Assembly (NCBI RefSeq): GCF_002927635.1
Contig: NZ_PRDS01000004.1
Location: 124,001 to 188,000 of the forward strand
Origin: Albidovulum inexpectatum
Lineage (GTDB): Bacteria > Pseudomonadota > Alphaproteobacteria > Rhodobacterales > Rhodobacteraceae
Direction of reading: 5' to 3'
Length of the DNA: 64,000 bases
A program made the position numbers and the translations under genes. Positions 1 through 64,000 of the stretch are shown here, in pieces. The notes under the pieces were generated by a model, which had not been told where the DNA came from, ran no database searches, and worked only from the letters and a program-made list of their open reading frames with translations. Position 1 is the first letter of the stretch. Each line of letters starts with the position of its first letter.

Positions 1-684
1 CCGGCCGTCCCAGGCCGACGCCGCCGCGCGCGGCGTGGCCTCGCGCAGGGCAGAGCGCACCCGTGACACCATCGCTTCGGCGTTGCGGTCCACCAGCACG
101 ATCAGCGCGAACGCCTGAGCGCCGGCCAGCAAGGCGGGGTCATGCGTCGTCTCGCCCAGCTCGCCCCCCATTCGCAGCGCCTCGGCGTGACACAGCCGCC
201 CGCCGCGCCGGATTCGCCAGCGATCCCTCAGCCATGATCTTGTGACCTGTTCGCCCATCGCCTTGCGCCCCAACACCACGGTTTCGACACCCAGAAATCG
301 AGCATCCTCGGCCATCTCGACGTCAATCGTCCGATCCAGTGCCGCGCCCTGAAACAGGATCGTTTCCTGTGGAAGCCACGAGATCGAGCAGCCATGCCCA
401 ATTTTCAGGCGCGTCGCGATCGCGGCCGTGCCGCCGATGCTGCGGTAGATCCTTTCGGCGGCCTGTGTCGTTAGCACCTGGGCCGCGCCGTCCGAGGTTT
501 CGGCCGCAATCAGGAAGCGATCGCCTCCGGTCAGGCCGCCAGCCGTGTTCAGGATGACCCCAAGACTTTGCCCATCATGGGTTCTGGGCAATAGCAGACG
601 GCCACAGCCCGATTGTTTCAACCGCCCCAGCCGGGTTCCGACCCGGCTGATTGCCACCGCGCCGCGCGCGCGCTGCAAGCGCAC
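1..684 (-). CDS. ureD: Urease accessory protein UreD, partial (3' end beyond the left edge)
   Basis: UreD is the scaffold of the UreD-F-G complex that delivers nickel to apo-urease in the cytoplasm. The reading frame runs off the left edge, so about 228 codons of roughly 280 are visible. Translation shows the family motifs LNTAGGLTGGD, TTQAAERIYRS and SWLPQETILF. The gene follows urtE directly. I chose the GTG at 684; a TTG at 702 inside the end of urtE is an alternative giving translational overlap. Position after urtABCDE fits the usual urea-import then urease operon, so ureABCEFG are expected to the left. Identity is confident; the start is not. Confidence 0.85.
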   Translation of the reverse strand, partial: MRLQRARGAVAISRVGTRLGRLKQSGCGRLLLPRTHDGQSLGVILNTAGGLTGGDRFLIAAETSDGAAQVLTTQAAERIYRSIGGTAAIATRLKIGHGCSISWLPQETILFQGAALDRTIDVEMAEDARFLGVETVVLGRKAMGEQVTRSWLRDRWRIRRGGRLCHAEALRMGGELGETTHDPALLAGAQAFALIVLVDRNAEAMVSRVRSALREATPRAAASAWDGR

Positions 685-691
685 CGCGCCC

Positions 692-1387
692 TCAGACGGC
701 AAGCAATTCACGAACATCGCTCTCGACCATTTCTTCGCGCAGGCCCGCCTGGATGACTTCGCCGCGGTCCATCACGACGAAACTGTCGGCCAGATCGCGC
801 GCGAAGTCGAAATACTGCTCGACCAGTATGATGGCCATGTCCCCGCGATCGCGCAGCCATGCGATCGCGCTGCCAATGTCCTTGATGATCGACGGCTGGA
901 TGCCCTCGGTCGGTTCGTCCAGCACCAAAAGGCGAGGGCGCGTCACCAATGCACGCGCGATGGCAAGCTGTTGCTGCTGGCCCCCGGACAGATCGCCACC
1001 ACGTCGGTCCATCATTTCCCGCAGGACAGGGAACAGGTCCAGAACCGATTCAGGTATGCGCCTTTCGCTTCGTGGCAGGCATGCAAGGCCGGTTTGCAGG
1101 TTCTCGCGCACCGTAAGTTGCGGGAAGATCTCGCGCCCCTGGGGAACGGTGGCAAAACCGTTCCTTGCGCGCCTGTATGCGGGCCAACGCGCGACATCGG
1201 TCCCGTTCCACAGGATCTGACCGCTCGCGACCGGCAGTCGGCCGCAGATCGCGCGGATCAGCGAGGTCTTGCCCACGCCGTTGCGGCCCATGACGGCTGT
1301 CACCTTGCCGGGCTGTGCCTTCAGCGAGACGGATCTCAGCACCTGGCTGGCGCCGTAGAACAGATCGACATTCCTGACATCCAGCAT
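692..1387 (-). CDS. urtE: Urea ABC transporter ATPase UrtE
   Basis: This 231-residue ATPase is one of the two nucleotide-binding subunits of the Urt high-affinity urea importer (LivF-like). Walker A is GRNGVGKTS, the signature is LSGGQQQQ, and Walker B is LLVLDEPTEG. The frame is open 35 codons upstream, but the ATG at 1387, two bases after the urtD stop, gives the normal start MLDVRN. It is the last transporter gene before ureD. The motifs are read directly; the substrate is inferred from the complete urtABCDE order and the adjacent ureD. Confidence 0.93.
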   Translation of the reverse strand: MLDVRNVDLFYGASQVLRSVSLKAQPGKVTAVMGRNGVGKTSLIRAICGRLPVASGQILWNGTDVARWPAYRRARNGFATVPQGREIFPQLTVRENLQTGLACLPRSERRIPESVLDLFPVLREMMDRRGGDLSGGQQQQLAIARALVTRPRLLVLDEPTEGIQPSIIKDIGSAIAWLRDRGDMAIILVEQYFDFARDLADSFVVMDRGEVIQAGLREEMVESDVRELLAV

Positions 1388-1389
1388 TC

Positions 1390-2130
1390 CTAGCGCCCCA
1401 GATAGACTTCGATCACTTCGGGATTGGCGGAAACGAAATCGAGCGGGCCTTCGGCCAGCACGCGCCCCTGGTGCAAGACCGTGACCTTGCACCCAAGCGC
1501 GCGCACGAAGTCCATGTCATGTTCGACGACGATGACCGCCCGGTGGCCGGCGATGCTGCGCAGAAGCTCGGCGGTGCGCATGGTTTCTTCGTCGGTCATG
1601 CCCGCCGCGGGTTCATCGACCAGCATCAGGTCGGGATCCTGCGCCAGCAACATCCCGATCTCCAGCCATTGCTTTTGCCCATGCGACAAAGTGCCGGCAA
1701 GGTCGTTGCGTGACGCGGCCAGCCCGATCCGATCGGCGATCTGCATGATATCGGCATGCATGGTCCGGCTGGAACGGCCGAACAGGCGTGCTGTCAGGCC
1801 CCGCTGACCCTTCAGCGCCAGTTCGAGGTTTTCGGCCACGGTCAGACTGTCGATAACGGTCGGTTTCTGGAATTTCCGACCAATTCCCAGACGCGCTGCG
1901 GCGACTTCGTCAATGCGGCTCAGATCCACCTTTTCCTTCCAGAAGACCTGGCCGCGATCGGGATGGGTCTTGCCCGTGATGATGTCCATCATCGTCGTCT
2001 TGCCGGCCCCGTTGGGGCCGATGACGGCGCGCAACTCGCCTGGCATGATTACCAGGGACAGGCCGTTTATCGCCGCAAATCCATCAAAGCTCTTGGTGAC
2101 GCCCGACAGATAAAGGAGCGATCCGCTCAT
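1390..2130 (-). CDS. urtD: Urea ABC transporter ATPase UrtD
   Basis: This is the second ATPase (246 residues, LivG-like) of the urea importer. Walker A is GPNGAGKTT, the signature region is LSHGQKQWLE, and Walker B is LMLVDEPAAGMTDEE; the last two are characteristic of UrtD rather than LivG. The open frame extends 44 codons further, but the ATG at 2130 starts the conserved domain and overlaps the urtC stop as ATGA, indicating translational coupling. It lies two bases upstream of urtE. Confidence 0.93.
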   Translation of the reverse strand: MSGSLLYLSGVTKSFDGFAAINGLSLVIMPGELRAVIGPNGAGKTTMMDIITGKTHPDRGQVFWKEKVDLSRIDEVAAARLGIGRKFQKPTVIDSLTVAENLELALKGQRGLTARLFGRSSRTMHADIMQIADRIGLAASRNDLAGTLSHGQKQWLEIGMLLAQDPDLMLVDEPAAGMTDEETMRTAELLRSIAGHRAVIVVEHDMDFVRALGCKVTVLHQGRVLAEGPLDFVSANPEVIEVYLGR

Positions 2131-3233
2131 GTTTCGATCTCCTTTGTCCGCATCGAAGCGAATGCGCGCAGCCGGGTCAGACCGGTTTCGATCGCGCCCA
2201 ACACGCCACCCGGCAGCCAAAGGGTGACCATGATGAACAGCCCGCCCAGTGCGAACAGCCACAACTCGGGCAACCAGCCCGTCAGGACGGTTTTCGCCAG
2301 CGTCACGAGAAATGCGCCGAGCGCGGCGCCGATCAGCGTTCCCCGCCCGCCAAGCGCGACCCAGATGACGATCTCGATGGAATTGGCGGGCGAGAATTCG
2401 CCGGGATTGATGATTCCGACCTGCGGCACGTAAAGCGCACCGGCCACGCCCGCCATCGCTGCCGAGACGGTGAAGACGAAAAGTTTGTAGTGCTCGACCC
2501 GGTAGCCGAGAAAGCGCGTGCGCTCCTCGGCGTCACGGATCGCAACGAGCACCCGGCCAAGCCGTGATGCGGTGATCCATCGCGCGATCATAAGGCCCCC
2601 CGCCAAGGCCACCGCCGAGGCCACGAACAACCCCGTCCGCGTCGAGGCGGCGGTCAGGTCAAGGCCAAGGATGTCCTTGAAGTCGGTCAGCCCGTTGTTG
2701 CCGCCAAAGCCCATCTCGTTGCGAAAGAAGGCAAGCATCAGGGCATAGGTCATCGCCTGGGTGATGATCGACAGGTAAACACCACTCACGCGGCTGCGGA
2801 AGGCGAACCAGCCGAACACGAAGGCCAGAAGCCCCGGCGCCGCCATCACCATAAGCGCGGCGAACCAGAACCGGTCGAAGCCAAGCCAGAACCAGGGCAG
2901 CTCCTGCCAGTTCAGGAACACCATGAAATCGGGCAGAACCGGGTCGCCATAGACGCCGCGCGGGCCGATCTGGCGCATCAGATACATCCCCATCGCATAG
3001 CCCCCGAGCGCGAAGAAGGCGCCGTGGCCAAGGCTGAGGATGCCGCAAAAGCCCCAAACCAGATCAAGCGCGACGGCAAGCAGCGCGTAACACAGATACT
3101 TGCCGACCAGGCTGACAAGATAGGCCGGCACCAGTTGACCTGCGGCGGCCGAGCTGGCCATGGGCAGCGCCACGGTCAGGATGAACAGCCCGGCGAGGAA
3201 AACGCCCATGCGGCGGTCGATCAAACGGGCCAT
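2127..3233 (-). CDS. urtC: Urea ABC transporter permease UrtC
   Basis: This 368-residue inner-membrane permease is LivM-like and pairs with UrtB to form the urea channel. It has about ten hydrophobic segments, the family signature SLGHGAFFALGGYAMG, and the loop ALGGRGTLIGA near the C terminus. The open frame is much longer upstream, but that part is antisense to or out of frame with urtB. The ATG at 3233, beginning MARLIDRRMG two bases after the urtB stop, is the sensible start. The stop overlaps the urtD start. Confidence 0.93.
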   Translation of the reverse strand: MARLIDRRMGVFLAGLFILTVALPMASSAAAGQLVPAYLVSLVGKYLCYALLAVALDLVWGFCGILSLGHGAFFALGGYAMGMYLMRQIGPRGVYGDPVLPDFMVFLNWQELPWFWLGFDRFWFAALMVMAAPGLLAFVFGWFAFRSRVSGVYLSIITQAMTYALMLAFFRNEMGFGGNNGLTDFKDILGLDLTAASTRTGLFVASAVALAGGLMIARWITASRLGRVLVAIRDAEERTRFLGYRVEHYKLFVFTVSAAMAGVAGALYVPQVGIINPGEFSPANSIEIVIWVALGGRGTLIGAALGAFLVTLAKTVLTGWLPELWLFALGGLFIMVTLWLPGGVLGAIETGLTRLRAFASMRTKEIET

Positions 3234-3235
3234 GT

Positions 3236-4858
3236 TCAAGCCTCCGCCGCGCGCCCGCGTAGGGCGAACAGCCCGCGCGGCCGTTTCTGGATGAAGAGGA
3301 TGATGAAGACGAGCATCAGGATTTTGCCCAGCACCGCGCCGGTCCAGGGCTCGAGAAGCTTGTTCGTGATGCCAAGGCCAAAGGCCCCGGCAAAGGCGCC
3401 CCACAGGTTCCCCGCGCCACCGAAGACGACGACCATGAAGCTGTCGACGATGTAGCTTTGTCCAAGATTGGGACTGACATTGTCGATCTGGCTCAGCGCC
3501 ACGCCCGCAAGCCCGGCGATGCCGGCGCCCAACCCGAAGGTAAGGGCGTCGATGCGGCCGGTATCGATGCCCATTTCGGCGGCCATGGGACGGTTCTGCG
3601 TCACCGCGCGCATCTGCAGTCCGAAGAAGCTGCGCCGCAGCACAAGCAGCAGGGCGAAGAAGACGGCGAGCGCGAAGATCAGGATCCACAGCCGGCTCCA
3701 GGTCACCGTCATCTGCCCGATCTCGAATGCGCCGGACATCCAGGACGGGTTGCCGACCTCGCGGTTGTTCGGTCCGAAGATCGTCCGCACCGCCTGTTGC
3801 AGGATCAGGCTTACGCCCCATGTGGCCAGCAGCGTCTCGAGCGGGCGGCCATAGAGATGGCGCACGATCCCGCGCTCGATGGCGATGCCCACGCTGCCGG
3901 CGACCAGCACCGCCAGCGGCGCGGCGATCAGAAGCGACCAGTCGAACAGCCAGGGAGCGGCACCCCGGATCGCCTCCTGCACGGCGAAGGTCGTGTAGGC
4001 GCCCAGCATGACCAGCTCGCCATGGGCCATGTTGATCACGCCCATCACCCCGAAGGTGATGGCAAGCCCGATCGCGGCGAGCATCAGCACCGATCCCAGC
4101 GACAGCCCGTACCAGACATTCTGGGCAATGGCCCACACCCGCTGAGCCTGTTCGATCCGGGACAGCGCCTCCCTGACCTCGTTGCCGATCGCGGGGTCGG
4201 AGGCGTGGGGCGCAAGCGCCGCCTGTGCCGCGGCATCGCCGCGCGCGCGCAGGATCGCGACGGCGGCGCGCTTTTCCTCCACCGGGGCGTCGGTGTCCAA
4301 GATCGCCACTGCGCGGGCCTCGGCCAGCGCGGTGGCGACCTGTCTGTCAGACTCGGCCGCCAGCGCGGCATCCAGGGCTTCGATGTTAGCCGGATCGCCG
4401 CTCGCGAACACCGACTGCGCCGCCATCAAGCGCGTTTCGCGATCCGGGCTCATCAGCGACAGCGCCCCGATCGCCGTGCGCAGCATCCCGCGCAGACGAT
4501 TGTTGGTCTTGATCTTCTCGGTGCTGCCGGCCAGCACCCCGCCAAGGTTTTCGCCGCTGAGCGCATCGATGGCCGTCGCGCCGCCAGCGCTGTCCACAAG
4601 GATGACGATCCGCCCGTCATCCTTGCGCGCATGCAGCCGCCCCTCGAGCAGCGCGTTCAGCACCTCGGCGGCGCGCGGGTCGCCGGTACGTGAGATTGCG
4701 TCAATCACCTTTGCGCGGTCCGCGTAGCTGCCGTGGGGCAGGCGCTCCACGAGCTCTTCAAAACCGGCGGTGCGGCCTGCGGCAGGCAGCACCACCAAAA
4801 GGGCCATCAGCAGGGCCGCGAGATACGGGCGAAAGGGCAGGCAGAGCACGATCTTCAT
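3236..4858 (-). CDS. urtB: Urea ABC transporter permease UrtB with periplasmic N-terminal extension
   Basis: UrtB (540 residues) is the LivH-like permease partner of UrtC. It has a signal peptide, then a soluble region of about 200 residues (residues 25-230) that distinguishes UrtB from ordinary LivH, then a membrane domain with the motif GVINMAHGELVMLGAY and the EAA-type loop QMRAVTQNRPMAAEMG. Start ATG at 4858. The gap to urtA contains a strong inverted repeat, so urtB-E are probably made at lower level than the binding protein. Confidence 0.92.
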   Translation of the reverse strand: MKIVLCLPFRPYLAALLMALLVVLPAAGRTAGFEELVERLPHGSYADRAKVIDAISRTGDPRAAEVLNALLEGRLHARKDDGRIVILVDSAGGATAIDALSGENLGGVLAGSTEKIKTNNRLRGMLRTAIGALSLMSPDRETRLMAAQSVFASGDPANIEALDAALAAESDRQVATALAEARAVAILDTDAPVEEKRAAVAILRARGDAAAQAALAPHASDPAIGNEVREALSRIEQAQRVWAIAQNVWYGLSLGSVLMLAAIGLAITFGVMGVINMAHGELVMLGAYTTFAVQEAIRGAAPWLFDWSLLIAAPLAVLVAGSVGIAIERGIVRHLYGRPLETLLATWGVSLILQQAVRTIFGPNNREVGNPSWMSGAFEIGQMTVTWSRLWILIFALAVFFALLLVLRRSFFGLQMRAVTQNRPMAAEMGIDTGRIDALTFGLGAGIAGLAGVALSQIDNVSPNLGQSYIVDSFMVVVFGGAGNLWGAFAGAFGLGITNKLLEPWTGAVLGKILMLVFIILFIQKRPRGLFALRGRAAEA

Positions 4859-4907
4859 CTTTCCCGTTGAGAGGTCACCTTGGTTTCAGGGGGCGGCGGG
4901 AATGGGG

Positions 4908-4927
4908 GCGGGGTCCTGGCCCCGCCG
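4908..4927 (-). terminator. Inverted repeat between urtA and urtB (probable attenuator or mRNA-stabilising hairpin)
   Basis: GGCGGGG and CCCCGCC form a perfect 7-bp GC stem around a 6-base loop. There is no U tract, so partial termination or 3'-end protection of the urtA message is more likely than full termination. Confidence 0.5.
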
Positions 4928-4968
4928 CCATATGGCCCGTCGCCGGTCCGGCCCCTTGGCCGCGCGCG

Positions 4969-6258
4969 TCAGGCGCCGCCGCAGCGGCCCAGCTCGACAT
5001 TGAAGTTTCCGCAGGACATCGGCGCGCGCCAGTCGGAGATCAATTTCGCGCTGTCGGGCAGGTAGTCCGACCATGCGTCGCCGACCACAAGGCCGGGCGT
5101 TTCCCACACTACCGAGAACTGCCCGTTTTCCTGAATTTCGCCCACCAGCACGGGCTTGGTGATGTGGCGGTTGGGCATCATGGTTGAAAACCCGCCGGTC
5201 AGGTTCGGCACCGATACGCCGACGATGGCGTCGATCACCGCGTCCGGGTCGGTCGTGCCGGCCTTCTCGACCGCCTTCACCCACATGTTGAAGCCGATGT
5301 AATGGGCTTCCATCGGGTCGTTGGTCACACGGCTTTCGTCGCCGATGAAGGCATGCCATTTGGCGATGAAGTCGGCGTTCTCGGGCGTGTCCACCGACAT
5401 GAAATAGTTCCAGGCCGCGAGATGGCCGACAAGCGGGGCGGTGTCGAGCCCGGCAAGTTCCTCCTCGCCGACCGAGAAGGCGACCACGGGAATGTCCTCG
5501 GCCGAGATGCCCTGATTGGCCAGCTCCTTGTAGAAGGGCACGTTGGCATCGCCGTTGATGGTCGAGACCACGGCCGTCTTCTTGCCCGCCGAGCCGAAGG
5601 CCTTGATGTCCGAGACGATCGTCTGCCAGTCGGAATGGCCGAACGGGGTGTAGTTGATCATGATGTCCTCGGGCGCCACGCCCCTCGACTTCAGATAGGC
5701 TTCGAGGATCTTGTTCGTGGTGCGCGGATAGACGTAATCGGTGCCGGCCAGTACCCAGCGCTCGACGCCGCCGCCATCCTCGCTCATCAGATAATCGACC
5801 GCCGGAATGGCCTGCTGGTTGGGCGCGGCGCCGGTGTAGAAAACGTTGCGTTCGCTTTCCTCGCCTTCATATTGCACGGGGTAGAACAACAGGTTGTTCA
5901 ACTCCTTGAACACCGGCAGCACGGACTTGCGGCTGACGGAGGTCCAGCAGCCGAAGACCGCGGCGACCTGGTCCTTCTCGATCAGCTCGCGCGCCTTTTC
6001 GGCGAACAACGGCCAATCCGAGGCGGGGTCGACGACCACGGCTTCCAAGGGGCGGCCAAGCAGGCCGCCCGCCCGGTTCTGTTGCTCGATCAGCATCAGC
6101 ATCACGTCCTTGAGCGTGGTTTCGGAAATTGCCATCGTGCCTGACAGCGAATGCAGGATCCCGACCTTGATGGGGGCAGTCTGCGCGCGCACCAGCGCGG
6201 GCGCCGCCAGAAATGCCGAGGCCGCGACGCTGCCCTTCAGAAATTGTCTCCGTTTCAT
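4969..6258 (-). CDS. urtA: Urea ABC transporter substrate-binding protein UrtA
   Basis: This 429-residue periplasmic binding protein captures urea for UrtBCDE. The N terminus has a twin-arginine signal (RRQFLK, residues 3-8) followed by a hydrophobic stretch and cleavage near residue 26. The mature protein begins IKVGILHSLSGTMAISE and contains GCWTSVSRKSVLPVFKE and LFYPVQYEGEES, typical of UrtA and AmiC-like urea/amide binders. The frame is open 51 codons upstream; the ATG at 6258 is chosen because the Tat signal starts there and an AGGGG lies upstream. It is first in the operon and the likely nitrogen-controlled gene, although I could not identify an NtrC site. Confidence 0.95.
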   Translation of the reverse strand: MKRRQFLKGSVAASAFLAAPALVRAQTAPIKVGILHSLSGTMAISETTLKDVMLMLIEQQNRAGGLLGRPLEAVVVDPASDWPLFAEKARELIEKDQVAAVFGCWTSVSRKSVLPVFKELNNLLFYPVQYEGEESERNVFYTGAAPNQQAIPAVDYLMSEDGGGVERWVLAGTDYVYPRTTNKILEAYLKSRGVAPEDIMINYTPFGHSDWQTIVSDIKAFGSAGKKTAVVSTINGDANVPFYKELANQGISAEDIPVVAFSVGEEELAGLDTAPLVGHLAAWNYFMSVDTPENADFIAKWHAFIGDESRVTNDPMEAHYIGFNMWVKAVEKAGTTDPDAVIDAIVGVSVPNLTGGFSTMMPNRHITKPVLVGEIQENGQFSVVWETPGLVVGDAWSDYLPDSAKLISDWRAPMSCGNFNVELGRCGGA

Positions 6259-6835
6259 GTTCCATGCCCCTGTTTGCATTGCGGTTACCGTTCGTGCGCA
6301 GATTGACCCTGTCCGGTGCCATGTGGCGCCGGCGCCTTCGTGTCGGACCTGACGGCACGTATCCTTTGCGTTCCCGCACTGACCGTGGGCATGGCCGGAC
6401 CCCTGGGCCACAGATCCGTCGGAATTGCCCGTCCTTGCTCCGCGGTTGGCGCTTCAGGGTCAGGCTGATTGCCCATGTGCAATTGCGTCAAGACGCGGCG
6501 CGTGGTGCTGGCCGGCTTGAGGAAACTTGCCCATCGAACAGGCAGGGACACGGCAATTTGCGCCCAAAGCGGGCAGGATCGCGACGGTCAGGGCGAAAGA
6601 ACCTGCTCAGCCGGGCATGGGCCGAGGCGCCCCATGCGTGCTGTCTGGCCGCGTCTGCTGCCAAGTCGGGGACTGGCCGCATTCCGGGGCCCACTGATAT
6701 CCTTGCTCTGCAGCCTGGATCGGGGCAGGGAAATCGCCAGGGGCGGTGTCGCCAGCGATTGCACGATCGCTACTTGCGTGATTAGTGGGATACTAGTATC
6801 ACCTGTTGCGTGTCATGTGTAGGGAGGAGACACGA
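6259..6835. other. 577-bp divergent intergenic region between urtA and the alginate lyase
   Basis: No credible gene is seen here; the short open frames are high-GC noise. The region must hold the urtA promoter (reading left) and the lyase promoter (reading right). The only clear element is the palindromic operator at 6789-6800, listed separately. I looked for a sigma-54 (GG-N10-GC) element upstream of urtA and found no convincing one. Confidence 0.6.
6774..6802 (+). promoter_or_regulatory. Candidate promoter with palindromic operator GATACTAGTATC upstream of the alginate lyase
   Basis: A 12-bp perfect palindrome GATACTAGTATC lies at 6789-6800, 36 bp before the lyase ATG. A TTGCGT (6774-6779) and a TATCAC (6797-6802) are 17 bp apart and could be the -35 and -10, which would place the operator over the promoter. 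Related ATACTAG half sites occur before the algS operon and between kduI and the second gntR, so a GntR repressor encoded in this locus is the likely ligand. The palindrome is seen; its function is inferred. Confidence 0.6.
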
Positions 6836-8284
6836 ATGTTCATCACTTCACCACGGGCCGTCCCGTATCTTGTGACGTCATGCGCAATCGCAGTCGGGTT
6901 GACGGCGGGCCAAGCGGCGGCGCAGGAATGCAGCAATGTCAGCCCGCTGAAGATTGTCGCGGCGACCGACGACGGCAGCTTTGACAAGGAGTACGGTCCG
7001 GCGAGGGCGATCGACGGGTCGTTTGACAACGACTCGCGCTGGTCCTCGAAAGGCGAGAAGGTGCTCGAGCTTGACCTTGGAGAGCCGCAGCTGGTCAAGG
7101 AGATCGGTTTGGCCTTCTACAAGGGCAATGAGCGCCGCAGCCGGTTCCGGGTCGAAGCCTCTGTCGATGGTACGACCTACGCGCCGATCCTGGAGGAGGC
7201 GATCTCGAGCGGCAACAGCACCGCGATTGAACGCTTTGACGTTGCCGACACGAACGCGCGCTTCATCCGCGTCGTCGGCCTTGGAAACGAGAGCAGCGAA
7301 TGGAACAGCATCCTTGAGGTGCACGCCTATGGCTGCGGCAGCGGCGAGCTGGCCTCGATCGATGACGGGTCACAACAGGCGATCACGAAGAATGTCAGCC
7401 CATTCGGGTTGCGCACCGACGTGCCGCCGGCGAAAAACTTCGATCTGACCCATTGGAAGCTGACCCTGCCGGTCGATCGCGACGGTAATGGCAAGGTCGA
7501 CGAGATCGAGGAGAACGAACTGCAGGACTTTTCGGATACCGAGTTCTTCTATACGGATCCGGCAACAGGCGGAATGGTGTTCCGCGTCTCCACCGCGAAT
7601 GGCAAGACCACGCCGAATTCCAGCTATTTCCGCACCGAGCTGCGCGAGATGCTGCGCGGCGGGGATGAAACGATCGCAACGCGCAACGACGACGGAACCC
7701 CGAACAAGAACAACTGGGTTCTGTCAACCGCGCCCGAAGAAGCCAAGCAGCTGGCCGGTGGCGTAGACGGCGTGATGCGTGCGCGTCTGGCGGTCAATCA
7801 GGTCACGCGCCTTGGCGATTCCTCGAAAGTCGGGCGGGTCATCATCGGCCAGATCCACGCCAAGGACGACGAACCGGTTCGGCTGTATTACCGCAAGCTG
7901 CCACAGAACAGTCGCGGATCGATCTATTTCGCGCATGAGCCCGTCGGCAAGGACGATGTCTGGGTCGAAATGATCGGGTCCCGGTCCGATCACGCGGAAA
8001 ATCCCGCCGATGGAATCGCGCTGGACGAAATCTTCGAATACGAGATCCGAACCTTTTCGGAACAGGTCGATGGTACTGCGCACCCGATCCTGCAGGTCAC
8101 CATCACGCGCGAGGACGGCAGTGAAGTCACCGCCAAATACGACATGGTGGACAGTGGTTATTCGACCATGAACGACTTCATGTACTTCAAGGCCGGCGCA
8201 TATTCGCAGAACAATTCGTCGCCCTGGCCGGAACGGGACTTCGATCAGGTCACATTCTACGAGCTCGAAGTAGAGCATAACTGA
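6836..8284 (+). CDS. Secreted alginate lyase, F5/8C (CBM32-like) domain plus PL7 catalytic domain
   Basis: This 482-residue exported enzyme cleaves alginate by beta-elimination, releasing unsaturated oligouronides. It has a signal peptide (to about residue 30) and a discoidin-like carbohydrate-binding domain (about 40-175, with SRFRVEASVDGTTY). The PL7 domain carries the three family motifs RTELRE (from residue 266), QIH (339-341) and YFKAGAYSQ (from 450). QIH rather than QVH is usually linked to polyG or mixed-block preference, so that is the inferred specificity. The frame opens at 6806, but AGGGAGGAG precedes the ATG at 6836. It is transcribed alone, ends in a strong bidirectional terminator, and has an operator-like palindrome upstream. 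Confidence 0.93.
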   Translation: MFITSPRAVPYLVTSCAIAVGLTAGQAAAQECSNVSPLKIVAATDDGSFDKEYGPARAIDGSFDNDSRWSSKGEKVLELDLGEPQLVKEIGLAFYKGNERRSRFRVEASVDGTTYAPILEEAISSGNSTAIERFDVADTNARFIRVVGLGNESSEWNSILEVHAYGCGSGELASIDDGSQQAITKNVSPFGLRTDVPPAKNFDLTHWKLTLPVDRDGNGKVDEIEENELQDFSDTEFFYTDPATGGMVFRVSTANGKTTPNSSYFRTELREMLRGGDETIATRNDDGTPNKNNWVLSTAPEEAKQLAGGVDGVMRARLAVNQVTRLGDSSKVGRVIIGQIHAKDDEPVRLYYRKLPQNSRGSIYFAHEPVGKDDVWVEMIGSRSDHAENPADGIALDEIFEYEIRTFSEQVDGTAHPILQVTITREDGSEVTAKYDMVDSGYSTMNDFMYFKAGAYSQNNSSPWPERDFDQVTFYELEVEHN

Positions 8285-8290
8285 ACAAGA

Positions 8291-8321
8291 ACGGTCGCGC
8301 GAAGACATTTCGCGCGACCGT
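8291..8321. terminator. Bidirectional terminator between alginate lyase and kdgF
   Basis: A 13-bp perfect stem (ACGGTCGCGCGAA with its complement) surrounds a 5-base loop. It lies between two convergent genes, the lyase on plus and kdgF on minus, and so can end both transcripts. Confidence 0.85.
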
Positions 8322-8347
8322 GTTGCCCGTTGCCGTGACCAAGCGAT

Positions 8348-8659
8348 CTACAGGAAATCGTCCCGGCGCGGTGTAAAACAGTCGATCAGCTTTCCAGGCT
8401 CGAGGCAGATGCAGCCGTGTTCGACGCCCGACGGGATCACGAAACTGTCGCCGGTGGAAACCTCGAATTCGCGTTCACCGACCCGAAACCGGAAGCGACC
8501 GCTTTCGACATAGGTCGACTGGACATGCGGATGCGCGTGCAATGCGCCCTCGGCCCCCGAACGGTCGAATCGAAAGGCCACGACCATCAGTTCGGGATGG
8601 TCGGCCAGAACCTGGCGCGTGACGCCCGCGCCGGTTTCGACGATGGGATAGTTGGACAT
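8348..8659 (-). CDS. kdgF: KdgF-type cupin, converts unsaturated uronates to the linear keto form
   Basis: KdgF is a small cupin (here 103 residues) that accelerates ring opening of 4,5-unsaturated monouronates released by alginate and pectin lyases. The metal-site cupin motif is visible: H41, H43 and Q47 in HAHPHVQST, with the distal His at 81 (SGVEHG). An AGGAGG lies before the ATG at 8659. It is the last gene of the long minus-strand alginate operon, separated by 76 bp from the TRAP genes. Its presence links lyase products to KduI/KduD and the SDR reductase in the same locus. Confidence 0.85.
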   Translation of the reverse strand: MSNYPIVETGAGVTRQVLADHPELMVVAFRFDRSGAEGALHAHPHVQSTYVESGRFRFRVGEREFEVSTGDSFVIPSGVEHGCICLEPGKLIDCFTPRRDDFL

Positions 8660-8735
8660 CTGAACCTCCTTGGCGGTTGGAATTCATGTGTCGGACGCGC
8701 GCCCCGGGGCGCAGGGTCCGGCTTGCAAGTTCGGA

Positions 8736-10016
8736 TCATCCAAGCCATTCGGGCAGGGCAAGCGAGATCGCCGGAACAAAGGTGATCAAAGCCAGTGCCA
8801 CCAGAATGGCCAGATAGAACGGCCAGATCGTGCGCACTGCCTTCTCCATCGGCAGCTGACCGACCGCGCAGCCCACGAACAGGCAGGACCCGACGGGCGG
8901 GGTGCACAACCCAAGGCCTAGATTGACCATCAGGATCATCCCGAACTGGATCGGGTCCACGCCGATCGAGTTCATGACCGGCAGGAAGATCGGCGTACAG
9001 ATCAGGATAAGCGCCGCCATGTCCATGATCATGCCCAGGACAAGCAGGATGACATTGACCATCAACAGGATCAGTATCGGGTTGTCCGTCAGGCCCGTCA
9101 TCAGCTCGACCATGTGGTTGGGCACACGGTAGAATGTCAGCATGTAGGCAAATGCGCCCGCGCAGGCGATCAGTACCATGACCATCGACGTCGTGCGTAC
9201 GGAATTTCGGACCGCGGTCACGAAATTCCTCCATGTCAGGCAGCGATAGACCAGCAGGGTGACCAGGAAGGCATAGATGGCGCCAAACGCACCCGATTCC
9301 GTGACGGTGAAAATTCCGGACAATACACCGCCGACGATGATGACTGCGGTAAACAGGCCGGGTATGGCGCTGACAAAGCTGTAGCCCAGGGCTTTCCAGC
9401 CTGGGAAGGGCTCGGCTGCATAGCCTCGGCGTACCGCGATGACATAGGCCGCAACGGCCAGACACAGGCACATCAGGATGCCCGGCAGCACGCCCGCAAG
9501 GAACAGTTTCGAGATCGAAAGCCCGCCTCCCGCGGCGATGGCGTATATGATCATGTTGTGGCTCGGCGGGATGACGATACCGGCAATCGACGAAGTAACG
9601 GTGACGTTAACCGCATAGTCGGCGTCATACTTCTTTTCCTTCATCACCGGGATAAGGATCGATCCCAGCGCCGAGATGTCGGCCACCGCCGAACCGGATA
9701 TTCCGCCAAACAGCATCGATGAAAAGACATTGACGATGCCAAGCCCGCCCCGCACGGCGCCGACCGCGGCCGAGGCAAAACGGACCAGTCGCTGGGCAAT
9801 GCCGCCATGGAACATCAGCTCTCCGGCGAAGATGAAGAACGGAATTGCCATCAGCGAAAAGACATTGATGCCGGATATGATCCGTTGAAAGCCGACAACA
9901 AGCGGCAGGCCTTCCCACCAGAAGCCCAGTATTGCCGAAATGCCCAGTGCAAAGGCCACCGGGACACCGATCGCGACGCACAGGGCAAAGCTGCCCAGAA
10001 GAAGGAAGAGTCCCAT
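8736..10016 (-). CDS. dctM: TRAP transporter large permease (DctM family)
   Basis: This 426-residue protein with about 12 membrane segments is the ion-coupled translocation subunit of a TRAP transporter. Family motifs are visible, for example LFGGISGSAVADISALG and IPPSHNMIIYA. The start overlaps the dctQ stop as ATGA. Set in the alginate operon, it probably imports unsaturated mono- or diuronates. TRAP systems for hexuronates are known, but the exact ligand cannot be read from the sequence. Confidence 0.92.
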   Translation of the reverse strand: MGLFLLLGSFALCVAIGVPVAFALGISAILGFWWEGLPLVVGFQRIISGINVFSLMAIPFFIFAGELMFHGGIAQRLVRFASAAVGAVRGGLGIVNVFSSMLFGGISGSAVADISALGSILIPVMKEKKYDADYAVNVTVTSSIAGIVIPPSHNMIIYAIAAGGGLSISKLFLAGVLPGILMCLCLAVAAYVIAVRRGYAAEPFPGWKALGYSFVSAIPGLFTAVIIVGGVLSGIFTVTESGAFGAIYAFLVTLLVYRCLTWRNFVTAVRNSVRTTSMVMVLIACAGAFAYMLTFYRVPNHMVELMTGLTDNPILILLMVNVILLVLGMIMDMAALILICTPIFLPVMNSIGVDPIQFGMILMVNLGLGLCTPPVGSCLFVGCAVGQLPMEKAVRTIWPFYLAILVALALITFVPAISLALPEWLG

Positions 10017-10567
10017 CAGATACCTTGCTGGTTATGGAGGGGATCGGTGCGGCCGGGGCATGCCAGGCGCCGCACGACATGGCCAAGGCAGAACAGGAAG
10101 ATCAGGCCCCCGGATATTGTCAGCGGAAGCGATCGGAGTCCTTCGGGAAGGTTCAGCAGCGGGATCATCGTATCCCATTTGAACAGCGTCAGGCGGGCGC
10201 CGAAAACCGCCATCAAGACGCCAAAGGCTCCAAGAATGATGTCGCTGGCCAAGGCAAGAGCTGCGTTCCATCGGCGCGGCAAGGCGTCGCGCAGCATCAT
10301 CACGGACAGATGGCCGTTTTCATGAACCCCCACGGCGGCGCCGAGAAAGGCGATGGTCATCACCAGGATCAGGGCAGCCTGTTCGACCCAAGTCGGTGTC
10401 GCGTTCAGAACGTAGCGGCCAAAGACCAGCCAGCCGAAGATTGCGGTCAGAAAGACCAGCGAGAATCCGGTGATCACCCGGCAAGTCCGGGCCAGGATAT
10501 CAAGGAACCGTTCAAGTACTCTCAGCGCTACGGGCACGGGGCGCCCGCTTGATGTCACGCAATGCAT
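10016..10567 (-). CDS. dctQ: TRAP transporter small permease (DctQ family)
   Basis: This 183-residue protein with four predicted membrane segments is the small membrane subunit that pairs with DctM. FLGAAVGVHENGHLSV and WDTMIPLLNLPEGLRSLP are typical DctQ features. The frame is open to 10639, overlapping dctP, but the ATG at 10567, preceded by AAGGGAAC, is a more normal start. A hairpin lies between it and dctP. Substrate is inferred from context as for the large subunit. Confidence 0.85.
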   Translation of the reverse strand: MHCVTSSGRPVPVALRVLERFLDILARTCRVITGFSLVFLTAIFGWLVFGRYVLNATPTWVEQAALILVMTIAFLGAAVGVHENGHLSVMMLRDALPRRWNAALALASDIILGAFGVLMAVFGARLTLFKWDTMIPLLNLPEGLRSLPLTISGGLIFLFCLGHVVRRLACPGRTDPLHNQQGI

Positions 10568-10587
10568 GGCCTTGTTCCCTTCACAGG

Positions 10588-10622
10588 GATCGGGCCCGGA
10601 CCCGAAGGTCACAGGCCCGATC
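10588..10622 (-). terminator. Inverted repeat between dctP and dctQ
   Basis: GATCGGGCC and GGCCCGATC form a perfect 9-bp stem with a 17-base loop just after the binding-protein gene. There is no U tract, so an attenuator or mRNA-stability role is inferred. Confidence 0.45.
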
Positions 10623-10635
10623 ACATGATCGGTGA

Positions 10636-11619
10636 TCATTCCGTGTTCTGGATCGTCTCGACCAGTTGCCGCAGATCGGGATTGGCCTGAAGGAACTTTT
10701 CATAGACCGGGGCCATCGCCTGCTGGAACGGCGTCTTGTCGGCGATCTCGTTCACCTTGACGCCGGCAGCTTCGACCTTGGCGCGGCTTTCCTCTTCGCG
10801 CTTGGCCCACAATTCGCGCTGCAGCGCCGCGGCCTCCAACGCGGCCTCACGGACGGCGGCCTGCTGCGTCTCGTCCAGCGCATTGAACGTGTCGGTGTTC
10901 ACGCACAGGCATTCGGGAATGATGAGATGTTCGCTGAGCGAATAATAGCCGGCGACCTCGTAATGACCGGTCGATTCGTAGGACGGCCAGTTGTTTTCCG
11001 CGCCATCCACGACCCGGGTCTTCAGCGCCTGGTACACCTCGCCAAAGGCCATGGGCGAGGGATTGCCGCCCAATTGTTCGATCATGCCCGAATACAGGTC
11101 GTTGTTCATCACCCGAACCTTCATGCCTGCGACGTCTTCTGGCGTATTGATAGGCTTGACCGTATTGTAGAAGGACCGTGCGCCGGCATCGAACCAGGCC
11201 AAGGGCAGGATCCCTCTGCGCGCCATGCCATCGGCAATCATCTTGCCGCCTTCACCGTCCAGGACACGGAACATGTGGTCCACATCCTTGAATATGAAGG
11301 GCAGCGAGACGACGTTTGCCTCGGGCACGATCGGCCCGATCGGCCCAAGGTTGAAATTGGCCACCTGTATCGCGCCAAGCCGCAATTGCTCGATTGCGTC
11401 CGACTGGCTGCCGAGGACGCCGCCATGGAACATCTGGACCGTTATTTCGCCGCCGGTCTTGTCGGCGACCAGTTCGGCAAAACGATCCATGGCCACCGTG
11501 TTCGGATAGCCTTCGACATGGATGTTCCAGCCTTTCCATTCCTCGGCGGCTGCCATTCCCATGGACATGGCAGCCGCGATGGCGGCGCCGGCAACGACGC
11601 GTCCCAGTTTGTCAAGCAT
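10636..11619 (-). CDS. dctP: TRAP transporter solute-binding protein (DctP family)
   Basis: This 327-residue periplasmic binding protein has a Sec signal peptide (cleavage near residue 25, after MGMAAA). It contains KVRVMNNDLYSGMIEQLGG and GEVYQALKTRVVDGAENN, the segments that hold the carboxylate-binding Arg and the conserved Asn-Trp of the family (NNWPSYES). The uronate/sialate-type DctP family and its place between the SDR reductase and kdgF suggest a uronate ligand. Start ATG at 11619 with GGGAGGAATG just upstream. Confidence 0.92.
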   Translation of the reverse strand: MLDKLGRVVAGAAIAAAMSMGMAAAEEWKGWNIHVEGYPNTVAMDRFAELVADKTGGEITVQMFHGGVLGSQSDAIEQLRLGAIQVANFNLGPIGPIVPEANVVSLPFIFKDVDHMFRVLDGEGGKMIADGMARRGILPLAWFDAGARSFYNTVKPINTPEDVAGMKVRVMNNDLYSGMIEQLGGNPSPMAFGEVYQALKTRVVDGAENNWPSYESTGHYEVAGYYSLSEHLIIPECLCVNTDTFNALDETQQAAVREAALEAAALQRELWAKREEESRAKVEAAGVKVNEIADKTPFQQAMAPVYEKFLQANPDLRQLVETIQNTE

Positions 11620-11668
11620 TGCATTCCTCCCTTGGTTCTTGCTTGGTCATTGAACAGGCGCAGGCCGC

Positions 11669-12412
11669 TCAGGAGAAGAGCAGCCCGCCATTGATGTCGA
11701 CATTCGTCCCGGTCATGAAGGACGAACGATCCGACGCAAGGAAGCACACCAGTTCGGCCACTTCCTCGGGCCGGCCTTCGCGCTTCAGCGGCGTGATGCT
11801 GGCCACATGGCGCCGCGCTTCGGTCTTGGTAAAGGTGTTGTGGAAATCGGTGTCGATCATGCCGGGGCACACCGCGTTCACGCGAATATCCGGGCCCAGC
11901 TCCTTGGCCAGGCCGCGCGTCAAGGTCATCACCGCGCCCTTGGCCGCGGCATAGGCCGCCGCGCCGGGGCCGCCGCCGTCACGTCCGGCCTGGCTGGCCA
12001 GGTTGACGATCGCGCCCTTCATCATGTGTGGCAGACACGCCTTTACCATGCGGAAAACGGTTGTCAGGTTCAGATCCATCACGGCATGCCAGTGGTCTTC
12101 CGACATCTCCGCAATCGTCTTTCGGGCGATCAGGCCGCCGGCATTGTTGACCAGGATGTCGATCCGGCCGAACTCCTCGACGGTTTTCGAGACAAGTGCG
12201 TCCACGGCTTCCTGGCTGCCAAGATCGGCCTGTACCGCCAAGGCCTTGCCGCCCGCGCTGCGGATCTGCGAGACGGTCTCGTCGGCGCCCTTTGCCGATG
12301 CATGGTAGCTGATGACGACATTGGCGCCTTCCTGGGCCAACCGGAGCGCGCATGCTTTGCCGATGTCGCGCCCACCACCCGTCACGATTGCCGTCTTGCC
12401 CTCGAGTGTCAT
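11669..12412 (-). CDS. SDR oxidoreductase, probable DEH reductase of alginate catabolism
   Basis: This 247-residue classical short-chain dehydrogenase has the nucleotide motif TGGGRDIG (residues 11-18), NNAG (89-92) and the catalytic set Ser140, Tyr154, Lys158. Its start overlaps the PL15 lyase stop as ATGA. In Agrobacterium the equivalent neighbour of the PL15 lyase gene reduces 4-deoxy-L-erythro-5-hexoseulose uronate (DEH) to 2-keto-3-deoxygluconate, and I infer the same here. By sequence alone it could be annotated as a 3-oxoacyl-ACP reductase-like SDR, so context decides. Cofactor preference cannot be called. Confidence 0.75.
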
Positions 12413-14778
12413 TTCTTTTGTCCTTCCTTGCGTTCCGATCTTTCAGCCGTGCCCGGGTCGAAGGTCTTGGGCACGACAACCTTGAAGCTGCGTTCCTCTG
12501 CATCGGTGAAGTAGAGGTCGCAGTCGTAACCCTGGTCGTCGAGGAAACAGAAAACCCGGCGCGGCGCGGACAGTCGGTACGGGACGATCAGGGTTGCAAT
12601 CCTGTGGTGTATGGCCTTGGGAAAGCGCGCTGTCAGACAGGTGCTTTCGGGCAGGCCTTCGATTTCCGAAGGGTCCACGTCCGGGAATCCGGTGAACTGC
12701 GACAGCTCGGGCGGGCCGGCTTCGGACCACAATACCTTGCCGTAAAAACCCGCGCGCGTTCCCGAATAGCGGAACGTGCTTTCGCCAAGCTGAAACGGCG
12801 CGTTCGCATGCAACAGCCAGTCGATCGCGACGGGGCGTTCGGCATCGACGGAATCGACGATCACGAAATATTCGCCATGGACGAAATAGATGTCCCTTTC
12901 GACCCGCGTCACCTCGGGCGTCAGGGTCCTGTAGGCCTGCGTGGCATCGCCACGGATGAAGATGTGATCGCCACGATCTTCGGCGGTCACGATCCGACCC
13001 GTCGCCTGCATCGCAAGGGCCTTGTCCTTGCCGGCATATTGCCCCTTGCCATCGATCAGGATTGCGTTCTTCGAACGTGTCTGGCGGCGCCAGTTCTGAT
13101 GCATGGTCGAGTTGAAGGCCACGTAATGGCCCGACTGGATCGCCAAATCTTCGCCGAAGGCTGCAAGACAGAAGGCATTCTGGTCACCGTGGCTATGGCT
13201 GATCGACCCGTATGGCGATGACTTGAACACGAATTGTATGTGCCTGTCGGGGTCGGCCATGGCCTTCTGGATCGCGACCCAGCCGATGCCGCGGAACCAT
13301 CGCATCCCGTCTTCCGGCTCGGTTGCCTGGATGACGGGATAGTCGGTGCGATAGGTAAGCTCGTCGAAATTGAAGTCCCACCAGCCCCAGTTGTAGAATT
13401 CCATTTCGGTTCCGGGATTGGTGCGACGGATTTCGTCATAGTACCATTGATAGGCGCCCTTGCCGGTCACGCCCGCGAACTGCCGCAGGTTGTAGCCGAT
13501 CTTGATGGCAGGAAGATCGCCCATCGTGGAATCGTCGCCGAAGGTGGCACGTCGGGTGTCGGGGGCCTTGGTGTACAGGGGAAAATCGCCGGTCTTCTGG
13601 AAGAAGGGCCTGCGGTAGATGTCGATCCTGGCATAACTGCGCAGAAGGTTTGCCGCATCGATCAGATAGGCCATGCCGGTCATCCAGTAATGCGGACCCT
13701 CGGCCCAGCCGCCGTCATTGTCCCCCCAAGGCGAATAGACGGTAAACAGGAACTCGACGGCATAGTGCAGCCATTCTTCGGCCTCGGGCGCATCGCCCAG
13801 CAATGCGATCGATGCCGGGATGATGACGGCCGATACCGCGCGCACCGCGTGACTGTCATAGGGGAAGATGTGGATGCTGGCATTGCGCATGACGTGGTCC
13901 GCAGTCTGGCGCGTTCGCGCCAGCAGGGCATCCCGCACATGCTTGCGCTCGTCCTCGGTCAGACGGTCATGCAGCCAGTCATAGCCCCAGGCCAGGGCGA
14001 GGTTCACCCGGAATGCCCATTCATCGGTATAGGCGCGCGAGGTCGTGCCGTTCGGGTCCCAACTGGCCGCGGCCAGAAGCCATTCCCGCGCCCGCTCCAG
14101 CATGGCTTCGTCTTCCGTGACGGTGCCGCCGATGGCAAGGTGGCGGATCGCGTAAAGCAATTCCTGGCATTCGATATAGGTCTTCCGCCATATCGAGGCG
14201 ATGCGCTTGTGGCCGGGATATCCCGCCGGCTCGGCCATGATCTCGCGATCCATCCAGGGGCGGACCGATTTTTCATAGAAGGTGGACCAGGTATATCGGT
14301 CAGGGTCTTCCCGGATTTCCTTGCGGAAACCCTCAAGGCGCTCGGGCGTCATCCACAGGCGCGGGCGGGCCAGCGTGGCCTTTGCAAACCGGTCCTTGCG
14401 CGAGGGCAGGGGTGTTTGCGGCAGATCCGGGGTGACGACAAAGCTTCTGACCTTGCTCCACCGCGAGACCGGTTTGCCGGACCGCGGGTCGGCGACGGCA
14501 TAGCTCCAGTACCACGTTCCCGTCTCCAGCGGCGCGTCCGGTGTATGGAAGTTCAGGGGCAGCGGCCCATAGGTCGTTGTGTCATTCTTGGGAAAATCGG
14601 CAGAACGGGAAATCCGAAGAACGTAATGCGCCTCGTCCTCGATCACCGGCAGCCAGGTAAAGCGCGGGGGATTTTCGACGATTTCGGTGTCGCTGTCCGG
14701 GGTATACCGGATGGTCAGTCGGCCCGCTGGCGGTTCGTCAAGTTCGGGAAGACGGTTCTCGTTCACCGTGCGCTCCAT
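12409..14778 (-). CDS. Exo-type oligoalginate lyase, PL15 family (DUF4962 plus heparinase II/III fold)
   Basis: This 789-residue, apparently cytoplasmic enzyme should cut imported oligoalginate to unsaturated monouronate. An N-terminal beta/alpha-barrel region is followed by a heparinase II/III-like beta-sandwich with [10 protein letters not shown]. Arg198, His310, Tyr364 and His530 each fall one residue before the active-site positions I recall for the Agrobacterium PL15 enzyme Atu3025 (Arg199, His311, Tyr365, His531), which is strong support. There is no signal peptide. The long open frame upstream of ATG 14778 overlaps algQ antisense-like sequence and is rejected; a GTG 12 bases downstream, preceded by GGAG, is an alternative start. 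Confidence 0.9.
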
Positions 14779-14808
14779 TTGCTGAGTGAATTGCGGGGAG
14801 GCAGAGAA

Positions 14809-14835
14809 GCGGAGCGCCGCTGCCGGGCGCTCCGC
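14809..14835 (-). terminator. Inverted repeat between algQ and the PL15 gene
   Basis: GCGGAGCGCC and GGCGCTCCGC form a perfect 10-bp stem with a 7-base loop, 17 bp after the binding-protein stop codon. It lacks a U tract and lies inside the operon, so partial termination or transcript protection is likely. Confidence 0.5.
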
Positions 14836-14851
14836 GGATTGCAGGAAGTCG

Positions 14852-16405
14852 TTACTTGTTACCGTACTGGCGGTCGTATGCGGACTGCATGACCTCGAGC
14901 ACATTGCTAAGACCCAGCTTGTCGAGCTGAGCGAGATAGTCGTCCCACTCGGCCTCGACATCGCCGTTGCCAAGGATCCAGCTCTGCTGGCGCTCCAGCA
15001 TGTAGTCCAGCACCGAGCCCCAGTAACGATCATAGACTTCCTGTTCCTCGGGCGTGAATGACACGCCAAGGAACTGGTCGATCAGGTAGTCGCCCTGCTC
15101 GTACAGATCGATTCCCCACAGGGCGATTTCATTGGTCCACTGGCGTTCATATTCGTAGTCCTGCCAGTAGCCACGTGCCTGAAGCTGTGCGCCGATCTGG
15201 TAAAGAGAGCGGTTGACCGGTCCCTGGGCCAGGAATTCGGGCTTGAAGACCGGCTTGCCGTCGATCATGTCATATTGCTGACCTTCGATTCCGAAATTGG
15301 CCAGGCGCCGGCCTTCCTCGGTGAACCAGAAATCGAAATACTTGATCGTTTCGACAGGGTGCTTGTTGGTGTAACCGATCGCCCAACCGTCGGGTTTCAC
15401 AGGAATGCGGCGGTTTTCCTCGATCCGGCGGCCCGAGACGGAGGCAGGCGGTGGCATTGCCTTGAACTCGAAGCCCGGAATTTCGGCCGACAGCTTGTTG
15501 TAATCGGCGGTCGATGCAAACCAGTCGTGCGTCGCACCACCCAGGTTTTCGGAAAGCAGGTAATCGCGCGCCGAGGAACCGCGGGTAAAGACTTCCGGGT
15601 CGATCAGGCCTTCGCGGTACCAACGGGCAAGGTTCTTGATCCCTTCACGGTATCCTTCGCCCGCATAGGGATGCTTGATCTTTCCGTCCTCGACATAGAA
15701 GTCGTGCCGGATATCGGATCCCGACGAGCGCCCGTCCCACAGCGTTACCAGCCGGATCAGCTCGGGCCATTCGCGGGCGAAATAGGGGATTTCATCCTGC
15801 AGGCCATTCCCGTTCGGATCCTGTGTCTTGAAGGCGCGAAGGACCTCCTCGAATTCCTCGACCGTTTGCGGCACTTCGAGCCCCAGCTTTTCAAGCCAGT
15901 CATAGCGGATGTGATAGGCGCGGGCATATTTGCCATCGGGGAAATACGGCACATAGTAGATGTGCCCGTCCGAGGCCGTGATCGCGCTGCGCAATTCGGG
16001 CCGTTCGTCCAGGAATGCCTTGATGTGCGGAGCGTGTTCGTCGATCAGATCGTCGAGTGGCAGAAACGCGCCTTCGGGGCCATAGCGGTTGACGAAATCC
16101 TTGATGTTCGAGGCGCCCACGATGTCGGGGATGTTGCCCGAGGCCAGCATCAGGTTGAGCACCTCGTTCTGTCCCGAGGACGAGCTGGAGCGCATGTTCG
16201 CGCCGACCGTGGCATCCTTGAGATGAATGCCGGTCCATTCCCGCGCTTGCTGCTCGACGGGCCAGGTTTCGTCATAGAAGGGATATCGTTCGTGGTTCAT
16301 CTGGATCGTCAGCTCCAGTGGTTCGTCGACGATCCTCAGATGCTCGTTCGCATTGGCGGGCAAAGCCGCCGCAAGCAGGAGCATGCTCATTGTTGATCTA
16401 CGCAT
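14852..16405 (-). CDS. AlgQ-type alginate-oligosaccharide binding protein of an ABC importer
   Basis: This 517-residue periplasmic binding protein has a Sec signal (cleavage near residue 20). It closely resembles Sphingomonas A1 AlgQ1/AlgQ2: shared blocks include GAFLPLDDLIDEHAPHIKAF, RSSGSD, GGATHDWFAST, KPDGWAIG and WQDYEYERQW. The calcium-site loop DPNGNG is conserved. It therefore most likely binds alginate oligosaccharides. Start ATG at 16405 has GGGAGGAAC upstream. Hairpin downstream; permease genes precede it in the operon. Confidence 0.88.
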   Translation of the reverse strand: MRRSTMSMLLLAAALPANANEHLRIVDEPLELTIQMNHERYPFYDETWPVEQQAREWTGIHLKDATVGANMRSSSSSGQNEVLNLMLASGNIPDIVGASNIKDFVNRYGPEGAFLPLDDLIDEHAPHIKAFLDERPELRSAITASDGHIYYVPYFPDGKYARAYHIRYDWLEKLGLEVPQTVEEFEEVLRAFKTQDPNGNGLQDEIPYFAREWPELIRLVTLWDGRSSGSDIRHDFYVEDGKIKHPYAGEGYREGIKNLARWYREGLIDPEVFTRGSSARDYLLSENLGGATHDWFASTADYNKLSAEIPGFEFKAMPPPASVSGRRIEENRRIPVKPDGWAIGYTNKHPVETIKYFDFWFTEEGRRLANFGIEGQQYDMIDGKPVFKPEFLAQGPVNRSLYQIGAQLQARGYWQDYEYERQWTNEIALWGIDLYEQGDYLIDQFLGVSFTPEEQEVYDRYWGSVLDYMLERQQSWILGNGDVEAEWDDYLAQLDKLGLSNVLEVMQSAYDRQYGNK

Positions 16406-16444
16406 ACTTGCAGTTCCTCCCTTTCAAGTATCGAGTGTTGCGGT

Positions 16445-17326
16445 TCACTCTTTCACCCCGCCCAGCAGGATCCCCTTTTCAAAGTATCGCTGGATAAAGG
16501 GGTAAACGATCAGCACGGGCAGGATTGAACAGACGATGATCGCGGCCGTGATCGTTTCCGCGCTGTAACTTGCATCCAGTGCGGTCATTGCGAATTCTTC
16601 GGTGTCGCTGAGATTTGCGATCGTGTGCCGAAGAAAGACCTGCAGCGGGATCTTTTCCTCGCTTTGCAGCAGGACCATCGCCCAGAAAAATCCGTTCCAG
16701 CGCGACACGATGCAGAACAGCGTGATCGTTGCGATGGCGGGTTTTGCCAGGGGGACGAAGACCTTCCAGAGTACCTGGAATTCATTCGCCCCGTCCATTC
16801 GGGCGGCCTCTTCGAAACTGCGCGGAATGGATTCAAAGAAATTGCGCAGCAGGATGATGTTGAACGCGTTTACGGCAAAGCCGATGATGATGCCGAACAT
16901 GCTGTCCAGCAATCCCAGGTCGCGCATGTTCAGGAAGAACGGGATCATCCCGGCGTTGAACCACATGGTGAAGGCGATGAAGAGGTTCCAGAAGCGCCGG
17001 CCGACCAGTTGAGGGCGCGAAAGCGCATAGGCGGCCGGAATGATCAGGACCAGGCTCATCGCCGTGCCACCGATCGTATAGATGAAGGTGTTCTTGTAGC
17101 TGTTCCAGAAGCGCGGATCGCCAAGGATGAACCGATAGGCCTCGACGGTGAAGTCGATCGGTGTCAGCACGACCTTGCCGGCGGTGGCGGCGAAACCAGA
17201 GCTGAAGGAGACCGCCGCGATATAGATGAAGGGATAGAGCGTCGCCGCGGTAAACATTCCCACAAGAATCGCGCAGGTCATCGCAAAGATCTTGTCGCCG
17301 CGCGAATACATGTTCCACTGAGTCAT
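16445..17326 (-). CDS. ABC transporter permease, AlgM2/YtcP type (CUT1)
   Basis: This 293-residue inner-membrane permease with six predicted helices forms the translocation pore with the upstream permease. The EAA loop EEAARMDGANEFQVLWKVFVP lies about two thirds along. The C terminus ends GILLGGVKE, typical of the YtcP/LplC subfamily to which AlgM2 belongs. It lies 10 bp after the partner permease and 39 bp before the AlgQ-type binding protein. The alginate-oligomer substrate is inferred from AlgQ. Confidence 0.88.
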   Translation of the reverse strand: MTQWNMYSRGDKIFAMTCAILVGMFTAATLYPFIYIAAVSFSSGFAATAGKVVLTPIDFTVEAYRFILGDPRFWNSYKNTFIYTIGGTAMSLVLIIPAAYALSRPQLVGRRFWNLFIAFTMWFNAGMIPFFLNMRDLGLLDSMFGIIIGFAVNAFNIILLRNFFESIPRSFEEAARMDGANEFQVLWKVFVPLAKPAIATITLFCIVSRWNGFFWAMVLLQSEEKIPLQVFLRHTIANLSDTEEFAMTALDASYSAETITAAIIVCSILPVLIVYPFIQRYFEKGILLGGVKE

Positions 17327-17336
17327 TCCTGCCCCC

Positions 17337-18332
17337 TCACCACAATGACGTCTTCGACAGGCGCCGAGACAGCGTGTTTGCCAGCATTACCAGGACGAAT
17401 GCGACGACGGCATTGAACAGGCCCGCCGCGGCAGCAAGGTCGTATTGGCCGCTTTGAAGGCCTTGGCGATAGACAAAGGTGTTCACCACATCGGCCGTCT
17501 CGTAGGTCGCCGGGCGATACAGCAGGATGATCAGTTCGAATGACACCTCCATGATGTTGCCGATACGAATGATCAGCATGATCAGGATCGTCGGCAGGAT
17601 GGATGGCAGGGTGATCTTCCACATCATCTGCCACCGGCTGGCGCCATCGACGACGGCACTTTCATATAGCGCCGGGTTGATCCCCGCGATCGCGGCCAGG
17701 AAGACGATCGACCCGAACCCGGCCTCCTGCCAGATGCCGGTGCCGACGAAGATCGGTCTGAACCATTCCGGCCGCGTCAGAAAATAGATCGGCTCCATCC
17801 CCAGCCAGCGCAGGGCGGTGTTCACGATCCCCGCGGATGGGGAAAAGGCTGTGATGACGATGCCGGCAATGATGACCGAGGAAATGAAATGCGGCAGGTA
17901 GACGATCGTCTGACAGGTCCGTTTGTAGGTCCGGTTGAGGATTTCATTGAACAACAGCGCCAGGATGATCGGCGCGGGAAAGCCGAACAGCAGGTTCAAT
18001 GCGCTGATCGCCAGCGTGTTCTTGATCGCGCGCAGGAACTGGTCGTTCGTGAAAAGCTGCTGGAAATGTTCCAGCCCGACCCATGGACTGCCGGAAATGC
18101 CGCGAAAGATCGAATAGTCCTTGAAGGCGATCTGCAGCCCATACATGGGCTTGTAGAGAAACACCACGAACCAGATGATCGCCGGCGCCAGCATCACATA
18201 AAGCTGCCATTCGCGCCGGAAATGGTCCCCCGCCCAGACCGCGCGCCGTCGGATCCTGTCGCGCAGCGACTCCCGGGCTTCGATGACCAGCTCTTCGGTC
18301 GTCAGGGAAGTGCTTTCCTGTGTTTCGCGCAT
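17337..18332 (-). CDS. ABC transporter permease, AlgM1/LplB type (CUT1)
   Basis: This 331-residue permease has an N-terminal cytoplasmic extension of about 45 residues followed by six predicted helices. It carries the LplB/YtcP-partner features LAPAIIWFVVFLYKPMYG and the EAA-like loop ESAVVDGASRWQMMWKITLP. It is the heterodimer partner of the next permease. It sits 7 bp downstream of the ATPase gene, so the four ABC genes form one unit. Confidence 0.88.
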   Translation of the reverse strand: MRETQESTSLTTEELVIEARESLRDRIRRRAVWAGDHFRREWQLYVMLAPAIIWFVVFLYKPMYGLQIAFKDYSIFRGISGSPWVGLEHFQQLFTNDQFLRAIKNTLAISALNLLFGFPAPIILALLFNEILNRTYKRTCQTIVYLPHFISSVIIAGIVITAFSPSAGIVNTALRWLGMEPIYFLTRPEWFRPIFVGTGIWQEAGFGSIVFLAAIAGINPALYESAVVDGASRWQMMWKITLPSILPTILIMLIIRIGNIMEVSFELIILLYRPATYETADVVNTFVYRQGLQSGQYDLAAAAGLFNAVVAFVLVMLANTLSRRLSKTSLW

Positions 18333-18339
18333 ATGACCG

Positions 18340-19440
18340 TTACCCCCCGCTGACCTGATGCGTGATCAGCGACCTGCCCGTTTCGGCGTCGAACACTTTC
18401 AGCTCCTCGGCAGGCAGATGGATCATGTCCAGACCCGAGAAGCGGCCAACATCGCCTTGCGTGGGCGCCTTGATCACGAAAGGCTGTCCGTGAATCTCGG
18501 CATGAAGCAGCGCTTCGGACCCGAGGGGTTCGACAAGGTCGAGCGAAATCGGCACCGGCGTTGCATTCGAGCGCGCGGCCAGCAGGACGTGTTCGGGGCG
18601 CACGCCCAACAGTACCTCCTGGCTGTCCTCGACCGAAACATCGCGCGGCAGCCGGACCCGTATGTCCCGGATCATCACCGCAGGGCCATCTGCATCGCGC
18701 ACCACCCGCCCGCGCAACTGGTTCATCGGCGGAGAGCCGATGAACCCGGCGACGAACAGATTGGCAGGGTTGGTGAAAAGTTCCATGGGCGTCCCGATCT
18801 GCTCGATACGGCCCCCGTTCATCACGACGATCCGATCGGCCAGCGTCATCGCTTCGACCTGGTCATGGGTGACGTAGATCGATGTCACGCCCAGCCGGTT
18901 GTGCAGGCGCCTGATCTCGGCACGCATCTGCGTGCGCAGCTTGGCATCAAGGTTGGACAGGGGCTCGTCGAACAGAAAGACCTTGGGGTGGCGAACGATG
19001 GCCCGTCCCATGGCAACGCGCTGGCGCTGGCCCCCGGACAGATCGGCCGGGCGGCGCTCAAGATACTGGGTCAGGCCCAGGATCTCGGCGACTTCGGCGA
19101 CCGATCTGCGGATCTCTTCACGCGGGGTGCGACGAATGCGCAGACCGAATGCGATGTTTTCGGCCACGCTCAGATGCGGGTAAAGCGCGTAGTTCTGAAA
19201 CACCATCGCGACGTCGCGGTCCTTTGGCGCGACCCTGTTCACCACCCGCCCATCGATGGCGATGGTCCCGCCAGATATTTCCTCGAGACCGGCTATCATG
19301 CGAAGCGTCGTTGACTTGCCGCATCCCGACGGCCCGACCAGAACGACGAATTCCTTCGGCTTGATATGCAGATCGATGCCGTGGACGACCTGCACGGCTC
19401 CGTAAGTCTTGACCACCCTGTCAAGTTTCACGCCTGACAT
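18340..19440 (-). CDS. ABC transporter ATPase, AlgS/MsmX/UgpC type
   Basis: This 366-residue CUT1 ATPase powers the oligoalginate importer. Walker A is GPSGCGKST, the signature LSGGQRQR, Walker B VFLFDEPLSNLD, and the switch His is in YVTHDQVEAM. A C-terminal MalK-like regulatory (TOBE) domain follows residue 240. The frame opens 7 codons earlier, but GGGAGGATAC precedes the ATG at 19440. It is first in the minus-strand operon, facing the operator region and gntR. Confidence 0.92.
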   Translation of the reverse strand: MSGVKLDRVVKTYGAVQVVHGIDLHIKPKEFVVLVGPSGCGKSTTLRMIAGLEEISGGTIAIDGRVVNRVAPKDRDVAMVFQNYALYPHLSVAENIAFGLRIRRTPREEIRRSVAEVAEILGLTQYLERRPADLSGGQRQRVAMGRAIVRHPKVFLFDEPLSNLDAKLRTQMRAEIRRLHNRLGVTSIYVTHDQVEAMTLADRIVVMNGGRIEQIGTPMELFTNPANLFVAGFIGSPPMNQLRGRVVRDADGPAVMIRDIRVRLPRDVSVEDSQEVLLGVRPEHVLLAARSNATPVPISLDLVEPLGSEALLHAEIHGQPFVIKAPTQGDVGRFSGLDMIHLPAEELKVFDAETGRSLITHQVSGG

Positions 19441-19514
19441 GTATCCTCCCATCGGGATCATCGTTGTCGCCGCGCCCCCTGCTGGCGATAGATGATTCGC
19501 TGTCTGGAATACTG

Positions 19515-19549
19515 GGATACTAGCAAATTGACTGGTCGACTAGTATAAT
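19515..19549. promoter_or_regulatory. Paired ATACTAG-type operator half sites with an overlapping -10 box, between algS and gntR
   Basis: GGATACTAGCAA (19515-19526) and CGACTAGTATAA (19538-19549) are inverted relative to each other, and each resembles the palindrome upstream of the PL7 lyase. A perfect TATAAT at 19544-19549 overlaps the second site on the plus strand. This fits repression of both the alginate operon (left) and gntR (right) by a GntR-family protein. No other gene fits the 286 bp between algS and gntR. Confidence 0.6.
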
Positions 19550-19726
19550 TTTCATCCTTGACAAGGGCGGCTCTGTCGAGAACAAAGGAACGTGAATGGA
19601 CCAACCTGGTCCGGTAGCTTGACAGGCGGGCACTGATGCATGGCTGAGCAACGGTTCGACATGCAGCGGGCGTTACGCTCCAGGTGATCCACAAGGTGTA
19701 GAAACATACAGGCGGGGGCGTCAGGC

Positions 19727-20413
19727 ATGACCCCATTGGCAAAACTGAACGCACGTCGTACCAGTGTCGACGATGTATTCGATTATCTCTATGATGAAAT
19801 CATTTCCCTGCGGCTGAAGCCCGGTGACAAGATTTCCGAGGCAGAGATAGCCGCCCAGTTCGGCATATCGCGTCAGCCCGTGCGGGACGCGTTCAATCGG
19901 CTGGCCAATCTGAACCTGTTGCTGATCAGGCCGCAGCGCGCCACCGAGGTCAAGCGTTTCTCGATGCGCGAAATTGTCAAGGCACGCTTTGTCCGGGCAG
20001 CCATCGAAAAGGAGGTCCTGCGCCTGGCGGCCGAGCGGTGTACGGCGCAGGATGGCAAGAGTCTTGACGCGCATCTGAAGCGGCAGGAGCGGGCGCTTGA
20101 GGCAAGGGATACGGATGCCTTCGGCATTCTTGATTACGAGTTTCATGAAACCCTGTGTCGCATCGGGCGGGTCGATTTCGCCTTCGACGTCATCCGCGCC
20201 GAGAAATCCAAGGTCGATCGGCTGTGCGTGCTGAGCCTTTCAAAAGAGCATCGCATGCCGGACCTGGTTGCCGATCACAGGGCGATCGCGGCCGCGATAC
20301 AGGCAAACGATCCTGATCGCGCGGTCGAGCATGGAATGATCCATCTATCTCGTCTGGACGAGACGATCGCGCACATATCGGCAAACCACACCGAATTCTT
20401 CGAGCCGGAATAG
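19727..20413 (+). CDS. GntR-family (FCD/FadR-type) transcriptional regulator of the alginate locus
   Basis: This 228-residue regulator has an N-terminal winged helix (residues 15-75, with GDKISEAEIAAQFGISRQ and PVRDAF) and a C-terminal FCD ligand-binding helical domain with metal-type residues (DYEFHETLCRIG, D-x3-H). It is divergent from the algS operon and about 180 bp from the paired operator sites, the usual layout for an autoregulating repressor. The ligand is probably a uronate or KDG-type intermediate, which is inference. It resembles the second GntR at 23780 in the helix-turn-helix. Confidence 0.88.
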   Translation: MTPLAKLNARRTSVDDVFDYLYDEIISLRLKPGDKISEAEIAAQFGISRQPVRDAFNRLANLNLLLIRPQRATEVKRFSMREIVKARFVRAAIEKEVLRLAAERCTAQDGKSLDAHLKRQERALEARDTDAFGILDYEFHETLCRIGRVDFAFDVIRAEKSKVDRLCVLSLSKEHRMPDLVADHRAIAAAIQANDPDRAVEHGMIHLSRLDETIAHISANHTEFFEPE

Positions 20414-20485
20414 ACGGGCTCCGCCGGCCTGAATCTTCCTGCATACAGCACCGGGGCGGCCCACGCGGCCGCAACAGGACGAACC

Positions 20486-21847
20486 ATGTCTGCCCTTTCT
20501 CGTGCGGACGCGCCGGGCATAGGTCGCGTCTTCCGTCTTGCATGGCCAATGACGATCAAGGCGCTGCTGCTTCATGGCGCCACGGTCATCGACACATATC
20601 TTGTATCCCCGCTGGGAGAGACCGCGCTTGCCGCCATGGGTCTGGCCGCCGCGATAGCGGGCTTCGCACTTGGCGCGATACTTGCGTTCTCCAACGCCAT
20701 GCAGATCCGCACCGCACAAGTCAGCGGCGCAGGGGTGGCGCGGTCCATCAAGTCTGTCCTTGCCGCGGGTCTGGCGATAAACTTCGCCATAGGCTTCATC
20801 GGTATCCTGTTCGTCACCCTCGCAGGCCGGGTCCTGATCGACATTCTTGGCCCCAGCGGGGCCGTCAACGATCTTGCGTTCGGCTATCTTGGCGTATTTG
20901 CCGTCGTGATATTGTTTGAATCCCTTTCACAATGCATCGCGGGCTATCTCAACGGCCGCGGGCGAACGACCGTGCCGTTGATGGGATTTTGTCTGTCCGT
21001 GCCGGTCAACGTGGCTGCAAGCGTGGCCCTGATCCACGGTCTGGCCGGATTGCCGGCACTTGGCTTGATCGGAGCCGCAATTGGTTCGGCGATCGGTGCC
21101 GCAGTGCAGTTTGCCTTTGTCGGCGCGCATTTGTGGCGCCATGATCGATGGCTTGCATCGGTTCCGGGATGGACCGACGGCAACTTCAAATCGGCATTCC
21201 TGCGTCAATTGCGGTTTGCGCTGCCGATCGGGGCGACCTTTGCCAGCGCGAATTTCGCATCTCAGGTCTGCGCGCTCTTTTACGCACAGCTGGACCTGAA
21301 CTCGTTTGCCGCGCTGACCGTGATCAACCCGTGGATCATGGTTGCCGGGACGGTGAGCATGCAGTGGGCGCAAGCGACCGGCATCGTCGTGGCCCAGCTC
21401 CTGGGCGAGAAACGCCCCGAACAGGTGCTGGACGCCTTCCTGTCCAGGGCGTGGCGGGCAGCATTCGTGACCGCGGCGGTCGTGTCGGTCCTCTATGCAT
21501 TCGTGTGCCTGTCAAGCGACTGGTTGTATCGCGCGCTGGACGCCCAGACGCGCCAGATCCTGCTTGGATTCCTGCCAATCCTTGTAGTCCTGCCGTTTCC
21601 CAAAGGCTCGAACGCGATCTGCGGCAACACGCTGCGGGCCAGCGGCGATACCGTCTATGTGATGCATGTCTTCGTGTGGTCCCAGTGGCTGTTCCGGGTT
21701 CCGGCAACGGCAGCGGCCGTGCTGTGGCTGGACCTGCCCGCAACGGGGATCCTGTCGATCCAGCTGCTCGAGGAAATCATCAAGTTCCTGCCATTCCACC
21801 GCAGGCTTTGGTGCGGGGACTGGAAGCGGGCAAATCTTGAGGACTGA
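20486..21847 (+). CDS. MATE-family (NorM/DinF) transporter
   Basis: This 453-residue protein has about 12 hydrophobic segments and MATE-type features (RLAWPMTIKALLLHGATVID near the N terminus, and GTVSMQWAQATGIVVAQLLG at the start of the second half). MATE proteins are cation-coupled exporters. Placed 72 bp after gntR and convergent to kduD, it may be co-transcribed with the regulator. Export of a toxic keto-sugar or an unrelated drug is possible; no substrate can be read. The start ATG at 20486 has a weak AGGAC upstream. Confidence 0.8.
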   Translation: MSALSRADAPGIGRVFRLAWPMTIKALLLHGATVIDTYLVSPLGETALAAMGLAAAIAGFALGAILAFSNAMQIRTAQVSGAGVARSIKSVLAAGLAINFAIGFIGILFVTLAGRVLIDILGPSGAVNDLAFGYLGVFAVVILFESLSQCIAGYLNGRGRTTVPLMGFCLSVPVNVAASVALIHGLAGLPALGLIGAAIGSAIGAAVQFAFVGAHLWRHDRWLASVPGWTDGNFKSAFLRQLRFALPIGATFASANFASQVCALFYAQLDLNSFAALTVINPWIMVAGTVSMQWAQATGIVVAQLLGEKRPEQVLDAFLSRAWRAAFVTAAVVSVLYAFVCLSSDWLYRALDAQTRQILLGFLPILVVLPFPKGSNAICGNTLRASGDTVYVMHVFVWSQWLFRVPATAAAVLWLDLPATGILSIQLLEEIIKFLPFHRRLWCGDWKRANLED

Positions 21848-21863
21848 GCGCGCGCCCCGTGCG

Positions 21864-21908
21864 TGTCCGCGCCCGAGCCAGGTCTTGCGACACGGCCGCG
21901 CGCGGACA
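21864..21908. terminator. Inverted repeat between convergent MATE and kduD genes
   Basis: TGTCCGCGC and GCGCGGACA form a 9-bp stem with a 27-base loop in the 67-bp convergent gap. The loop is long, so this is only a candidate terminator. Confidence 0.35.
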
Positions 21909-21914
21909 GCTTGC

Positions 21915-22682
21915 CTAGCGTGCCAGCCAGCCGCCATCGACATTCAGGATCGCGCCGGACACATAATTCGCCGCCGGGCTGCAAAGGAACGTGACCGCCC
22001 CTGCAATGTCTTCGGGTTCGCCCCACCGTCCCGCAGGGATGCGGGAGAGAATCTCGGCATTGCGGCCCTCGTCACTGCGCAGGGCTTCGGTGTTACTGGT
22101 CGCGATATAGCCTGGCGCCACGGCGTTCACGTTGATGCCGCGACCGGTCCATTCATTGGCCAGAATTCGGGTCAGCCCGGCGACGCCGTGCTTGGATGCG
22201 GTGTATGCCGGAACGCGGATCCCGCCTTGATAGGACAGCAGCGACGCTATGTTGACGATGCGCCCGGTCGTGCCGTTGTCGGGATTGTTCGCCTGTCTTG
22301 CGAAAATCTGTCGCGCAAAGGCCTGGCATAGCATGAAAACGGCCTTGAGATTGACATCCATGACGGCGTCCCAGTCCGCTTCGGAATAGTCCACCGAATC
22401 CGCGCGACGGATGATTCCGGCATTGTTGACCAGGATGTCCAGCGGCCCGGCTCTGGACAGAATTTCCGCGCCTTGGGCAGGATCTGACAGGTCCATCTGA
22501 AGAAATTCCGCCAAACCGCCCGCGGCACGCACCCGCGCCAGCGTCTCGTCGCAGTTGGTTCGTGCTGCCGCCACAACATGGGCGCCGGCGCGGGCCAGGC
22601 CCACGGCGATCGCTTGGCCGATACCCTTGTTCGCTCCGGTTATCAGCGCGCGCCGCCCCTGCAGCGAGAATTCGGTGGTCAT
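21915..22682 (-). CDS. kduD: 2-dehydro-3-deoxy-D-gluconate 5-dehydrogenase KduD
   Basis: This 255-residue SDR reduces 2,5-diketo-3-deoxygluconate to 2-keto-3-deoxygluconate. Visible features are TGANKGIG (residues 15-22), NNAG (86-89), Ser147, Tyr160, Lys164 and the KduD-like ending VSGAILNVDGGW. The frame is open upstream, but the ATG at 22682 overlaps the kduI stop as ATGA and starts the domain. It forms a two-gene operon with kduI. Its SDR relative at 11669 is a separate branch. Confidence 0.88.
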   Translation of the reverse strand: MTTEFSLQGRRALITGANKGIGQAIAVGLARAGAHVVAAARTNCDETLARVRAAGGLAEFLQMDLSDPAQGAEILSRAGPLDILVNNAGIIRRADSVDYSEADWDAVMDVNLKAVFMLCQAFARQIFARQANNPDNGTTGRIVNIASLLSYQGGIRVPAYTASKHGVAGLTRILANEWTGRGINVNAVAPGYIATSNTEALRSDEGRNAEILSRIPAGRWGEPEDIAGAVTFLCSPAANYVSGAILNVDGGWLAR

Positions 22683-23506
22683 CGTAGCGCCTCCATCGGG
22701 ACCATGTCCATGTCGGTGAAATCGACGTTGTCGCCCGCCATTGCCCAGCAGAACGTGTAGGCCGCGGTGCCGGCGCCACAATGGATCGACCAGGGCGGAG
22801 AAATCACGGCTTCTTCATTCGCCATGATCAGATGGCGGGTCTGGCGTGGCTGACCCATGAAATGGAAGACGCGCTGCTCCTCGGCCAGATCGAAATACAG
22901 ATAGGCCTCCATCCGCCGGTCGTGAGTATGTGGTGGCATCGTGTTCCAGATCGAACCGGGTGAGAATTGCGTATAGCCCATCAGCAACTGGCAGCTTTCG
23001 CAGACATCGGGGTGCAAGAACTGCAGGATGACGCGCTGATTGCAGGTCTCGGCCGCGCCCATTTCGACCCTGCGCGCCTGTTCGCGCCGTATCAGTCGGG
23101 TGGGGCAGGACCGATGCGCAGGTGCCGACAGGATGTAGAAACGGCCGGGCGCCGAGAAGGTTATCGGCCCGGCCCCCATGCCGACATACAGGACTTCGCC
23201 CCTGCCGATGTCGTGCGCCTTTCCGCCGACCGTGATCCGTGCCGCGTCGCCGATGTTCAGGAAGGCCGCTTCCCGCCGGTCCAGAAAGCCCGGCGTCCCC
23301 GTCTCGCGCACATGGTCGAGGACAAGATCCCTCGCCACCGGCACGGCCGAGCCAAGGATCAGGCGGTCGTAATGGGTATAGACAAGGCGGATTTCATCGG
23401 GCGTGAAAAGACCGCCGACATGAAAGTGCCGGCGCAGGCCCTCGGTATCCAGACCGCGCGCGGTCTCGGGATCGATGGCATGACGAGTCTCTGTCTTGAG
23501 TGTCAT
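22679..23506 (-). CDS. kduI: 5-keto-4-deoxyuronate isomerase KduI
   Basis: This 275-residue cupin isomerase converts 5-keto-4-deoxyuronate to 2,5-diketo-3-deoxygluconate. The metal site is visible in TMPPHTHDRRMEAYLYF (two His and a Glu) with a further His in SIHCGAGTAAYTF, and the N-terminal HFHVGGLF is family-typical. Frame is open further upstream, but the ATG at 23506 with an AGGAGAGA ahead of it gives normal length. KduI is a marker of pectin-type products, so the locus probably handles more than alginate. Its promoter region carries operator-like repeats. Confidence 0.92.
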   Translation of the reverse strand: MTLKTETRHAIDPETARGLDTEGLRRHFHVGGLFTPDEIRLVYTHYDRLILGSAVPVARDLVLDHVRETGTPGFLDRREAAFLNIGDAARITVGGKAHDIGRGEVLYVGMGAGPITFSAPGRFYILSAPAHRSCPTRLIRREQARRVEMGAAETCNQRVILQFLHPDVCESCQLLMGYTQFSPGSIWNTMPPHTHDRRMEAYLYFDLAEEQRVFHFMGQPRQTRHLIMANEEAVISPPWSIHCGAGTAAYTFCWAMAGDNVDFTDMDMVPMEALR

Positions 23507-23701
23507 CGTCTCTCTCCTGTTGGAACATGGTCGGTCATGCCAGCTTCGACCGTTTTCTGGGTCAGGTCGTCGGTCGGTACGCGCGTGGCATCCCTGCGCG
23601 CAAATGTTCAAGCCTCGCCGACGACGGGATGGCCTGATTGTCGCCTTTGGGACGTCTGGCGGCACGGGCCTGTCTCATCAGCTACTCCATTGCGCTCATG
23701 G

Positions 23702-23728
23702 CTACTAATATGCTAGACGCCTAGTAGA
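23702..23728. promoter_or_regulatory. Operator-like inverted repeats between kduI and the second gntR
   Basis: CTACTAATAT (23702-23711) and CCTAGTAG (23720-23727) form an inverted repeat, CTACTA against TAGTAG, with an additional GCTAG in between. They match the ATACTAG-type sites before the PL7 lyase and algS. The location in the 273-bp divergent gap suits control of both kduID and gntR-kdgK. Nothing else recognisable is in this gap. Confidence 0.5.
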
Positions 23729-23779
23729 GTCAAAACCCATTTCACAGATTGGCCGGGATGGCGGTCGGCAGGCCACAGC

Positions 23780-24490
23780 ATGGAAACACCGGACAACCTG
23801 AAACACCTGCTGGAACCGCTGGCGATCACGGCGCCAACGGCAACCGACCAGGTGTTCCACGCGCTGCAGCAGGCCATCCTGTCCATGCAGCTGCCACCAG
23901 GCGCGCGCATTTCGGAAGCCGAGATTGCCCGTCAGATGGGTGTGTCGCGTCAGCCCGTGCGCGACGCATTCTTTCGTCTCTCAAGTCTTGGCTTTCTGAT
24001 CGTCCGGCCTCAACGCGCCACGCTGGTGGCCCCCATATCCAGAAAGGCGGTCGAAAATGCAGTTTTCACCCGCACTGCGCTGGAAGTCGAATGCCTGCGA
24101 GCGGCGGCGGCGCGACTGGATGACCGGGGCCGGGCGGCGTTGCGCGCGAATCTCGACGCGCAGCGGGATGCACATGACAACGGCGATCGGGCGCGGTTTC
24201 ACGCGCTGGACGAGGCATTCCACGAATTGCTTTGCAAACTGTCTGGCCAGGCACATGTATGGCCCATGATTCAGGGCCAGAAGGGGCATATGGATCGCGT
24301 GCGTTACCTGACCCTGTCGGATGACCGCCGCCCGGCTGTCCTTGCCGAACATGGTGCGATCGTCTCGGCGCTGCTGGGGGGTGATGCCGATCGGGCCGAA
24401 GGCGTGCTGCGTGACCATATCGGAACGATTCACGCGCGTCTGGCCGAGGCGTATCAACAATACCCGACCCTTTTTGGAGATGTCACATGA
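23780..24490 (+). CDS. GntR-family (FCD) regulator upstream of kdgK
   Basis: This 236-residue regulator has a winged helix at residues 25-90 (ARISEAEIARQMGVSRQPVR) and an FCD effector domain (DEAFHELLCKLSG with D-x3-H). It is translationally coupled to kdgK through an ATGA overlap and divergent from kduID, so it most likely controls both. Its recognition helix region is nearly identical to that of the GntR at 19727 (MGVSRQPVRDAF versus FGISRQPVRDAF), which suggests the two read the same operator type. Confidence 0.88.
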   Translation: METPDNLKHLLEPLAITAPTATDQVFHALQQAILSMQLPPGARISEAEIARQMGVSRQPVRDAFFRLSSLGFLIVRPQRATLVAPISRKAVENAVFTRTALEVECLRAAAARLDDRGRAALRANLDAQRDAHDNGDRARFHALDEAFHELLCKLSGQAHVWPMIQGQKGHMDRVRYLTLSDDRRPAVLAEHGAIVSALLGGDADRAEGVLRDHIGTIHARLAEAYQQYPTLFGDVT

Positions 24491-25404
24491 CCCGTACGCT
24501 GCTGTCGATCGGCGAGTGCATGATCGAACTTGCTCCCCGGTCCGAGGATTGCCTGACGATGGGCTTTGCGGGCGATACGTTCAATACGGCCTGGTATGCC
24601 CGGCGCAGCCTGCGGCCGGGTGATGATATCGATATCGCCTATCTCAGCGCGGTCGGCGACGATACGCCCTCGATGCGGATGACGGATTTCATTCGCGACG
24701 CCGGGATTCGGCCGATCCTTCGCGTCCGGCAGGGCCGATCGGTCGGGCTTTACCTGATCTCTCTGAACAATGGCGAACGCAGCTTCTCGTACTGGAGAGA
24801 CAGTTCGGCCGCGCGCAGTCTTGCCGACGATCTGGAAGAGCTGCCCGTAAAGGGGCAGGGCGACCTTGTATTCATCTCCGGAATCACCCTGGCGATCCTG
24901 CCCCAGGCCGGGCGCAAGCGTCTGTATGCGGCGCTGGAGAATGCGCGAAGGAACGGGGTCACGGTTGCCTTCGATCCGAATCTGCGTCCGCGCCTGTGGT
25001 CGGACACTGACGAGATGCGCCGGGAAATCATGCGCGCCGCGTCGCTGGCGGATATCCTGCTGCCGTCGCATGAGGACGAGGCGACGCATTTCGGCGATCG
25101 CGACCCGCATGCGACCGCCCGCAGATACCTTGCGGCCTGTTCCGCACCGGGCGCGATGGTCGTTGTCAAGGATGGCCCCGGGCCCGTTCGCATCTACGCA
25201 GGCGGCACACATTGGGACGTTCCCACCGTAAAGTCACCGCATGTCGAGGACACAACGGCGGCGGGCGACAGCTTCAACGGACGATTCCTGGTTGGCCTGA
25301 TGCGGGGCGAACCCGTGGCCGAAGCCGCGCGCGCCGCTTGCCAGCTCGCCGCGCAGGTGATCGGAAAGCGCGGTGCGCTCGTGGCGGTCGACGGGGTTTC
25401 CTGA
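24487..25404 (+). CDS. kdgK: 2-keto-3-deoxygluconate kinase KdgK (PfkB family)
   Basis: This 305-residue sugar kinase phosphorylates KDG to KDPG, the Entner-Doudoroff intermediate. The PfkB signature DTTAAGDSFNGRF holds the catalytic Asp near the C terminus, and the KDG-kinase-like N terminus reads LSIGECMIELAP with GFAGDTFNTAWY. It closes the alginate/pectin route encoded around it. The start overlaps the gntR stop. No KDPG aldolase gene is present here and it must lie elsewhere. Confidence 0.9.
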   Translation: MTRTLLSIGECMIELAPRSEDCLTMGFAGDTFNTAWYARRSLRPGDDIDIAYLSAVGDDTPSMRMTDFIRDAGIRPILRVRQGRSVGLYLISLNNGERSFSYWRDSSAARSLADDLEELPVKGQGDLVFISGITLAILPQAGRKRLYAALENARRNGVTVAFDPNLRPRLWSDTDEMRREIMRAASLADILLPSHEDEATHFGDRDPHATARRYLAACSAPGAMVVVKDGPGPVRIYAGGTHWDVPTVKSPHVEDTTAAGDSFNGRFLVGLMRGEPVAEAARAACQLAAQVIGKRGALVAVDGVS

Positions 25405-25412
25405 CGGGCTTT

Positions 25413-25439
25413 GGGGGCTGGCATCGCGTCCCGGCCCCC
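25413..25439 (+). terminator. Candidate terminator after kdgK
   Basis: GGGGGC (25413-25418) and GCCCCC (25434-25439) with partial pairing inward form a GC hairpin just downstream of the kdgK stop. There is no U tract. The rest of the gap to 25587 shows no gene. Confidence 0.4.
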
Positions 25440-25587
25440 GCGCCGCGGAACCGGCTTGGGACAAGGGTGGTCGTGCGGGGGGCTTGCGTTCTCGTGACCG
25501 TGTCCGGGTCGGTGCATACGCCAGCTTCCGCGTGGGATCATCGTGATCCGCGCTTCCGGACGGTGGTGTGGTGGATCGATCCACAGT

Positions 25588-25962
25588 TCAACCCTCGACC
25601 ACGACCGTTCCCTTCATCGATGGATGGCGGGTGCAGAAATAGTCGTGGTGCCCCGATTCGGTGAAGGTCACCTCACGGCTCTCGCCCCTGCCGAACAGGC
25701 CGGTGTCGAACTGCGGCTTGCCGCCCGAGCCCGTCTCGACCGCGGTCGCGGAATGTTCGATCCCGTCGCGGTTGGTCCAGCGCACCGTATCGCCGGGAGC
25801 GATGGTCAGCGGCGAGGGCTGAAACTGGAACGTCCTGATGTCCACCTCGTGCACCTTTGCGCTGGCATGTACCACACCTGCACAGGCGCGCGCCCGGCCT
25901 GCGAATGTGCCGGCCGGCAATGCGGCAAGAAAGGCAAGAAAGCTGCGTCTGGTCGTGGTCAT
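25588..25962 (-). CDS. Cupredoxin (plastocyanin/amicyanin-like), Tat-exported
   Basis: This 124-residue blue-copper-type protein carries a twin-arginine signal (TTTRRSFLAF, residues 2-11). Type 1 copper ligands are apparent: His70 (IEHS), Cys110 (YFC), His113 and Met116 (RHPSMKG). It probably shuttles electrons or binds copper in the periplasm. The ATG at 25962 has GGAG seven bases upstream; in-frame starts at 25974 and earlier are possible but would precede the Tat motif oddly. It neighbours a secreted helical protein and an ECF sigma/anti-sigma pair, which suggests a shared envelope-stress regulon. Confidence 0.85.
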   Translation of the reverse strand: MTTTRRSFLAFLAALPAGTFAGRARACAGVVHASAKVHEVDIRTFQFQPSPLTIAPGDTVRWTNRDGIEHSATAVETGSGGKPQFDTGLFGRGESREVTFTESGHHDYFCTRHPSMKGTVVVEG

Positions 25963-26158
25963 GGGAAGCTCCATCAAGGGGTTGGCCTAAAATGGGCGGC
26001 TCAGGATCCGTGGGGCAGGGACATGTCCGCCCGGATCCTGCGTCGCCCGTCGGGCAGGAATGCCCCCGCCAGCCCGTCATTCGCCAACAGGGGAACTTGT
26101 CACGCACGGCTGGCGGGGGCGCCGGGCGACCGCGTGGGCGCCCGGCATTCCTTGGGCG

Positions 26159-26797
26159 TCAGCCGCCGAAGCGTTCGGGGAACTGGGCGACGATCGCCCC
26201 AGCCAGCGCATCCGAGATCATCTGCATGTGCGCGGCGGCCTTGCGCTGCAGCTCATAGGCCTTGGGCCAGTCCTGGTTGGCCTGCGCGTCGACCATCGCG
26301 GCGACGGTCACGGCGTGTTCCTTGACCAGCGCCTCCACCGCATCGGCGGGCAGGTTGGGGTTGGCCGAGTTCAGGAAGGCGCCGAAATCGCGCGCATAGT
26401 CCATCAGGTTCGCCACGGCCTTCTCACGACCGGCCTTGTCCTGCTTGATCGTGGCCATGGTGTAATCGACGAAGAACCCGATATGCTTGCGCCACAGGGG
26501 CAGGAAGGCCTCCTTGGCGCCGTCGCCATAGACAAGCCCGATTGCGTTGGCGAGATCCACGGTGTTGGCGTCCAGCCCCCCGGCGGCGGCCTCGAAATTC
26601 TTGTTCAGGCCCATCATCGCCCAGCCGGTGGCGGCGGCGGCGAGGTTGACGTGCTCGGCCAGGAGCAGGTTGACCGCCACCCGCAGGTCGGCACCAGTCT
26701 TGATGTGATCGGCCTGCGCGACCGGCGCAGTGACGGCAAGTGTCAGAGCGGCGATTCCGCCAAGGACGGTCCGGCGGATCGTGATCGTGTTCAGCAT
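26159..26797 (-). CDS. Secreted helical protein of unknown function next to the ECF sigma factor
   Basis: This 212-residue protein has a signal peptide (to about residue 29, ending VAQA) and an otherwise alpha-helical mature part with few charged clusters. The segment LLLAEHVNLAAAATGWAMMG and the Met/His-rich HMQMISDAL near the C terminus could bind metal or haem, but I do not recognise the family. ATG at 26797 follows GGGAGAG. It is divergent from the ECF sigma gene and is a plausible target of it, together with the cupredoxin 196 bp downstream. Confidence 0.7.
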   Translation of the reverse strand: MLNTITIRRTVLGGIAALTLAVTAPVAQADHIKTGADLRVAVNLLLAEHVNLAAAATGWAMMGLNKNFEAAAGGLDANTVDLANAIGLVYGDGAKEAFLPLWRKHIGFFVDYTMATIKQDKAGREKAVANLMDYARDFGAFLNSANPNLPADAVEALVKEHAVTVAAMVDAQANQDWPKAYELQRKAAAHMQMISDALAGAIVAQFPERFGG

Positions 26798-26954
26798 GGG
26801 GTCTCTCCCTTCGTTGGTTTCCCGGTTCGGCCCCGGCGCGCTGTGCATCCGAGGCTTGCAAGACGTCACGGAACGCCGGACGGAATAGTTGCATGCGAGG
26901 TCGATTTTTTTTGCCGCTTGCCCGGAAGACCGCCTGCGGGCAGGATTGCCGCCG

Positions 26955-27503
26955 ATGACCGGTGAAGAGATCGAGCAGGCAATCGAACGGGTCGCGCGGG
27001 GGGACCGCGCGGCATTCGATGCGCTGTATTCCGCCGTGTCGGGGCAACTTTTCGGGTTGTGCATCCGTGTCCTTCGTGACCGATCACTTGCGGAGGATGC
27101 CTTGCAAGAAGCCTGGGTCAGGATCTGGAACAATGCATCGGGCTATCGCCGCACGGGCGCAAGCCCGATGGCATGGCTGGTGACGCTGACCCGCAACGGG
27201 GCCATCGACCGGCTTCGCGCCGAGCGCAGCGCAGCGACGTCGGGCGCTGACGACGTGACGGCGATGCCGGTTGCGGCCGACGATCCCGGGCCCGAGCGCG
27301 TGGCCGAGGGCCGGGATGAACTCAGACGGTTGGCCGATTGCCTGGGCGAGCTGCCCGCCGACCGCGCGCAGGCGATCCGCGGGGCCTATCTTGACGGCGC
27401 GAGCTATGCCGAATTGGCTGCGCGCTTCGCCGTGCCGCTCAACACCATGCGCAGCTGGCTCCGCCGGGGCCTAATAGCGCTGAAGGAGTGCATGGACCGA
27501 TGA
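26955..27503 (+). CDS. ECF-family RNA polymerase sigma factor
   Basis: This 182-residue ECF sigma factor has region 2 at about residues 10-80 (DRSLAEDALQEAWVRIWNNA) and region 4 at about 120-180 (LDGASYAELAARFAVPLNTM). The frame opens at 26889, but the ATG at 26955 gives the standard start MTGEEIEQ. It is coupled by an ATGA overlap to a RskA-type anti-sigma gene. It is likely autoregulated and directed to the divergent secreted-protein and cupredoxin genes; the signal is unknown. Confidence 0.9.
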   Translation: MTGEEIEQAIERVARGDRAAFDALYSAVSGQLFGLCIRVLRDRSLAEDALQEAWVRIWNNASGYRRTGASPMAWLVTLTRNGAIDRLRAERSAATSGADDVTAMPVAADDPGPERVAEGRDELRRLADCLGELPADRAQAIRGAYLDGASYAELAARFAVPLNTMRSWLRRGLIALKECMDR

Positions 27504-28195
27504 GCGCCGCCGAACATCACCGCGACGACATCGCGCTGGCCGGCGAATACGCGCTCGGGCTGCTCGAGGGCAATGAGCGCGCGGCTTTCGAGGCGCGGCT
27601 TGCCCGCGAGCCGGAGCTTGCCGCGCTGGTCGAGGAATGGCAGGCGCGCTTCGCCGCGCTGGCCGACGAGGTCGAGCCGATCGCACCGCCCGACCGCGTG
27701 AAGGCCGCGCTTGACGCGCGTCTGTTCGGCGGGCGCGATGCCGCGCCGCGCGTGGTACCCTTCCGCCGCCGCGTTCTGGGCGCGGTCCTGGCTCTTGCCG
27801 CCAGTATCGCCGCTCTGGCCTTCCTCGGCCTCTTCAACGGGCCCGACGAGACGCGGCTTGTTGCCGAGGTCACGGCCGAGGACCGCGCGCTGGTGGTCGC
27901 CGCCGAGGCCAATCTGCGCGGGGGTGGCGGCGAGATCGTCGCGCGCCTCGTCGCCGGCGCACCACCGCCCGACCGTGCATTCGAGCTGTGGCTGATCCCG
28001 CAGGGCGCCGATCGGCCGATCTCGCTGGGCCTGATCGCCCCAGGCGCGCCTGCGCGCGCTCGTCTGCCGGCGGAACTGGCTTCGCGCCTCGCCGGGGCCA
28101 CACTGGCGATCAGTACCGAGCCGCCGAGCGGCTCGCCCACCGGCCAGCCGACCGGCCCCGTGGTCGCGGCCGGGCAATTGAGCAAACCGGGATAG
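27500..28195 (+). CDS. RskA-family anti-sigma factor
   Basis: This 231-residue protein has a cytoplasmic N-terminal anti-sigma domain (HRDDIALAGEYALGLLEGNE, residues 7-26), one membrane helix at about 93-114, and a periplasmic anti-sigma-K (RskA) domain containing AFELWLIPQGADRPISLG. It should hold the preceding ECF factor inactive until an envelope signal triggers release. The start overlaps the sigma gene stop. It is followed within 10 bp by a truncated receptor gene. Confidence 0.88.
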   Translation: MSAAEHHRDDIALAGEYALGLLEGNERAAFEARLAREPELAALVEEWQARFAALADEVEPIAPPDRVKAALDARLFGGRDAAPRVVPFRRRVLGAVLALAASIAALAFLGLFNGPDETRLVAEVTAEDRALVVAAEANLRGGGGEIVARLVAGAPPPDRAFELWLIPQGADRPISLGLIAPGAPARARLPAELASRLAGATLAISTEPPSGSPTGQPTGPVVAAGQLSKPG

Positions 28196-28204
28196 GCCGC
28201 GCGC

Positions 28205-28518
28205 CGGGTCGGACGTTCAGCTTGGCGGCGGACTGGCAGCCGCGCGCGGATATCCGCGTTACCGGGCGGTTGCGCCATTCGGGATCGTATTACTCGGATG
28301 ACGAGAACACGGCCGCGGCCTTTATCCCGTCCTATACGGTGGCGGCTGCGCGCGTCTCGTGGACCCCGCGCGAAGGGATGGAACTGTTCGCCTATGTCAA
28401 TAACATCCTGGACGAGGACGCCGTGACCTACATGCGCTATTCGCGCACCATCGCGGGCTACGAGGCGACGGTCCTGGCCCCGCGTGAGGTGGGTCTGGGG
28501 ATGAAGCTGACGTTCTGA
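28205..28518 (+). pseudogene. C-terminal remnant of a TonB-dependent outer-membrane receptor
   Basis: A frame of about 104 codons reads as the final strands of a TonB-dependent receptor beta-barrel: TFSLAADWQPRADIRVTGRL, then GMELFAYVNNILDEDAVTY, ending GLGMKLTF with the terminal Phe expected of barrel proteins. There is no start codon, signal, plug domain or TonB box, and it begins immediately after the anti-sigma gene. More than 80 percent of a normal receptor is missing, so this is a deletion scar. Confidence 0.8.
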
Positions 28519-28581
28519 GCCTTTGGGCGGCCCCGGGCGATGCCTGTGGGACAGGGGCGACGAGCCGGGGCCGCGCAAGCG

Positions 28582-28607
28582 GGCGGGCGGGCAAGATCCC
28601 GCCCGCC
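28582..28607. terminator. Terminator at the end of the thiamine operon
   Basis: GGCGGGCGGG and CCCGCCCGCC form a perfect 10-bp stem with a 6-base loop, 14 bp after the thiD stop. It also faces the end of the receptor remnant. Confidence 0.65.
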
Positions 28608-28620
28608 TGTGGCGTCTGGC

Positions 28621-29382
28621 TCAGCCGTCGCAAATTGCCGGGCCGTGCGTGGCGCATTCCTTCGCAGCGCGGGCGAAATCCTCCGCCAGGAGCAGGCGCG
28701 CAGTGCGGATTGCCCCGTCGATATCCTGGCCGCGCGCCAGGCCCACCGCGATCGCGCTGGCCAGCCGGCAGCCGGTGCCGCGCAGCCCGGTGGCCAGTCG
28801 CGGTCCAGTGTATTCACGCTCATGCGCGCCGGTCCGGTACAGCCGGTCCGTGCATCTGGGCCCGGTTGCATGCCCTCCCTTGACCAGCACGGCCTCGCAG
28901 CCAAGTTCCAGCAATGCATGCGCGCGGGTGGCGTCGTCGGCATCGTCGCCGACGCCAAGCGCCCGCGCCAGCAGGGCAAGTTCGGGCAGGTTCGGCGTGA
29001 CCAGCGTCGCGCGGGGCAGGATATGCGCGACCAGCGCGGCAAGGCCGTCGGACGTCAGCAGGGCACGACCCGAACTGGCGGCAAGCACGGGATCGACCAC
29101 CAGCGGCGCGGGCGGCAGTGCATCGGTCAGGGCCGTCACGATGGCAGCATCCGCCAGCATCCCGGTCTTGACCGCGCCGACGGGACCTGCGGCAAGAATC
29201 TGCGCCTTGACCCGGTCCGCGGGCTGGGGCCAGACGGCGGCGACGGAACGGTCGTTCTGGGCGGTAATGGCGGTCACCGCGATTGCCGCCTCGGCGCCCA
29301 GCCGCGCCGCCGTGGCGACGTCGCGGGACAGGCCCGCCCCGCCGCTGGAATCGGTTCCGCCGACGAACAGGACGCGCGTCAT
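28621..29382 (-). CDS. thiD: Hydroxymethylpyrimidine/phosphomethylpyrimidine kinase ThiD
   Basis: This 253-residue ribokinase-fold enzyme makes HMP-pyrophosphate for thiamine synthesis. Visible motifs include VGGTDSSGGAGLSRD near the start, VKTGMLAD, VTPNLPE and VKGGH, and a C-terminal GLRGTGCRLASAIA with the catalytic region. The ATG at 29382 overlaps the thiE stop. It is the last gene of the riboswitch-led operon. Confidence 0.92.
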   Translation of the reverse strand: MTRVLFVGGTDSSGGAGLSRDVATAARLGAEAAIAVTAITAQNDRSVAAVWPQPADRVKAQILAAGPVGAVKTGMLADAAIVTALTDALPPAPLVVDPVLAASSGRALLTSDGLAALVAHILPRATLVTPNLPELALLARALGVGDDADDATRAHALLELGCEAVLVKGGHATGPRCTDRLYRTGAHEREYTGPRLATGLRGTGCRLASAIAVGLARGQDIDGAIRTARLLLAEDFARAAKECATHGPAICDG

Positions 29383-30011
29383 GGCGATCCGCATGCGTGA
29401 TCCGGCGCGAGCCCGGCCCCCCGCGTGGCACGGATCCATTCGCGGCAGCGCGCCTCGGGGTCGGGCGCGGTGGCGATGTCGGTGACGACCGCGGCGCTGT
29501 CGGCCCCGGCCTCCAGCACCAGGGGCGCGCGCTCGGGCGTGATCCCGCCGATCGCCACCAGCGGCAGCGCGCCGATGCGGCGCTTCCACTCGGCCACGCG
29601 CCCAATGCCCTGCGGCGCCCATTTCATCTGCTTCAGAAGCGTGGGCCAGATCGGCCCCAGCGCCACATAGGCCGGATCAAGTGCCAGCGCGCGGTCAAGT
29701 TCGGCCTCATCATGGGTGGACAGTCCGAAGCGCACGCCCGCGCGGCGCAAGTCGGGGATGTCGGCGCCGTCCAGATCCTCCTGCCCCAGATGGACCCAGT
29801 CGATGCCGAGATCCAGCGCAAGCCGCCAGTGATCGTTCAGGATCAGCGTCGCGCCATGGCGCCCGCAGATGTCGCGCGCGCGCCGTGCCTCGGCCCGAAG
29901 GGCGGCGGGCGCAAGGCCCTTGGCGCGCAGCTGCACCGTGCGCACGCCCAAGGGCACAAGCCGTTCGATCAGCGCCGCATCGGCGCAGATGAGATAGAAG
30001 CGGTCCAGCAT
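29379..30011 (-). CDS. thiE: Thiamine-phosphate synthase ThiE
   Basis: This 210-residue TIM-barrel enzyme joins HMP-PP and the thiazole phosphate. It shows VQLRAKG, NDHWRLAL, VHLGQEDL and GPIWPTLLKQM, the last being a variant of the usual GPIFPTxTK pyrophosphate loop. The start overlaps the thiG stop by one base, and its end overlaps thiD. Confidence 0.9.
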   Translation of the reverse strand: MLDRFYLICADAALIERLVPLGVRTVQLRAKGLAPAALRAEARRARDICGRHGATLILNDHWRLALDLGIDWVHLGQEDLDGADIPDLRRAGVRFGLSTHDEAELDRALALDPAYVALGPIWPTLLKQMKWAPQGIGRVAEWKRRIGALPLVAIGGITPERAPLVLEAGADSAAVVTDIATAPDPEARCREWIRATRGAGLAPDHACGSP

Positions 30012-30769
30012 CAGCCCAGCTCCGCCATGCCGAAAACCGGGGTCGAGGGCCGCGCCATGTCGCGGCGCGGCATCAGGCCGGCCTCGAAGCCCAGCCGCCC
30101 GGCTTCGACCGCGCGGGCAAAGGCGCGGGCCATGGCGACGGGGTTGCCCGCCCGCGCCACGGCGGTGTTGAGCAGCACCGCGTCAAACCCCATCTCCATC
30201 GCGCGCGCGGCGTCCGAAGGCGTGCCGATCCCGGCGTCGATCACCAGCGGAACATCCGGGAAATGCGCCCGCATCGCGCGTAGCCCCTCGACATTGCGCA
30301 GGCCCTGGCCCGAGCCGATCGGCGCGCCCCAGGGCATCAGCACCCGGCACCCCGCCTCGACCAGCCTTTCGCCCAGCACCAGATCCTCGGTCGTGTAGGG
30401 AAAGACCTCGAAGCCCTCGGCACAGAGGATGCGCGCGGCCTCGACCAGCGCGAAGGGATCGGGCTGCAGCGTGTCGGCGTGGCCGATCACCTCGAGCTTG
30501 ATCCAGTTCGTGCCGAACAGCTCGCGCGCCATCCGCGCGGTGGTGACGGCCTCGCGCGCGCTGTGGCAGCCGGCGGTGTTGGGCAGGATGCGGCAGCCGG
30601 ACCCGGCGACGATCTCGCGAAACCGCGCGCCTTCGGGCCCTTCGCGGCGCAGGCTGACGGTGATGACCTGCGTGCCCGAGGCCGCGATCGCCGCGCGCAG
30701 CACGGCGGGCGAGGGATATTGTGCCGTGCCCAGCATCAGCCGGCTTTGCAATGCGACGCCATAGAACAT
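30011..30769 (-). CDS. thiG: Thiazole synthase ThiG
   Basis: This 252-residue barrel enzyme forms the thiazole ring from DXP, ThiS-thiocarboxylate and dehydroglycine. Family blocks are visible: [25 protein letters not shown], the Schiff-base Lys in [22 protein letters not shown], and [11 protein letters not shown]. It lies one base after thiS and overlaps thiE, matching its partner role with ThiS. Confidence 0.94.
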
Positions 30770-30770
30770 C

Positions 30771-30952
30771 TCAGCCTCCCTGCATGGGCCGCAAGACCTC
30801 GACGCGGTCGCCAGGGGTCAGCGGCGTGCCGGCGCGCGCGGCGCGCGGCACGAATTCTCCGTTCAGCGCGGTGGCGACGCAGTCGGATTCGTCGCCCCGT
30901 TCCTCCAGCAGCGCGGCCAGATCGCGCGCGCCGGTTTCGGTCGGATGTCCGT

Positions 30953-30968
<16 letters not shown>
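30771..30968 (-). CDS. thiS: Sulfur carrier protein ThiS
   Basis: This small ubiquitin-like protein (65 residues from the GTG at 30968) ends in the Gly-Gly (PMQGG) that is adenylated and thiocarboxylated. The body contains [19 protein letters not shown] and [10 protein letters not shown], all ThiS-like. An ATG at 30977 is possible, but AGGAGG lies only about three bases from it and about ten from the GTG, so I prefer the GTG. It overlaps the end of thiO. Confidence 0.9.
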
Positions 30969-33804
<2,836 letters not shown>

Positions 33805-33827
33805 TCACGTGTGGCGGAAATCCTCCC

Positions 33828-33942
33828 GGTCTTCCTACGCCAGTATCAACTGGGTCAGGTTCAAAGGGTCGCTTCGCCGGGCTCCGCGTGGGAACCCCGT
33901 CAGCCTCTCAGTCCCCTTGGCGGGACTCCCCTGACACACCGG
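33828..33942 (-). promoter_or_regulatory. TPP riboswitch (THI element) upstream of thiC
   Basis: Read on the minus strand the element carries the conserved core: GGGACTGAGAGG, then ACCCTTTGAACCTGA, then AACTGG, TACTGGCGTAGGAAG. These are the pyrimidine-sensing CTGAGA and pyrophosphate-helix segments of the TPP aptamer. The remaining 143 bp to the thiC start would hold the expression platform; in Gram-negative bacteria it usually masks the ribosome site. When TPP is abundant thiC translation should fall. Confidence 0.95.
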
Positions 33943-34001
33943 TGAGGTTTTCGCGTCGGGTGCGATTCGTCAATGGCCATTTCGGGCCAATCCGGTCAGG
34001 C

Positions 34002-34901
34002 TCAGCGCGCGCGGATCTCGATCGTGAAGCTGCGCTGCGCGCCCGCAGGGGGGCGGGGGAATGGTTCCGCGGCCCGGACCAGCCGGATGGCGGCACGATC
34101 AAGATCGTTCGAACCCGAACTTTTCGTCAGCGAAACCGATGTCAGCCGCCCGTCCACCCCGATGGAAAAGGCAATGGTCGCGGCGCCCTGTGCCCGCACA
34201 CGCGGCTTGCCCATCCGGGCGAGCTTGCGGAGCACCTGGCCGGGATAGTTCGAAACGGCGGCATTGCCGGACTCGGCCCGCGCACCCCCCGCGCCCGAAC
34301 GCTGTTCCCCGGTTTCGCTTCGTCCGGTTGCCGCGCCGGCGCGCATGTCCCGCGCGCCATTGCCCCGACTTGCGGGGCGGGCCAGCTCTTGCGGCGATGG
34401 GGTCGGCGCTGCGCGCGTCGTTTCTTGCCGTGCTTTCCGGACGGGCGCGGCCGTTTCGGCGGGGCGCTGTCGCGGCCGGGGCGAGCTGTCGGGCGCGCTG
34501 GCCGGCTGTGGCTCGGCCGGTGGCTGTCCCTCGATCCGCTGGGCGGGCGCGCGGCCGGCAAGCGGCGGCCGGTCCGCGCCCCGAGGCGCGACGGGAATGG
34601 GCAAGACCGGAGCCGTCGCGGCTGTCACGCGCTCGACCGGCGCGGCGCTGACAGGCGGCAGGACATCGGATCGGCTGGGGGGCGTCGTCGCGGGGACCGG
34701 CGTTACCGTCTCGGCCCGCAGGGGCGTGAGTGTTCCCGCCGCCAGATCCGCGAAGCCGTTCCCAAGGCGCAATTCGGCCTCGGCGCCGCCGGCTTCGATC
34801 ATCGGCGCAGCACCCGGCGCCAGCGTGACAAGGGCAAGCATGTGAACGGCCAGTGCGGCCCCGAGCGACAGGCCGCGCACCAGCGGCGAGGACGGGATCA
34901 T
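34002..34901 (-). CDS. tonB: TonB energy-transducing protein
   Basis: This 299-residue protein spans the inner membrane once (about residues 8-28), then has a long Pro/Ala/Arg-rich periplasmic spacer (about 60-205), and a C-terminal TonB domain of about 85 residues (YPGQVLRKLARMGKPRVRAQ to FTIEIRAR). It transmits force from ExbB-ExbD to outer-membrane receptors. The start overlaps the exbD stop. It is the last gene of the hemP-exb-tonB unit, and the TPP riboswitch promoter follows. Confidence 0.9.
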   Translation of the reverse strand: MIPSSPLVRGLSLGAALAVHMLALVTLAPGAAPMIEAGGAEAELRLGNGFADLAAGTLTPLRAETVTPVPATTPPSRSDVLPPVSAAPVERVTAATAPVLPIPVAPRGADRPPLAGRAPAQRIEGQPPAEPQPASAPDSSPRPRQRPAETAAPVRKARQETTRAAPTPSPQELARPASRGNGARDMRAGAATGRSETGEQRSGAGGARAESGNAAVSNYPGQVLRKLARMGKPRVRAQGAATIAFSIGVDGRLTSVSLTKSSGSNDLDRAAIRLVRAAEPFPRPPAGAQRSFTIEIRAR

Positions 34902-35284
34902 CGCGTCTCCCTTTCGGTGGCGATGACAACGCTTTCGGCACCGGCCCGGGTCAATTCGCGCGCAATCGCGACCAGCCGCGCGGCGGGAAGATCCCGGTCG
35001 GGCATCAGCCGTGCGCGCGCGCGCTCGACCTCGGGCAGGGCGGACAGATAGGCGGCGGCCGAGTCAACGCCCCGGCCGCGATGGCTGAGCCGGCCGTCCG
35101 CATGGACCACCAGCACGTCGCCAAGCGGCGTGGTATCGGGATCGTCCGCGCGGACCAGGCGCAGATCGGTCTCGACCGGAGCTGCGATCTGGCCGGCCAC
35201 GAGAAAGAAGACCAGCATCAGGAAGACGATGTTGATGAGCGCGACGGTCGGCTCGCGCTCGGCTCGGCGGGGCTGGCGTCTCAT
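34898..35284 (-). CDS. exbD: ExbD-family protein (second copy)
   Basis: This 128-residue protein has one N-terminal helix with the functional Asp position replaced: the segment reads PTVALINIVFLMLVFFLVAGQ, where canonical ExbD has P-L-I-D-V-x-F-x-L-L. The missing membrane Asp may mean it is a structural partner of the first ExbD instead of the proton-conducting copy. It has a short periplasmic domain. Overlaps in ATGA fashion with both neighbours. Confidence 0.8.
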   Translation of the reverse strand: MRRQPRRAEREPTVALINIVFLMLVFFLVAGQIAAPVETDLRLVRADDPDTTPLGDVLVVHADGRLSHRGRGVDSAAAYLSALPEVERARARLMPDRDLPAARLVAIARELTRAGAESVVIATERETR

Positions 35285-35664
35285 GATCCCTCCAGCACGG
35301 TGACGGTGATGCCTTCGACCCTGCGCAGCAGCACGAGAAGATCGGCCAGCCTCTGTGCGGTGACCCCGCCGGCCGGCGCGACGATCACGTCCAGCCGGCC
35401 TTCGTCGGGTCGCATGGCCACCAGCCGCGGGGCCAGATCGTCAGGCGAGATCTCGTCGGGGCCAAGACGCAGCGTATCGGGACCCAGCGACAGGAAGGCG
35501 CGCGCGGATTGCGATGCGTTTGCGGATGCCGCGCCTGCCGTGCCCAGCTCGAGCTCGGCAAAGCGCGAGAAGGTCGATGTCAGCATGAAGAACATCAGCA
35601 GCAGGAAGACGACATCGATGAGCGAGGTCATCGACAGGCGCCGCCTTGTCCGGCGTCTAGGCAT
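35281..35664 (-). CDS. exbD: ExbD biopolymer transport protein (first copy)
   Basis: This 127-residue protein has the canonical proton-path segment MTSLIDVVFLLLMFFML, with the membrane Asp (SLIDVVF) intact, followed by a periplasmic domain ending in ITVTVLEGS. It assembles with ExbB to use the proton motive force for TonB. The frame opens at 35703; the ATG at 35664, overlapping the exbB end by 8 bp, gives the normal basic start MPRRRTRRRL. Confidence 0.87.
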   Translation of the reverse strand: MPRRRTRRRLSMTSLIDVVFLLLMFFMLTSTFSRFAELELGTAGAASANASQSARAFLSLGPDTLRLGPDEISPDDLAPRLVAMRPDEGRLDVIVAPAGGVTAQRLADLLVLLRRVEGITVTVLEGS

Positions 35665-36337
35665 GGGCCCGCCTCGAGACCGCCCCTGATGGTTCGGCGG
35701 CATCGTCCGCAGCGATCCGGCCCAGCGGGGCCAGGACGGTGTGCAGCGCGCGCATGGCGGTCACGCGCTCGGCATCCATCCGCGCGTCGAACCAGTTCAG
35801 CGCCAGGCTGATCGGCATGGCCACGCCCAGCCCGACCGCGGTGGTCAGCAGCGCGACCCAGATACCGCCGGCCAGAACCGATGGATCGACCTGCGTTCCG
35901 GATTGCTGAAGCGCCTGAAAGGCCGAGATCATGCCAAGGACCGTGCCGAACAGGCCCAGCAGCGGGGCGAGCTGCGCGACGAAATCAAGCAGGCGCAGGC
36001 CCCGTTCGAGCCGGGCGAAATGCGCTTCGGCCTCGGCCTCGAGCCGCGCGGCATCGGCATTGCCGCGTGCGGCCGCATCCATCGCCATCGCGACCACCGG
36101 CGCAAGATAGCTGCGCGAGCGTTCCAGATGCGCGCGCGCGCCCGCCCGGTCGCCGGAATCCCACGCCCCCACCGCGCGCATCAGTTCGCGGTGGCGGCCG
36201 ACCCCCGCCGCGGCATGTTGCCAGAACTTGTAGATCGCCACCGATGCGGACAGCACCGACAGCGCCACCAGCAGCAGCACGACCGGGCCGCCCAGATCGG
36301 CAATGCGCCGCACCCCTTCGATCACCGTCCCGATCAT
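35657..36337 (-). CDS. exbB: ExbB/MotA/TolQ-type proton channel protein
   Basis: This 226-residue protein has three membrane helices. The MotA/TolQ/ExbB signature LLDFVAQLAPLLGLFGTVLGM is followed by the third helix in GGIWVALLTTAVGLGVAMPI, which carries the pore Thr residues. It forms the motor with the two ExbD proteins downstream. The start overlaps the stop of the preceding secreted-protein gene. Confidence 0.9.
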   Translation of the reverse strand: MIGTVIEGVRRIADLGGPVVLLLVALSVLSASVAIYKFWQHAAAGVGRHRELMRAVGAWDSGDRAGARAHLERSRSYLAPVVAMAMDAAARGNADAARLEAEAEAHFARLERGLRLLDFVAQLAPLLGLFGTVLGMISAFQALQQSGTQVDPSVLAGGIWVALLTTAVGLGVAMPISLALNWFDARMDAERVTAMRALHTVLAPLGRIAADDAAEPSGAVSRRAHA

Positions 36338-36801
36338 TTCAGCATCTCCACGCCCTGGACGCGGCTGGACGGATCCAGGGCCGCCATGCAGTCCTTCGCG
36401 TCCAGCCCGGTCCCCGCACAGTTGTCGGCGTCATTGATCAGCACCGCGCCCAGCCGCGCGCAATCCAGCGCGGGCAGCGCGAACTGGCGCACCTGCAGAC
36501 GCCCCGCGGGCAGGCTGCCGAAATCAAGCAGGCTCAGCCGCTCGACCAGCCTGTCGGTATCGAAGAGGACGGCCTGAAACACCGCGTCGTCGATATCCGG
36601 GTGCAGGCCATTGCGAACCACGAAGGTGACCTGACAGGCCTGATCGATCTGGTCAATGGCGCTGAGTTCCAGCGTGATCCGCCGGTCTCCGGTTTCCGGT
36701 TCCGCTTCGGCCGGAGCCGTCTGGGCACCGGACGGAACGGCGGCGCAGATCGCCAGCACAAGGCACAGACCCGCGCCGGCCGTGTCGCGCAATGCGGACA
36801 T
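36334..36801 (-). CDS. Secreted small protein with four cysteines, in the exb-tonB operon
   Basis: This 155-residue protein has a signal peptide (cleavage near residue 26, PSGAQT) and a mature domain with four Cys (in QACQV, LDCAR, DNCAG, KDCMA) that could form two disulfides. The body reads as beta-rich (ITLELSAIDQIDQACQVTF). I do not recognise a named family. Its ATGA overlap with exbB and position after hemP suggest an accessory role in the TonB system, possibly in the periplasm. Confidence 0.75.
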   Translation of the reverse strand: MSALRDTAGAGLCLVLAICAAVPSGAQTAPAEAEPETGDRRITLELSAIDQIDQACQVTFVVRNGLHPDIDDAVFQAVLFDTDRLVERLSLLDFGSLPAGRLQVRQFALPALDCARLGAVLINDADNCAGTGLDAKDCMAALDPSSRVQGVEMLK

Positions 36802-36848
36802 ATCGTTTTCCCTGTATCTTCTGGCGACCGGTCAGGGTCGCCGTGGCG

Positions 36849-37022
36849 CTACTTGGTCAGGATCAGCTTGCCGGCGCGGGTGATGCGCAGCGTATAGATC
36901 TGGCCATCCAGCACGATCAGGGCCTTGACCCCGTTGGTTACCAGCGCGCGGGCGTCATAGATCGCCGTGCCGTCGGACGGTTCGATCGCGACGGGTTTTG
37001 GCAGGCCTGACATCATGCCCAT
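36849..37022 (-). CDS. hemP: Hemin uptake protein HemP/HmuP
   Basis: A 57-residue frame translates to a HemP-type protein: the diagnostic segment DGQIYTLRITRAGKLILTK lies at the C terminus and IYDARALVTNG in the middle. HemP/HmuP proteins are linked to haem-uptake operons and in some alphaproteobacteria act as co-activators of them. I chose the ATG at 37022 with GGAGG upstream; ATGs at 37016 and 37013 are also possible. It lies 47 bp before the secreted-protein gene, and its presence points to haem or iron uptake as the job of this TonB system. Confidence 0.88.
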   Translation of the reverse strand: MGMMSGLPKPVAIEPSDGTAIYDARALVTNGVKALIVLDGQIYTLRITRAGKLILTK

Positions 37023-37427
37023 TCCTTCGCCTCCGCTTGCCGTGGTGAATTACAAGTCGCCGTGGCCGGGAACCATCCCGTCTCCCTGGCTGGCGGTGAA
37101 GCCGGCCGCGCCCCTCGAACGGGTGTCCTCATTGTCATCTCCTGTTGCTGAAGGCCCGGGCTGCCGCGAGGGGGTGGCTGGGACCTGATCGGATTCTGCC
37201 CGTCACGGGCAAGGCATGGAACCTGACGCCCTGCCTACAAAACCCAACTAAAAGTGTCAACAATTGAAACGCGGGCGTGATGCAAGACAGGGCAATGGGG
37301 CGTGCCGGCAGATGATGCGACGCTGAAATACTTCATGTATCTGACAAGAAAGGCATTTCCTTTCCCGGCCGGATACGCATCCTGCGCTGCGCGGGGGCGA
37401 CCCGCACAACCATGAGGGGCAGTATTG
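37023..37427. other. 405-bp divergent region between hemP and the outer-membrane protein gene
   Basis: No convincing gene is seen. It contains a sigma-70-like promoter facing hemP (37232-37260, listed separately) and an AT-richer patch around 37230-37275. I could not identify a Fur box or an Irr (ICE) box with confidence. Confidence 0.55.
37232..37260 (-). promoter_or_regulatory. Sigma-70-like promoter directed at hemP
   Basis: On the minus strand a perfect TTGACA (37260-37255) is separated by 17 bp from TAGGCA (37237-37232), a weak -10. It lies about 210 bp upstream of hemP in the most AT-rich part of the gap, which suits a regulated iron/haem promoter. Confidence 0.45.
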
Positions 37428-38132
37428 ATGGATCTGAAAGTTCTTGCGGGTGTGGTTTCGATACTGGCGCTTGGCGCAGGCGCGGCCTGGTCGGCCGAGG
37501 TCACGGGCGGGGAATTCCGGTTGAATTATTCGACCTTTACCGGCAGCCCGATGGACCAGCTGGACGCGACGTCGATTTCGGGGGCAATCGAAGTCGGCAT
37601 CGCGCGCCAGTTCGCGGTCCAGGGCGATGCGGGGCTGGTCAATTTCGGATATTCGGGCGCAGATTCCAGCTGGTTTACGCTTCATGGCATTCACCATGTC
37701 AACGAATCCACCTCTCTTGGCGCATTTGTCGGCCGGGAAGAGCTGGAAGGAGAGGGGTCGACCTATTACGGGATCGAGATCGGCCAGGAATTCGGTCAGC
37801 TGAAAGGTGAAGCCTATCTGGCCACGTTCGAAGAGAGCGGAGAAGACAGTACGCTGTTCGGCATGGGCGCGGATTACGCGGTCAATGACAGCTTCAGCTT
37901 CGGTCTTTCACACGATCGACTGGATATCGCGGGCGAAGCGGCCCATCGTACGGCCCTGCGCGGCGCGTACGCCATGGGCAATGCCTCGGTGACGGCCGAG
38001 ATCGGCTCGAGGCAGATCAACGGAATCGGGTCCGAAACCTTTGTCGGCATCCGATTCAAGACGACTTTCGGCGCGGCGCGGGGTGCGACCTTCGACCGGC
38101 GCAGCCTGACCAGCCTGATCCCCGGACTGTAA
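37428..38132 (+). CDS. Small outer-membrane beta-barrel protein
   Basis: This 234-residue protein has a signal peptide (cleavage near residue 22) and alternating amphipathic strands rich in Gly and aromatic residues (GEFRLNYSTFTG, FVGIRFKTTFGA). It resembles the compact porin-like proteins of Rhodobacterales. The final residues after the last strand are an unusual tail of about 20 residues instead of a terminal Phe. ATG at 37428 is preceded by GAGGGG; a TTG at 37425 is less likely. Role as porin or stability factor is unknown. A convergent terminator follows. Confidence 0.65.
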   Translation: MDLKVLAGVVSILALGAGAAWSAEVTGGEFRLNYSTFTGSPMDQLDATSISGAIEVGIARQFAVQGDAGLVNFGYSGADSSWFTLHGIHHVNESTSLGAFVGREELEGEGSTYYGIEIGQEFGQLKGEAYLATFEESGEDSTLFGMGADYAVNDSFSFGLSHDRLDIAGEAAHRTALRGAYAMGNASVTAEIGSRQINGIGSETFVGIRFKTTFGAARGATFDRRSLTSLIPGL

Positions 38133-38159
38133 TCGCATTTTTCGTCCGGCTGGATCATC

Positions 38160-38184
38160 GCGGGGTCGGCATTGCCGGCCCCGC
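38160..38184. terminator. Bidirectional terminator between the barrel protein and dctM2
   Basis: GCGGGGTCGGC and GCCGGCCCCGC form an 11-bp stem (one G-U pair) with a 3-base loop, located in the 64-bp gap between the two convergent genes. Confidence 0.7.
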
Positions 38185-38196
38185 CTGTCATCATGC

Positions 38197-39516
38197 TCAG
38201 TACATCGCAAGGCCGGGGAACAGGATCAGCAGTCCCACCGCCAGAATCTGCAGGCTGATGAAGGGCAGAAGGCTGCGGAAGATCTCTCCCAGCGAGATTT
38301 CGGGCGGCGTCACCGACTTCAGGTAGAAGGCCGCGGGACCGAAGGGCGGCGACAGGAAGCTGACCTGCATGTTCATCGCGAACAGCACGCCGAACCAGAC
38401 CGGGTCCAGCCCCAGCTGCGTGACGATCGGCACGAAGATCGGCATGGTCAACAGCGCGATCCCCACCCAGTCGAGGAACATGCCCAGAACGAACAGGATG
38501 GCCATCATGAACAGGATGATGACGGTGGGATTGTCGCTTATGCCGGTGATCAGCTCGGACACGAAACGGATGCCGCCCATCAGGTTGAACACCCCCACCA
38601 GCGCCGAGGCACCGATACCGATCCAGACGATCATGCCCACGGTCTGCAGGGTCTGCATCGCCGCGCCGCGCAGCATGGCCCAGCTGAATTCGCCGCGCAG
38701 GATCGTGGACAGGATCACGCCCGCCACGCCGACGGCGCTGGCCTCGGTCACCGAGGCGATGCCACCATAGATCGAGCCCAGCACCATCACGACGACAAGA
38801 ACCGGCAGGACCAGCCCGCGCGCAAGGCGCAGCTTCTCGGCCGTCGCGACCGGTTCGGTCACCGGGTCGGGTACCGCCGATGGCGTCAGATAAGCCCGTG
38901 CCAGAACATACAGCACGTAAAGCAGCGCAAGCGTCAGCCCCGGAACGAAGGCCGCGGTGAACAGGTCGCCGATCGAAACATTGGCCGTCAGCCCATAGAT
39001 GATAAGCACGATCGAGGGCGGCACCATCGTGCCCAGGCTGCCGCCGGCGCAGACCACGCCGATCGCGAGACGGCGGTCATAGCCCTGGGTCAGCATCTGG
39101 GGCAGGGCAATCAGGCCCAGCAGAACGACCTCGCCGCCGATGATGCCCGACATCGCGGCCAGGACGACGGCCACGAAGATCGTCTGGACAGCCACGCCGC
39201 CCCGCAACCGCCCGCCGATCAGGCGCATCGCGGCGAACAGGTCCCGCGCGATCCCCGAACGGTCCAGGATCGCCGCCATCAGCACGAACATCGGCACCGA
39301 GACGAAGACAAAACTGGTGACGAAGGAATAGACCCGGCTGGTGATCAGCGGCACGACATTCGGCCCGAACCATCCAAGCGCAAAGATCAGCGTGACCAGC
39401 AGCGTCACGAAGGCCAGCGGGATGCCCATGACCAGCAGGATCAGCAGAAGCCCCAGCAGCAGCGCGGTGCCGGTCTCGATACCCAGCGGTTGCAGCGCGC
39501 CGAAGATGTCCATCAT
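38197..39516 (-). CDS. dctM: TRAP transporter large permease (DctM family), gluconate-type operon
   Basis: This 439-residue subunit has about 12 helices and the motifs MSGIIGGEVVLLGLIALPQM and MVPPSIVLIIYGLTANVSIG. The start ATG at 39516 overlaps the dctQ stop. It belongs to the larger mannitol/chloroaromatic or sugar-acid type TRAP family rather than the C4-dicarboxylate core. Operon position with a gluconokinase suggests a sugar acid, most simply gluconate, as substrate. Confidence 0.9.
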   Translation of the reverse strand: MMDIFGALQPLGIETGTALLLGLLLILLVMGIPLAFVTLLVTLIFALGWFGPNVVPLITSRVYSFVTSFVFVSVPMFVLMAAILDRSGIARDLFAAMRLIGGRLRGGVAVQTIFVAVVLAAMSGIIGGEVVLLGLIALPQMLTQGYDRRLAIGVVCAGGSLGTMVPPSIVLIIYGLTANVSIGDLFTAAFVPGLTLALLYVLYVLARAYLTPSAVPDPVTEPVATAEKLRLARGLVLPVLVVVMVLGSIYGGIASVTEASAVGVAGVILSTILRGEFSWAMLRGAAMQTLQTVGMIVWIGIGASALVGVFNLMGGIRFVSELITGISDNPTVIILFMMAILFVLGMFLDWVGIALLTMPIFVPIVTQLGLDPVWFGVLFAMNMQVSFLSPPFGPAAFYLKSVTPPEISLGEIFRSLLPFISLQILAVGLLILFPGLAMY

Positions 39517-40058
39517 CGCCGCCCCCGCGCGTAATTCACCGCCAGCACCAGGAACTGCAGCGCAAGCAGCCCCAGGATCAGCATCAGCAGGATCTTCAGC
39601 ACGCCCGGATAGACCGGGTCCCAAGCGCTGCCCGAGCGTTCGAGGTGAAAGCTGCCGTCGGGACGCCAGGCCGCGCGCAGGACCATCTGCCAGGCCGCCA
39701 TCGCAAAGGCGGCCGATGACAACGCGCAGACGACCGAGATCGCGACATCAAGGATGCGCCGGACATGGCCCGGCAGCAGGTCGTAAACCAGCACCACGCG
39801 GATGTGACGGTCACGCGCGGCACAAAGCAACCCGCCATAGAGAAAGGCGACGGCGCACAGGAACACCGTGGTTTCATGCGCCCAGATCGTCGGTCGGCCA
39901 AAGACATAGCGCAGCACGACCTCCTGGATCAGGATGGCCATCGACAGGATCAGTCCCAGCGCGGGCACGATCGCGAAGCGGTCGATCCAGCGCCCCAGCC
40001 TGCCTGCCTGTGCAATCGCCTGCGGCTCGACGCGCAGGGTTTCGTCCGGCTCGGTCAT
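39513..40058 (-). CDS. dctQ: TRAP transporter small permease (DctQ family), gluconate-type operon
   Basis: This 181-residue protein has four membrane segments and DctQ features (VVLRYVFGRPTIWAHETTVF). An N-terminal cytoplasmic stretch of about 25 residues precedes the first helix. It is coupled to dctM by overlap and separated from dctP by 105 bp of hairpin-rich sequence. Confidence 0.85.
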   Translation of the reverse strand: MTEPDETLRVEPQAIAQAGRLGRWIDRFAIVPALGLILSMAILIQEVVLRYVFGRPTIWAHETTVFLCAVAFLYGGLLCAARDRHIRVVLVYDLLPGHVRRILDVAISVVCALSSAAFAMAAWQMVLRAAWRPDGSFHLERSGSAWDPVYPGVLKILLMLILGLLALQFLVLAVNYARGRR

Positions 40059-40080
40059 GGTCAGGTCCTTTCAAGACTGC

Positions 40081-40156
40081 GGCCGGGCAGGGGCAAGTGT
40101 GCCCGGCCCCTCTGCCCGGCCCATGCCTGGTCAGCGCCCGGCGCCGCGCGCCGGGC
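40081..40156 (-). terminator. Strong inverted repeats between dctP2 and dctQ2
   Basis: Two stem-loops are stacked. At 40081-40122 GGCCGGGCA plus GGGG pairs with CCCC plus TGCCCGGCC. At 40136-40156 GCCCGGCG pairs with CGCCGGGC around a 5-base loop. They follow the binding-protein stop, so attenuation of the membrane-subunit genes is inferred. Confidence 0.55.
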
Positions 40157-40163
40157 TGTCGCC

Positions 40164-41234
40164 TCACTGCTGCATCAGGCCCTTTTCGGTCAGGTAGGCA
40201 ACAAGGACATCATAGGCCTTGCGCGCATTCGGCGACCGCTGGGCGACCTTTTCCCATTCGCCGCGGGCGATGGCGCGGAACTTCGCGCGCTCTTCGGCCG
40301 GCCAGTCGTGAATGGTGATCTTGCCACCCGCCCGCGCGGCCTCGACGGCCTTGGCATCGGCCTCGGCCAGCGCCGCGATCTGACGCTGGGCGAAATCACG
40401 CACCGAGTCGGTCATCACCTGCTTCAGGTCGTCGGGCAGGGCGTCCCATTTGGCCTTGTTCATCGAGATCTCGACCAGCGGCAGCGAGTGGAAACCCGGA
40501 TAGACCGGATGCGGCGCGATGTCGTTCAGGCCCTGGGCCTGGTTGGTCGAGAAGACCGAGTAATCCGCCGCCTCGATCACCTTCTTGTCGAGCGCGGTGA
40601 AGACCTCCGAGCCGGGCAGGTTCACCGGGGCCGCGCCCGCAGCGGCAAAGACGGCCTGCACCAGACCTTCGGGCGCGCGCAGCTTCAGGCCGCGCAGATC
40701 GTCCACCCCGTCCAGAGGCACCGCCGAGACAAAGGCTTCGAGCCCCGGCGTCGTCGCGCCGATGAATTGCAGGCCATAGGGGTTCTCGATCTCGTTGAGC
40801 AGCTCCTTGCCGCCGCCGTTCTCGATGAAATCCAGCATCTGCTGCGGGTCGGACCATGCACCGACCGGGTTGCCCAGCAGGCCAAAGGCGGGATCCTTGC
40901 CGGCAAAGTAGGACAGATCGGTGATGTGGCCGTCCAGGATGCCGGCGGCGATGGCGTCCTGGGTTTCATTGTGGGCCACGATCGATTCCACAGGCAGAAG
41001 GGTGATCTGGATGCGCCCGCCCGAACGTTCGGCCACATCGGCCGCCCAGGTCTGCTGCAATTCGAAGTTTGGGTTGCCGGCGGGGTCGGACGACTGGAAG
41101 GTGAACGCGTAGTCGGCCGCATGGGCGGATGTGCCGCCGAGGGTCAGGGCCGCGCCCAGTCCAAGAGCGGCGCCCAGGGTCAGCACGGCCCGGCGGGTCA
41201 GCGCCATGCGCGATTCATGTGTGGTGCGTGTCAT
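40164..41234 (-). CDS. dctP: TRAP transporter solute-binding protein (DctP family), gluconate-type operon
   Basis: This 356-residue binding protein has a Tat-like N terminus (MALTRRAVLTLG from residue 10) and signal cleavage near residue 40. DctP features include LRGLKLRAPEGLVQAVFAAA with the ligand-binding Arg. GGAGGAGAG stands before the ATG at 41234, which overlaps the gluconokinase stop. An ATG 9 codons further in also precedes the signal. The coupled gntK argues for gluconate or a related aldonate. Confidence 0.88.
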   Translation of the reverse strand: MTRTTHESRMALTRRAVLTLGAALGLGAALTLGGTSAHAADYAFTFQSSDPAGNPNFELQQTWAADVAERSGGRIQITLLPVESIVAHNETQDAIAAGILDGHITDLSYFAGKDPAFGLLGNPVGAWSDPQQMLDFIENGGGKELLNEIENPYGLQFIGATTPGLEAFVSAVPLDGVDDLRGLKLRAPEGLVQAVFAAAGAAPVNLPGSEVFTALDKKVIEAADYSVFSTNQAQGLNDIAPHPVYPGFHSLPLVEISMNKAKWDALPDDLKQVMTDSVRDFAQRQIAALAEADAKAVEAARAGGKITIHDWPAEERAKFRAIARGEWEKVAQRSPNARKAYDVLVAYLTEKGLMQQ

Positions 41235-41776
41235 CTTGTCTCTCCTCCTCCTGACAAGCTGTGTGGTTGTTCAAGTGCCGAAAGGGCGGTGGTCAGGATC
41301 GCATCGACAGGCAGGGCGACGTCGATCCACAGCGCGTTTTCGGTTTCCGGATCGGGCGGTTGCAGCGTGGCCAGCTGGCTGTCGATCAGGCTGACCGGCA
41401 TATAGTGGTTCCGCCGCGCGCGCATCCGCGCCGCGATCAGCTCGCGGTCGCCATGCAGAAAGACGATATCGAACGGCCCCGCATGGCGGCGCAGGCGGTC
41501 GCGATGCACCCGCGCAAGGGCCGAGCATGCCAGCACCGCGCGCCCCTCGCACGATCTGACCGCGGCGCCCAACCGGTCGAGCCAGTCCCAGCGCATGTCG
41601 TCGCTCAGCGGCTGGCCCGCGGCCATGCGTGCAATGGCCTCGGGCGCGTGAAAGGCATCGGCCTCGATGAAGGTGGCGCCCAGCCGGTCGGCAAGAGCCT
41701 TGGCGATGGTCGACTTGCCCACGCCGCAGATCCCCATCACCAGGATTGGCCGATTGTCCATGATACCGCTGTTCAT
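41231..41776 (-). CDS. gntK: Gluconokinase
   Basis: This P-loop kinase (181 residues from ATG 41776; a start at 41761 gives 176) phosphorylates gluconate to 6-phosphogluconate. Walker A is GICGVGKST. The GntK blocks EADAFHAPEAIARMAAGQPL, ACSALARVHRDRLR and RRNHYMPVSLIDSQLATLQ are present. Its stop overlaps the dctP start, making a gntK-dctPQM operon. The LacI-type regulator is divergent, with an operator in the 97-bp gap. Confidence 0.9.
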   Translation of the reverse strand: MNSGIMDNRPILVMGICGVGKSTIAKALADRLGATFIEADAFHAPEAIARMAAGQPLSDDMRWDWLDRLGAAVRSCEGRAVLACSALARVHRDRLRRHAGPFDIVFLHGDRELIAARMRARRNHYMPVSLIDSQLATLQPPDPETENALWIDVALPVDAILTTALSALEQPHSLSGGGETR

Positions 41777-41807
41777 CGAAATTCCATTTCGTTCAATTCG
41801 CACTTTG

Positions 41808-41823
41808 ATGATAGCGCTGTCAT
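41808..41823. promoter_or_regulatory. LacI/GntR-type operator between gntK and its regulator
   Basis: ATGATAGCGCTGTCAT is a 16-bp inverted repeat with one mismatched pair, centred on the CG-type core (GC at the dyad) typical of LacI-family sites. It closely resembles gluconate-repressor operators. It lies 32 bp from the gntK start and 51 bp from the regulator start, so it can control both. Confidence 0.75.
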
Positions 41824-41873
41824 ACGTCAAGAGCCTTTTCACCCGGCCCGGCCCGATGCTAAGAAAGCCCGGC

Positions 41874-42893
41874 ATGCAGAAATCGAGCCGGATCACCCTG
41901 TCGGACGTTGCCAAGGCTGCCGGTGTCAGCCCGATCACGGTGTCGCGCGCGCTGCGCAATCCCGCGATGGTTTCGGCCGACGCCCGGGCGCGGATCGACC
42001 GGGCCATCGCGCGTCTGGGCTATGTGCCCAACCCGGCTGCGCGGGCGCTGGCCTCGGGGCGGACCGATGTCGTTGGCGTGATCATCCCGTCGGTGTCCAA
42101 CAACGTCTTTACCGATGTGATCCGTGGCATCCAGGACGGTCTGCAAGGCAGCGGCCTGAGCGTGCAGCTGGCGATGACGGGGTATTCGCCGCTGGAGGAA
42201 GAGCGGCTGGTGCGTGTCTTCCTGACCCAGCAGCCGGCCGGGCTGATCCTGACCGGGCATGAACAATCTCCCGCAGCCCAGGCGCTGTTGCGCGGGGCAG
42301 GGTTTCCGGTCGTCCAGCTGATGGAGGTCGGCCCCGAGCCGCTGGACGTGGCGATCGGCCTGTCGCATTTCGACGGCGCCCGGGATGCCGCGCGGCATCT
42401 TCTGGACCGCGGCTATCGCGTGCCGGCCTTCCTTGGGGCCCAGATGGACCCGCGCAGCCAGCGCCGCCTGGCCGGCTTCCGCGACGCGATGGCCGGGTCC
42501 GGCAGGGACGCGCCGCCGGTGGTCACGACACCCGAACCGTCGTCGGTCAGCCTCGGTTGCCGCATGTTCGCCGACCTGATCGCGCGGCACCCTTCGGTCG
42601 ATGCCGTGCTGTGCAACAATGACGACCTGGCGCTGGGTGTGCTGTTCGAAGCGCGCCGGCGGAACATCGACGTGCCGGGCCGGCTGGGCATCTGCGGCTT
42701 CAATGATCTCGAGGTGATGCAGGCCGCGGCACCCTCGCTGACCTCGGTCCATACCGACCGCTATCGCATGGGGCAGCTTGCCGTGCGGCAGGTGCTGGAC
42801 CGGTTGAAGGGTGGGGGGCATCCGCGCGGCACCTCGATCGACATCGGCTTCGAGCTGCGCGCAAGGGAAAGTACCGCCGGGCGCGCCGGCTGA
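41874..42893 (+). CDS. gntR: LacI-family regulator, GntR-like gluconate repressor
   Basis: This 339-residue repressor has an N-terminal helix-turn-helix (ITLSDVAKAAGVSPITVSRA) and a LacI-type effector domain with GVIIPSVSNNVF and CNNDDLALGVLFEA. It matches the gluconate repressor GntR branch in its neighbourhood to gntK. The frame is open upstream; I use the ATG at 41874, and another at 41856 is possible. The operator at 41808-41823 is adjacent. Confidence 0.87.
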   Translation: MQKSSRITLSDVAKAAGVSPITVSRALRNPAMVSADARARIDRAIARLGYVPNPAARALASGRTDVVGVIIPSVSNNVFTDVIRGIQDGLQGSGLSVQLAMTGYSPLEEERLVRVFLTQQPAGLILTGHEQSPAAQALLRGAGFPVVQLMEVGPEPLDVAIGLSHFDGARDAARHLLDRGYRVPAFLGAQMDPRSQRRLAGFRDAMAGSGRDAPPVVTTPEPSSVSLGCRMFADLIARHPSVDAVLCNNDDLALGVLFEARRRNIDVPGRLGICGFNDLEVMQAAAPSLTSVHTDRYRMGQLAVRQVLDRLKGGGHPRGTSIDIGFELRARESTAGRAG

Positions 42894-43157
42894 CCGGACG
42901 CAGGCGGGCAAGCCAAGCGCGGGCGCTGGAGATGCCCGGTCCCGCTGGGCCCCAGTCGAACCGGCCGGGACCTGAGGCGTCCGCGCCCTCTTGGGCCTTC
43001 ACCCAACATGGCTGGACCGGAAGTGCAGGCGGGCTTAGGCTGTCCTCATGAGCCAGGGGACAGCCCGCGACAGGACAGGCGCCAGCGGGGGCGTGGAAGA
43101 CGTGACAGGGGACCGCGGCAATCCCGATACCGGAGCCGCGCGGCAGGGCGACGCGCC

Positions 43158-44057
43158 ATGCCGATGACGCGCCGCCGGCTGATTGCCGTTTCGGTGGCCG
43201 GTGTCGTGGCGCTTGTGATCGCCGCGCGGGCGCTGACCGAACCACTTCCGCCACGCACGGCCAAACTCTTTGCCGATGCGCCGCGCGACGTGCGGGCGAT
43301 CGCGGCGCGGATCGAGAAGGGAGAGGTTCCCTCGGTCGAGGAAATCCGGGCAACCGGCCACGTGAACACGCGCTACGCTGACGACATAGCGCTGCTGTAT
43401 TTCGCGCTTCTGACGGCAAATGTCGCGGCGACGGGACCGCTGATCGCGGCCGGGGCGGATTACGACATGCCCGCCCGCACAAGGCCCGGTGCGGGGAACT
43501 ACATCGACCTGATCGCGATGCCGGGCGGCAGCCTTCTGTCGGCCGAGGAGCTGGACGAGGCGGTGCGGCTCTACCTTGAGACCGGCGGGAACCCGAATGC
43601 GCTGGGGCGTTCGGGGCAGGGCAAGACGCTGCTGGCGCGGCTGGCAACCAACCGGCGCATGGCGGCGGTGCGGCTGGTGGTGGCGGCGGGCGGCGATGTC
43701 CTTGCCCGGCATACGCGGTCCGGCGAAAAGACTTGGACACCGTTTTCAAGCATCGCGATCAATCACTCGGACGAGGCCATCGCGACGATCGACTGGCTGA
43801 TCGATGGGGGATACCTGACGAACCTGCCTCAGGAAGTGCTGGCCGGGGTGATCGATGACCTCGCGTCCTATGCCCCCCGTGGCGACGCCATCACGCGCGA
43901 GAACCAGAGGCTGGGCATGCGCATTCTCAAGCGCAATCCGCATTATCAGCCACCGGACTCGGACAACCGGGGCTCGCGGCGCCTGTTCAAGGATCACTAC
44001 GATGACCCTCCGGCCCGGATCCCCTGGGACATGATCACCTCGGACGCGGTGAAGTGA
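43158..44057 (+). CDS. Membrane-anchored ankyrin-repeat-like protein
   Basis: This 299-residue protein has a basic start followed by one hydrophobic helix (about residues 7-25) and then a helical-repeat body. Repeat-like units include ALLTANVAATGPLIAAGADYD and RLVVAAGGDVLARHTRSGEKT, matching the ankyrin pattern of paired helices ending in a loop. It is probably periplasmic and binds a protein. The upstream in-frame extension to 43008 lacks a signal and is rejected. Family relatives can be immunity-type proteins, but no toxin gene is adjacent, so no role is assigned. Confidence 0.6.
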   Translation: MPMTRRRLIAVSVAGVVALVIAARALTEPLPPRTAKLFADAPRDVRAIAARIEKGEVPSVEEIRATGHVNTRYADDIALLYFALLTANVAATGPLIAAGADYDMPARTRPGAGNYIDLIAMPGGSLLSAEELDEAVRLYLETGGNPNALGRSGQGKTLLARLATNRRMAAVRLVVAAGGDVLARHTRSGEKTWTPFSSIAINHSDEAIATIDWLIDGGYLTNLPQEVLAGVIDDLASYAPRGDAITRENQRLGMRILKRNPHYQPPDSDNRGSRRLFKDHYDDPPARIPWDMITSDAVK

Positions 44058-44084
44058 CCGGGCCGGCACCTTGCGGCGATGCGG

Positions 44085-45251
44085 TCATGCCCCCGTGCAG
44101 GCCCAGACGCAAAGGCGGTCGAGAAAGGCCAGGCAGGCCGCGATTTGGTCGATCTCTATGAACTCGTCGGGACGATGGGCCTCGGCGATGTCGCCGGGGC
44201 CCATCACGATGGCCGACAGGCCCGCGCGCTGGAAGCAGCCCGCATCGGTCCCGAAGGGCACGGTTGCGCGCGGCGTCATGCCCGTCAGCTCCGCCACGAG
44301 ACGCGCGGCCGGGGAGTCGGGCGCAACTGCAAGGCCGGGATAGTGCGAGACGGTCAGGGTTTCGATCCCCGCGCGCGGGTCGCGGGCGCGCATCCGGGCC
44401 CGGGTGGCGTCCAGCCACGCGGTGATGCGCGACAGGGCCCACGCCCCGTCATCGGGCGGCGTCAGGCGCAGTTCCCAGTCCAGCGTGCAATCCTCGGCGA
44501 TGATCGACCGGCCCGCGCCGCCATGGATCGTGCCCACGTTGATCGTGTTGCAGGGCGGCCGGAACGGGCTGTCGGCGGGCGCTTCCGCCGCCATGCGCGC
44601 GGCCAGCTCCTGCAGGAAGGTGATGAAACCCGCGGCATGGTGGATCGCGCTGACCCCGCGCGCGGGGTCCGAGGAATGGCCCGCCACGCCGCGAAAGGTG
44701 GTCTGGAACTCGATGCCGCCCTTGTGCCCGGCCACCGGCACCATGCGGGTGGGTTCTCCGACGATCACGGCGGCAGGGACGGGGCCGGTGGCCAGGATAT
44801 GGCGCGCAAGACCGGGTGCGCCCAGCGAGCCGGGCTCTTCGTCGTAGCTCAGTGCCAGGTGGATCGGCCGTTGCAGGGGCAGCGCGGCCATGCGCGGCAC
44901 CATGGCCAGGACGCAGGCCAGGAAGCCCTTCATGTCCACCGCGCCGCGCCCGTGCAGACGGTCGCGGCGCCGGGTCAGCCGAAAGGGCGGCAGGGTCCAG
45001 GCCTGGCCCTCCACCGGCACGACATCGGTATGGCCCGACAGCGCAACGCCGCCATCGACCGCGGGACCGATCGTGGCGAACAGGTTGGCGCGCTGGCCGC
45101 TTTCGTCATGGTCCAGCGTGTACGTGACGCCCGCGCGCTCGAGCAGCGCGCAGACATGGCCGACGAAATCGAGGTTCGGCTGGCCGGGAAACGTGGGAAA
45201 GGCCACCAGGTCGGCCAGGATCGCGATCGTGTCCTCGACGGGCAGGGTCAT
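44085..45251 (-). CDS. M20-family deacylase, acetylornithine deacetylase (ArgE)-like
   Basis: This 388-residue zinc hydrolase removes an N-acyl group from an amino acid. Metal and catalytic residues are visible: His74 and Asp76 in SGHTDVVP, Asp106 in GAVDMKG, Glu138/Glu139 in YDEEPG. It most resembles ArgE. Rhodobacterales make arginine through ArgJ, so a catabolic role is plausible. It is divergent from a GntR regulator and grouped with an M24 protein and a transaminase, suggesting it deacylates an intermediate of a dedicated pathway. Start ATG at 45251 chosen over an upstream frame without motif support. Confidence 0.8.
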   Translation of the reverse strand: MTLPVEDTIAILADLVAFPTFPGQPNLDFVGHVCALLERAGVTYTLDHDESGQRANLFATIGPAVDGGVALSGHTDVVPVEGQAWTLPPFRLTRRRDRLHGRGAVDMKGFLACVLAMVPRMAALPLQRPIHLALSYDEEPGSLGAPGLARHILATGPVPAAVIVGEPTRMVPVAGHKGGIEFQTTFRGVAGHSSDPARGVSAIHHAAGFITFLQELAARMAAEAPADSPFRPPCNTINVGTIHGGAGRSIIAEDCTLDWELRLTPPDDGAWALSRITAWLDATRARMRARDPRAGIETLTVSHYPGLAVAPDSPAARLVAELTGMTPRATVPFGTDAGCFQRAGLSAIVMGPGDIAEAHRPDEFIEIDQIAACLAFLDRLCVWACTGA

Positions 45252-45316
45252 CTTCGCCTCCGTTTCGCTGCCGCGATGTCTTGCATCCGGGGCCGCCGCC
45301 GCACATCCTGCCGCGC

Positions 45317-46030
45317 ATGACAGGCTCGACGCATCCGACCGCCCCAATCGATCAGCTCCCCGCCGGCCGGGAATCGGCCGAGCAGACCCCGGCCGAACGC
45401 CGCTTTGCCGAGCTGCTGCACACGATCCGCCGGCGCATCGTTCTGCATGATCTTCCGCCCGGCGCGGCGATCGACCTGGACGCCCTGGCCGCGGAATTCG
45501 CGGTCAGCCGAACGCCCCTGCGCGCGGTGATCCAGCGGCTTGTCGATGACGGGCTGGTGATCCGGCGCCATGGCGTGCCGACCTGCGTTGCCCCGATCGA
45601 CCTCGAGGGCCTGCCGGGGGCAATGGCCTTCCGGATGCGCCTGGCCGAGATGATCGGGGCCCTGTCGCCGCGCCAGCCCGACGCATCGCTTCTGGCCGCG
45701 TTTCGCGCGCTGCCCGCGCGATTCGACGCGCTGGGGCCTGCCCCGGACCTGCGCGCCTTCGGCATGATCGATCTCGACCTGCACGAATGCGTCTGCCGGC
45801 TGATCGGCAATCCGCATCTGCTGCGGACCTACGACCGGATGTTCTTCCTGACCGCGCGGATGTGGGTGCATTTCCTGCCCCGGCTGGACTGGCCGCGCGA
45901 GGTCGCGACCTTCCGCCGCGAGACCGAGGACTGGCTGCAGGCGGTCGAGCGCGGCGACATCGAGGGGCTGGGTTTCCTGATCCGCAATTCCCTGGCCCAT
46001 GTTCTGCATCGGATCGCGCCGCTTCTGTGA
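45317..46030 (+). CDS. GntR-family (FCD) regulator of the M20/M24/transaminase group
   Basis: This 237-residue regulator has a winged helix (LHDLPPGAAIDLDALAAEF and VSRTPLRAVIQRLVDDGL) and an FCD domain (DLDLHECVCRLIG). It is divergent from the M20 gene by 65 bp and ends exactly at the base before the convergent M24 stop. That interlocked placement suggests it controls the flanking genes. Start ATG at 45317 is chosen; the frame opens at 45281. Confidence 0.87.
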   Translation: MTGSTHPTAPIDQLPAGRESAEQTPAERRFAELLHTIRRRIVLHDLPPGAAIDLDALAAEFAVSRTPLRAVIQRLVDDGLVIRRHGVPTCVAPIDLEGLPGAMAFRMRLAEMIGALSPRQPDASLLAAFRALPARFDALGPAPDLRAFGMIDLDLHECVCRLIGNPHLLRTYDRMFFLTARMWVHFLPRLDWPREVATFRRETEDWLQAVERGDIEGLGFLIRNSLAHVLHRIAPLL

Positions 46031-47242
46031 TCAGTCGATCACGGTGATGGCGCGCGGCAGATCGGCCAGGCATTCGGCCGGGCCGTCGGGCCGGATCACG
46101 ATGGTTTCGGTGATCGCAACGCCCCAGTCGTCCATCCACAGCCCCGGCATGAAATGGAAGGTCATGCCGGGCTGCAGCACCGTCTGGTCCGTCCGGCGCA
46201 GCGAGATCGTGCGCTCGCCCCAGTCCGGCGGATAGCTCAGCCCAACCGGATAGCCACAGCGCCCGTCCTTGACGATCCCGCGCGCCTCCAGCGCCGAATG
46301 CAGCGCCTGCGCCACGTCGCAGGCCCGGTTGCCGGCGCGCGCGGCCTCGATCCCCGCGGCGAGGCCCTCGAGCAGCGCGGCTTCGGCGTTGCGGATGCGC
46401 TCATCGGGCGGGCCCAGATGCACCGTCCGGCACAGGGGCGCGTGATAGCGCCGATAGCAGCCGGCGATCTCGAAATAGGTGGCCATGCCCGGCACGAGCG
46501 GCCGGTCGTTCCAGGTCAGATGCGAGGCCGAGGCCTCGGGTCCCGAGGGCACGATCGGCATGATCGCGGGATAGTCGCCGCCGAACTCCGCGGTGCCGCG
46601 GGCCCCGGCGGCAAGGATTTCGGCCACCAGCTCGTTCTTGCGCATGCCCGGGCGGATCACCTCGAAGATGCGGCGATACATGGCCTCTGCGATGCGCGCG
46701 GCGCGGCGCATGAAGGCGATTTCGGCCTCGGACTTGACGGCGCGCTGCCAGTTGACCAGCCCCGTGGCATCGACGAAGCGCGCCTGCGGCAGGTTGCGGC
46801 ACAAGGCGGCATGGGCCGCGGCCGAGAAATAGTAATTGTCCATCTCGACCCCGATCCGGGCGCGACCGGCCCCCAGATCCGCGATCAGGGTCGAAAGATG
46901 GTCCATCGGGTGGCGTTCGCGGGTCTGGACGTAATCGTCGGAATAGGCATGGATCGCCGCGTCCGGCAGCCAGGTCGTCAGGCGCGCGCCGTTGCGGTCG
47001 ATCCCGCGCCCCCACCAGTGCGGCGGCCCGTCCGGCCCGACCACGACCGCCTGATGGACATAGAACGACCAGCCGTCATAGCCCGTCAGCCAGGCCATGT
47101 TCGATGGATCGCTGACGACCAGCAGGTCGATCCCCGCGCGATCCATCGCGGCGCGCACCTTGTCCAGTCGGCTGTCGTATTCGGCCCGGTCGAAGGGCAG
47201 AAGCGGCCCCGCGGCATTCGAGGAGAGACAAGTATCGGACAT
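46031..47242 (-). CDS. M24-family hydrolase, ectoine hydrolase (DoeA/EutD)-like
   Basis: This 403-residue protein has the pita-bread M24 fold. The C-terminal part [14 protein letters not shown] then [19 protein letters not shown] is like DoeA/EutD, the enzyme that opens the ectoine ring. The metal-ligand region, usually carrying two Asp, reads [17 protein letters not shown], so the dinuclear site of peptidases appears lost, as reported for ectoine hydrolases. It would give an N-acyl diamino acid, which the M20 deacylase could process. The specific substrate is not proven; a generic Xaa-Pro peptidase label would be misleading. Confidence 0.72.
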
Positions 47243-47323
47243 TCGACCCTCTGCCTTGCGACGGCCCGCCCCCGGGCCGTTCCCGGAATCCGACGCTAGG
47301 GCCGGAACCGCCCTGGCGTCAAC

Positions 47324-47400
47324 AGATATGTATGACCAGGATCACTATTCCCCGATAAAACGTATTTGCGGGATCGCTGATCCAGATGTTATGTATATCT
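47324..47400. promoter_or_regulatory. Inverted half sites in the M24/aminotransferase divergent promoter
   Basis: AGATATGTAT (47324-47333) and ATGTATATCT (47391-47400) match as an inverted pair at 8 of 10 positions, flanking the AT-rich promoter area between the divergent M24 and aminotransferase genes. They could be sites for the GntR regulator. Spacing is wide (57 bp), so confidence is low. Confidence 0.35.
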
Positions 47401-47426
47401 TGACCCGAACAGCGGAGGAAAACGCC

Positions 47427-48797
47427 ATGTTGCACAATGACGCGCTGGACCGGTGGGACCGCGAAAGCTTCATGCATCCATCGACCCATCTGGGCCAGTT
47501 TGCCCGGGGCGAGATGCCCAGCCGCGTGATCCGCACGGGCAAGGGGGTGCGCATCACCGATCGCGACGGCAACAGCCTGCTGGACGCCTTTGCCGGGCTC
47601 TACTGCGTCAATGTCGGCTATGGCCGGACCGAGATCGCCGAGGCGATCGCCGCGCAGGCGCGTGAGCTTGCCTATTACCATGCCTATGTCGGCCACGGGA
47701 CCGAAGCCTCGATCACGCTGGCGCACATGGTGATCGAACGCGCGCCGCGCGGCATGGCGCGGGTCTATTTCGGCCTGGGCGGGTCGGATGCGAATGTCAC
47801 CAATGTCAAGCTGGCCTGGTATTACAACAACGTGCTGGGCCGGCCCGAGAAGAAGAAGATCATCGCCCGCTGGCGGGGCTATCACGGCTCGGGGCTGGTG
47901 TCGGGCTCGATGACGGGGCTGAAGCTGTTCCACGACCAGTTCGACCTGCCGCTGGACCGCTTCCTGCACACGCAGGCGCCCTGTTACTTCCGCCGCGCCG
48001 ATCCGGGCCAGAGCGAAGAGGAATTCGTCGATCACTGCGTGGCCGAGCTCGAGGCGCTGATCGCGCGCGAAGGCCCCGAGACGATCGCGGCCTTCATCGG
48101 CGAACCCGCGCTCGGCACGGGCGGGCTGGTGCCGCCGCCGCGCGGCTATTGGCCACGCATCCAGGAGGTGCTGGACCGGCATGACATCCTGCTGATCGCC
48201 GACGAGGTCGTGACGGGCTTTGGCCGGCTGGGCGCGATGTTCGGGTCCGACCTTTACGGCATGCGGCCCGACCTGATCACGATCGCCAAGGGGCTGACCT
48301 CGGCCTATGCGCCGCTGTCGGGCTCGATCGTGGGCGAACGGGTCTGGAAGGTCCTGGTCGAAGGCACCGACCGGTTCGGCCCCTTCGGCCATGGCTGGAC
48401 CTATTCGGCCCATCCGCTGGGCGCGGCCGCCGGGGTCGCCAATCTGAAGCTGATCGACCAGCTGGGGCTGGTCGAGAATGCGCGCGAAGTGGGGGCCTAT
48501 CTGCTGGATGGCCTGCGCGCGGCGCTTGGCGATCATCCGAATGTGGGCGATGTGCGCGGGCAGGGGTTGCTCTGTGCCGTGGAATTCGTCGAGGACCGCG
48601 CCGAACGGCGCTTCTTTGCCCCCGAGGGCGCCGTGGCCGCGCGCGTCAATGCCGCGCTGCTGCGTAGGGGCGTGATCGCGCGCGCCATGCCGCAGGGCGA
48701 TATCATCGGGCTTGCGCCGCCGCTGGTGCTGACCCGGGACGAGGCCGACGAGATCGTCACCGGGCTGCACGCGGCCGTGCGCGAGGTTCTGGGCTGA
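47427..48797 (+). CDS. Class III (omega) aminotransferase, amine/diamine:pyruvate type
   Basis: This 456-residue PLP enzyme carries the class III signature [15 protein letters not shown] and the Schiff-base Lys288 in TIAKGLTS. It closely resembles the SpuC-like putrescine/amine:pyruvate transaminases common in Rhodobacterales. In ectoine breakdown the transaminase step acts on 2,4-diaminobutyrate, so it could be the next enzyme after the M24 and M20 proteins. AGCGGAGG precedes the ATG at 47427. The upstream in-frame extension overlaps the promoter and is rejected. Confidence 0.85.
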
Positions 48798-49066
48798 ACC
48801 CCGCCGGCGCGGATGCCCCCCCGCATTGACGCGGAAGCGATGCGGGCCCGCGCCCAGCCGTCGGCGCAGGCAGGGCGGGGGGTAGAGGCGGGCCGGCCGC
48901 GCCGTCGCCTGGGCTGCGGATCGAAAAGCGGGATGGCCAGCCTGCCCGCTGCGGCTTGCCCCCGCTGCGGCTGGCTTCTTGTCACAAAACTTTTGTCGAA
49001 TGGTCAAAAATCCGTTTACCATCCTGTCTAGGAGGTCGCTGAACACAGCCACAGGGGGGACCCCAG

Positions 49067-50017
49067 ATGAAGACGCTTTCGATACTTGCCGCCGCCGCAC
49101 TTGCCATCATGACCCTGCCGGCACAGGCGGAATTCCGGCTTGATCCAAGGTTCAGCGACAAGGACGGCGACCTGGTCGCCGACATTCCCGAAGATCCGGC
49201 CCAGCAGATCGACCCGGACACGCTGATCTTTGCCTATACGCCGGTCGAGGACCCGGCGGTCTATGCCGAGGTCTGGCAGGGCTTCCTGGACCACATGGCC
49301 GAGGTGACGGGCAAGAAGGTACAATTCTTCCCGGTCCAGTCGAACGCCGCCCAGATCGAGGCGATGCGGGCGGGCCGCCTGCATGTGGCGGGCTTCAACA
49401 CCGGCTCGAACCCGCTGGCGGTGGCCTGCGCGGGCTTCCGGCCCTTTGCCATGATGGCCGCGGCCGATGGCAGCTTTGGCTACGAAATGGAGATCATCAC
49501 CTATCCCGGATCGGGCATCGAGAAGGTCGAGGACATCAAGGGCAAGCAGCTGGCCTTCACCTCCGAGACCTCGAATTCGGGCTTCAAGGCGCCCTCGGCG
49601 ATCCTGAAGGCCGATTACGGCATGGAGCCGGGCCGCGACTTCGAGCCGGTCTTCTCGGGCAAGCATGACAACTCGATCCTGGGCGTGGCCAATCGGGATT
49701 ACCCGGCCGCGGCGATCGCCAATTCAGTCAAGGCGCGGATGATCGAACGCGGCGTGATCACGCCCGACCAGATCGTCACGATCTACACGTCGCAGACCTT
49801 CCCCACCACGGGCTATGGCGTGGTCTACAACCTCAAGCCCGAGCTGCAGGAAAAGATCAGGGAGGCGTTCTTCAGCTTCGACTGGGAAGGCACCAAGCTG
49901 CAGGAGGAATTCTCGAAGAGCGGCGAGGCGCAGTTCATCCCCATCACCTTCAAGGACGACTGGGCGGTGATCCGCAAGATCGACGAAGCCAACGGCGTCG
50001 AATACAACTGCAACTGA
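49067..50017 (+). CDS. phnD: Phosphonate-type ABC transporter substrate-binding protein PhnD
   Basis: This 316-residue binding protein has a signal peptide (residues 1-22) and the PhnD blocks [39 protein letters not shown] and [15 protein letters not shown], the last supplying the oxyanion-binding loop. The first of four genes in phnDCEE. Ligand could be a phosphonate, phosphite or related compound; the C-P lyase genes are not in the window. An approximate set of GTCA repeats about 65-85 bp upstream is not good enough to call a Pho box. Confidence 0.9.
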
Positions 50018-50039
50018 GCAGGCCACCGACAGACCAGTC

Positions 50040-50063
50040 GCGGGCGGCCCACGGGTGGCCCGC
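50040..50063 (+). terminator. Inverted repeat between phnD and phnC
   Basis: GCGGGC and GCCCGC form a 6-bp stem with further pairing possible inside the 12-base loop, directly before the phnC ribosome site. An attenuator role is inferred. Confidence 0.4.
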
Positions 50064-50082
50064 ATCTTCCACGGGAGGGGTG

Positions 50083-50904
50083 ATGCTCAGGATCGAACAC
50101 CTGTCCAAGACCTATCGCACCGGCGACACCGCGCTTTCGGACGTGTCGCTGGAAGTGCCCAAGGGCCAGATCCTTGGCCTGATCGGCCCGTCCGGGGCGG
50201 GCAAGTCAACCCTGATCCGTTGCATCAACCGGCTGGTCGAGCCAAGCGCGGGCGCGGTCTGGCTGGGCGATGTCAACCTGGTCACGCTGGGCAAGGCCGA
50301 GCTGCGCCGCCAACGTCGCCGGATCGGCATGATCTTTCAGGAATATGCCCTGGTCGAGCGCCTGACGGTGATGGAAAACGTCCTGTCGGGGCGGCTGGGC
50401 TACGTGTCCTTCTGGCGCAGTTTCACGCGTCGTTTCCCGCCGCAGGACATCCAGCGCGCCTTTGCGCTGCTCGACAGGGTGGGGCTGCTGGACCATGCCG
50501 ACAAGCGGGCCGATGCGCTGTCCGGCGGCCAGCGCCAGAGGGTGGGCATCGCGCGGGCCCTGGCGCAGGACCCCGAGCTGTTGCTGGTCGATGAGCCAAC
50601 CGCCAGCCTGGACCCCAAGACCAGCCGCCAGATCATGCGGCTGCTGACCGAGATCTGCGCCGAGCGCGGCCTGCCCGCCATCGTCAACATCCACGACGTG
50701 CCGCTGGCCCAGCAATTCATGCAGCGGATCGTCGGGCTGCGCGCGGGGCGCATCGTCTTTGACGGGCCGCCCGAGGCGCTGACCCACGAAGTGCTGACCC
50801 GCATCTATGGCGAGGAGGACTGGAACGCCATGAAGCGCGGCGACGAGGAACAGGCCCGCGCCGAGGCCGAGGCGCGCGAACGCATGGAGGCGCTGGCGCA
50901 ATGA
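50083..50904 (+). CDS. phnC: Phosphonate-type ABC transporter ATPase PhnC
   Basis: This 273-residue ATPase has Walker [10 protein letters not shown], signature LSGGQRQR, Walker [14 protein letters not shown] and the PhnC-like insertion [21 protein letters not shown] precedes the ATG at 50083; a GTG one codon earlier is also in frame. The C-terminal 20 residues form a charged Glu/Arg helix. The stop overlaps phnE1. Confidence 0.92.
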
Positions 50905-51707
50905 GCCCGATTGCCTATCCCACATCGTGGCGTCGCCCGCCGCAGATCATCCGCGACCGCCGTTGGCGCATCGCGGTGCAGCTGGGCATCCTTGTCTATC
51001 TGGCATTGGCGGTCTCGACCGTCGAGGTGAACTGGGCGCGGGTCTATGAAGGTCTGGATCGCGGCTGGAACTTCGTTCTGGGCTTCCTGCGGCCCGATTT
51101 CACCAGCCGCTGGACGGACATCGCCAAGGGCCTGACCGAAAGCCTGACGATGACGCTGACCTCGACCGTGGTCGGGGTGGCGATCTCGCTCCCGATCGGG
51201 ATCGGCGCGGCGCGCAACCTTGCGCCCCGCCCGGTCTATTACCTGTGCCGGGGCATCATCGCGGTCAGCCGCGCGCTGCAGGAGGTCATCGTGGCGATCT
51301 TCCTGGTCGCCATGTTCGGTTTCGGGCCATTCGCGGGCTTCCTGACGCTGAGCTTTGCCACGATCGGCTTTCTGTCCAAGCTTTTGGCCGAGGATATCGA
51401 GGATATCGACGCCGGCCAGGTCGAGGCGATCCGGGCCACCGGCGCCAGCTGGGCGCAGGTCGTCAACTATGCCGTCCAGCCGCAGGTCATGCCGCGGCTG
51501 ATCGGGTTGTCGCTGTATCGGCTGGACATCAATTTTCGCGAAAGCGCGGTCATCGGCATCGTCGGCGCGGGCGGCATCGGGGCCACGCTGAACACCGCGA
51601 TCGACCGTTATGAATACGACAGCGCCGGGGCGATCCTGTTGATCATCATCGCCATCGTCATGGTGGCGGAATACGGCTCCAGCCATCTGCGGAAATACCT
51701 GCAATGA
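50901..51707 (+). CDS. phnE: Phosphonate-type ABC transporter permease PhnE (first)
   Basis: This 268-residue permease has six predicted helices and the EAA-like loop [21 protein letters not shown] followed by [18 protein letters not shown]. It pairs with the second PhnE. ATGA overlaps connect it to phnC and to the next permease. Confidence 0.9.
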
Positions 51708-52516
51708 CCGAGATTTCGCATCACAGCCAGGTCTGGTCCCATCGCACGCCCCGCACGCGCCTGTTCATGTGGGTCGGCTGGCTGGCGCTGGTGGCGCTGT
51801 TCGTCTGGTGCTGGCAGATCATGACACGCGACACGATCTGGTTCTTCGTCGCCGACGCGCCACGACAGGCGGCCGACATCGCGGGACGGATGGTGCCGCC
51901 GCGATGGTCCTATCTGGGCGAGCTGTGGCTGCCCCTGTGGGACACGATCAACATCGCCACGCTGGGCACGATCGGCGGCGTCATCATGGCCGTGCCGGTG
52001 GCCTTCCTGGCCGCGCGCAACACCACGCCCTCGGCCCGCTTCCTGCGCCCCGTCGCGCTGTTCGTCATCGTGGCCTCGCGCTCGATCAACTCGTTGATCT
52101 GGGCGCTGCTCCTGGTGGCGATCATCGGGCCGGGGCTGCTGGCCGGAATCGTGGCGATCGCCCTGCGTTCGATCGGCTTCGTGGGCAAATTGCTGTACGA
52201 GGCGATCGAGGAAACCGACCAGAGCCAGATCGAGGCCATCGAGGCCACCGGCGCCAGCCCCGCGCAGGTGCTGAACTACGGCATCGTGCCGCAGATCATG
52301 CCCGCCTTCTGGGGTATCACGGTGTTCCGTTGGGACATCAACATCCGCGAAAGCACGATCCTCGGTCTGGTCGGCGCGGGCGGCATCGGGCTGAAGCTGC
52401 AGGCCTCGCTGAACGTGCTGGCCTGGAGCCAGGTCACCGTGATCCTCTTGCTGATCCTTGCCACGGTGGTGATCAGCGAATGGGTCTCGGCCCGGATGCG
52501 CCACGCGATCATCTGA
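51704..52516 (+). CDS. phnE: Phosphonate-type ABC transporter permease PhnE (second)
   Basis: This 270-residue permease has the loop SQIEAIEATGASPAQVLNYGI and RESTILGLVGAGGIGLKL, paralogous to the first PhnE at the same place. It ends the phnDCEE operon. The next 1.1 kb contains decayed genes, so anything that once followed in this operon may have been lost. Confidence 0.9.
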   Translation: MTEISHHSQVWSHRTPRTRLFMWVGWLALVALFVWCWQIMTRDTIWFFVADAPRQAADIAGRMVPPRWSYLGELWLPLWDTINIATLGTIGGVIMAVPVAFLAARNTTPSARFLRPVALFVIVASRSINSLIWALLLVAIIGPGLLAGIVAIALRSIGFVGKLLYEAIEETDQSQIEAIEATGASPAQVLNYGIVPQIMPAFWGITVFRWDINIRESTILGLVGAGGIGLKLQASLNVLAWSQVTVILLLILATVVISEWVSARMRHAII

Positions 52517-52608
52517 ACAGGATTGGCGGCACCCAGCCGCCAGGCGGGGGCACCCATGCGCGGGTCCGGTCAGTACCACATGTCTTCGGCCAGTCAGCTG
52601 GCCGTTTG

Positions 52609-53297
52609 TCAGGCCGCTGGCTCGAACAGGTCGGCGATGAACGCGATCTCGCCGCGGACGCCCGGTTGTCTGTGATGGACATGGCCGCGCTTGATGGTGC
52701 GGATCGTCTCTATCCCGCTCAGAGTGGCTTTGCCGGTTCGCAAGGACCGGAGGCTCTGCCGATATCCGAGGAGACGCTTCATCGCCGCGTCATCGCTTGC
52801 GATCAGGTTGTTTCGCCATGCCGGTCGATGTGCCGAATGCCGTCGCAGTGCGGATCATACCGGTGGTTGATGTCGCGGAATACAGGCCGACAGGCGTGGT
52901 CTTGGTCTGTGATGATCGTCACCGGCCGGTGGAGCTGCACAGGCTCGATTGCCTTGTTGAGAAGGGCTTGACAGCCTTGGCATCCCGCCGCGCCATCTGA
53001 CGAAAATCAGGCATCTGACCGTTCGCATCCATCGCCCGCCAGAGGTACCGCCACCTGCCGCCGCCGCGGAGTCGGGTTTCGCCCACGTGCCAATCGACGC
53101 TTGCGGGGCGAAGATGCAGGTTGCCGGGCTTCGTCAATTCAGGGCCGAATTTCCGGACCCAGCGATAGACTGTCGATTGATCAACCGTCACGCCGCGCGC
53201 GGCAAGCAAATCAATGCATCTTGGTCAGACAGCGGACCGCGCAAAGGATGATGCCACTCGGGAAGCGGTGCTGCTTGAAACGGGATCGACGCGGCAT
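52609..53297 (-). pseudogene. Degenerate IS6-family transposase
   Basis: Fragments in shifted frames reconstruct an IS6-type DDE transposase. N terminus SRFKQHRFPSGIILCAVR; middle VDQSTVYRWVRKFGPELTK, ASVDWHVGETRLRGGGRWRY and MDANGQMPDFRQMARRDAKA; C terminus MKRLLGYRQSLRSLRT, then LSGIETIRTIKRGHV and LFEPAA. A segment after CAVR is lost and there are frame shifts and a stop. I could not find terminal inverted repeats. It is a dead remnant of about 690 bp. Confidence 0.8.
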
Positions 53298-53352
53298 GCT
53301 GAACATCAAAAGCCTGAAGTTGGCGGAAGCCCGGGATTGAAGTAACAGTCCC

Positions 53353-53511
53353 GAGACGACCGAAACCGGCGCCTTGCTTGGGGTTTACCGCCATGTCGGC
53401 ACCAAAGCCAAGATCGGCATCGGTTACGAATGGGGCCGCGTGTCGGATGACCTGGCCGATATCGACTATGACGGGCAGGGGGTCTTCCTGAACCTTGTGG
53501 CAAAGTTCTGA
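53353..53511 (+). pseudogene. C-terminal remnant of an outer-membrane beta-barrel protein
   Basis: About 52 codons read as two or three barrel strands ending in the outer-membrane signature Phe: LLGVYRHVGTKAKIGIGYEW, then GVFLNLVAKF and a stop. No start or upstream domain exists; the frame begins where the transposase remnant ends. The parent gene was probably truncated by the insertion. Confidence 0.6.
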
Positions 53512-53643
53512 TGCTGGCAAGAGCGCGGCCCGGAGCGAGCGGTGCCGTCGGGCAAACGGGCTGGCGGTGCAAGGCACCTGCGGGGCAGGGCAAGAGCCCG
53601 GGCAGGCCTCAAGGTTGCGCAGACGTGTCGGGCGGCGGGTCGC

Positions 53644-54651
53644 TTAACGCTGCGGGGCCCCCGTTGTTGCGCGCGTCACCAGGCGGGCCGAGACCTCGGC
53701 AACGACGGGCGGCATCTGCGGATCGGCGATCCTGTCCAGCAGCGTCTGCGCCAGTTTCTGGCCCAGCTTGTAGGGTGCCACGCTCAGCGTGGTCAGCGGC
53801 GGGATAACCAGCGCGGCCTCCTCGGTATCGTCAAAGCCGATGACGGACACTTCGCGGCTCGGCTGGATTCCCATACGCACGAGCGCCAGGCACGCCCCGA
53901 TCGCCACCATGTCGCCGTTGCACACGACCGCCGTCACCTGCGGGTGATCGCGCATCAGTGCCTGCATCTGGACAAGGCCCGCCTGCTTGGTATCGTCGCT
54001 GTCCCAGATGATCGGTGCCGCCAGACCACGTTCGGCCATCTGGCGGCGGTAGCCCGCAATCCGATCGCGCCGCACCGGTCCCATGCCCTGACCGCCCAGA
54101 TAGGCGATGTCCTTGTGCCCAAGATCGGCGAGGTGATCGACGGCCGTCTGCAGGGCCTCGGCATTTCGGATCCCGACATGGTCGAGATTCTGCCCGGGAT
54201 TGCGCAGGAAGGTGACCGTCGGAATTCCGTGAGCGCGCAACAGTTCGAAGGCTTCGTCCGGTGTATCGAGTGCGGGAACCCACAGCACGCCGCCACGACC
54301 GTGCCGGATGAAGGCCTGTAGCTGGCGATCCTGTCGTGCCACGTCGTCGCGCATGTCGAAGATCGAGACGAGGTAGTTCTGCCGTTCCAGCAGATCGACG
54401 GCGCCGCTGACGACTTCGGCATTGAAGGGGTTGTGCAGCTGGTTGATGACGAACCCGATTTCGCGGTTGTCGCCCGACCGCATCGCCGCGGCGCGAAGGT
54501 CGGGGACATAACGGATCTCACGCGCCACGCGCGCCACCTTCTCACGTGTCGCCCGGGAAATTCGGCCGGTGCCACGCAGCGCCTGACTGGCGGTGGCGAT
54601 CGATACGCCGGCATTGCGGGCCACGTCGGCCAGGGTAGGGCGTTCCGTCAT
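53644..54651 (-). CDS. LacI-family regulator of the putative mannosylglycerate operon
   Basis: This 335-residue repressor has the N-terminal helix-turn-helix PTLADVARNAGVSIATASQA and a LacI effector domain (GFVINQLHNPFNAEVVSGAV, and VIGFDDTEEAALVIPPLTT). It is divergent from the sugar ABC/GH63/kinase operon across a 288-bp gap that carries an 18-bp near-perfect palindrome. The inducer is presumably the imported glycoside or a product of it. The start ATG at 54651 is preferred over a TTG two codons earlier. Confidence 0.88.
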   Translation of the reverse strand: MTERPTLADVARNAGVSIATASQALRGTGRISRATREKVARVAREIRYVPDLRAAAMRSGDNREIGFVINQLHNPFNAEVVSGAVDLLERQNYLVSIFDMRDDVARQDRQLQAFIRHGRGGVLWVPALDTPDEAFELLRAHGIPTVTFLRNPGQNLDHVGIRNAEALQTAVDHLADLGHKDIAYLGGQGMGPVRRDRIAGYRRQMAERGLAAPIIWDSDDTKQAGLVQMQALMRDHPQVTAVVCNGDMVAIGACLALVRMGIQPSREVSVIGFDDTEEAALVIPPLTTLSVAPYKLGQKLAQTLLDRIADPQMPPVVAEVSARLVTRATTGAPQR

Positions 54652-54780
54652 GTGCAATTCAGCTTAATCGATTTTGCACGAAATGAACGACTTTCATCCC
54701 CGGAAAGCAAGACATTTCGCGGCTACGCGTCATGGGGGCCAAATCTTTTGCAGGATGCATCCGGAAAATTGCTTGACGGT

Positions 54781-54798
54781 TGATATAACGTTGTATCA
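54781..54798. promoter_or_regulatory. LacI-type operator upstream of the glycoside ABC operon
   Basis: TGATATAACGTTGTATCA is an 18-bp inverted repeat centred on CG with a single non-complementary pair. A TTGACG (54774-54779) abuts it and could be the -35 box. A second, shorter palindrome AATCGATT (54666-54673) lies close to the regulator start. Layout fits a repressor controlling the divergent operon and itself. Confidence 0.7.
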
Positions 54799-54939
54799 CA
54801 CTTTCGTCACGACGCCCCGAATTTCGGATCGATGGGGGATCGACAGGCCTGGATGACTGGCCCGGGCGTCCGCGCCCGATGGTGCGCGAAAATGCACGGC
54901 CGGGATGCCCCGGCATGTTGAACGAAAGGGAGGAAAGAG

Positions 54940-56208
54940 ATGTCATTTCGTTGCCATGTCGCGGGGGTGGTGTCTGCCGTCGCGATCGGCTTGTCAGCGA
55001 CAGGCGCACAGGCCGACATCCTGTTCTGGTCAACCCAGGCCAAACCGGTGGAAGAAGCCCAGGCCATGCGCGAGCAGGTCTTGTCGGGCTTTTCAGGCGG
55101 GGTGGACTATCAGCCGAATGACGGTGGCCCGTGGCTGACCCGCCTGAAGGCCGAACTGGAATCGGGCACCGGGACGATTGGCGTGCTGGGCGCGCTGCAC
55201 GGCGATTTCGCCGCGCTCGATCCCGACGACCTGATCGATCTGGACGATCTGGGCGTCAAGGCGGCCTCGGAAACGTTCAACACTCTCGCCCGGCTTGGCA
55301 CGGATCACATGCAGTATGTGCCATGGATGCAGGCCAGCTATATCATGGCAGCCAACAGGAAGGCGCTGGAATACCTGCCCGAGGGCGCGGATATCAACGC
55401 CTTGACCTACGACCAGCTGATCGAATGGGCCGCCAATGTCCATGAGGCCACGGGAGAACCGAAATTCGGCTTCCCCGCCGGTCCGAAGGGGCTGAAGCAT
55501 CGCTTCTTCCAGGGTTACTTGTATCCATCCTTCACGAATGGCGTCGTGCGCACTTTCGCCTCGGACGATGCCGTTGTCGCGTGGGAAAAGATGCGCGAAC
55601 TGTGGTCGCACACGAACCCCGCCTCGACGAATTTCTCGTTCATGCAGGAACAGCTGCTGAGTGGGGATGCGTGGATCGTCTTCGACCATACGTCGCGCCT
55701 GGCACAGGCGTTCAATGAGCGGCCCGACGAATTCGTGGCCTTCCCGGCGCCTGCCGGACCCAAGGGTCGCGGCTTCATGCCGGTGCTGGCCGGACTTGCG
55801 ATTCCGCGCACGGCGCCCGATGTCGAGGCCTCGAAAGAGCTGGTCCGCTACATGATGCGGCCCGAAACGCAGATCGCGACCCTGCGGGCGACGAACTTCT
55901 TCCCCGTTGTCGATGTCGATCTGCCCGACGATCTGCCTCCGGCGGTCAAGGCGGCCGGCGATGCGATCGCCCGGATGAGCGCGGCCCCCGACGCCAATCC
56001 CGGGCTTCTGCCGGCTGGCTTGGGCGACAAGGGCGGCGACTTCAACCGCGTTTTCGTGGATACGTTCGAACGTATCGTGCTTGCCGGCCAGGACATCCGT
56101 GCCGTTCTTGATGAGCAGAAGCAGCGCCTGGCCCAGATCATGCAGGAAACCGGTGCGCCATGCTGGGCGCCGGACGCCCCGTCCGAGGGTGCCTGCCCGG
56201 TCGAGTGA
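54940..56208 (+). CDS. Sugar ABC transporter substrate-binding protein (CUT1), putative mannosylglycerate binder
   Basis: This 422-residue periplasmic protein has a signal peptide (cleavage near residue 25, after GAQA). It belongs to the extracellular solute-binding family 1 (GDAWIVFDHTSRLAQAF and GGDFNRVFVDTFERIVLAG). Cys near the C terminus (GAPCW, GACPVE) could form a disulfide. GGGAGGAAAG precedes the ATG at 54940. Ligand is inferred from downstream enzymes to be a small anionic glycoside such as mannosylglycerate. Confidence 0.82.
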   Translation: MSFRCHVAGVVSAVAIGLSATGAQADILFWSTQAKPVEEAQAMREQVLSGFSGGVDYQPNDGGPWLTRLKAELESGTGTIGVLGALHGDFAALDPDDLIDLDDLGVKAASETFNTLARLGTDHMQYVPWMQASYIMAANRKALEYLPEGADINALTYDQLIEWAANVHEATGEPKFGFPAGPKGLKHRFFQGYLYPSFTNGVVRTFASDDAVVAWEKMRELWSHTNPASTNFSFMQEQLLSGDAWIVFDHTSRLAQAFNERPDEFVAFPAPAGPKGRGFMPVLAGLAIPRTAPDVEASKELVRYMMRPETQIATLRATNFFPVVDVDLPDDLPPAVKAAGDAIARMSAAPDANPGLLPAGLGDKGGDFNRVFVDTFERIVLAGQDIRAVLDEQKQRLAQIMQETGAPCWAPDAPSEGACPVE

Positions 56209-56219
56209 CCGACATCCCC

Positions 56220-56246
56220 GAACCGGGCGACCCTTTCGCCCGGTTC
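56220..56246 (+). terminator. Inverted repeat after the glycoside-binding protein gene
   Basis: GAACCGGGCG and CGCCCGGTTC form a perfect 10-bp stem with a 7-base loop, just before the first permease gene. Attenuation or message protection is inferred. Confidence 0.55.
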
Positions 56247-56256
56247 CCTTGCCAAC

Positions 56257-57138
56257 ATGACCGCACCAACGCGCAATCGGGGGACCGGTTCGATGAACGC
56301 GCGCCTGCTGCCCTATATATTGATCCTGCCTGTCACGTTGTTCCTGTGCCTGTTCTTCCTGTATCCCTTCGTTCTGGTTGCGGCGCAGGCATTCACCACG
56401 GGCGACGGCTTCTCGCTGGAGAATTTCCGCGAGGTCGTGGGCTACTGGAAGTTCCCGATCTCGCTGAAGAACACGTTGCTTCTGGCCGCAGCGGTGGTGC
56501 CGGTTCAACTCGCGCTGGCTCTTCTGATGGCCACGATGGTGAACAGGATGCGCCGGGGGCGCGACCTGGTCCTGTATATCTGGACGATTCCGTTGGGCAT
56601 TTCGGATCTTGCCGCCGGGATGATCTGGCTGGCGATCTTCGAACAGTCGGGCTTTCTGAACACGATTCTGGGCGCGGTTGGCGCCATCGACCGTCCGGTC
56701 AATTTCCTGAGCTACCAGCATATGGGTGTCGTGTTCCTGGCAATCGCACTGGCCGAGATCTGGCGCGCGACGGCGATCATGCTGGTCATCCTTGTCGCCG
56801 GGATCGGGCTGATCCCGAAGGAATACTACGAGGCCGCCGAGGTGTTCGGCGCGGGACCATGGCAACGGTTCCGTCGCATCACGCTGCCCCTGTTGCGCCC
56901 ATCGCTGCAGACCGCGCTGGTCTTGCGCGTGATCCTGGCCTTCGAGGTCTTCGCGGTCGTTGCGGCCCTTGGCGGCACGCTTTTCCCGGTGCTGATGAGC
57001 GAAACCTACGCCTATCAGTTCGACCTGCTTGACAGCGGCGCGGCCGCCGCAATGGCGCTGATCATCCTTGCAATCTCGATTGCCTCGACGCTGGTGATCC
57101 TGCGCGTGCTGCGGGTGCCAAAGGGAGCTTCGATATGA
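56257..57138 (+). CDS. Sugar ABC transporter permease (MalF/UgpA type)
   Basis: This 293-residue inner-membrane protein has six predicted helices and the EAA loop EYYEAAEVFGAGPWQRFRRITLP. The N terminus MTAPTRNRGTGSMNARLLPY leaves a second possible start (ATG 12 codons in). Overlaps the next permease by ATGA. It forms the pore with that protein. Confidence 0.88.
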   Translation: MTAPTRNRGTGSMNARLLPYILILPVTLFLCLFFLYPFVLVAAQAFTTGDGFSLENFREVVGYWKFPISLKNTLLLAAAVVPVQLALALLMATMVNRMRRGRDLVLYIWTIPLGISDLAAGMIWLAIFEQSGFLNTILGAVGAIDRPVNFLSYQHMGVVFLAIALAEIWRATAIMLVILVAGIGLIPKEYYEAAEVFGAGPWQRFRRITLPLLRPSLQTALVLRVILAFEVFAVVAALGGTLFPVLMSETYAYQFDLLDSGAAAAMALIILAISIASTLVILRVLRVPKGASI

Positions 57139-57962
57139 CCGTCACTCCGTCCACCGACACGCGGCGCGCGGGGCGTATCCTGTATGGTGCGGGTGTCGTC
57201 CTGTTATGCGCCTGGGTGCTGGGACCAATCTATCTGCTGGTCGTCAACACGCTGTCCTCGCCCGAAACGGTCAACACTTTCCCCAAACCGTTGATCCCCG
57301 AATTTGATACGGGCAGTCTGCGCTTCTTTCTTGAATTTGCCGGAATGCTGTCAGCGCTGAAAAACTCGGTTCTGGTGGCGGGGCTGACGATGATCCTGTC
57401 CATCCTGATCGGAGCCCCCGCAGGTTATGCGCTGTCGCGCTTCGACTTTCGTGGCAAGCAGGCCTTCCGGATGCTGATCCTGTTGACGCGGGCCTTTCCG
57501 CTGCCGCTGCTGGCGCTTCCGCTGGCGGTGATGTTTATCCGAACGGGCCTGGACGACACCATTCTGGGGCTTGCGCTGGTGCACACGACGCTGGCGGTCC
57601 CATTCTCGGTTCTCATCACCTATTCGCTCTTCTCGGGCATTCCTCTGGAGCTGGAAGAAGCCGCATGGACGCTGGGCTGTACACGGGTATCGGCCTTTGT
57701 CCGGGTGGTCCTGCCGCTGATCCTGCCCGGCATTACGGCCAGCGCGATCTTTGCCTTCGTCATCTCGTGGAACGAGGTCTTTGCCGCGGCCGTGCTGACC
57801 ATCGAGAACCGGACACTGACCGCGTTTCTGCTGCAAAATCTCGACACTTCGCCCCTGCACCTGAAATTCGCGGGCGGCTTCATCCTGGTCGTGCCGGCGC
57901 TGATCTTCATCTTCGCCGTCCGCAAGTACCTGTTTGCCATGTGGGGAATCGCCAACCGCTGA
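57135..57962 (+). CDS. Sugar ABC transporter permease (MalG/UgpE type)
   Basis: This 275-residue permease has six helices and the EAA loop LELEEAAWTLGCTRVSAFVRV. Family feature FAFVISWNEVFAAAVLT follows. Coupled to the first permease, 32 bp before the ATPase gene. Confidence 0.88.
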   Translation: MTVTPSTDTRRAGRILYGAGVVLLCAWVLGPIYLLVVNTLSSPETVNTFPKPLIPEFDTGSLRFFLEFAGMLSALKNSVLVAGLTMILSILIGAPAGYALSRFDFRGKQAFRMLILLTRAFPLPLLALPLAVMFIRTGLDDTILGLALVHTTLAVPFSVLITYSLFSGIPLELEEAAWTLGCTRVSAFVRVVLPLILPGITASAIFAFVISWNEVFAAAVLTIENRTLTAFLLQNLDTSPLHLKFAGGFILVVPALIFIFAVRKYLFAMWGIANR

Positions 57963-57994
57963 GGTGGGGCGACACGTCACGGAGAATTACCGAA

Positions 57995-59035
57995 ATGGCC
58001 GAAATCCAGATCCGCAATGTCGCCAAGCAGTTTGGCAGCTATACTGCATTGCGTGACATCAACCTGACCATTGCCGACCAGGAGTTCATGGTGCTTCTGG
58101 GCGCCTCGGGCTGTGGCAAGACGACCCTTCTGCGCATCATCGCGGGCCTGGAGACCGCAACCACCGGCGAGGTCTGGATCGGGGGGCGCCGGGTGGACCA
58201 CCTGCCGCCGCGCGATCGCGGCATCGCGATGGTGTTCCAGAATTATGCGGTCTTTCCGCATCTGACCGTGTTCGAGAATATTGGCTTTGGCCTGCGTATG
58301 CGCCGCATGGCCGAAACCGAGCTGCGCCAGCGTGTCGAACGGGTCGCCGAGCTGATGCATATCGAGCAGCTGCTCAAGCGTTATTCGGGCGAATTGTCTG
58401 GCGGCCAGCGCCAGCGGGTCGCGGTGGCCCGGGCTCTCGCGATGGAACCCGACGTGATCCTGATGGACGAACCCCTGTCGAATCTCGACGCGCTCCTGCG
58501 GCTCGAGATGCGGACCGAGTTGAAGGGCGTTCTGGCCGAAAGCCGCACCACCGCAATCTATGTCACCCATGATCAGGTCGAGGCCATGAGCCTGGCCGAC
58601 CGTATCAGCGTGATGCATCAGGGGCGCATCGTACAGGCCGCAAGCCCGATCGAGGTCTATCGCAACCCGGCCACCGAATTCGTCGGTGGTTTCATCGGCA
58701 ACCCGCCGATGAACTTCCTGCCTGCCCGCCCGCTGGGCGAGGGCAGGTGGCAGGTTGCCGGTCTGGTCGTCGATGGCCCGCGCCTCGACAAGCCCCTGCA
58801 TTTCGCGATTCGTCCCGAAGACCTGCGTCCGGCCGAAAACGGCCTGCAAGCCCGGGTCCGCGTGGTCGAGCCGCTGGGTGCGCATGTTCTGGTAACCTGC
58901 GATGTGGACGGGGCGATGCTTCGTGCCGTCCTTGACAGCGACATCAGCCTGAATCCAGGCGACCGGCTGACACTTGCCCCCCAACCCGACCGCATCCGCT
59001 GGTTCGACCCGGAAACGACGCGCGCGGTCCACTGA
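57995..59035 (+). CDS. Sugar ABC transporter ATPase (MalK/UgpC type)
   Basis: This 346-residue ATPase has Walker A GASGCGKTT, signature LSGGQRQR, Walker B VILMDEPLSNLD and switch YVTHDQVEAM, plus a TOBE-type C-terminal domain. The open frame extends upstream in phase with nothing; the ATG at 57995, with GGAGAATTAC ahead, gives the proper start. Powers uptake of the glycoside processed by the three enzymes that follow. Confidence 0.92.
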   Translation: MAEIQIRNVAKQFGSYTALRDINLTIADQEFMVLLGASGCGKTTLLRIIAGLETATTGEVWIGGRRVDHLPPRDRGIAMVFQNYAVFPHLTVFENIGFGLRMRRMAETELRQRVERVAELMHIEQLLKRYSGELSGGQRQRVAVARALAMEPDVILMDEPLSNLDALLRLEMRTELKGVLAESRTTAIYVTHDQVEAMSLADRISVMHQGRIVQAASPIEVYRNPATEFVGGFIGNPPMNFLPARPLGEGRWQVAGLVVDGPRLDKPLHFAIRPEDLRPAENGLQARVRVVEPLGAHVLVTCDVDGAMLRAVLDSDISLNPGDRLTLAPQPDRIRWFDPETTRAVH

Positions 59036-59044
59036 GAGACAGAC

Positions 59045-60322
59045 ATGCACGACACGCTGATCGCCGAAGCCCGCGCCATCCTGCGCCGCAACGACCGCGG
59101 CGCCTATACCGTGCCAACCCACGGTCTGTATCCGTTCCAGTGGAACTGGGACTCTGCCCTGACCGCGCTGGGGTTTTCGCATTTCGATATCGACCGTGCC
59201 TGGACCGAGATCGAGACCCTGTTCGCGCACCAGTGGCCCGACGGCATGGTGCCCCACATCATCTTTCACCAACCCGATGACGGCTATTTTCCCGGCCCCG
59301 AGGTCTGGGACACGGGCCGTCCGGTCCCGACATCGGGGATCACGCAACCGCCAGTCGCCGGTTTCGCGGTCCGTCGGCTGTTCGAACGATCTCGAAGCGA
59401 CCCGGCCGCGCGCGAACGGGCGCGCCGTCTCCTGCCGCGCATCCATGCGTGGCATGAATGGTTTCACCGCACGCGCGATCCGCAGGGCACGGGTCTGGTC
59501 GCAATCATCCACCCTTGGGAATCGGGGCGGGACAACTCGGTCGATTGGGACGCCGCCCTGGAAAGGGTGCCAACCGAAGGCGTTGCGGCCTTCCGCCGCC
59601 GCGACACGATCCATGCCGATCCCGCGCACCGTCCAACGGACGAGCAATACCGGCGCTACATCTGGCTGGTGCAGCATTTTCGCAACCTGAACTGGGACAC
59701 GGCGCGCCTGCACGAGGCCTCGCCGTTCCGGATCGTCGATCCGGGTTTCAACGGGATCCTGATCCGCTCCTGCTCTGACCTGGCGGAGCTTGCCGACGAA
59801 CTGGGTCAATCCGAAATCGCCGCGCAATCCCGGGCATTTGCCGAACGGGGCAGGGTCGCACTCGAGACCCTGTGGGACGACGATCTGGGCCAGTATCTTT
59901 GTCTGGATCGTGCCACCGGCGGCCATGTGAAAAGTGCCTCGGTCGGGGGCTTGCTTGCGGCCTTCGCCATATTGCCGCGCCGACGCGCCGGGGCAATCGC
60001 CGAACGGGTGCACAGGCTGGCAGCGCGCGCCCGCTTTGTCGTGCCCAGCCATGATCCGGACGCACCCGGATTCGACGCGCGCCGCTACTGGCGCGGGCCA
60101 GTCTGGCTGATCGTGAACTACATGATCGCCGACGGTCTGGTCCGATCCGGTGAAGACGCCTGTGCCCGGAGCATCCTGGACGACAGCCTGTCGCTGATCG
60201 CCACGGGGGGCTTTGCCGAATACTACGATCCCATGACCGGCGCGCCCTGCGGCGGGGGGCACTTCACATGGACCGCAGCGATGGTTATCGAGATGCTGAG
60301 CAACCAGCGGACACCGGCATGA
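59045..60322 (+). CDS. GH63-type glycoside hydrolase, probable mannosylglycerate (or glucosylglycerate) hydrolase
   Basis: This 425-residue cytoplasmic enzyme has the (alpha/alpha)6-type blocks of the mannosylglycerate-hydrolase branch of GH63: THGLYPFQWNWDSALTALG near the start and GFAEYYDPMTGAPCGGGHFT near the end. Probable acid and base are Asp167 or Asp169 (SVDWD) and Glu392 (FAEYY), unverified. It would split the glycosyl-glycerate into hexose and glycerate. The mannose-type isomerase and glycerate kinase that follow favour mannosylglycerate over glucosylglycerate. No signal peptide, consistent with hydrolysis after import. Confidence 0.75.
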   Translation: MHDTLIAEARAILRRNDRGAYTVPTHGLYPFQWNWDSALTALGFSHFDIDRAWTEIETLFAHQWPDGMVPHIIFHQPDDGYFPGPEVWDTGRPVPTSGITQPPVAGFAVRRLFERSRSDPAARERARRLLPRIHAWHEWFHRTRDPQGTGLVAIIHPWESGRDNSVDWDAALERVPTEGVAAFRRRDTIHADPAHRPTDEQYRRYIWLVQHFRNLNWDTARLHEASPFRIVDPGFNGILIRSCSDLAELADELGQSEIAAQSRAFAERGRVALETLWDDDLGQYLCLDRATGGHVKSASVGGLLAAFAILPRRRAGAIAERVHRLAARARFVVPSHDPDAPGFDARRYWRGPVWLIVNYMIADGLVRSGEDACARSILDDSLSLIATGGFAEYYDPMTGAPCGGGHFTWTAAMVIEMLSNQRTPA

Positions 60323-61005
60323 AGCGATCGCGCATCAACCAGATCATGGCCGAGGCGGACGAGCTGATCCGCCGGCATGGTTTCGTCCTGCCGCCCTTTG
60401 CGCGGTGGAGCCCCGAAGAGTTCCGCGCGCGCCGCGACGTGGCGCGCCACCTGATCGATGCGCGCTGTGGCTGGGACATCACCGATTACGGCGCGAATGA
60501 TTTCGACCGGATGGGCCTGTTCCTGTTCACGCTGCGCAACGGGCGGCTGGCCGACCTGCAGGCCGGACGCGGCATGTGCTATGCGGAAAAGCTGCTGATC
60601 TCGCGCCGGGATCAGCTGTCGCCGATGCATACCCATCGGCTCAAGGCCGAGGACATCATCAACCGCGGCGGGGCGACGCTGGTGATCGAGCTGTATGGCT
60701 CGGACGATGCGGGCAATTTCGCCGAGGATCGCGGCGGCACGGCGATGTGCGACGGCATCGCGCGCACATACGCCCCGGGCGAGAAGCTGCGCCTCGCGCC
60801 CGGCGAAAGCGTGACGCTGATGCCCGGCGACTGGCATGCCTTCTGGGCCGAGGGCGGCGACGTGCTGATCGGAGAGGTCTCGACCGTCAACGACGACGAG
60901 ACCGACAACATCTTCCGCGACCCGATCGGTCGCTTTGCCACGATCGAGGAGGACGAAGCGCCCGCCCATCTTCTGGTCAGCGATTATCGCGACTGGCTGG
61001 GCTAG
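60319..61005 (+). CDS. D-lyxose/D-mannose ketol-isomerase-type cupin
   Basis: This 228-residue protein matches the cupin D-lyxose isomerase family, whose members also isomerise D-mannose to D-fructose. Metal-site residues appear as His104 and His106 (MHTHRLKAED), Glu111, and His173 (GDWHAFW). N terminus contains the family helix INQIMAEADELIRRHGFVLP. ATGA overlap with the GH63 gene shows close coupling. In this operon the likely role is turning released mannose into fructose. Confidence 0.82.
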   Translation: MKRSRINQIMAEADELIRRHGFVLPPFARWSPEEFRARRDVARHLIDARCGWDITDYGANDFDRMGLFLFTLRNGRLADLQAGRGMCYAEKLLISRRDQLSPMHTHRLKAEDIINRGGATLVIELYGSDDAGNFAEDRGGTAMCDGIARTYAPGEKLRLAPGESVTLMPGDWHAFWAEGGDVLIGEVSTVNDDETDNIFRDPIGRFATIEEDEAPAHLLVSDYRDWLG

Positions 61006-61008
61006 GCC

Positions 61009-62292
61009 ATGCACGGTGCGCAGCCTGACCCAAGGCACGATCCGCAAGGCTTTCTGCGCGCGCTGTTCGACGCGGCCGTCGCTGCGGCCGATCCCTTGCG
61101 CGTCGGCCCTCCGCACCTGCCGCCACGGTCGAAGGGGCGGCTTGTGGTCATCGGCGCGGGCAAGGCCAGCGCGCGCATGGCCGAGGCGGTCGAAGCGCAT
61201 TACGGCCCCTGCGAGGGGCTTGTCATCACCCGCTATGGGCATGCCCGCCCGACGCGCGGGATCGAGATCGTCGAAGCCGGCCACCCGGTGCCCGATGCCG
61301 CGGGCGTGGCTGCGACCGAACGGATGCTGCGGCTTGTCTCGGGGCTGGGGCCCGACGATCTGGTCCTGGCGCTGATCTCGGGCGGCGGCTCGGCGCTGCT
61401 TTGCGCACCCGCGGCTGGACTGACCCTGGCCGACAAGATGGCGGTGACGCGGGCGCTTCTGGATTGCGGGGCGCCCATCGATCAGATCAACACGGTGCGC
61501 AAGCATCTGAGCCGAGTCAAGGGCGGGCAGCTGGCCGCAGCCTGCCATCCGGCGCGGGTGCTGGGGCTGATGATCTCGGACGTGCCCGGGGATGATCCGG
61601 CGGTGATCGCCTCGGGCCCGCTGTCGTCCGAACGCTCGACACCGGACGAGGCGCTGGCGATCCTGGACCGCCATGGACTGGATCTGCCGGAGGCGGTGCG
61701 GAGCGCACTGATGCGGCGCTCATCGGTGGTGCCGCCGGGGGATCCGCGCCTGACCAATGTCCAGACACGGATCATCGCCGCGCCATCACGCTCGCTGCAG
61801 GCGGCGGCCGATCTGGCGCGCAGGGCGGGATGCGAGCTGCGGCTGCTGGGCGACGACCTTCAGGGAGAGGCGCGGGAGCTGGGCGCCGAACAGGCGCGCA
61901 TGGCGCTGTCGCTGCTGCCCAGGGTGCGCGCCGACGGCCGGCCCCTGGTAATCCTGTCGGGGGGCGAATGCACGGTGACGCGGCGCGGCGACGGCATCGG
62001 CGGCCCGAACGCGGAATTCGCGCTGGCCGCGGCGCTGGCGCTGGACGGGGTGCCGGGCATCCATGTCATTGCCTGCGATACCGATGGCGTGGACGGCGCG
62101 GCCGAGATCGCAGGCGCCATCGCCGGGCCCGAAACGCTGCCCCGCGCCCGCGCGGCGGGCATCGACCCCGGCACGGCGCTGGCGCGAAACGACGCACACG
62201 GCTTCTTTGGCGCAATCGGCGGACAGGTCGTGACCGGCCCCACCCTGACCAATGTCAACGACTTCCGCGCAGTTCTGGTGGTGCCGGGGTAG
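61009..62292 (+). CDS. Glycerate 2-kinase (GckA/TtuD, MOFRL family)
   Basis: This 427-residue kinase converts D-glycerate to 2-phosphoglycerate. N-terminal Rossmann-like block RLVVIGAGKASARMAEAVEA and LISGGGSALLCAP are present, and the MOFRL domain shows ILSGGECTVTRRGDGIGGPN and ACDTDGVDGAAEIAG. It lies 3 bp after the isomerase gene. With the GH63 enzyme upstream it accounts for the glycerate half of the glycoside. Older annotations of this family as hydroxypyruvate reductase are unlikely to be right. Confidence 0.9.
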   Translation: MHGAQPDPRHDPQGFLRALFDAAVAAADPLRVGPPHLPPRSKGRLVVIGAGKASARMAEAVEAHYGPCEGLVITRYGHARPTRGIEIVEAGHPVPDAAGVAATERMLRLVSGLGPDDLVLALISGGGSALLCAPAAGLTLADKMAVTRALLDCGAPIDQINTVRKHLSRVKGGQLAAACHPARVLGLMISDVPGDDPAVIASGPLSSERSTPDEALAILDRHGLDLPEAVRSALMRRSSVVPPGDPRLTNVQTRIIAAPSRSLQAAADLARRAGCELRLLGDDLQGEARELGAEQARMALSLLPRVRADGRPLVILSGGECTVTRRGDGIGGPNAEFALAAALALDGVPGIHVIACDTDGVDGAAEIAGAIAGPETLPRARAAGIDPGTALARNDAHGFFGAIGGQVVTGPTLTNVNDFRAVLVVPG

Positions 62293-62338
62293 AGCCGATC
62301 ACCGTATCGGCGCACGGGTCAGGCTGGCACCATGCACG

Positions 62339-62365
62339 ACGCCCCGGCGGTTGCCGGGGCGTTTT
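62339..62365. terminator. Rho-independent terminator after the glycerate kinase
   Basis: ACGCCCCGGC and GCCGGGGCGT form a 10-bp stem with a 4-base loop followed by a short T run. It lies between convergent operons and can also end the Tad-type genes on the minus strand. Confidence 0.85.
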
Positions 62366-62386
62366 CGCATTCGTGGTGGTCTTCGA

Positions 62387-63739
62387 TCAGCCCGCCAAGC
62401 GGAAATAGGCAGCCTCGAAATTGTTGTTCATGCCTGCGCCGTTGCAGAAGCCGAACGCGCCGTTCGAGGTGACGTCAAGTTTGCCGCCGGCGACGATGGA
62501 CGCGCCCTCGATCCCGTCGGCATTGGCCGTCATCGAGATATCGCCCGCGGCCAGGATCTGGCTGCCATAGATATTGACCTTCGAGGCAAACTCGACCCCG
62601 CCGCGTGTCACCAGTTGAACGTCGCCGCCTTCGGCGCAACCATCGTCCCGGCCCAGCGTGATGTCGGACGAGGCAAAGACCGATTTCGCGTCGGTATTGT
62701 CCACCAGGATCACGGCGTCCTCGATGACCGCGCCGGCCTTGATCTGAATCCGGCAATTCGTGATCAGCACGGCCTCGCGGATCACGGCATCGCTTTCGAT
62801 CGTCATGTGCGTCTTGGAATTCGGACAGGTCGCGCGGTGAATGCGGCCCTCCTGGATCGTGCCGGCCGTGATGCCCTTCTTGTAGTTCACCGTAATGATA
62901 TTACCCGAGTCGAGATAATCCCTGTAATAGGGCGAGCCCGCGATCATGTAGCCCACGCCGGCATCATAGGGCTCCTCGGCGCCCAGAAATATGTCGTCGA
63001 TGCGATTGAGGATCCGGGGCGCATAGGACCCATCGCGCAAAGCCTGGGCCAGCCCGGTATTGGACTCGAAGCCCGAGGCGGGCAGGTCGATGTTGCGCTT
63101 GTCGGGCATCGACACGACCACGCCGGGTTCGAACGTGTTACCCGAACTGACCGAGACATAGCTTTGCGAATGAATGCAGAACCCGGCCTTGAACACGCCG
63201 TTCGACTGCATGTCCACGCGATCCATCGCGACAAAGCCTTCGCGGAAGCAGGACGGATAATAGGTCGTGTAGACAGATTGCGTCGTGACGTTCCAAGCGT
63301 TCAGACCGGCCAGCTTGAGCAGCAGAACCGGCACCCCGTTTCCGTTCGCTTCGGCCTGGCGGGTCGTGACCAGCACCGCGTCGCGCGCGGCGGGGTCCGC
63401 GATGAACTGATGCCTGGTTTCGTCCCAGCGGCCAAAGCGGATGTCATCCGCGGTCAGCACGGTGCCATAGCGCGATGGCGGCATGTTGTCGGCCGCGAGC
63501 TGCAGCGCGATCTGCCTGGCCTCGTCCGCCGATTTGAGTTCGCGCGAATACAGGGCCGCATGGGCAACCGTATCGGCCGTGACCTGCAGCCGGGTGCGCG
63601 CGGCGATGGCATTGGCATAGTCCACGGCAAGGCCGCCCATCATCAGGCAGGCCAGAAGGATCAACAACGCAAATGCCGTTATCCCGCCCGCTTGGTCCCC
63701 GGCCAGATCCCGCACATGTTTGGTCAGACGGCTTTTCAT
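62387..63739 (-). CDS. TadG-like pilus assembly protein
   Basis: This 450-residue protein starts with a short cytoplasmic stretch and one helix (about residues 18-40) in the TadE/TadG style (GGITAFALLILLACLMMGGLAVDYANA, conserved Asp-Tyr-Ala). The C-terminal half is a run of beta-strand-like units (IREAVLITNC, IEDAVILVDN, GVEFASKVNI) suggesting a beta-helix or repeat barrel instead of the usual von Willebrand A domain. It is 3 bp downstream of a TadE-like gene. Probably part of Flp/Tad pilus biogenesis. Confidence 0.72.
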   Translation of the reverse strand: MKSRLTKHVRDLAGDQAGGITAFALLILLACLMMGGLAVDYANAIAARTRLQVTADTVAHAALYSRELKSADEARQIALQLAADNMPPSRYGTVLTADDIRFGRWDETRHQFIADPAARDAVLVTTRQAEANGNGVPVLLLKLAGLNAWNVTTQSVYTTYYPSCFREGFVAMDRVDMQSNGVFKAGFCIHSQSYVSVSSGNTFEPGVVVSMPDKRNIDLPASGFESNTGLAQALRDGSYAPRILNRIDDIFLGAEEPYDAGVGYMIAGSPYYRDYLDSGNIITVNYKKGITAGTIQEGRIHRATCPNSKTHMTIESDAVIREAVLITNCRIQIKAGAVIEDAVILVDNTDAKSVFASSDITLGRDDGCAEGGDVQLVTRGGVEFASKVNIYGSQILAAGDISMTANADGIEGASIVAGGKLDVTSNGAFGFCNGAGMNNNFEAAYFRLAG

Positions 63740-63742
63740 GGC

Positions 63743-64000
63743 TCAGTTCTCCATCAGATGTTCGGCGCGCACCGTGATGCGGGTGCCCTGAAAGACCTTG
63801 GCGATGCCAAAGACATCCAGATCGGTCACCGGGGCGCTTGCGGTGGTGGTGATCAGGCCGGCGACGATGCTGGTCGAGGCCTGCGGGTCCGAGGTGATGA
63901 TCGCCAGCCTCTGGGTGATGAAGTGTTCGGTTTCCTGTTCGTCCTTCAGGCGATGGATCGACAGGTTCCGGTTCGCGTCCTGCACGACGCGCAGCATCGT
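63743..64000 (-). CDS. TadE-like pilus assembly protein, partial (5' end beyond the right edge)
   Basis: The last 85 codons of a frame that continues past the window edge read TMLRVVQDANRNLSIHRLKD near the edge and end ITVRAEHLMEN. This is like the soluble part of TadE-family proteins in Rhodobacterales, which follow an N-terminal pseudopilin-type helix that is not seen here. An internal Met at 63997 is not taken as the start. It lies directly upstream of the TadG-like gene. Confidence 0.6.
   Translation of the reverse strand, partial: TMLRVVQDANRNLSIHRLKDEQETEHFITQRLAIITSDPQASTSIVAGLITTTASAPVTDLDVFGIAKVFQGTRITVRAEHLMEN

What the first reader, a model, noticed from the sequence alone, without database searches (positions are those of the whole stretch)
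54652..62365. Complete candidate pathway for import and catabolism of mannosylglycerate (digeneaside)
A single LacI-controlled unit encodes a CUT1 ABC importer, a GH63-type glycosylglycerate hydrolase, a D-lyxose/D-mannose isomerase-type cupin and a MOFRL glycerate 2-kinase. Taken together these convert mannosylglycerate to fructose plus 2-phosphoglycerate with no missing step except fructose phosphorylation. The presence of a mannose-capable isomerase argues for mannosylglycerate and against glucosylglycerate. The known E. coli route (PTS plus GH38) is different. Mannosylglycerate is the red-algal solute digeneaside, which would fit an alga-associated bacterium that also eats alginate.
Basis: partly seen in the sequence, partly recalled or inferred. 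Interest (0 to 1): 0.82.

Follow-up and report, generated by a model that had tools for sequence, protein, structure and literature searches.

The report
Likely mannosylglycerate scavenging operon
A bacterium carries a compact, switchable gene set that most likely imports the red-algal solute mannosylglycerate (digeneaside) and breaks it into usable sugar and glycerate; the enzymes are of known kinds, I found no earlier description of this combination, and the exact sugar still needs a bench test.

Summary
Window 53644-62292 carries a divergent LacI repressor and a seven-gene unit: binding protein, two permeases, ATPase, MGH1-like GH63 hydrolase, PF07385 isomerase, MOFRL glycerate kinase. The hydrolase keeps the checked catalytic and substrate residues and is nearer Thermus mannosylglycerate hydrolase (47%) than mycobacterial glucosylglycerate hydrolase (34%). 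A palindromic operator at 54782-54797 recurs in 55 of 55 distinct related intergenic regions. The isomerase follows the hydrolase within 1.5 kb in 33 of 59 operons of the window's clade, against 0 of 32 in the sister group and 2 of 67 in a second operon type. The kinase is the genome's only MOFRL protein, and no PF02595 kinase was found. Import and hydrolysis of a glycosylglycerate is well supported. Mannosylglycerate as main substrate is likely but unproven: this hydrolase family cleaves both mannosyl- and glucosylglycerate, 26 of 59 operons lack the isomerase, and a Meiothermus operon with an orthologous importer (53% identical binding protein) carries a phosphorylase with glucosylglycerate-type motifs. 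Known enzymes, apparently a new pathway variant. The alginate/algal lifestyle claim is circumstantial.

The parts
53644..54651 (-). LacI-family repressor, divergent
   Evidence: PF00356 1.2e-15 and PF13377 2.2e-33; ATG at 54651 read; orthologue divergent in related operons
54782..54797 (.). Palindromic candidate LacI operator GATATAACGTTGTATC
   Evidence: present in 55 of 55 distinct LacI-SBP intergenic regions at up to 2 mismatches; only place in own genome at up to 2 mismatches
54940..56208 (+). Solute-binding protein of a CUT1-type ABC importer
   Evidence: PF01547 7.7e-19; predicted fold mean pLDDT 90, sugar-type SBP fold
56257..57138 (+). ABC permease 1 (possible later ATG at 56293)
   Evidence: PF00528 1.8e-19
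57135..57962 (+). ABC permease 2
   Evidence: PF00528 7.4e-17
57995..59035 (+). ABC ATPase with TOBE_2 domain (UgpC/MalK type)
   Evidence: PF00005 1.8e-35, PF08402 7.5e-13; ATG at 57995
59045..60322 (+). GH63-type glycosylglycerate hydrolase
   Evidence: PF22422 2.5e-115; 398.8 bits to 2z07/4wva; active-site residues kept
60319..61005 (+). D-lyxose/D-mannose isomerase-type cupin
   Evidence: PF07385 3.9e-100; 195.2 bits to D-lyxose isomerase 3kmh, with the H-x-H...E and H motifs aligned
61009..62292 (+). DUF4147+MOFRL glycerate 2-kinase; the only MOFRL protein in the genome
   Evidence: PF13660 2.5e-86, PF05161 1.4e-33; 277.7 bits to 2b8n; sole copy

Best explanation
This is a scavenging operon for extracellular glycosylglycerates, most likely 2-O-alpha-D-mannosyl-D-glycerate (digeneaside). 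With no substrate, the LacI protein sits on the 54782-54797 operator and silences the unit. When substrate is present, the binding protein delivers it to the ABC importer; in the cytoplasm the GH63 enzyme cuts it with water to D-mannose and D-glycerate; the cupin isomerase turns D-mannose into D-fructose, which a kinase encoded elsewhere phosphorylates; the MOFRL kinase makes 2-phosphoglycerate. Shown here: genes, order, active-site conservation, operator conservation, clade-specific isomerase coupling. Inferred: ligand identity, repression, each enzyme activity, fructose phosphorylation.
For: Pfam and PDB matches. In a 174-row alignment 101 of 101 clade-A rows, the window's among them, keep MhGgH Y36, W40, W42, D43, H78, Y88, Q115, W177, G180, D182, R216, Y222, Y375, W376, W381, E419, W436 (residues named in PMC6608630, passages seen). 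Position 434 is F as in Thermus MgH, not Q as in the MhGgH chains 5ohc, 5oi1 and 5oiv; Thermus MgH cleaves MG and GG about equally, MhGgH prefers GG (PMC6608630 Discussion). Operator in 55 of 55 distinct regions, 39 exact. Isomerase downstream in 33/59 clade-A1 loci (32 of them within 60 bp) v 0/32 A2 (Fisher 7e-9) and, in the family set, 9/17 v 2/67 type B (3e-6). Genomes holding PF07385 anywhere: A1 17/18, A2 5/7, B 48/67, no near-full-length hydrolase 85/203. A complete same-order operon is annotated in Paracoccus seriniphilus. The importer is orthologous to one in Meiothermus (53% identical binding protein over 403 residues), where it also precedes a GH63 hydrolase. No mannosylglycerate synthase PF09488 in own genome, so recycling of a self-made pool by that route is not indicated.
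Against: The hydrolase family does not discriminate the two sugars. The 13 A2 binding proteins aligned are 59-72% identical to the window's, suggesting one shared ligand although A2 lacks the isomerase. 26/59 A1 operons lack the isomerase; on the A1 tree its presence changes 16 times against a shuffled mean of 19.4 (minimum 14), so it is close to random with respect to ancestry. Unlinked isomerases carry no operator (0 of 20 regions at up to 2 mismatches, 8 of them from A1 genomes; one region, L226, has a 3-mismatch site). The Meiothermus operon has a GH13_18 phosphorylase with TETN and PYEL motifs typical of glucosylglycerate phosphorylase (motifs from passages of PMC7178133 and PMC10608839). 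The isomerase is below NCBIfam's D-lyxose/D-mannose cut-off (240.7 v 350). The kinase has P where the T. maritima kinase has R in GGRNQE.
Confidence: 0.58

Rival explanations
1. The operon takes up glucosylglycerate, or both glycosylglycerates without preference; the isomerase is a minor accessory that only matters when mannosylglycerate is present.
For: Family enzymes cleave both (PMC6608630 Discussion); NCBIfam's best model is glucosylglycerate hydrolase, though under cut-off (378.4 v 550); GGaP-like phosphorylase in a Meiothermus operon whose importer is orthologous; A2 operons with a similar binding protein never have the isomerase (0/32); none of 295 genomes carries both near-full-length type A (25) and type B (67) hydrolases (hypergeometric 0.0012), as if they did one job.
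Against: Glucose needs no mannose/lyxose isomerase, yet the isomerase is attached to A1 operons 33 of 59 times. Position 434 is Thermus-like, not like wild-type MhGgH.
Confidence: 0.32
2. The substrate is a different alpha-mannoside or related glycoside (mannosylglyceramide, a mannosylglucosylglycerate, a lyxoside, or an N-acylated glycoside), with glycerate not always the aglycone.
For: Several A2 relatives have a PIG-L-like gene right after the hydrolase; the PF07385 family is best known for D-lyxose (recalled).
Against: The glycerate-contacting residues (Y36, W40, Y88, R216, Y375) are kept; a glycerate kinase is joined in 13 of 59 A1 operons. No PIG-L gene is in the window's operon.
Confidence: 0.07
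3. The isomerase and kinase are unrelated passengers next to a glycosylglycerate operon.
For: Both families are common in the family anyway, linked copies included (PF07385 in 155 of 295 genomes, PF05161 in 278 of 295); an isomerase-kinase pair exists in one genome where PF22422 was not found (L226); isomerase presence is near random on the A1 tree.
Against: Same strand, ATGA overlap, same order in many operons; 33/59 v 0/32; both are single-copy in this genome, so it depends on these copies.
Confidence: 0.03

Closest known systems
Mannosylglycerate hydrolase MgH (GH63; Thermus thermophilus, PDB 2z07/4wva) and mycobacterial glucosylglycerate hydrolase GgH (PDB 5ohc and others, named only 'hydrolase'; identified by me from residues in PMC6608630)
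   Same: Sequence family, catalytic acid and base, substrate pocket
   Different: 47% and 34% identity; the alpha-proteobacterial enzymes have R instead of M just before the catalytic Asp (101/101 A, 69/71 B); here the enzyme is in an importer operon
Meiothermus taiwanensis plasmid operon (no published description known to me)
   Same: LacI, SBP, two permeases, ATPase, hydrolase in the same order; importer proteins 53-60% identical
   Different: Followed by a GGaP-like phosphorylase, no isomerase or glycerate kinase next to it
E. coli MngAB mannosylglycerate route (PTS plus GH38; recalled)
   Same: Same presumed substrate and outcome
   Different: ABC instead of PTS import, GH63 instead of GH38, free-sugar isomerase instead of a sugar-phosphate route
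Predicted digeneaside degradation genes of Zobellia and other Flavobacteriia (Barbeyron 2016, recalled; mentioned in passages of PMC8072126; digeneaside listed as a possible substrate in a passage of PMC6298971)
   Same: Digeneaside as food for marine bacteria
   Different: Different phylum; the Zobellia paper is not held, so overlap of the enzymes is untested
Glucosylglycerate phosphorylase (GH13_18) clusters with glycerate kinase (PMC7178133 passages)
   Same: Glycosylglycerate breakdown coupled to glycerate kinase
   Different: Phosphorolysis of the glucoside; here hydrolysis plus isomerase

Membership tests
GH63 mannosyl-/glucosylglycerate hydrolase | PF22422 domain over full length | tested here: met
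   386.3 bits v cut-off 27, profile 1-356 of 356
GH63 mannosyl-/glucosylglycerate hydrolase | Catalytic Asp182/Glu419 and substrate residues (MhGgH numbering) | tested here: met
   the 17 listed residues are identical in the window
NCBIfam NF047898 glucosylglycerate hydrolase (equivalog) | score above 550 bits | tested here: not met
   378.4 bits
GH63 mannosyl-/glucosylglycerate hydrolase | hydrolysis of MG or GG | not testable with these tools
   needs assay
PF07385 D-lyxose isomerase family | domain match and metal-site H-x-H...E...H (site recalled) | tested here: met
   334 bits; aligned with 3kmh; both motif patterns in 56 of 60 isomerase hits, duplicates included
NCBIfam NF051472 D-lyxose/D-mannose isomerase (equivalog) | score above 350 bits | tested here: not met
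   240.7 bits
MOFRL glycerate 2-kinase | DUF4147 plus MOFRL domains | tested here: met
MOFRL glycerate 2-kinase | NCBIfam equivalog cut-offs (550, 670) | tested here: not met
   187.6 and 172.3 bits; the model names suggest archaeal kinases
MOFRL glycerate 2-kinase | Arg of the GGRNQE loop (important in T. maritima enzyme, recalled) | tested here: inconclusive
   P instead of R in 16 of the 17 hits that matched the motif pattern, the window's and one duplicate included; 5 of 22 hits did not match the pattern
CUT1 ABC importer | SBP_bac_1 protein, two BPD_transp_1 permeases, ABC ATPase with TOBE | tested here: met
LacI-type local repressor | LacI HTH plus conserved palindrome in the divergent region | tested here: met
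   binding itself not tested
E. coli MngAB-type system | PTS permease and GH38 hydrolase in the unit | tested here: not met
   neither is in the unit; rest of genome not searched

The most novel reading that the evidence does not exclude
Marine Rhodobacterales share a horizontally spread, single-operator regulon devoted to digeneaside, in which the so-called D-lyxose isomerase family works physiologically as a mannose isomerase, repeatedly recruited behind a mannosylglycerate hydrolase; together with the sister and type B operons, 92 of 295 sampled genomes (294 genera) of the family would eat glycosylglycerates, making these solutes an overlooked marine carbon currency.
Probability: 0.43. Interest if true: 0.65.

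Novelty: new variant of a known kind. Interest (0 to 1): 0.46.

Why it matters
If right, it gives a non-PTS route for mannosylglycerate, assigns a ligand to a large conserved family of importers now labelled only 'sugar ABC transporter' beside a 'trehalase family glycosidase' (annotations seen), gives PF07385 isomerases a natural mannose source, and links red-algal solutes to common marine bacteria through a gene marker that can be counted in metagenomes.

Tried and rejected
Telling MG from GG by hydrolase active-site residues: window, clade A, nearly all of clade B and Thermus MgH agree at the contact positions tested, so it cannot decide. Telling by binding-protein fold: the model is good (pLDDT 90), but the 50 PDB chains shown (of 1274 matches) are mostly oligosaccharide binders, with dinucleotide and glycerophosphodiester (UgpB) binders among them, at 13-20% identity; no ligand hint. 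Isomerase regulon test: no operator at up to 2 mismatches in 20 regions around unlinked isomerases, so the regulon does not extend to them. The first gene-calling attempt lost the hydrolase in 52 of 172 loci and was replaced; 10 loci were still dropped from the neighbour clustering, not from the locus counts. Self-made solute: no PF09488.

Rows and sets: the family set is 295 genomes of 294 genera; 92 had a hydrolase match of 295 bits or more (one, G176, cut by its contig end). Classification by neighbours put a few short-contig loci in A2; the tree moved them, which is why the family set counts 17 A1 loci with room where one search shows 16. The hydrolase tree used 123 of 174 rows (type B thinned to one in four) and is a quick tree with 48 of 120 inner branches unsupported. 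The 80 named loci are the best hits and so biased to close relatives. My first count of 58 distinct operator regions held three duplicates; one search gives 55. The operator pattern was derived from the same regions in which it was counted; its control was a mononucleotide shuffle (0 of 1160 at up to 2 mismatches). In one search the control pattern (pattern read backwards) had 3 places in the genome and the true pattern only the one in the window. Odds were lowered slightly (0.62 to 0.58 for the best explanation, rival 0.28 to 0.32, novel case 0.45 to 0.43) after one search showed that the Meiothermus importer is orthologous.
Full report
WHAT IS THERE. Eight uninterrupted genes form a divergent pair of transcription units: lacI on the minus strand (53644-54651) and, on the plus strand, a seven-gene unit from 54940 to 62292. 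Gaps are short; permease 1/permease 2 and hydrolase/isomerase overlap by four bases. The next gene on the right (62387-63739) runs the other way and is not part of it. The consensus scans found no sigma-70-type promoter at 54500-55000 or 62200-62500 and no terminator at 62200-62500; one terminator-like site on the minus strand at 54914-54899 is about what chance gives (0.7).

ENZYMES. The hydrolase matches Pfam's MGH1-like family over its full profile. Its best solved relative is Thermus TTHA0978 (2z07/4wva; 398.8 bits), then a set of chains at 236-244 bits named 'hydrolase' that I identify as M. hassiacum GgH from the residues given in PMC6608630 (passages and the Discussion section seen). 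That paper calls 4wva mannosylglycerate hydrolase and lists the contact residues; the 17 that I list are kept in clade A (101 of 101 rows, window included) and, with two single-row exceptions (W40, H78), in clade B (71 rows). At position 434 the window, Thermus, clade A and clade B have Phe; the MhGgH chains 5ohc, 5oi1 and 5oiv have Gln, 6g3n has Phe. The paper says that Thermus and Selaginella MgH cleave MG and GG with similar efficiency while MhGgH prefers GG, so sequence alone cannot name the sugar. The isomerase aligns end to end with D-lyxose isomerase 3kmh including the histidine motifs. The kinase has both domains of MOFRL glycerate kinases but carries Pro in the loop where T. maritima has Arg; 16 of 17 motif-matching relatives, the window included, do the same. 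It is the only MOFRL protein of the genome and no PF02595 kinase was found. The isomerase is also the genome's only PF07385 protein.

COMPARATIVE EVIDENCE. PF22422 was found in 115 of 295 genomes (294 genera) of the family at E up to 0.001; 92 had near-full-length matches. I fetched all 92 neighbourhoods and 80 named loci from GTDB contigs (the best 80 of at least 569). Two operon kinds emerge. Type A: SBP, permease, permease, ATPase, hydrolase in that order. Type B: other SBP and permeases, with the ATPase after the hydrolase. Within type A, clade A1 (window; divergent LacI) is supported at SH-aLRT 97 in a quick tree, and the rest (A2; other LacI upstream; Hyphomicrobiales and Rhodobacter-like genera) lie outside. 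The isomerase follows the hydrolase on the same strand within 1.5 kb in 33 of 59 A1 loci with room on the contig (32 within 60 bp), 0 of 32 A2, and 2 of 67 type B of the family set; the kinase within 3 kb in 13 of 59 A1 (12 with isomerase), 0 of 32 A2, 3 of 67 B. Parsimony gives 16 isomerase changes on the A1 tree (200 label shuffles: mean 19.4, minimum 14), so the coupling was made or lost many times and is only weakly inherited. PF07385 is present anywhere in the genome in 17/18 A1, 5/7 A2, 48/67 B and 85/203 without a near-full-length hydrolase. Against a clean 'A1 = mannose, others = glucose' split: B genomes also have more isomerases than genomes without hydrolase (one-sided Fisher 2e-5), and no genome has both A and B (25 and 67 of 295; P = 0.0012), which looks like redundancy of function.

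REGULATION. The LacI-SBP intergenic regions of these operons share the palindrome GRTATAWCGWTATAYC: 55 of 55 distinct regions at up to 2 mismatches (39 exact, 12 with one, 4 with two, after removing three duplicates from the 58); 0 of 1160 mononucleotide shuffles. In 28 of 55 a second site with up to 3 mismatches is present. The window copy is at 54782-54797; in the window the pattern with up to 3 mismatches is expected 0.12 times by chance. It is the only place in the 3.0 Mb genome at up to 2 mismatches. So the repressor most likely governs this operon alone.

SPREAD. The window's binding protein has a strong match in 2 of 60 other relatives searched, both from other genera (76 and 63% identity), and nothing above 25 bits in 21 other genomes of its genus: a patchy island, horizontally acquired or often lost. 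Annotated plasmid copies exist in Paracoccus seriniphilus (all seven genes), Rhodobacteraceae bacterium SC52 and Marinovum algicola (without kinase), and Ruegeria sp. B32 (importer and hydrolase only).

MISSING STEP. Eight PfkB proteins and one of two ROK proteins of the genome were scanned; the best fructokinase-like one is L210 (C6:105349-106257), 150.5 bits to the fructokinase model, cut-off 450. Fructose phosphorylation is thus plausible, not shown.

RIVALS. Glucosylglycerate or both is the serious rival. A Meiothermus taiwanensis plasmid has the same core order followed by a 'sugar phosphorylase' with TETN and PYEL motifs like those that PMC7178133 and PMC10608839 (passages) give for glucosylglycerate phosphorylase. 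Its binding protein is 53%, its permeases 54 and 59%, its ATPase 60% and its hydrolase 44% identical to the window's, whereas one type B binding protein tested is not recognisably similar (E 0.33). So the type A importer is an old, conserved glycosylglycerate importer, and in Meiothermus it may serve glucosylglycerate too. The recurrent isomerase tips the balance to mannosylglycerate for A1, in my judgement somewhat under two to one.

PRIOR WORK. Digeneaside is mannosylglycerate (PMC8490865 passage). Ten searches of the held open library listed no paper that by title, abstract start or the passages I opened describes an ABC-importer plus GH63 plus PF07385 isomerase operon. Subscription papers are mostly not held, and supplements could not be read, so this is no proof of absence. 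PMC8072126 and PMC6298971 (passages) show that digeneaside degradation has been predicted in flavobacteria.

VERDICT. A real, conserved, probably LacI-regulated catabolic operon for glycosylglycerates; mannosylglycerate most likely. Enzymes known, arrangement a new variant.

Noticed in passing
L032, L044, L046, L064, L066, L188, L201, L202; L241:9286-9969; L242:9233-9928: In nine of ten clustered A2-type loci (L182 duplicates L066; the tenth, L196, has it four genes further on) a PIG-L-like gene lies directly after the hydrolase, which hints at an N-acylated or amide form of the solute. Pfam was run on one member only (L242).
   Followed up: partly
L239:2781-11025 (Meiothermus taiwanensis plasmid): Orthologous importer and hydrolase in the same order, followed by a GH13_18 phosphorylase with glucosylglycerate-phosphorylase motifs: hydrolase and phosphorylase side by side.
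   Followed up: partly
type B loci among L033-L122, e.g. L243: A second, differently ordered importer-hydrolase operon kind, in 67 of 295 genomes of the family, never together with a near-full-length type A hydrolase in one genome.
   Followed up: partly
L226:5702-7693: Isomerase and MOFRL kinase as an adjacent pair in a genome without a PF22422 match, next to an integrase-like and a synthetase-like gene.
   Followed up: no
59045-60322: Arg instead of Met just before the catalytic Asp in nearly all alpha-proteobacterial hydrolases aligned (101/101 A, 69/71 B), unlike the Thermus and mycobacterial enzymes.
   Followed up: no
11669-25404: Heparinase-II/III-type lyase with DUF4962, a DctP-type TRAP binding protein, a sugar SBP, a KduI-family protein, two SDRs and a KdgK-like kinase: an unsaturated-uronate pathway whose polymer is not clear.
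   Followed up: partly
49067-52516: Phosphonate-type ABC importer left of the operon: PF12974 binding protein, then an ATPase-like and two permease-like reading frames (by eye).
   Followed up: no
L237:9272-9958 (Marinovum algicola pMaD2): The gene in the isomerase position, which matches the window isomerase (430 bits), is annotated as 'ATP synthase delta chain', a misannotation.
   Followed up: partly
PDB 6g3n against 5ohc, 5oi1, 5oiv: 6g3n has Phe at position 434 where these MhGgH chains have Gln, like Thermus MgH; perhaps an engineered variant or a homologue, not checked.
   Followed up: no
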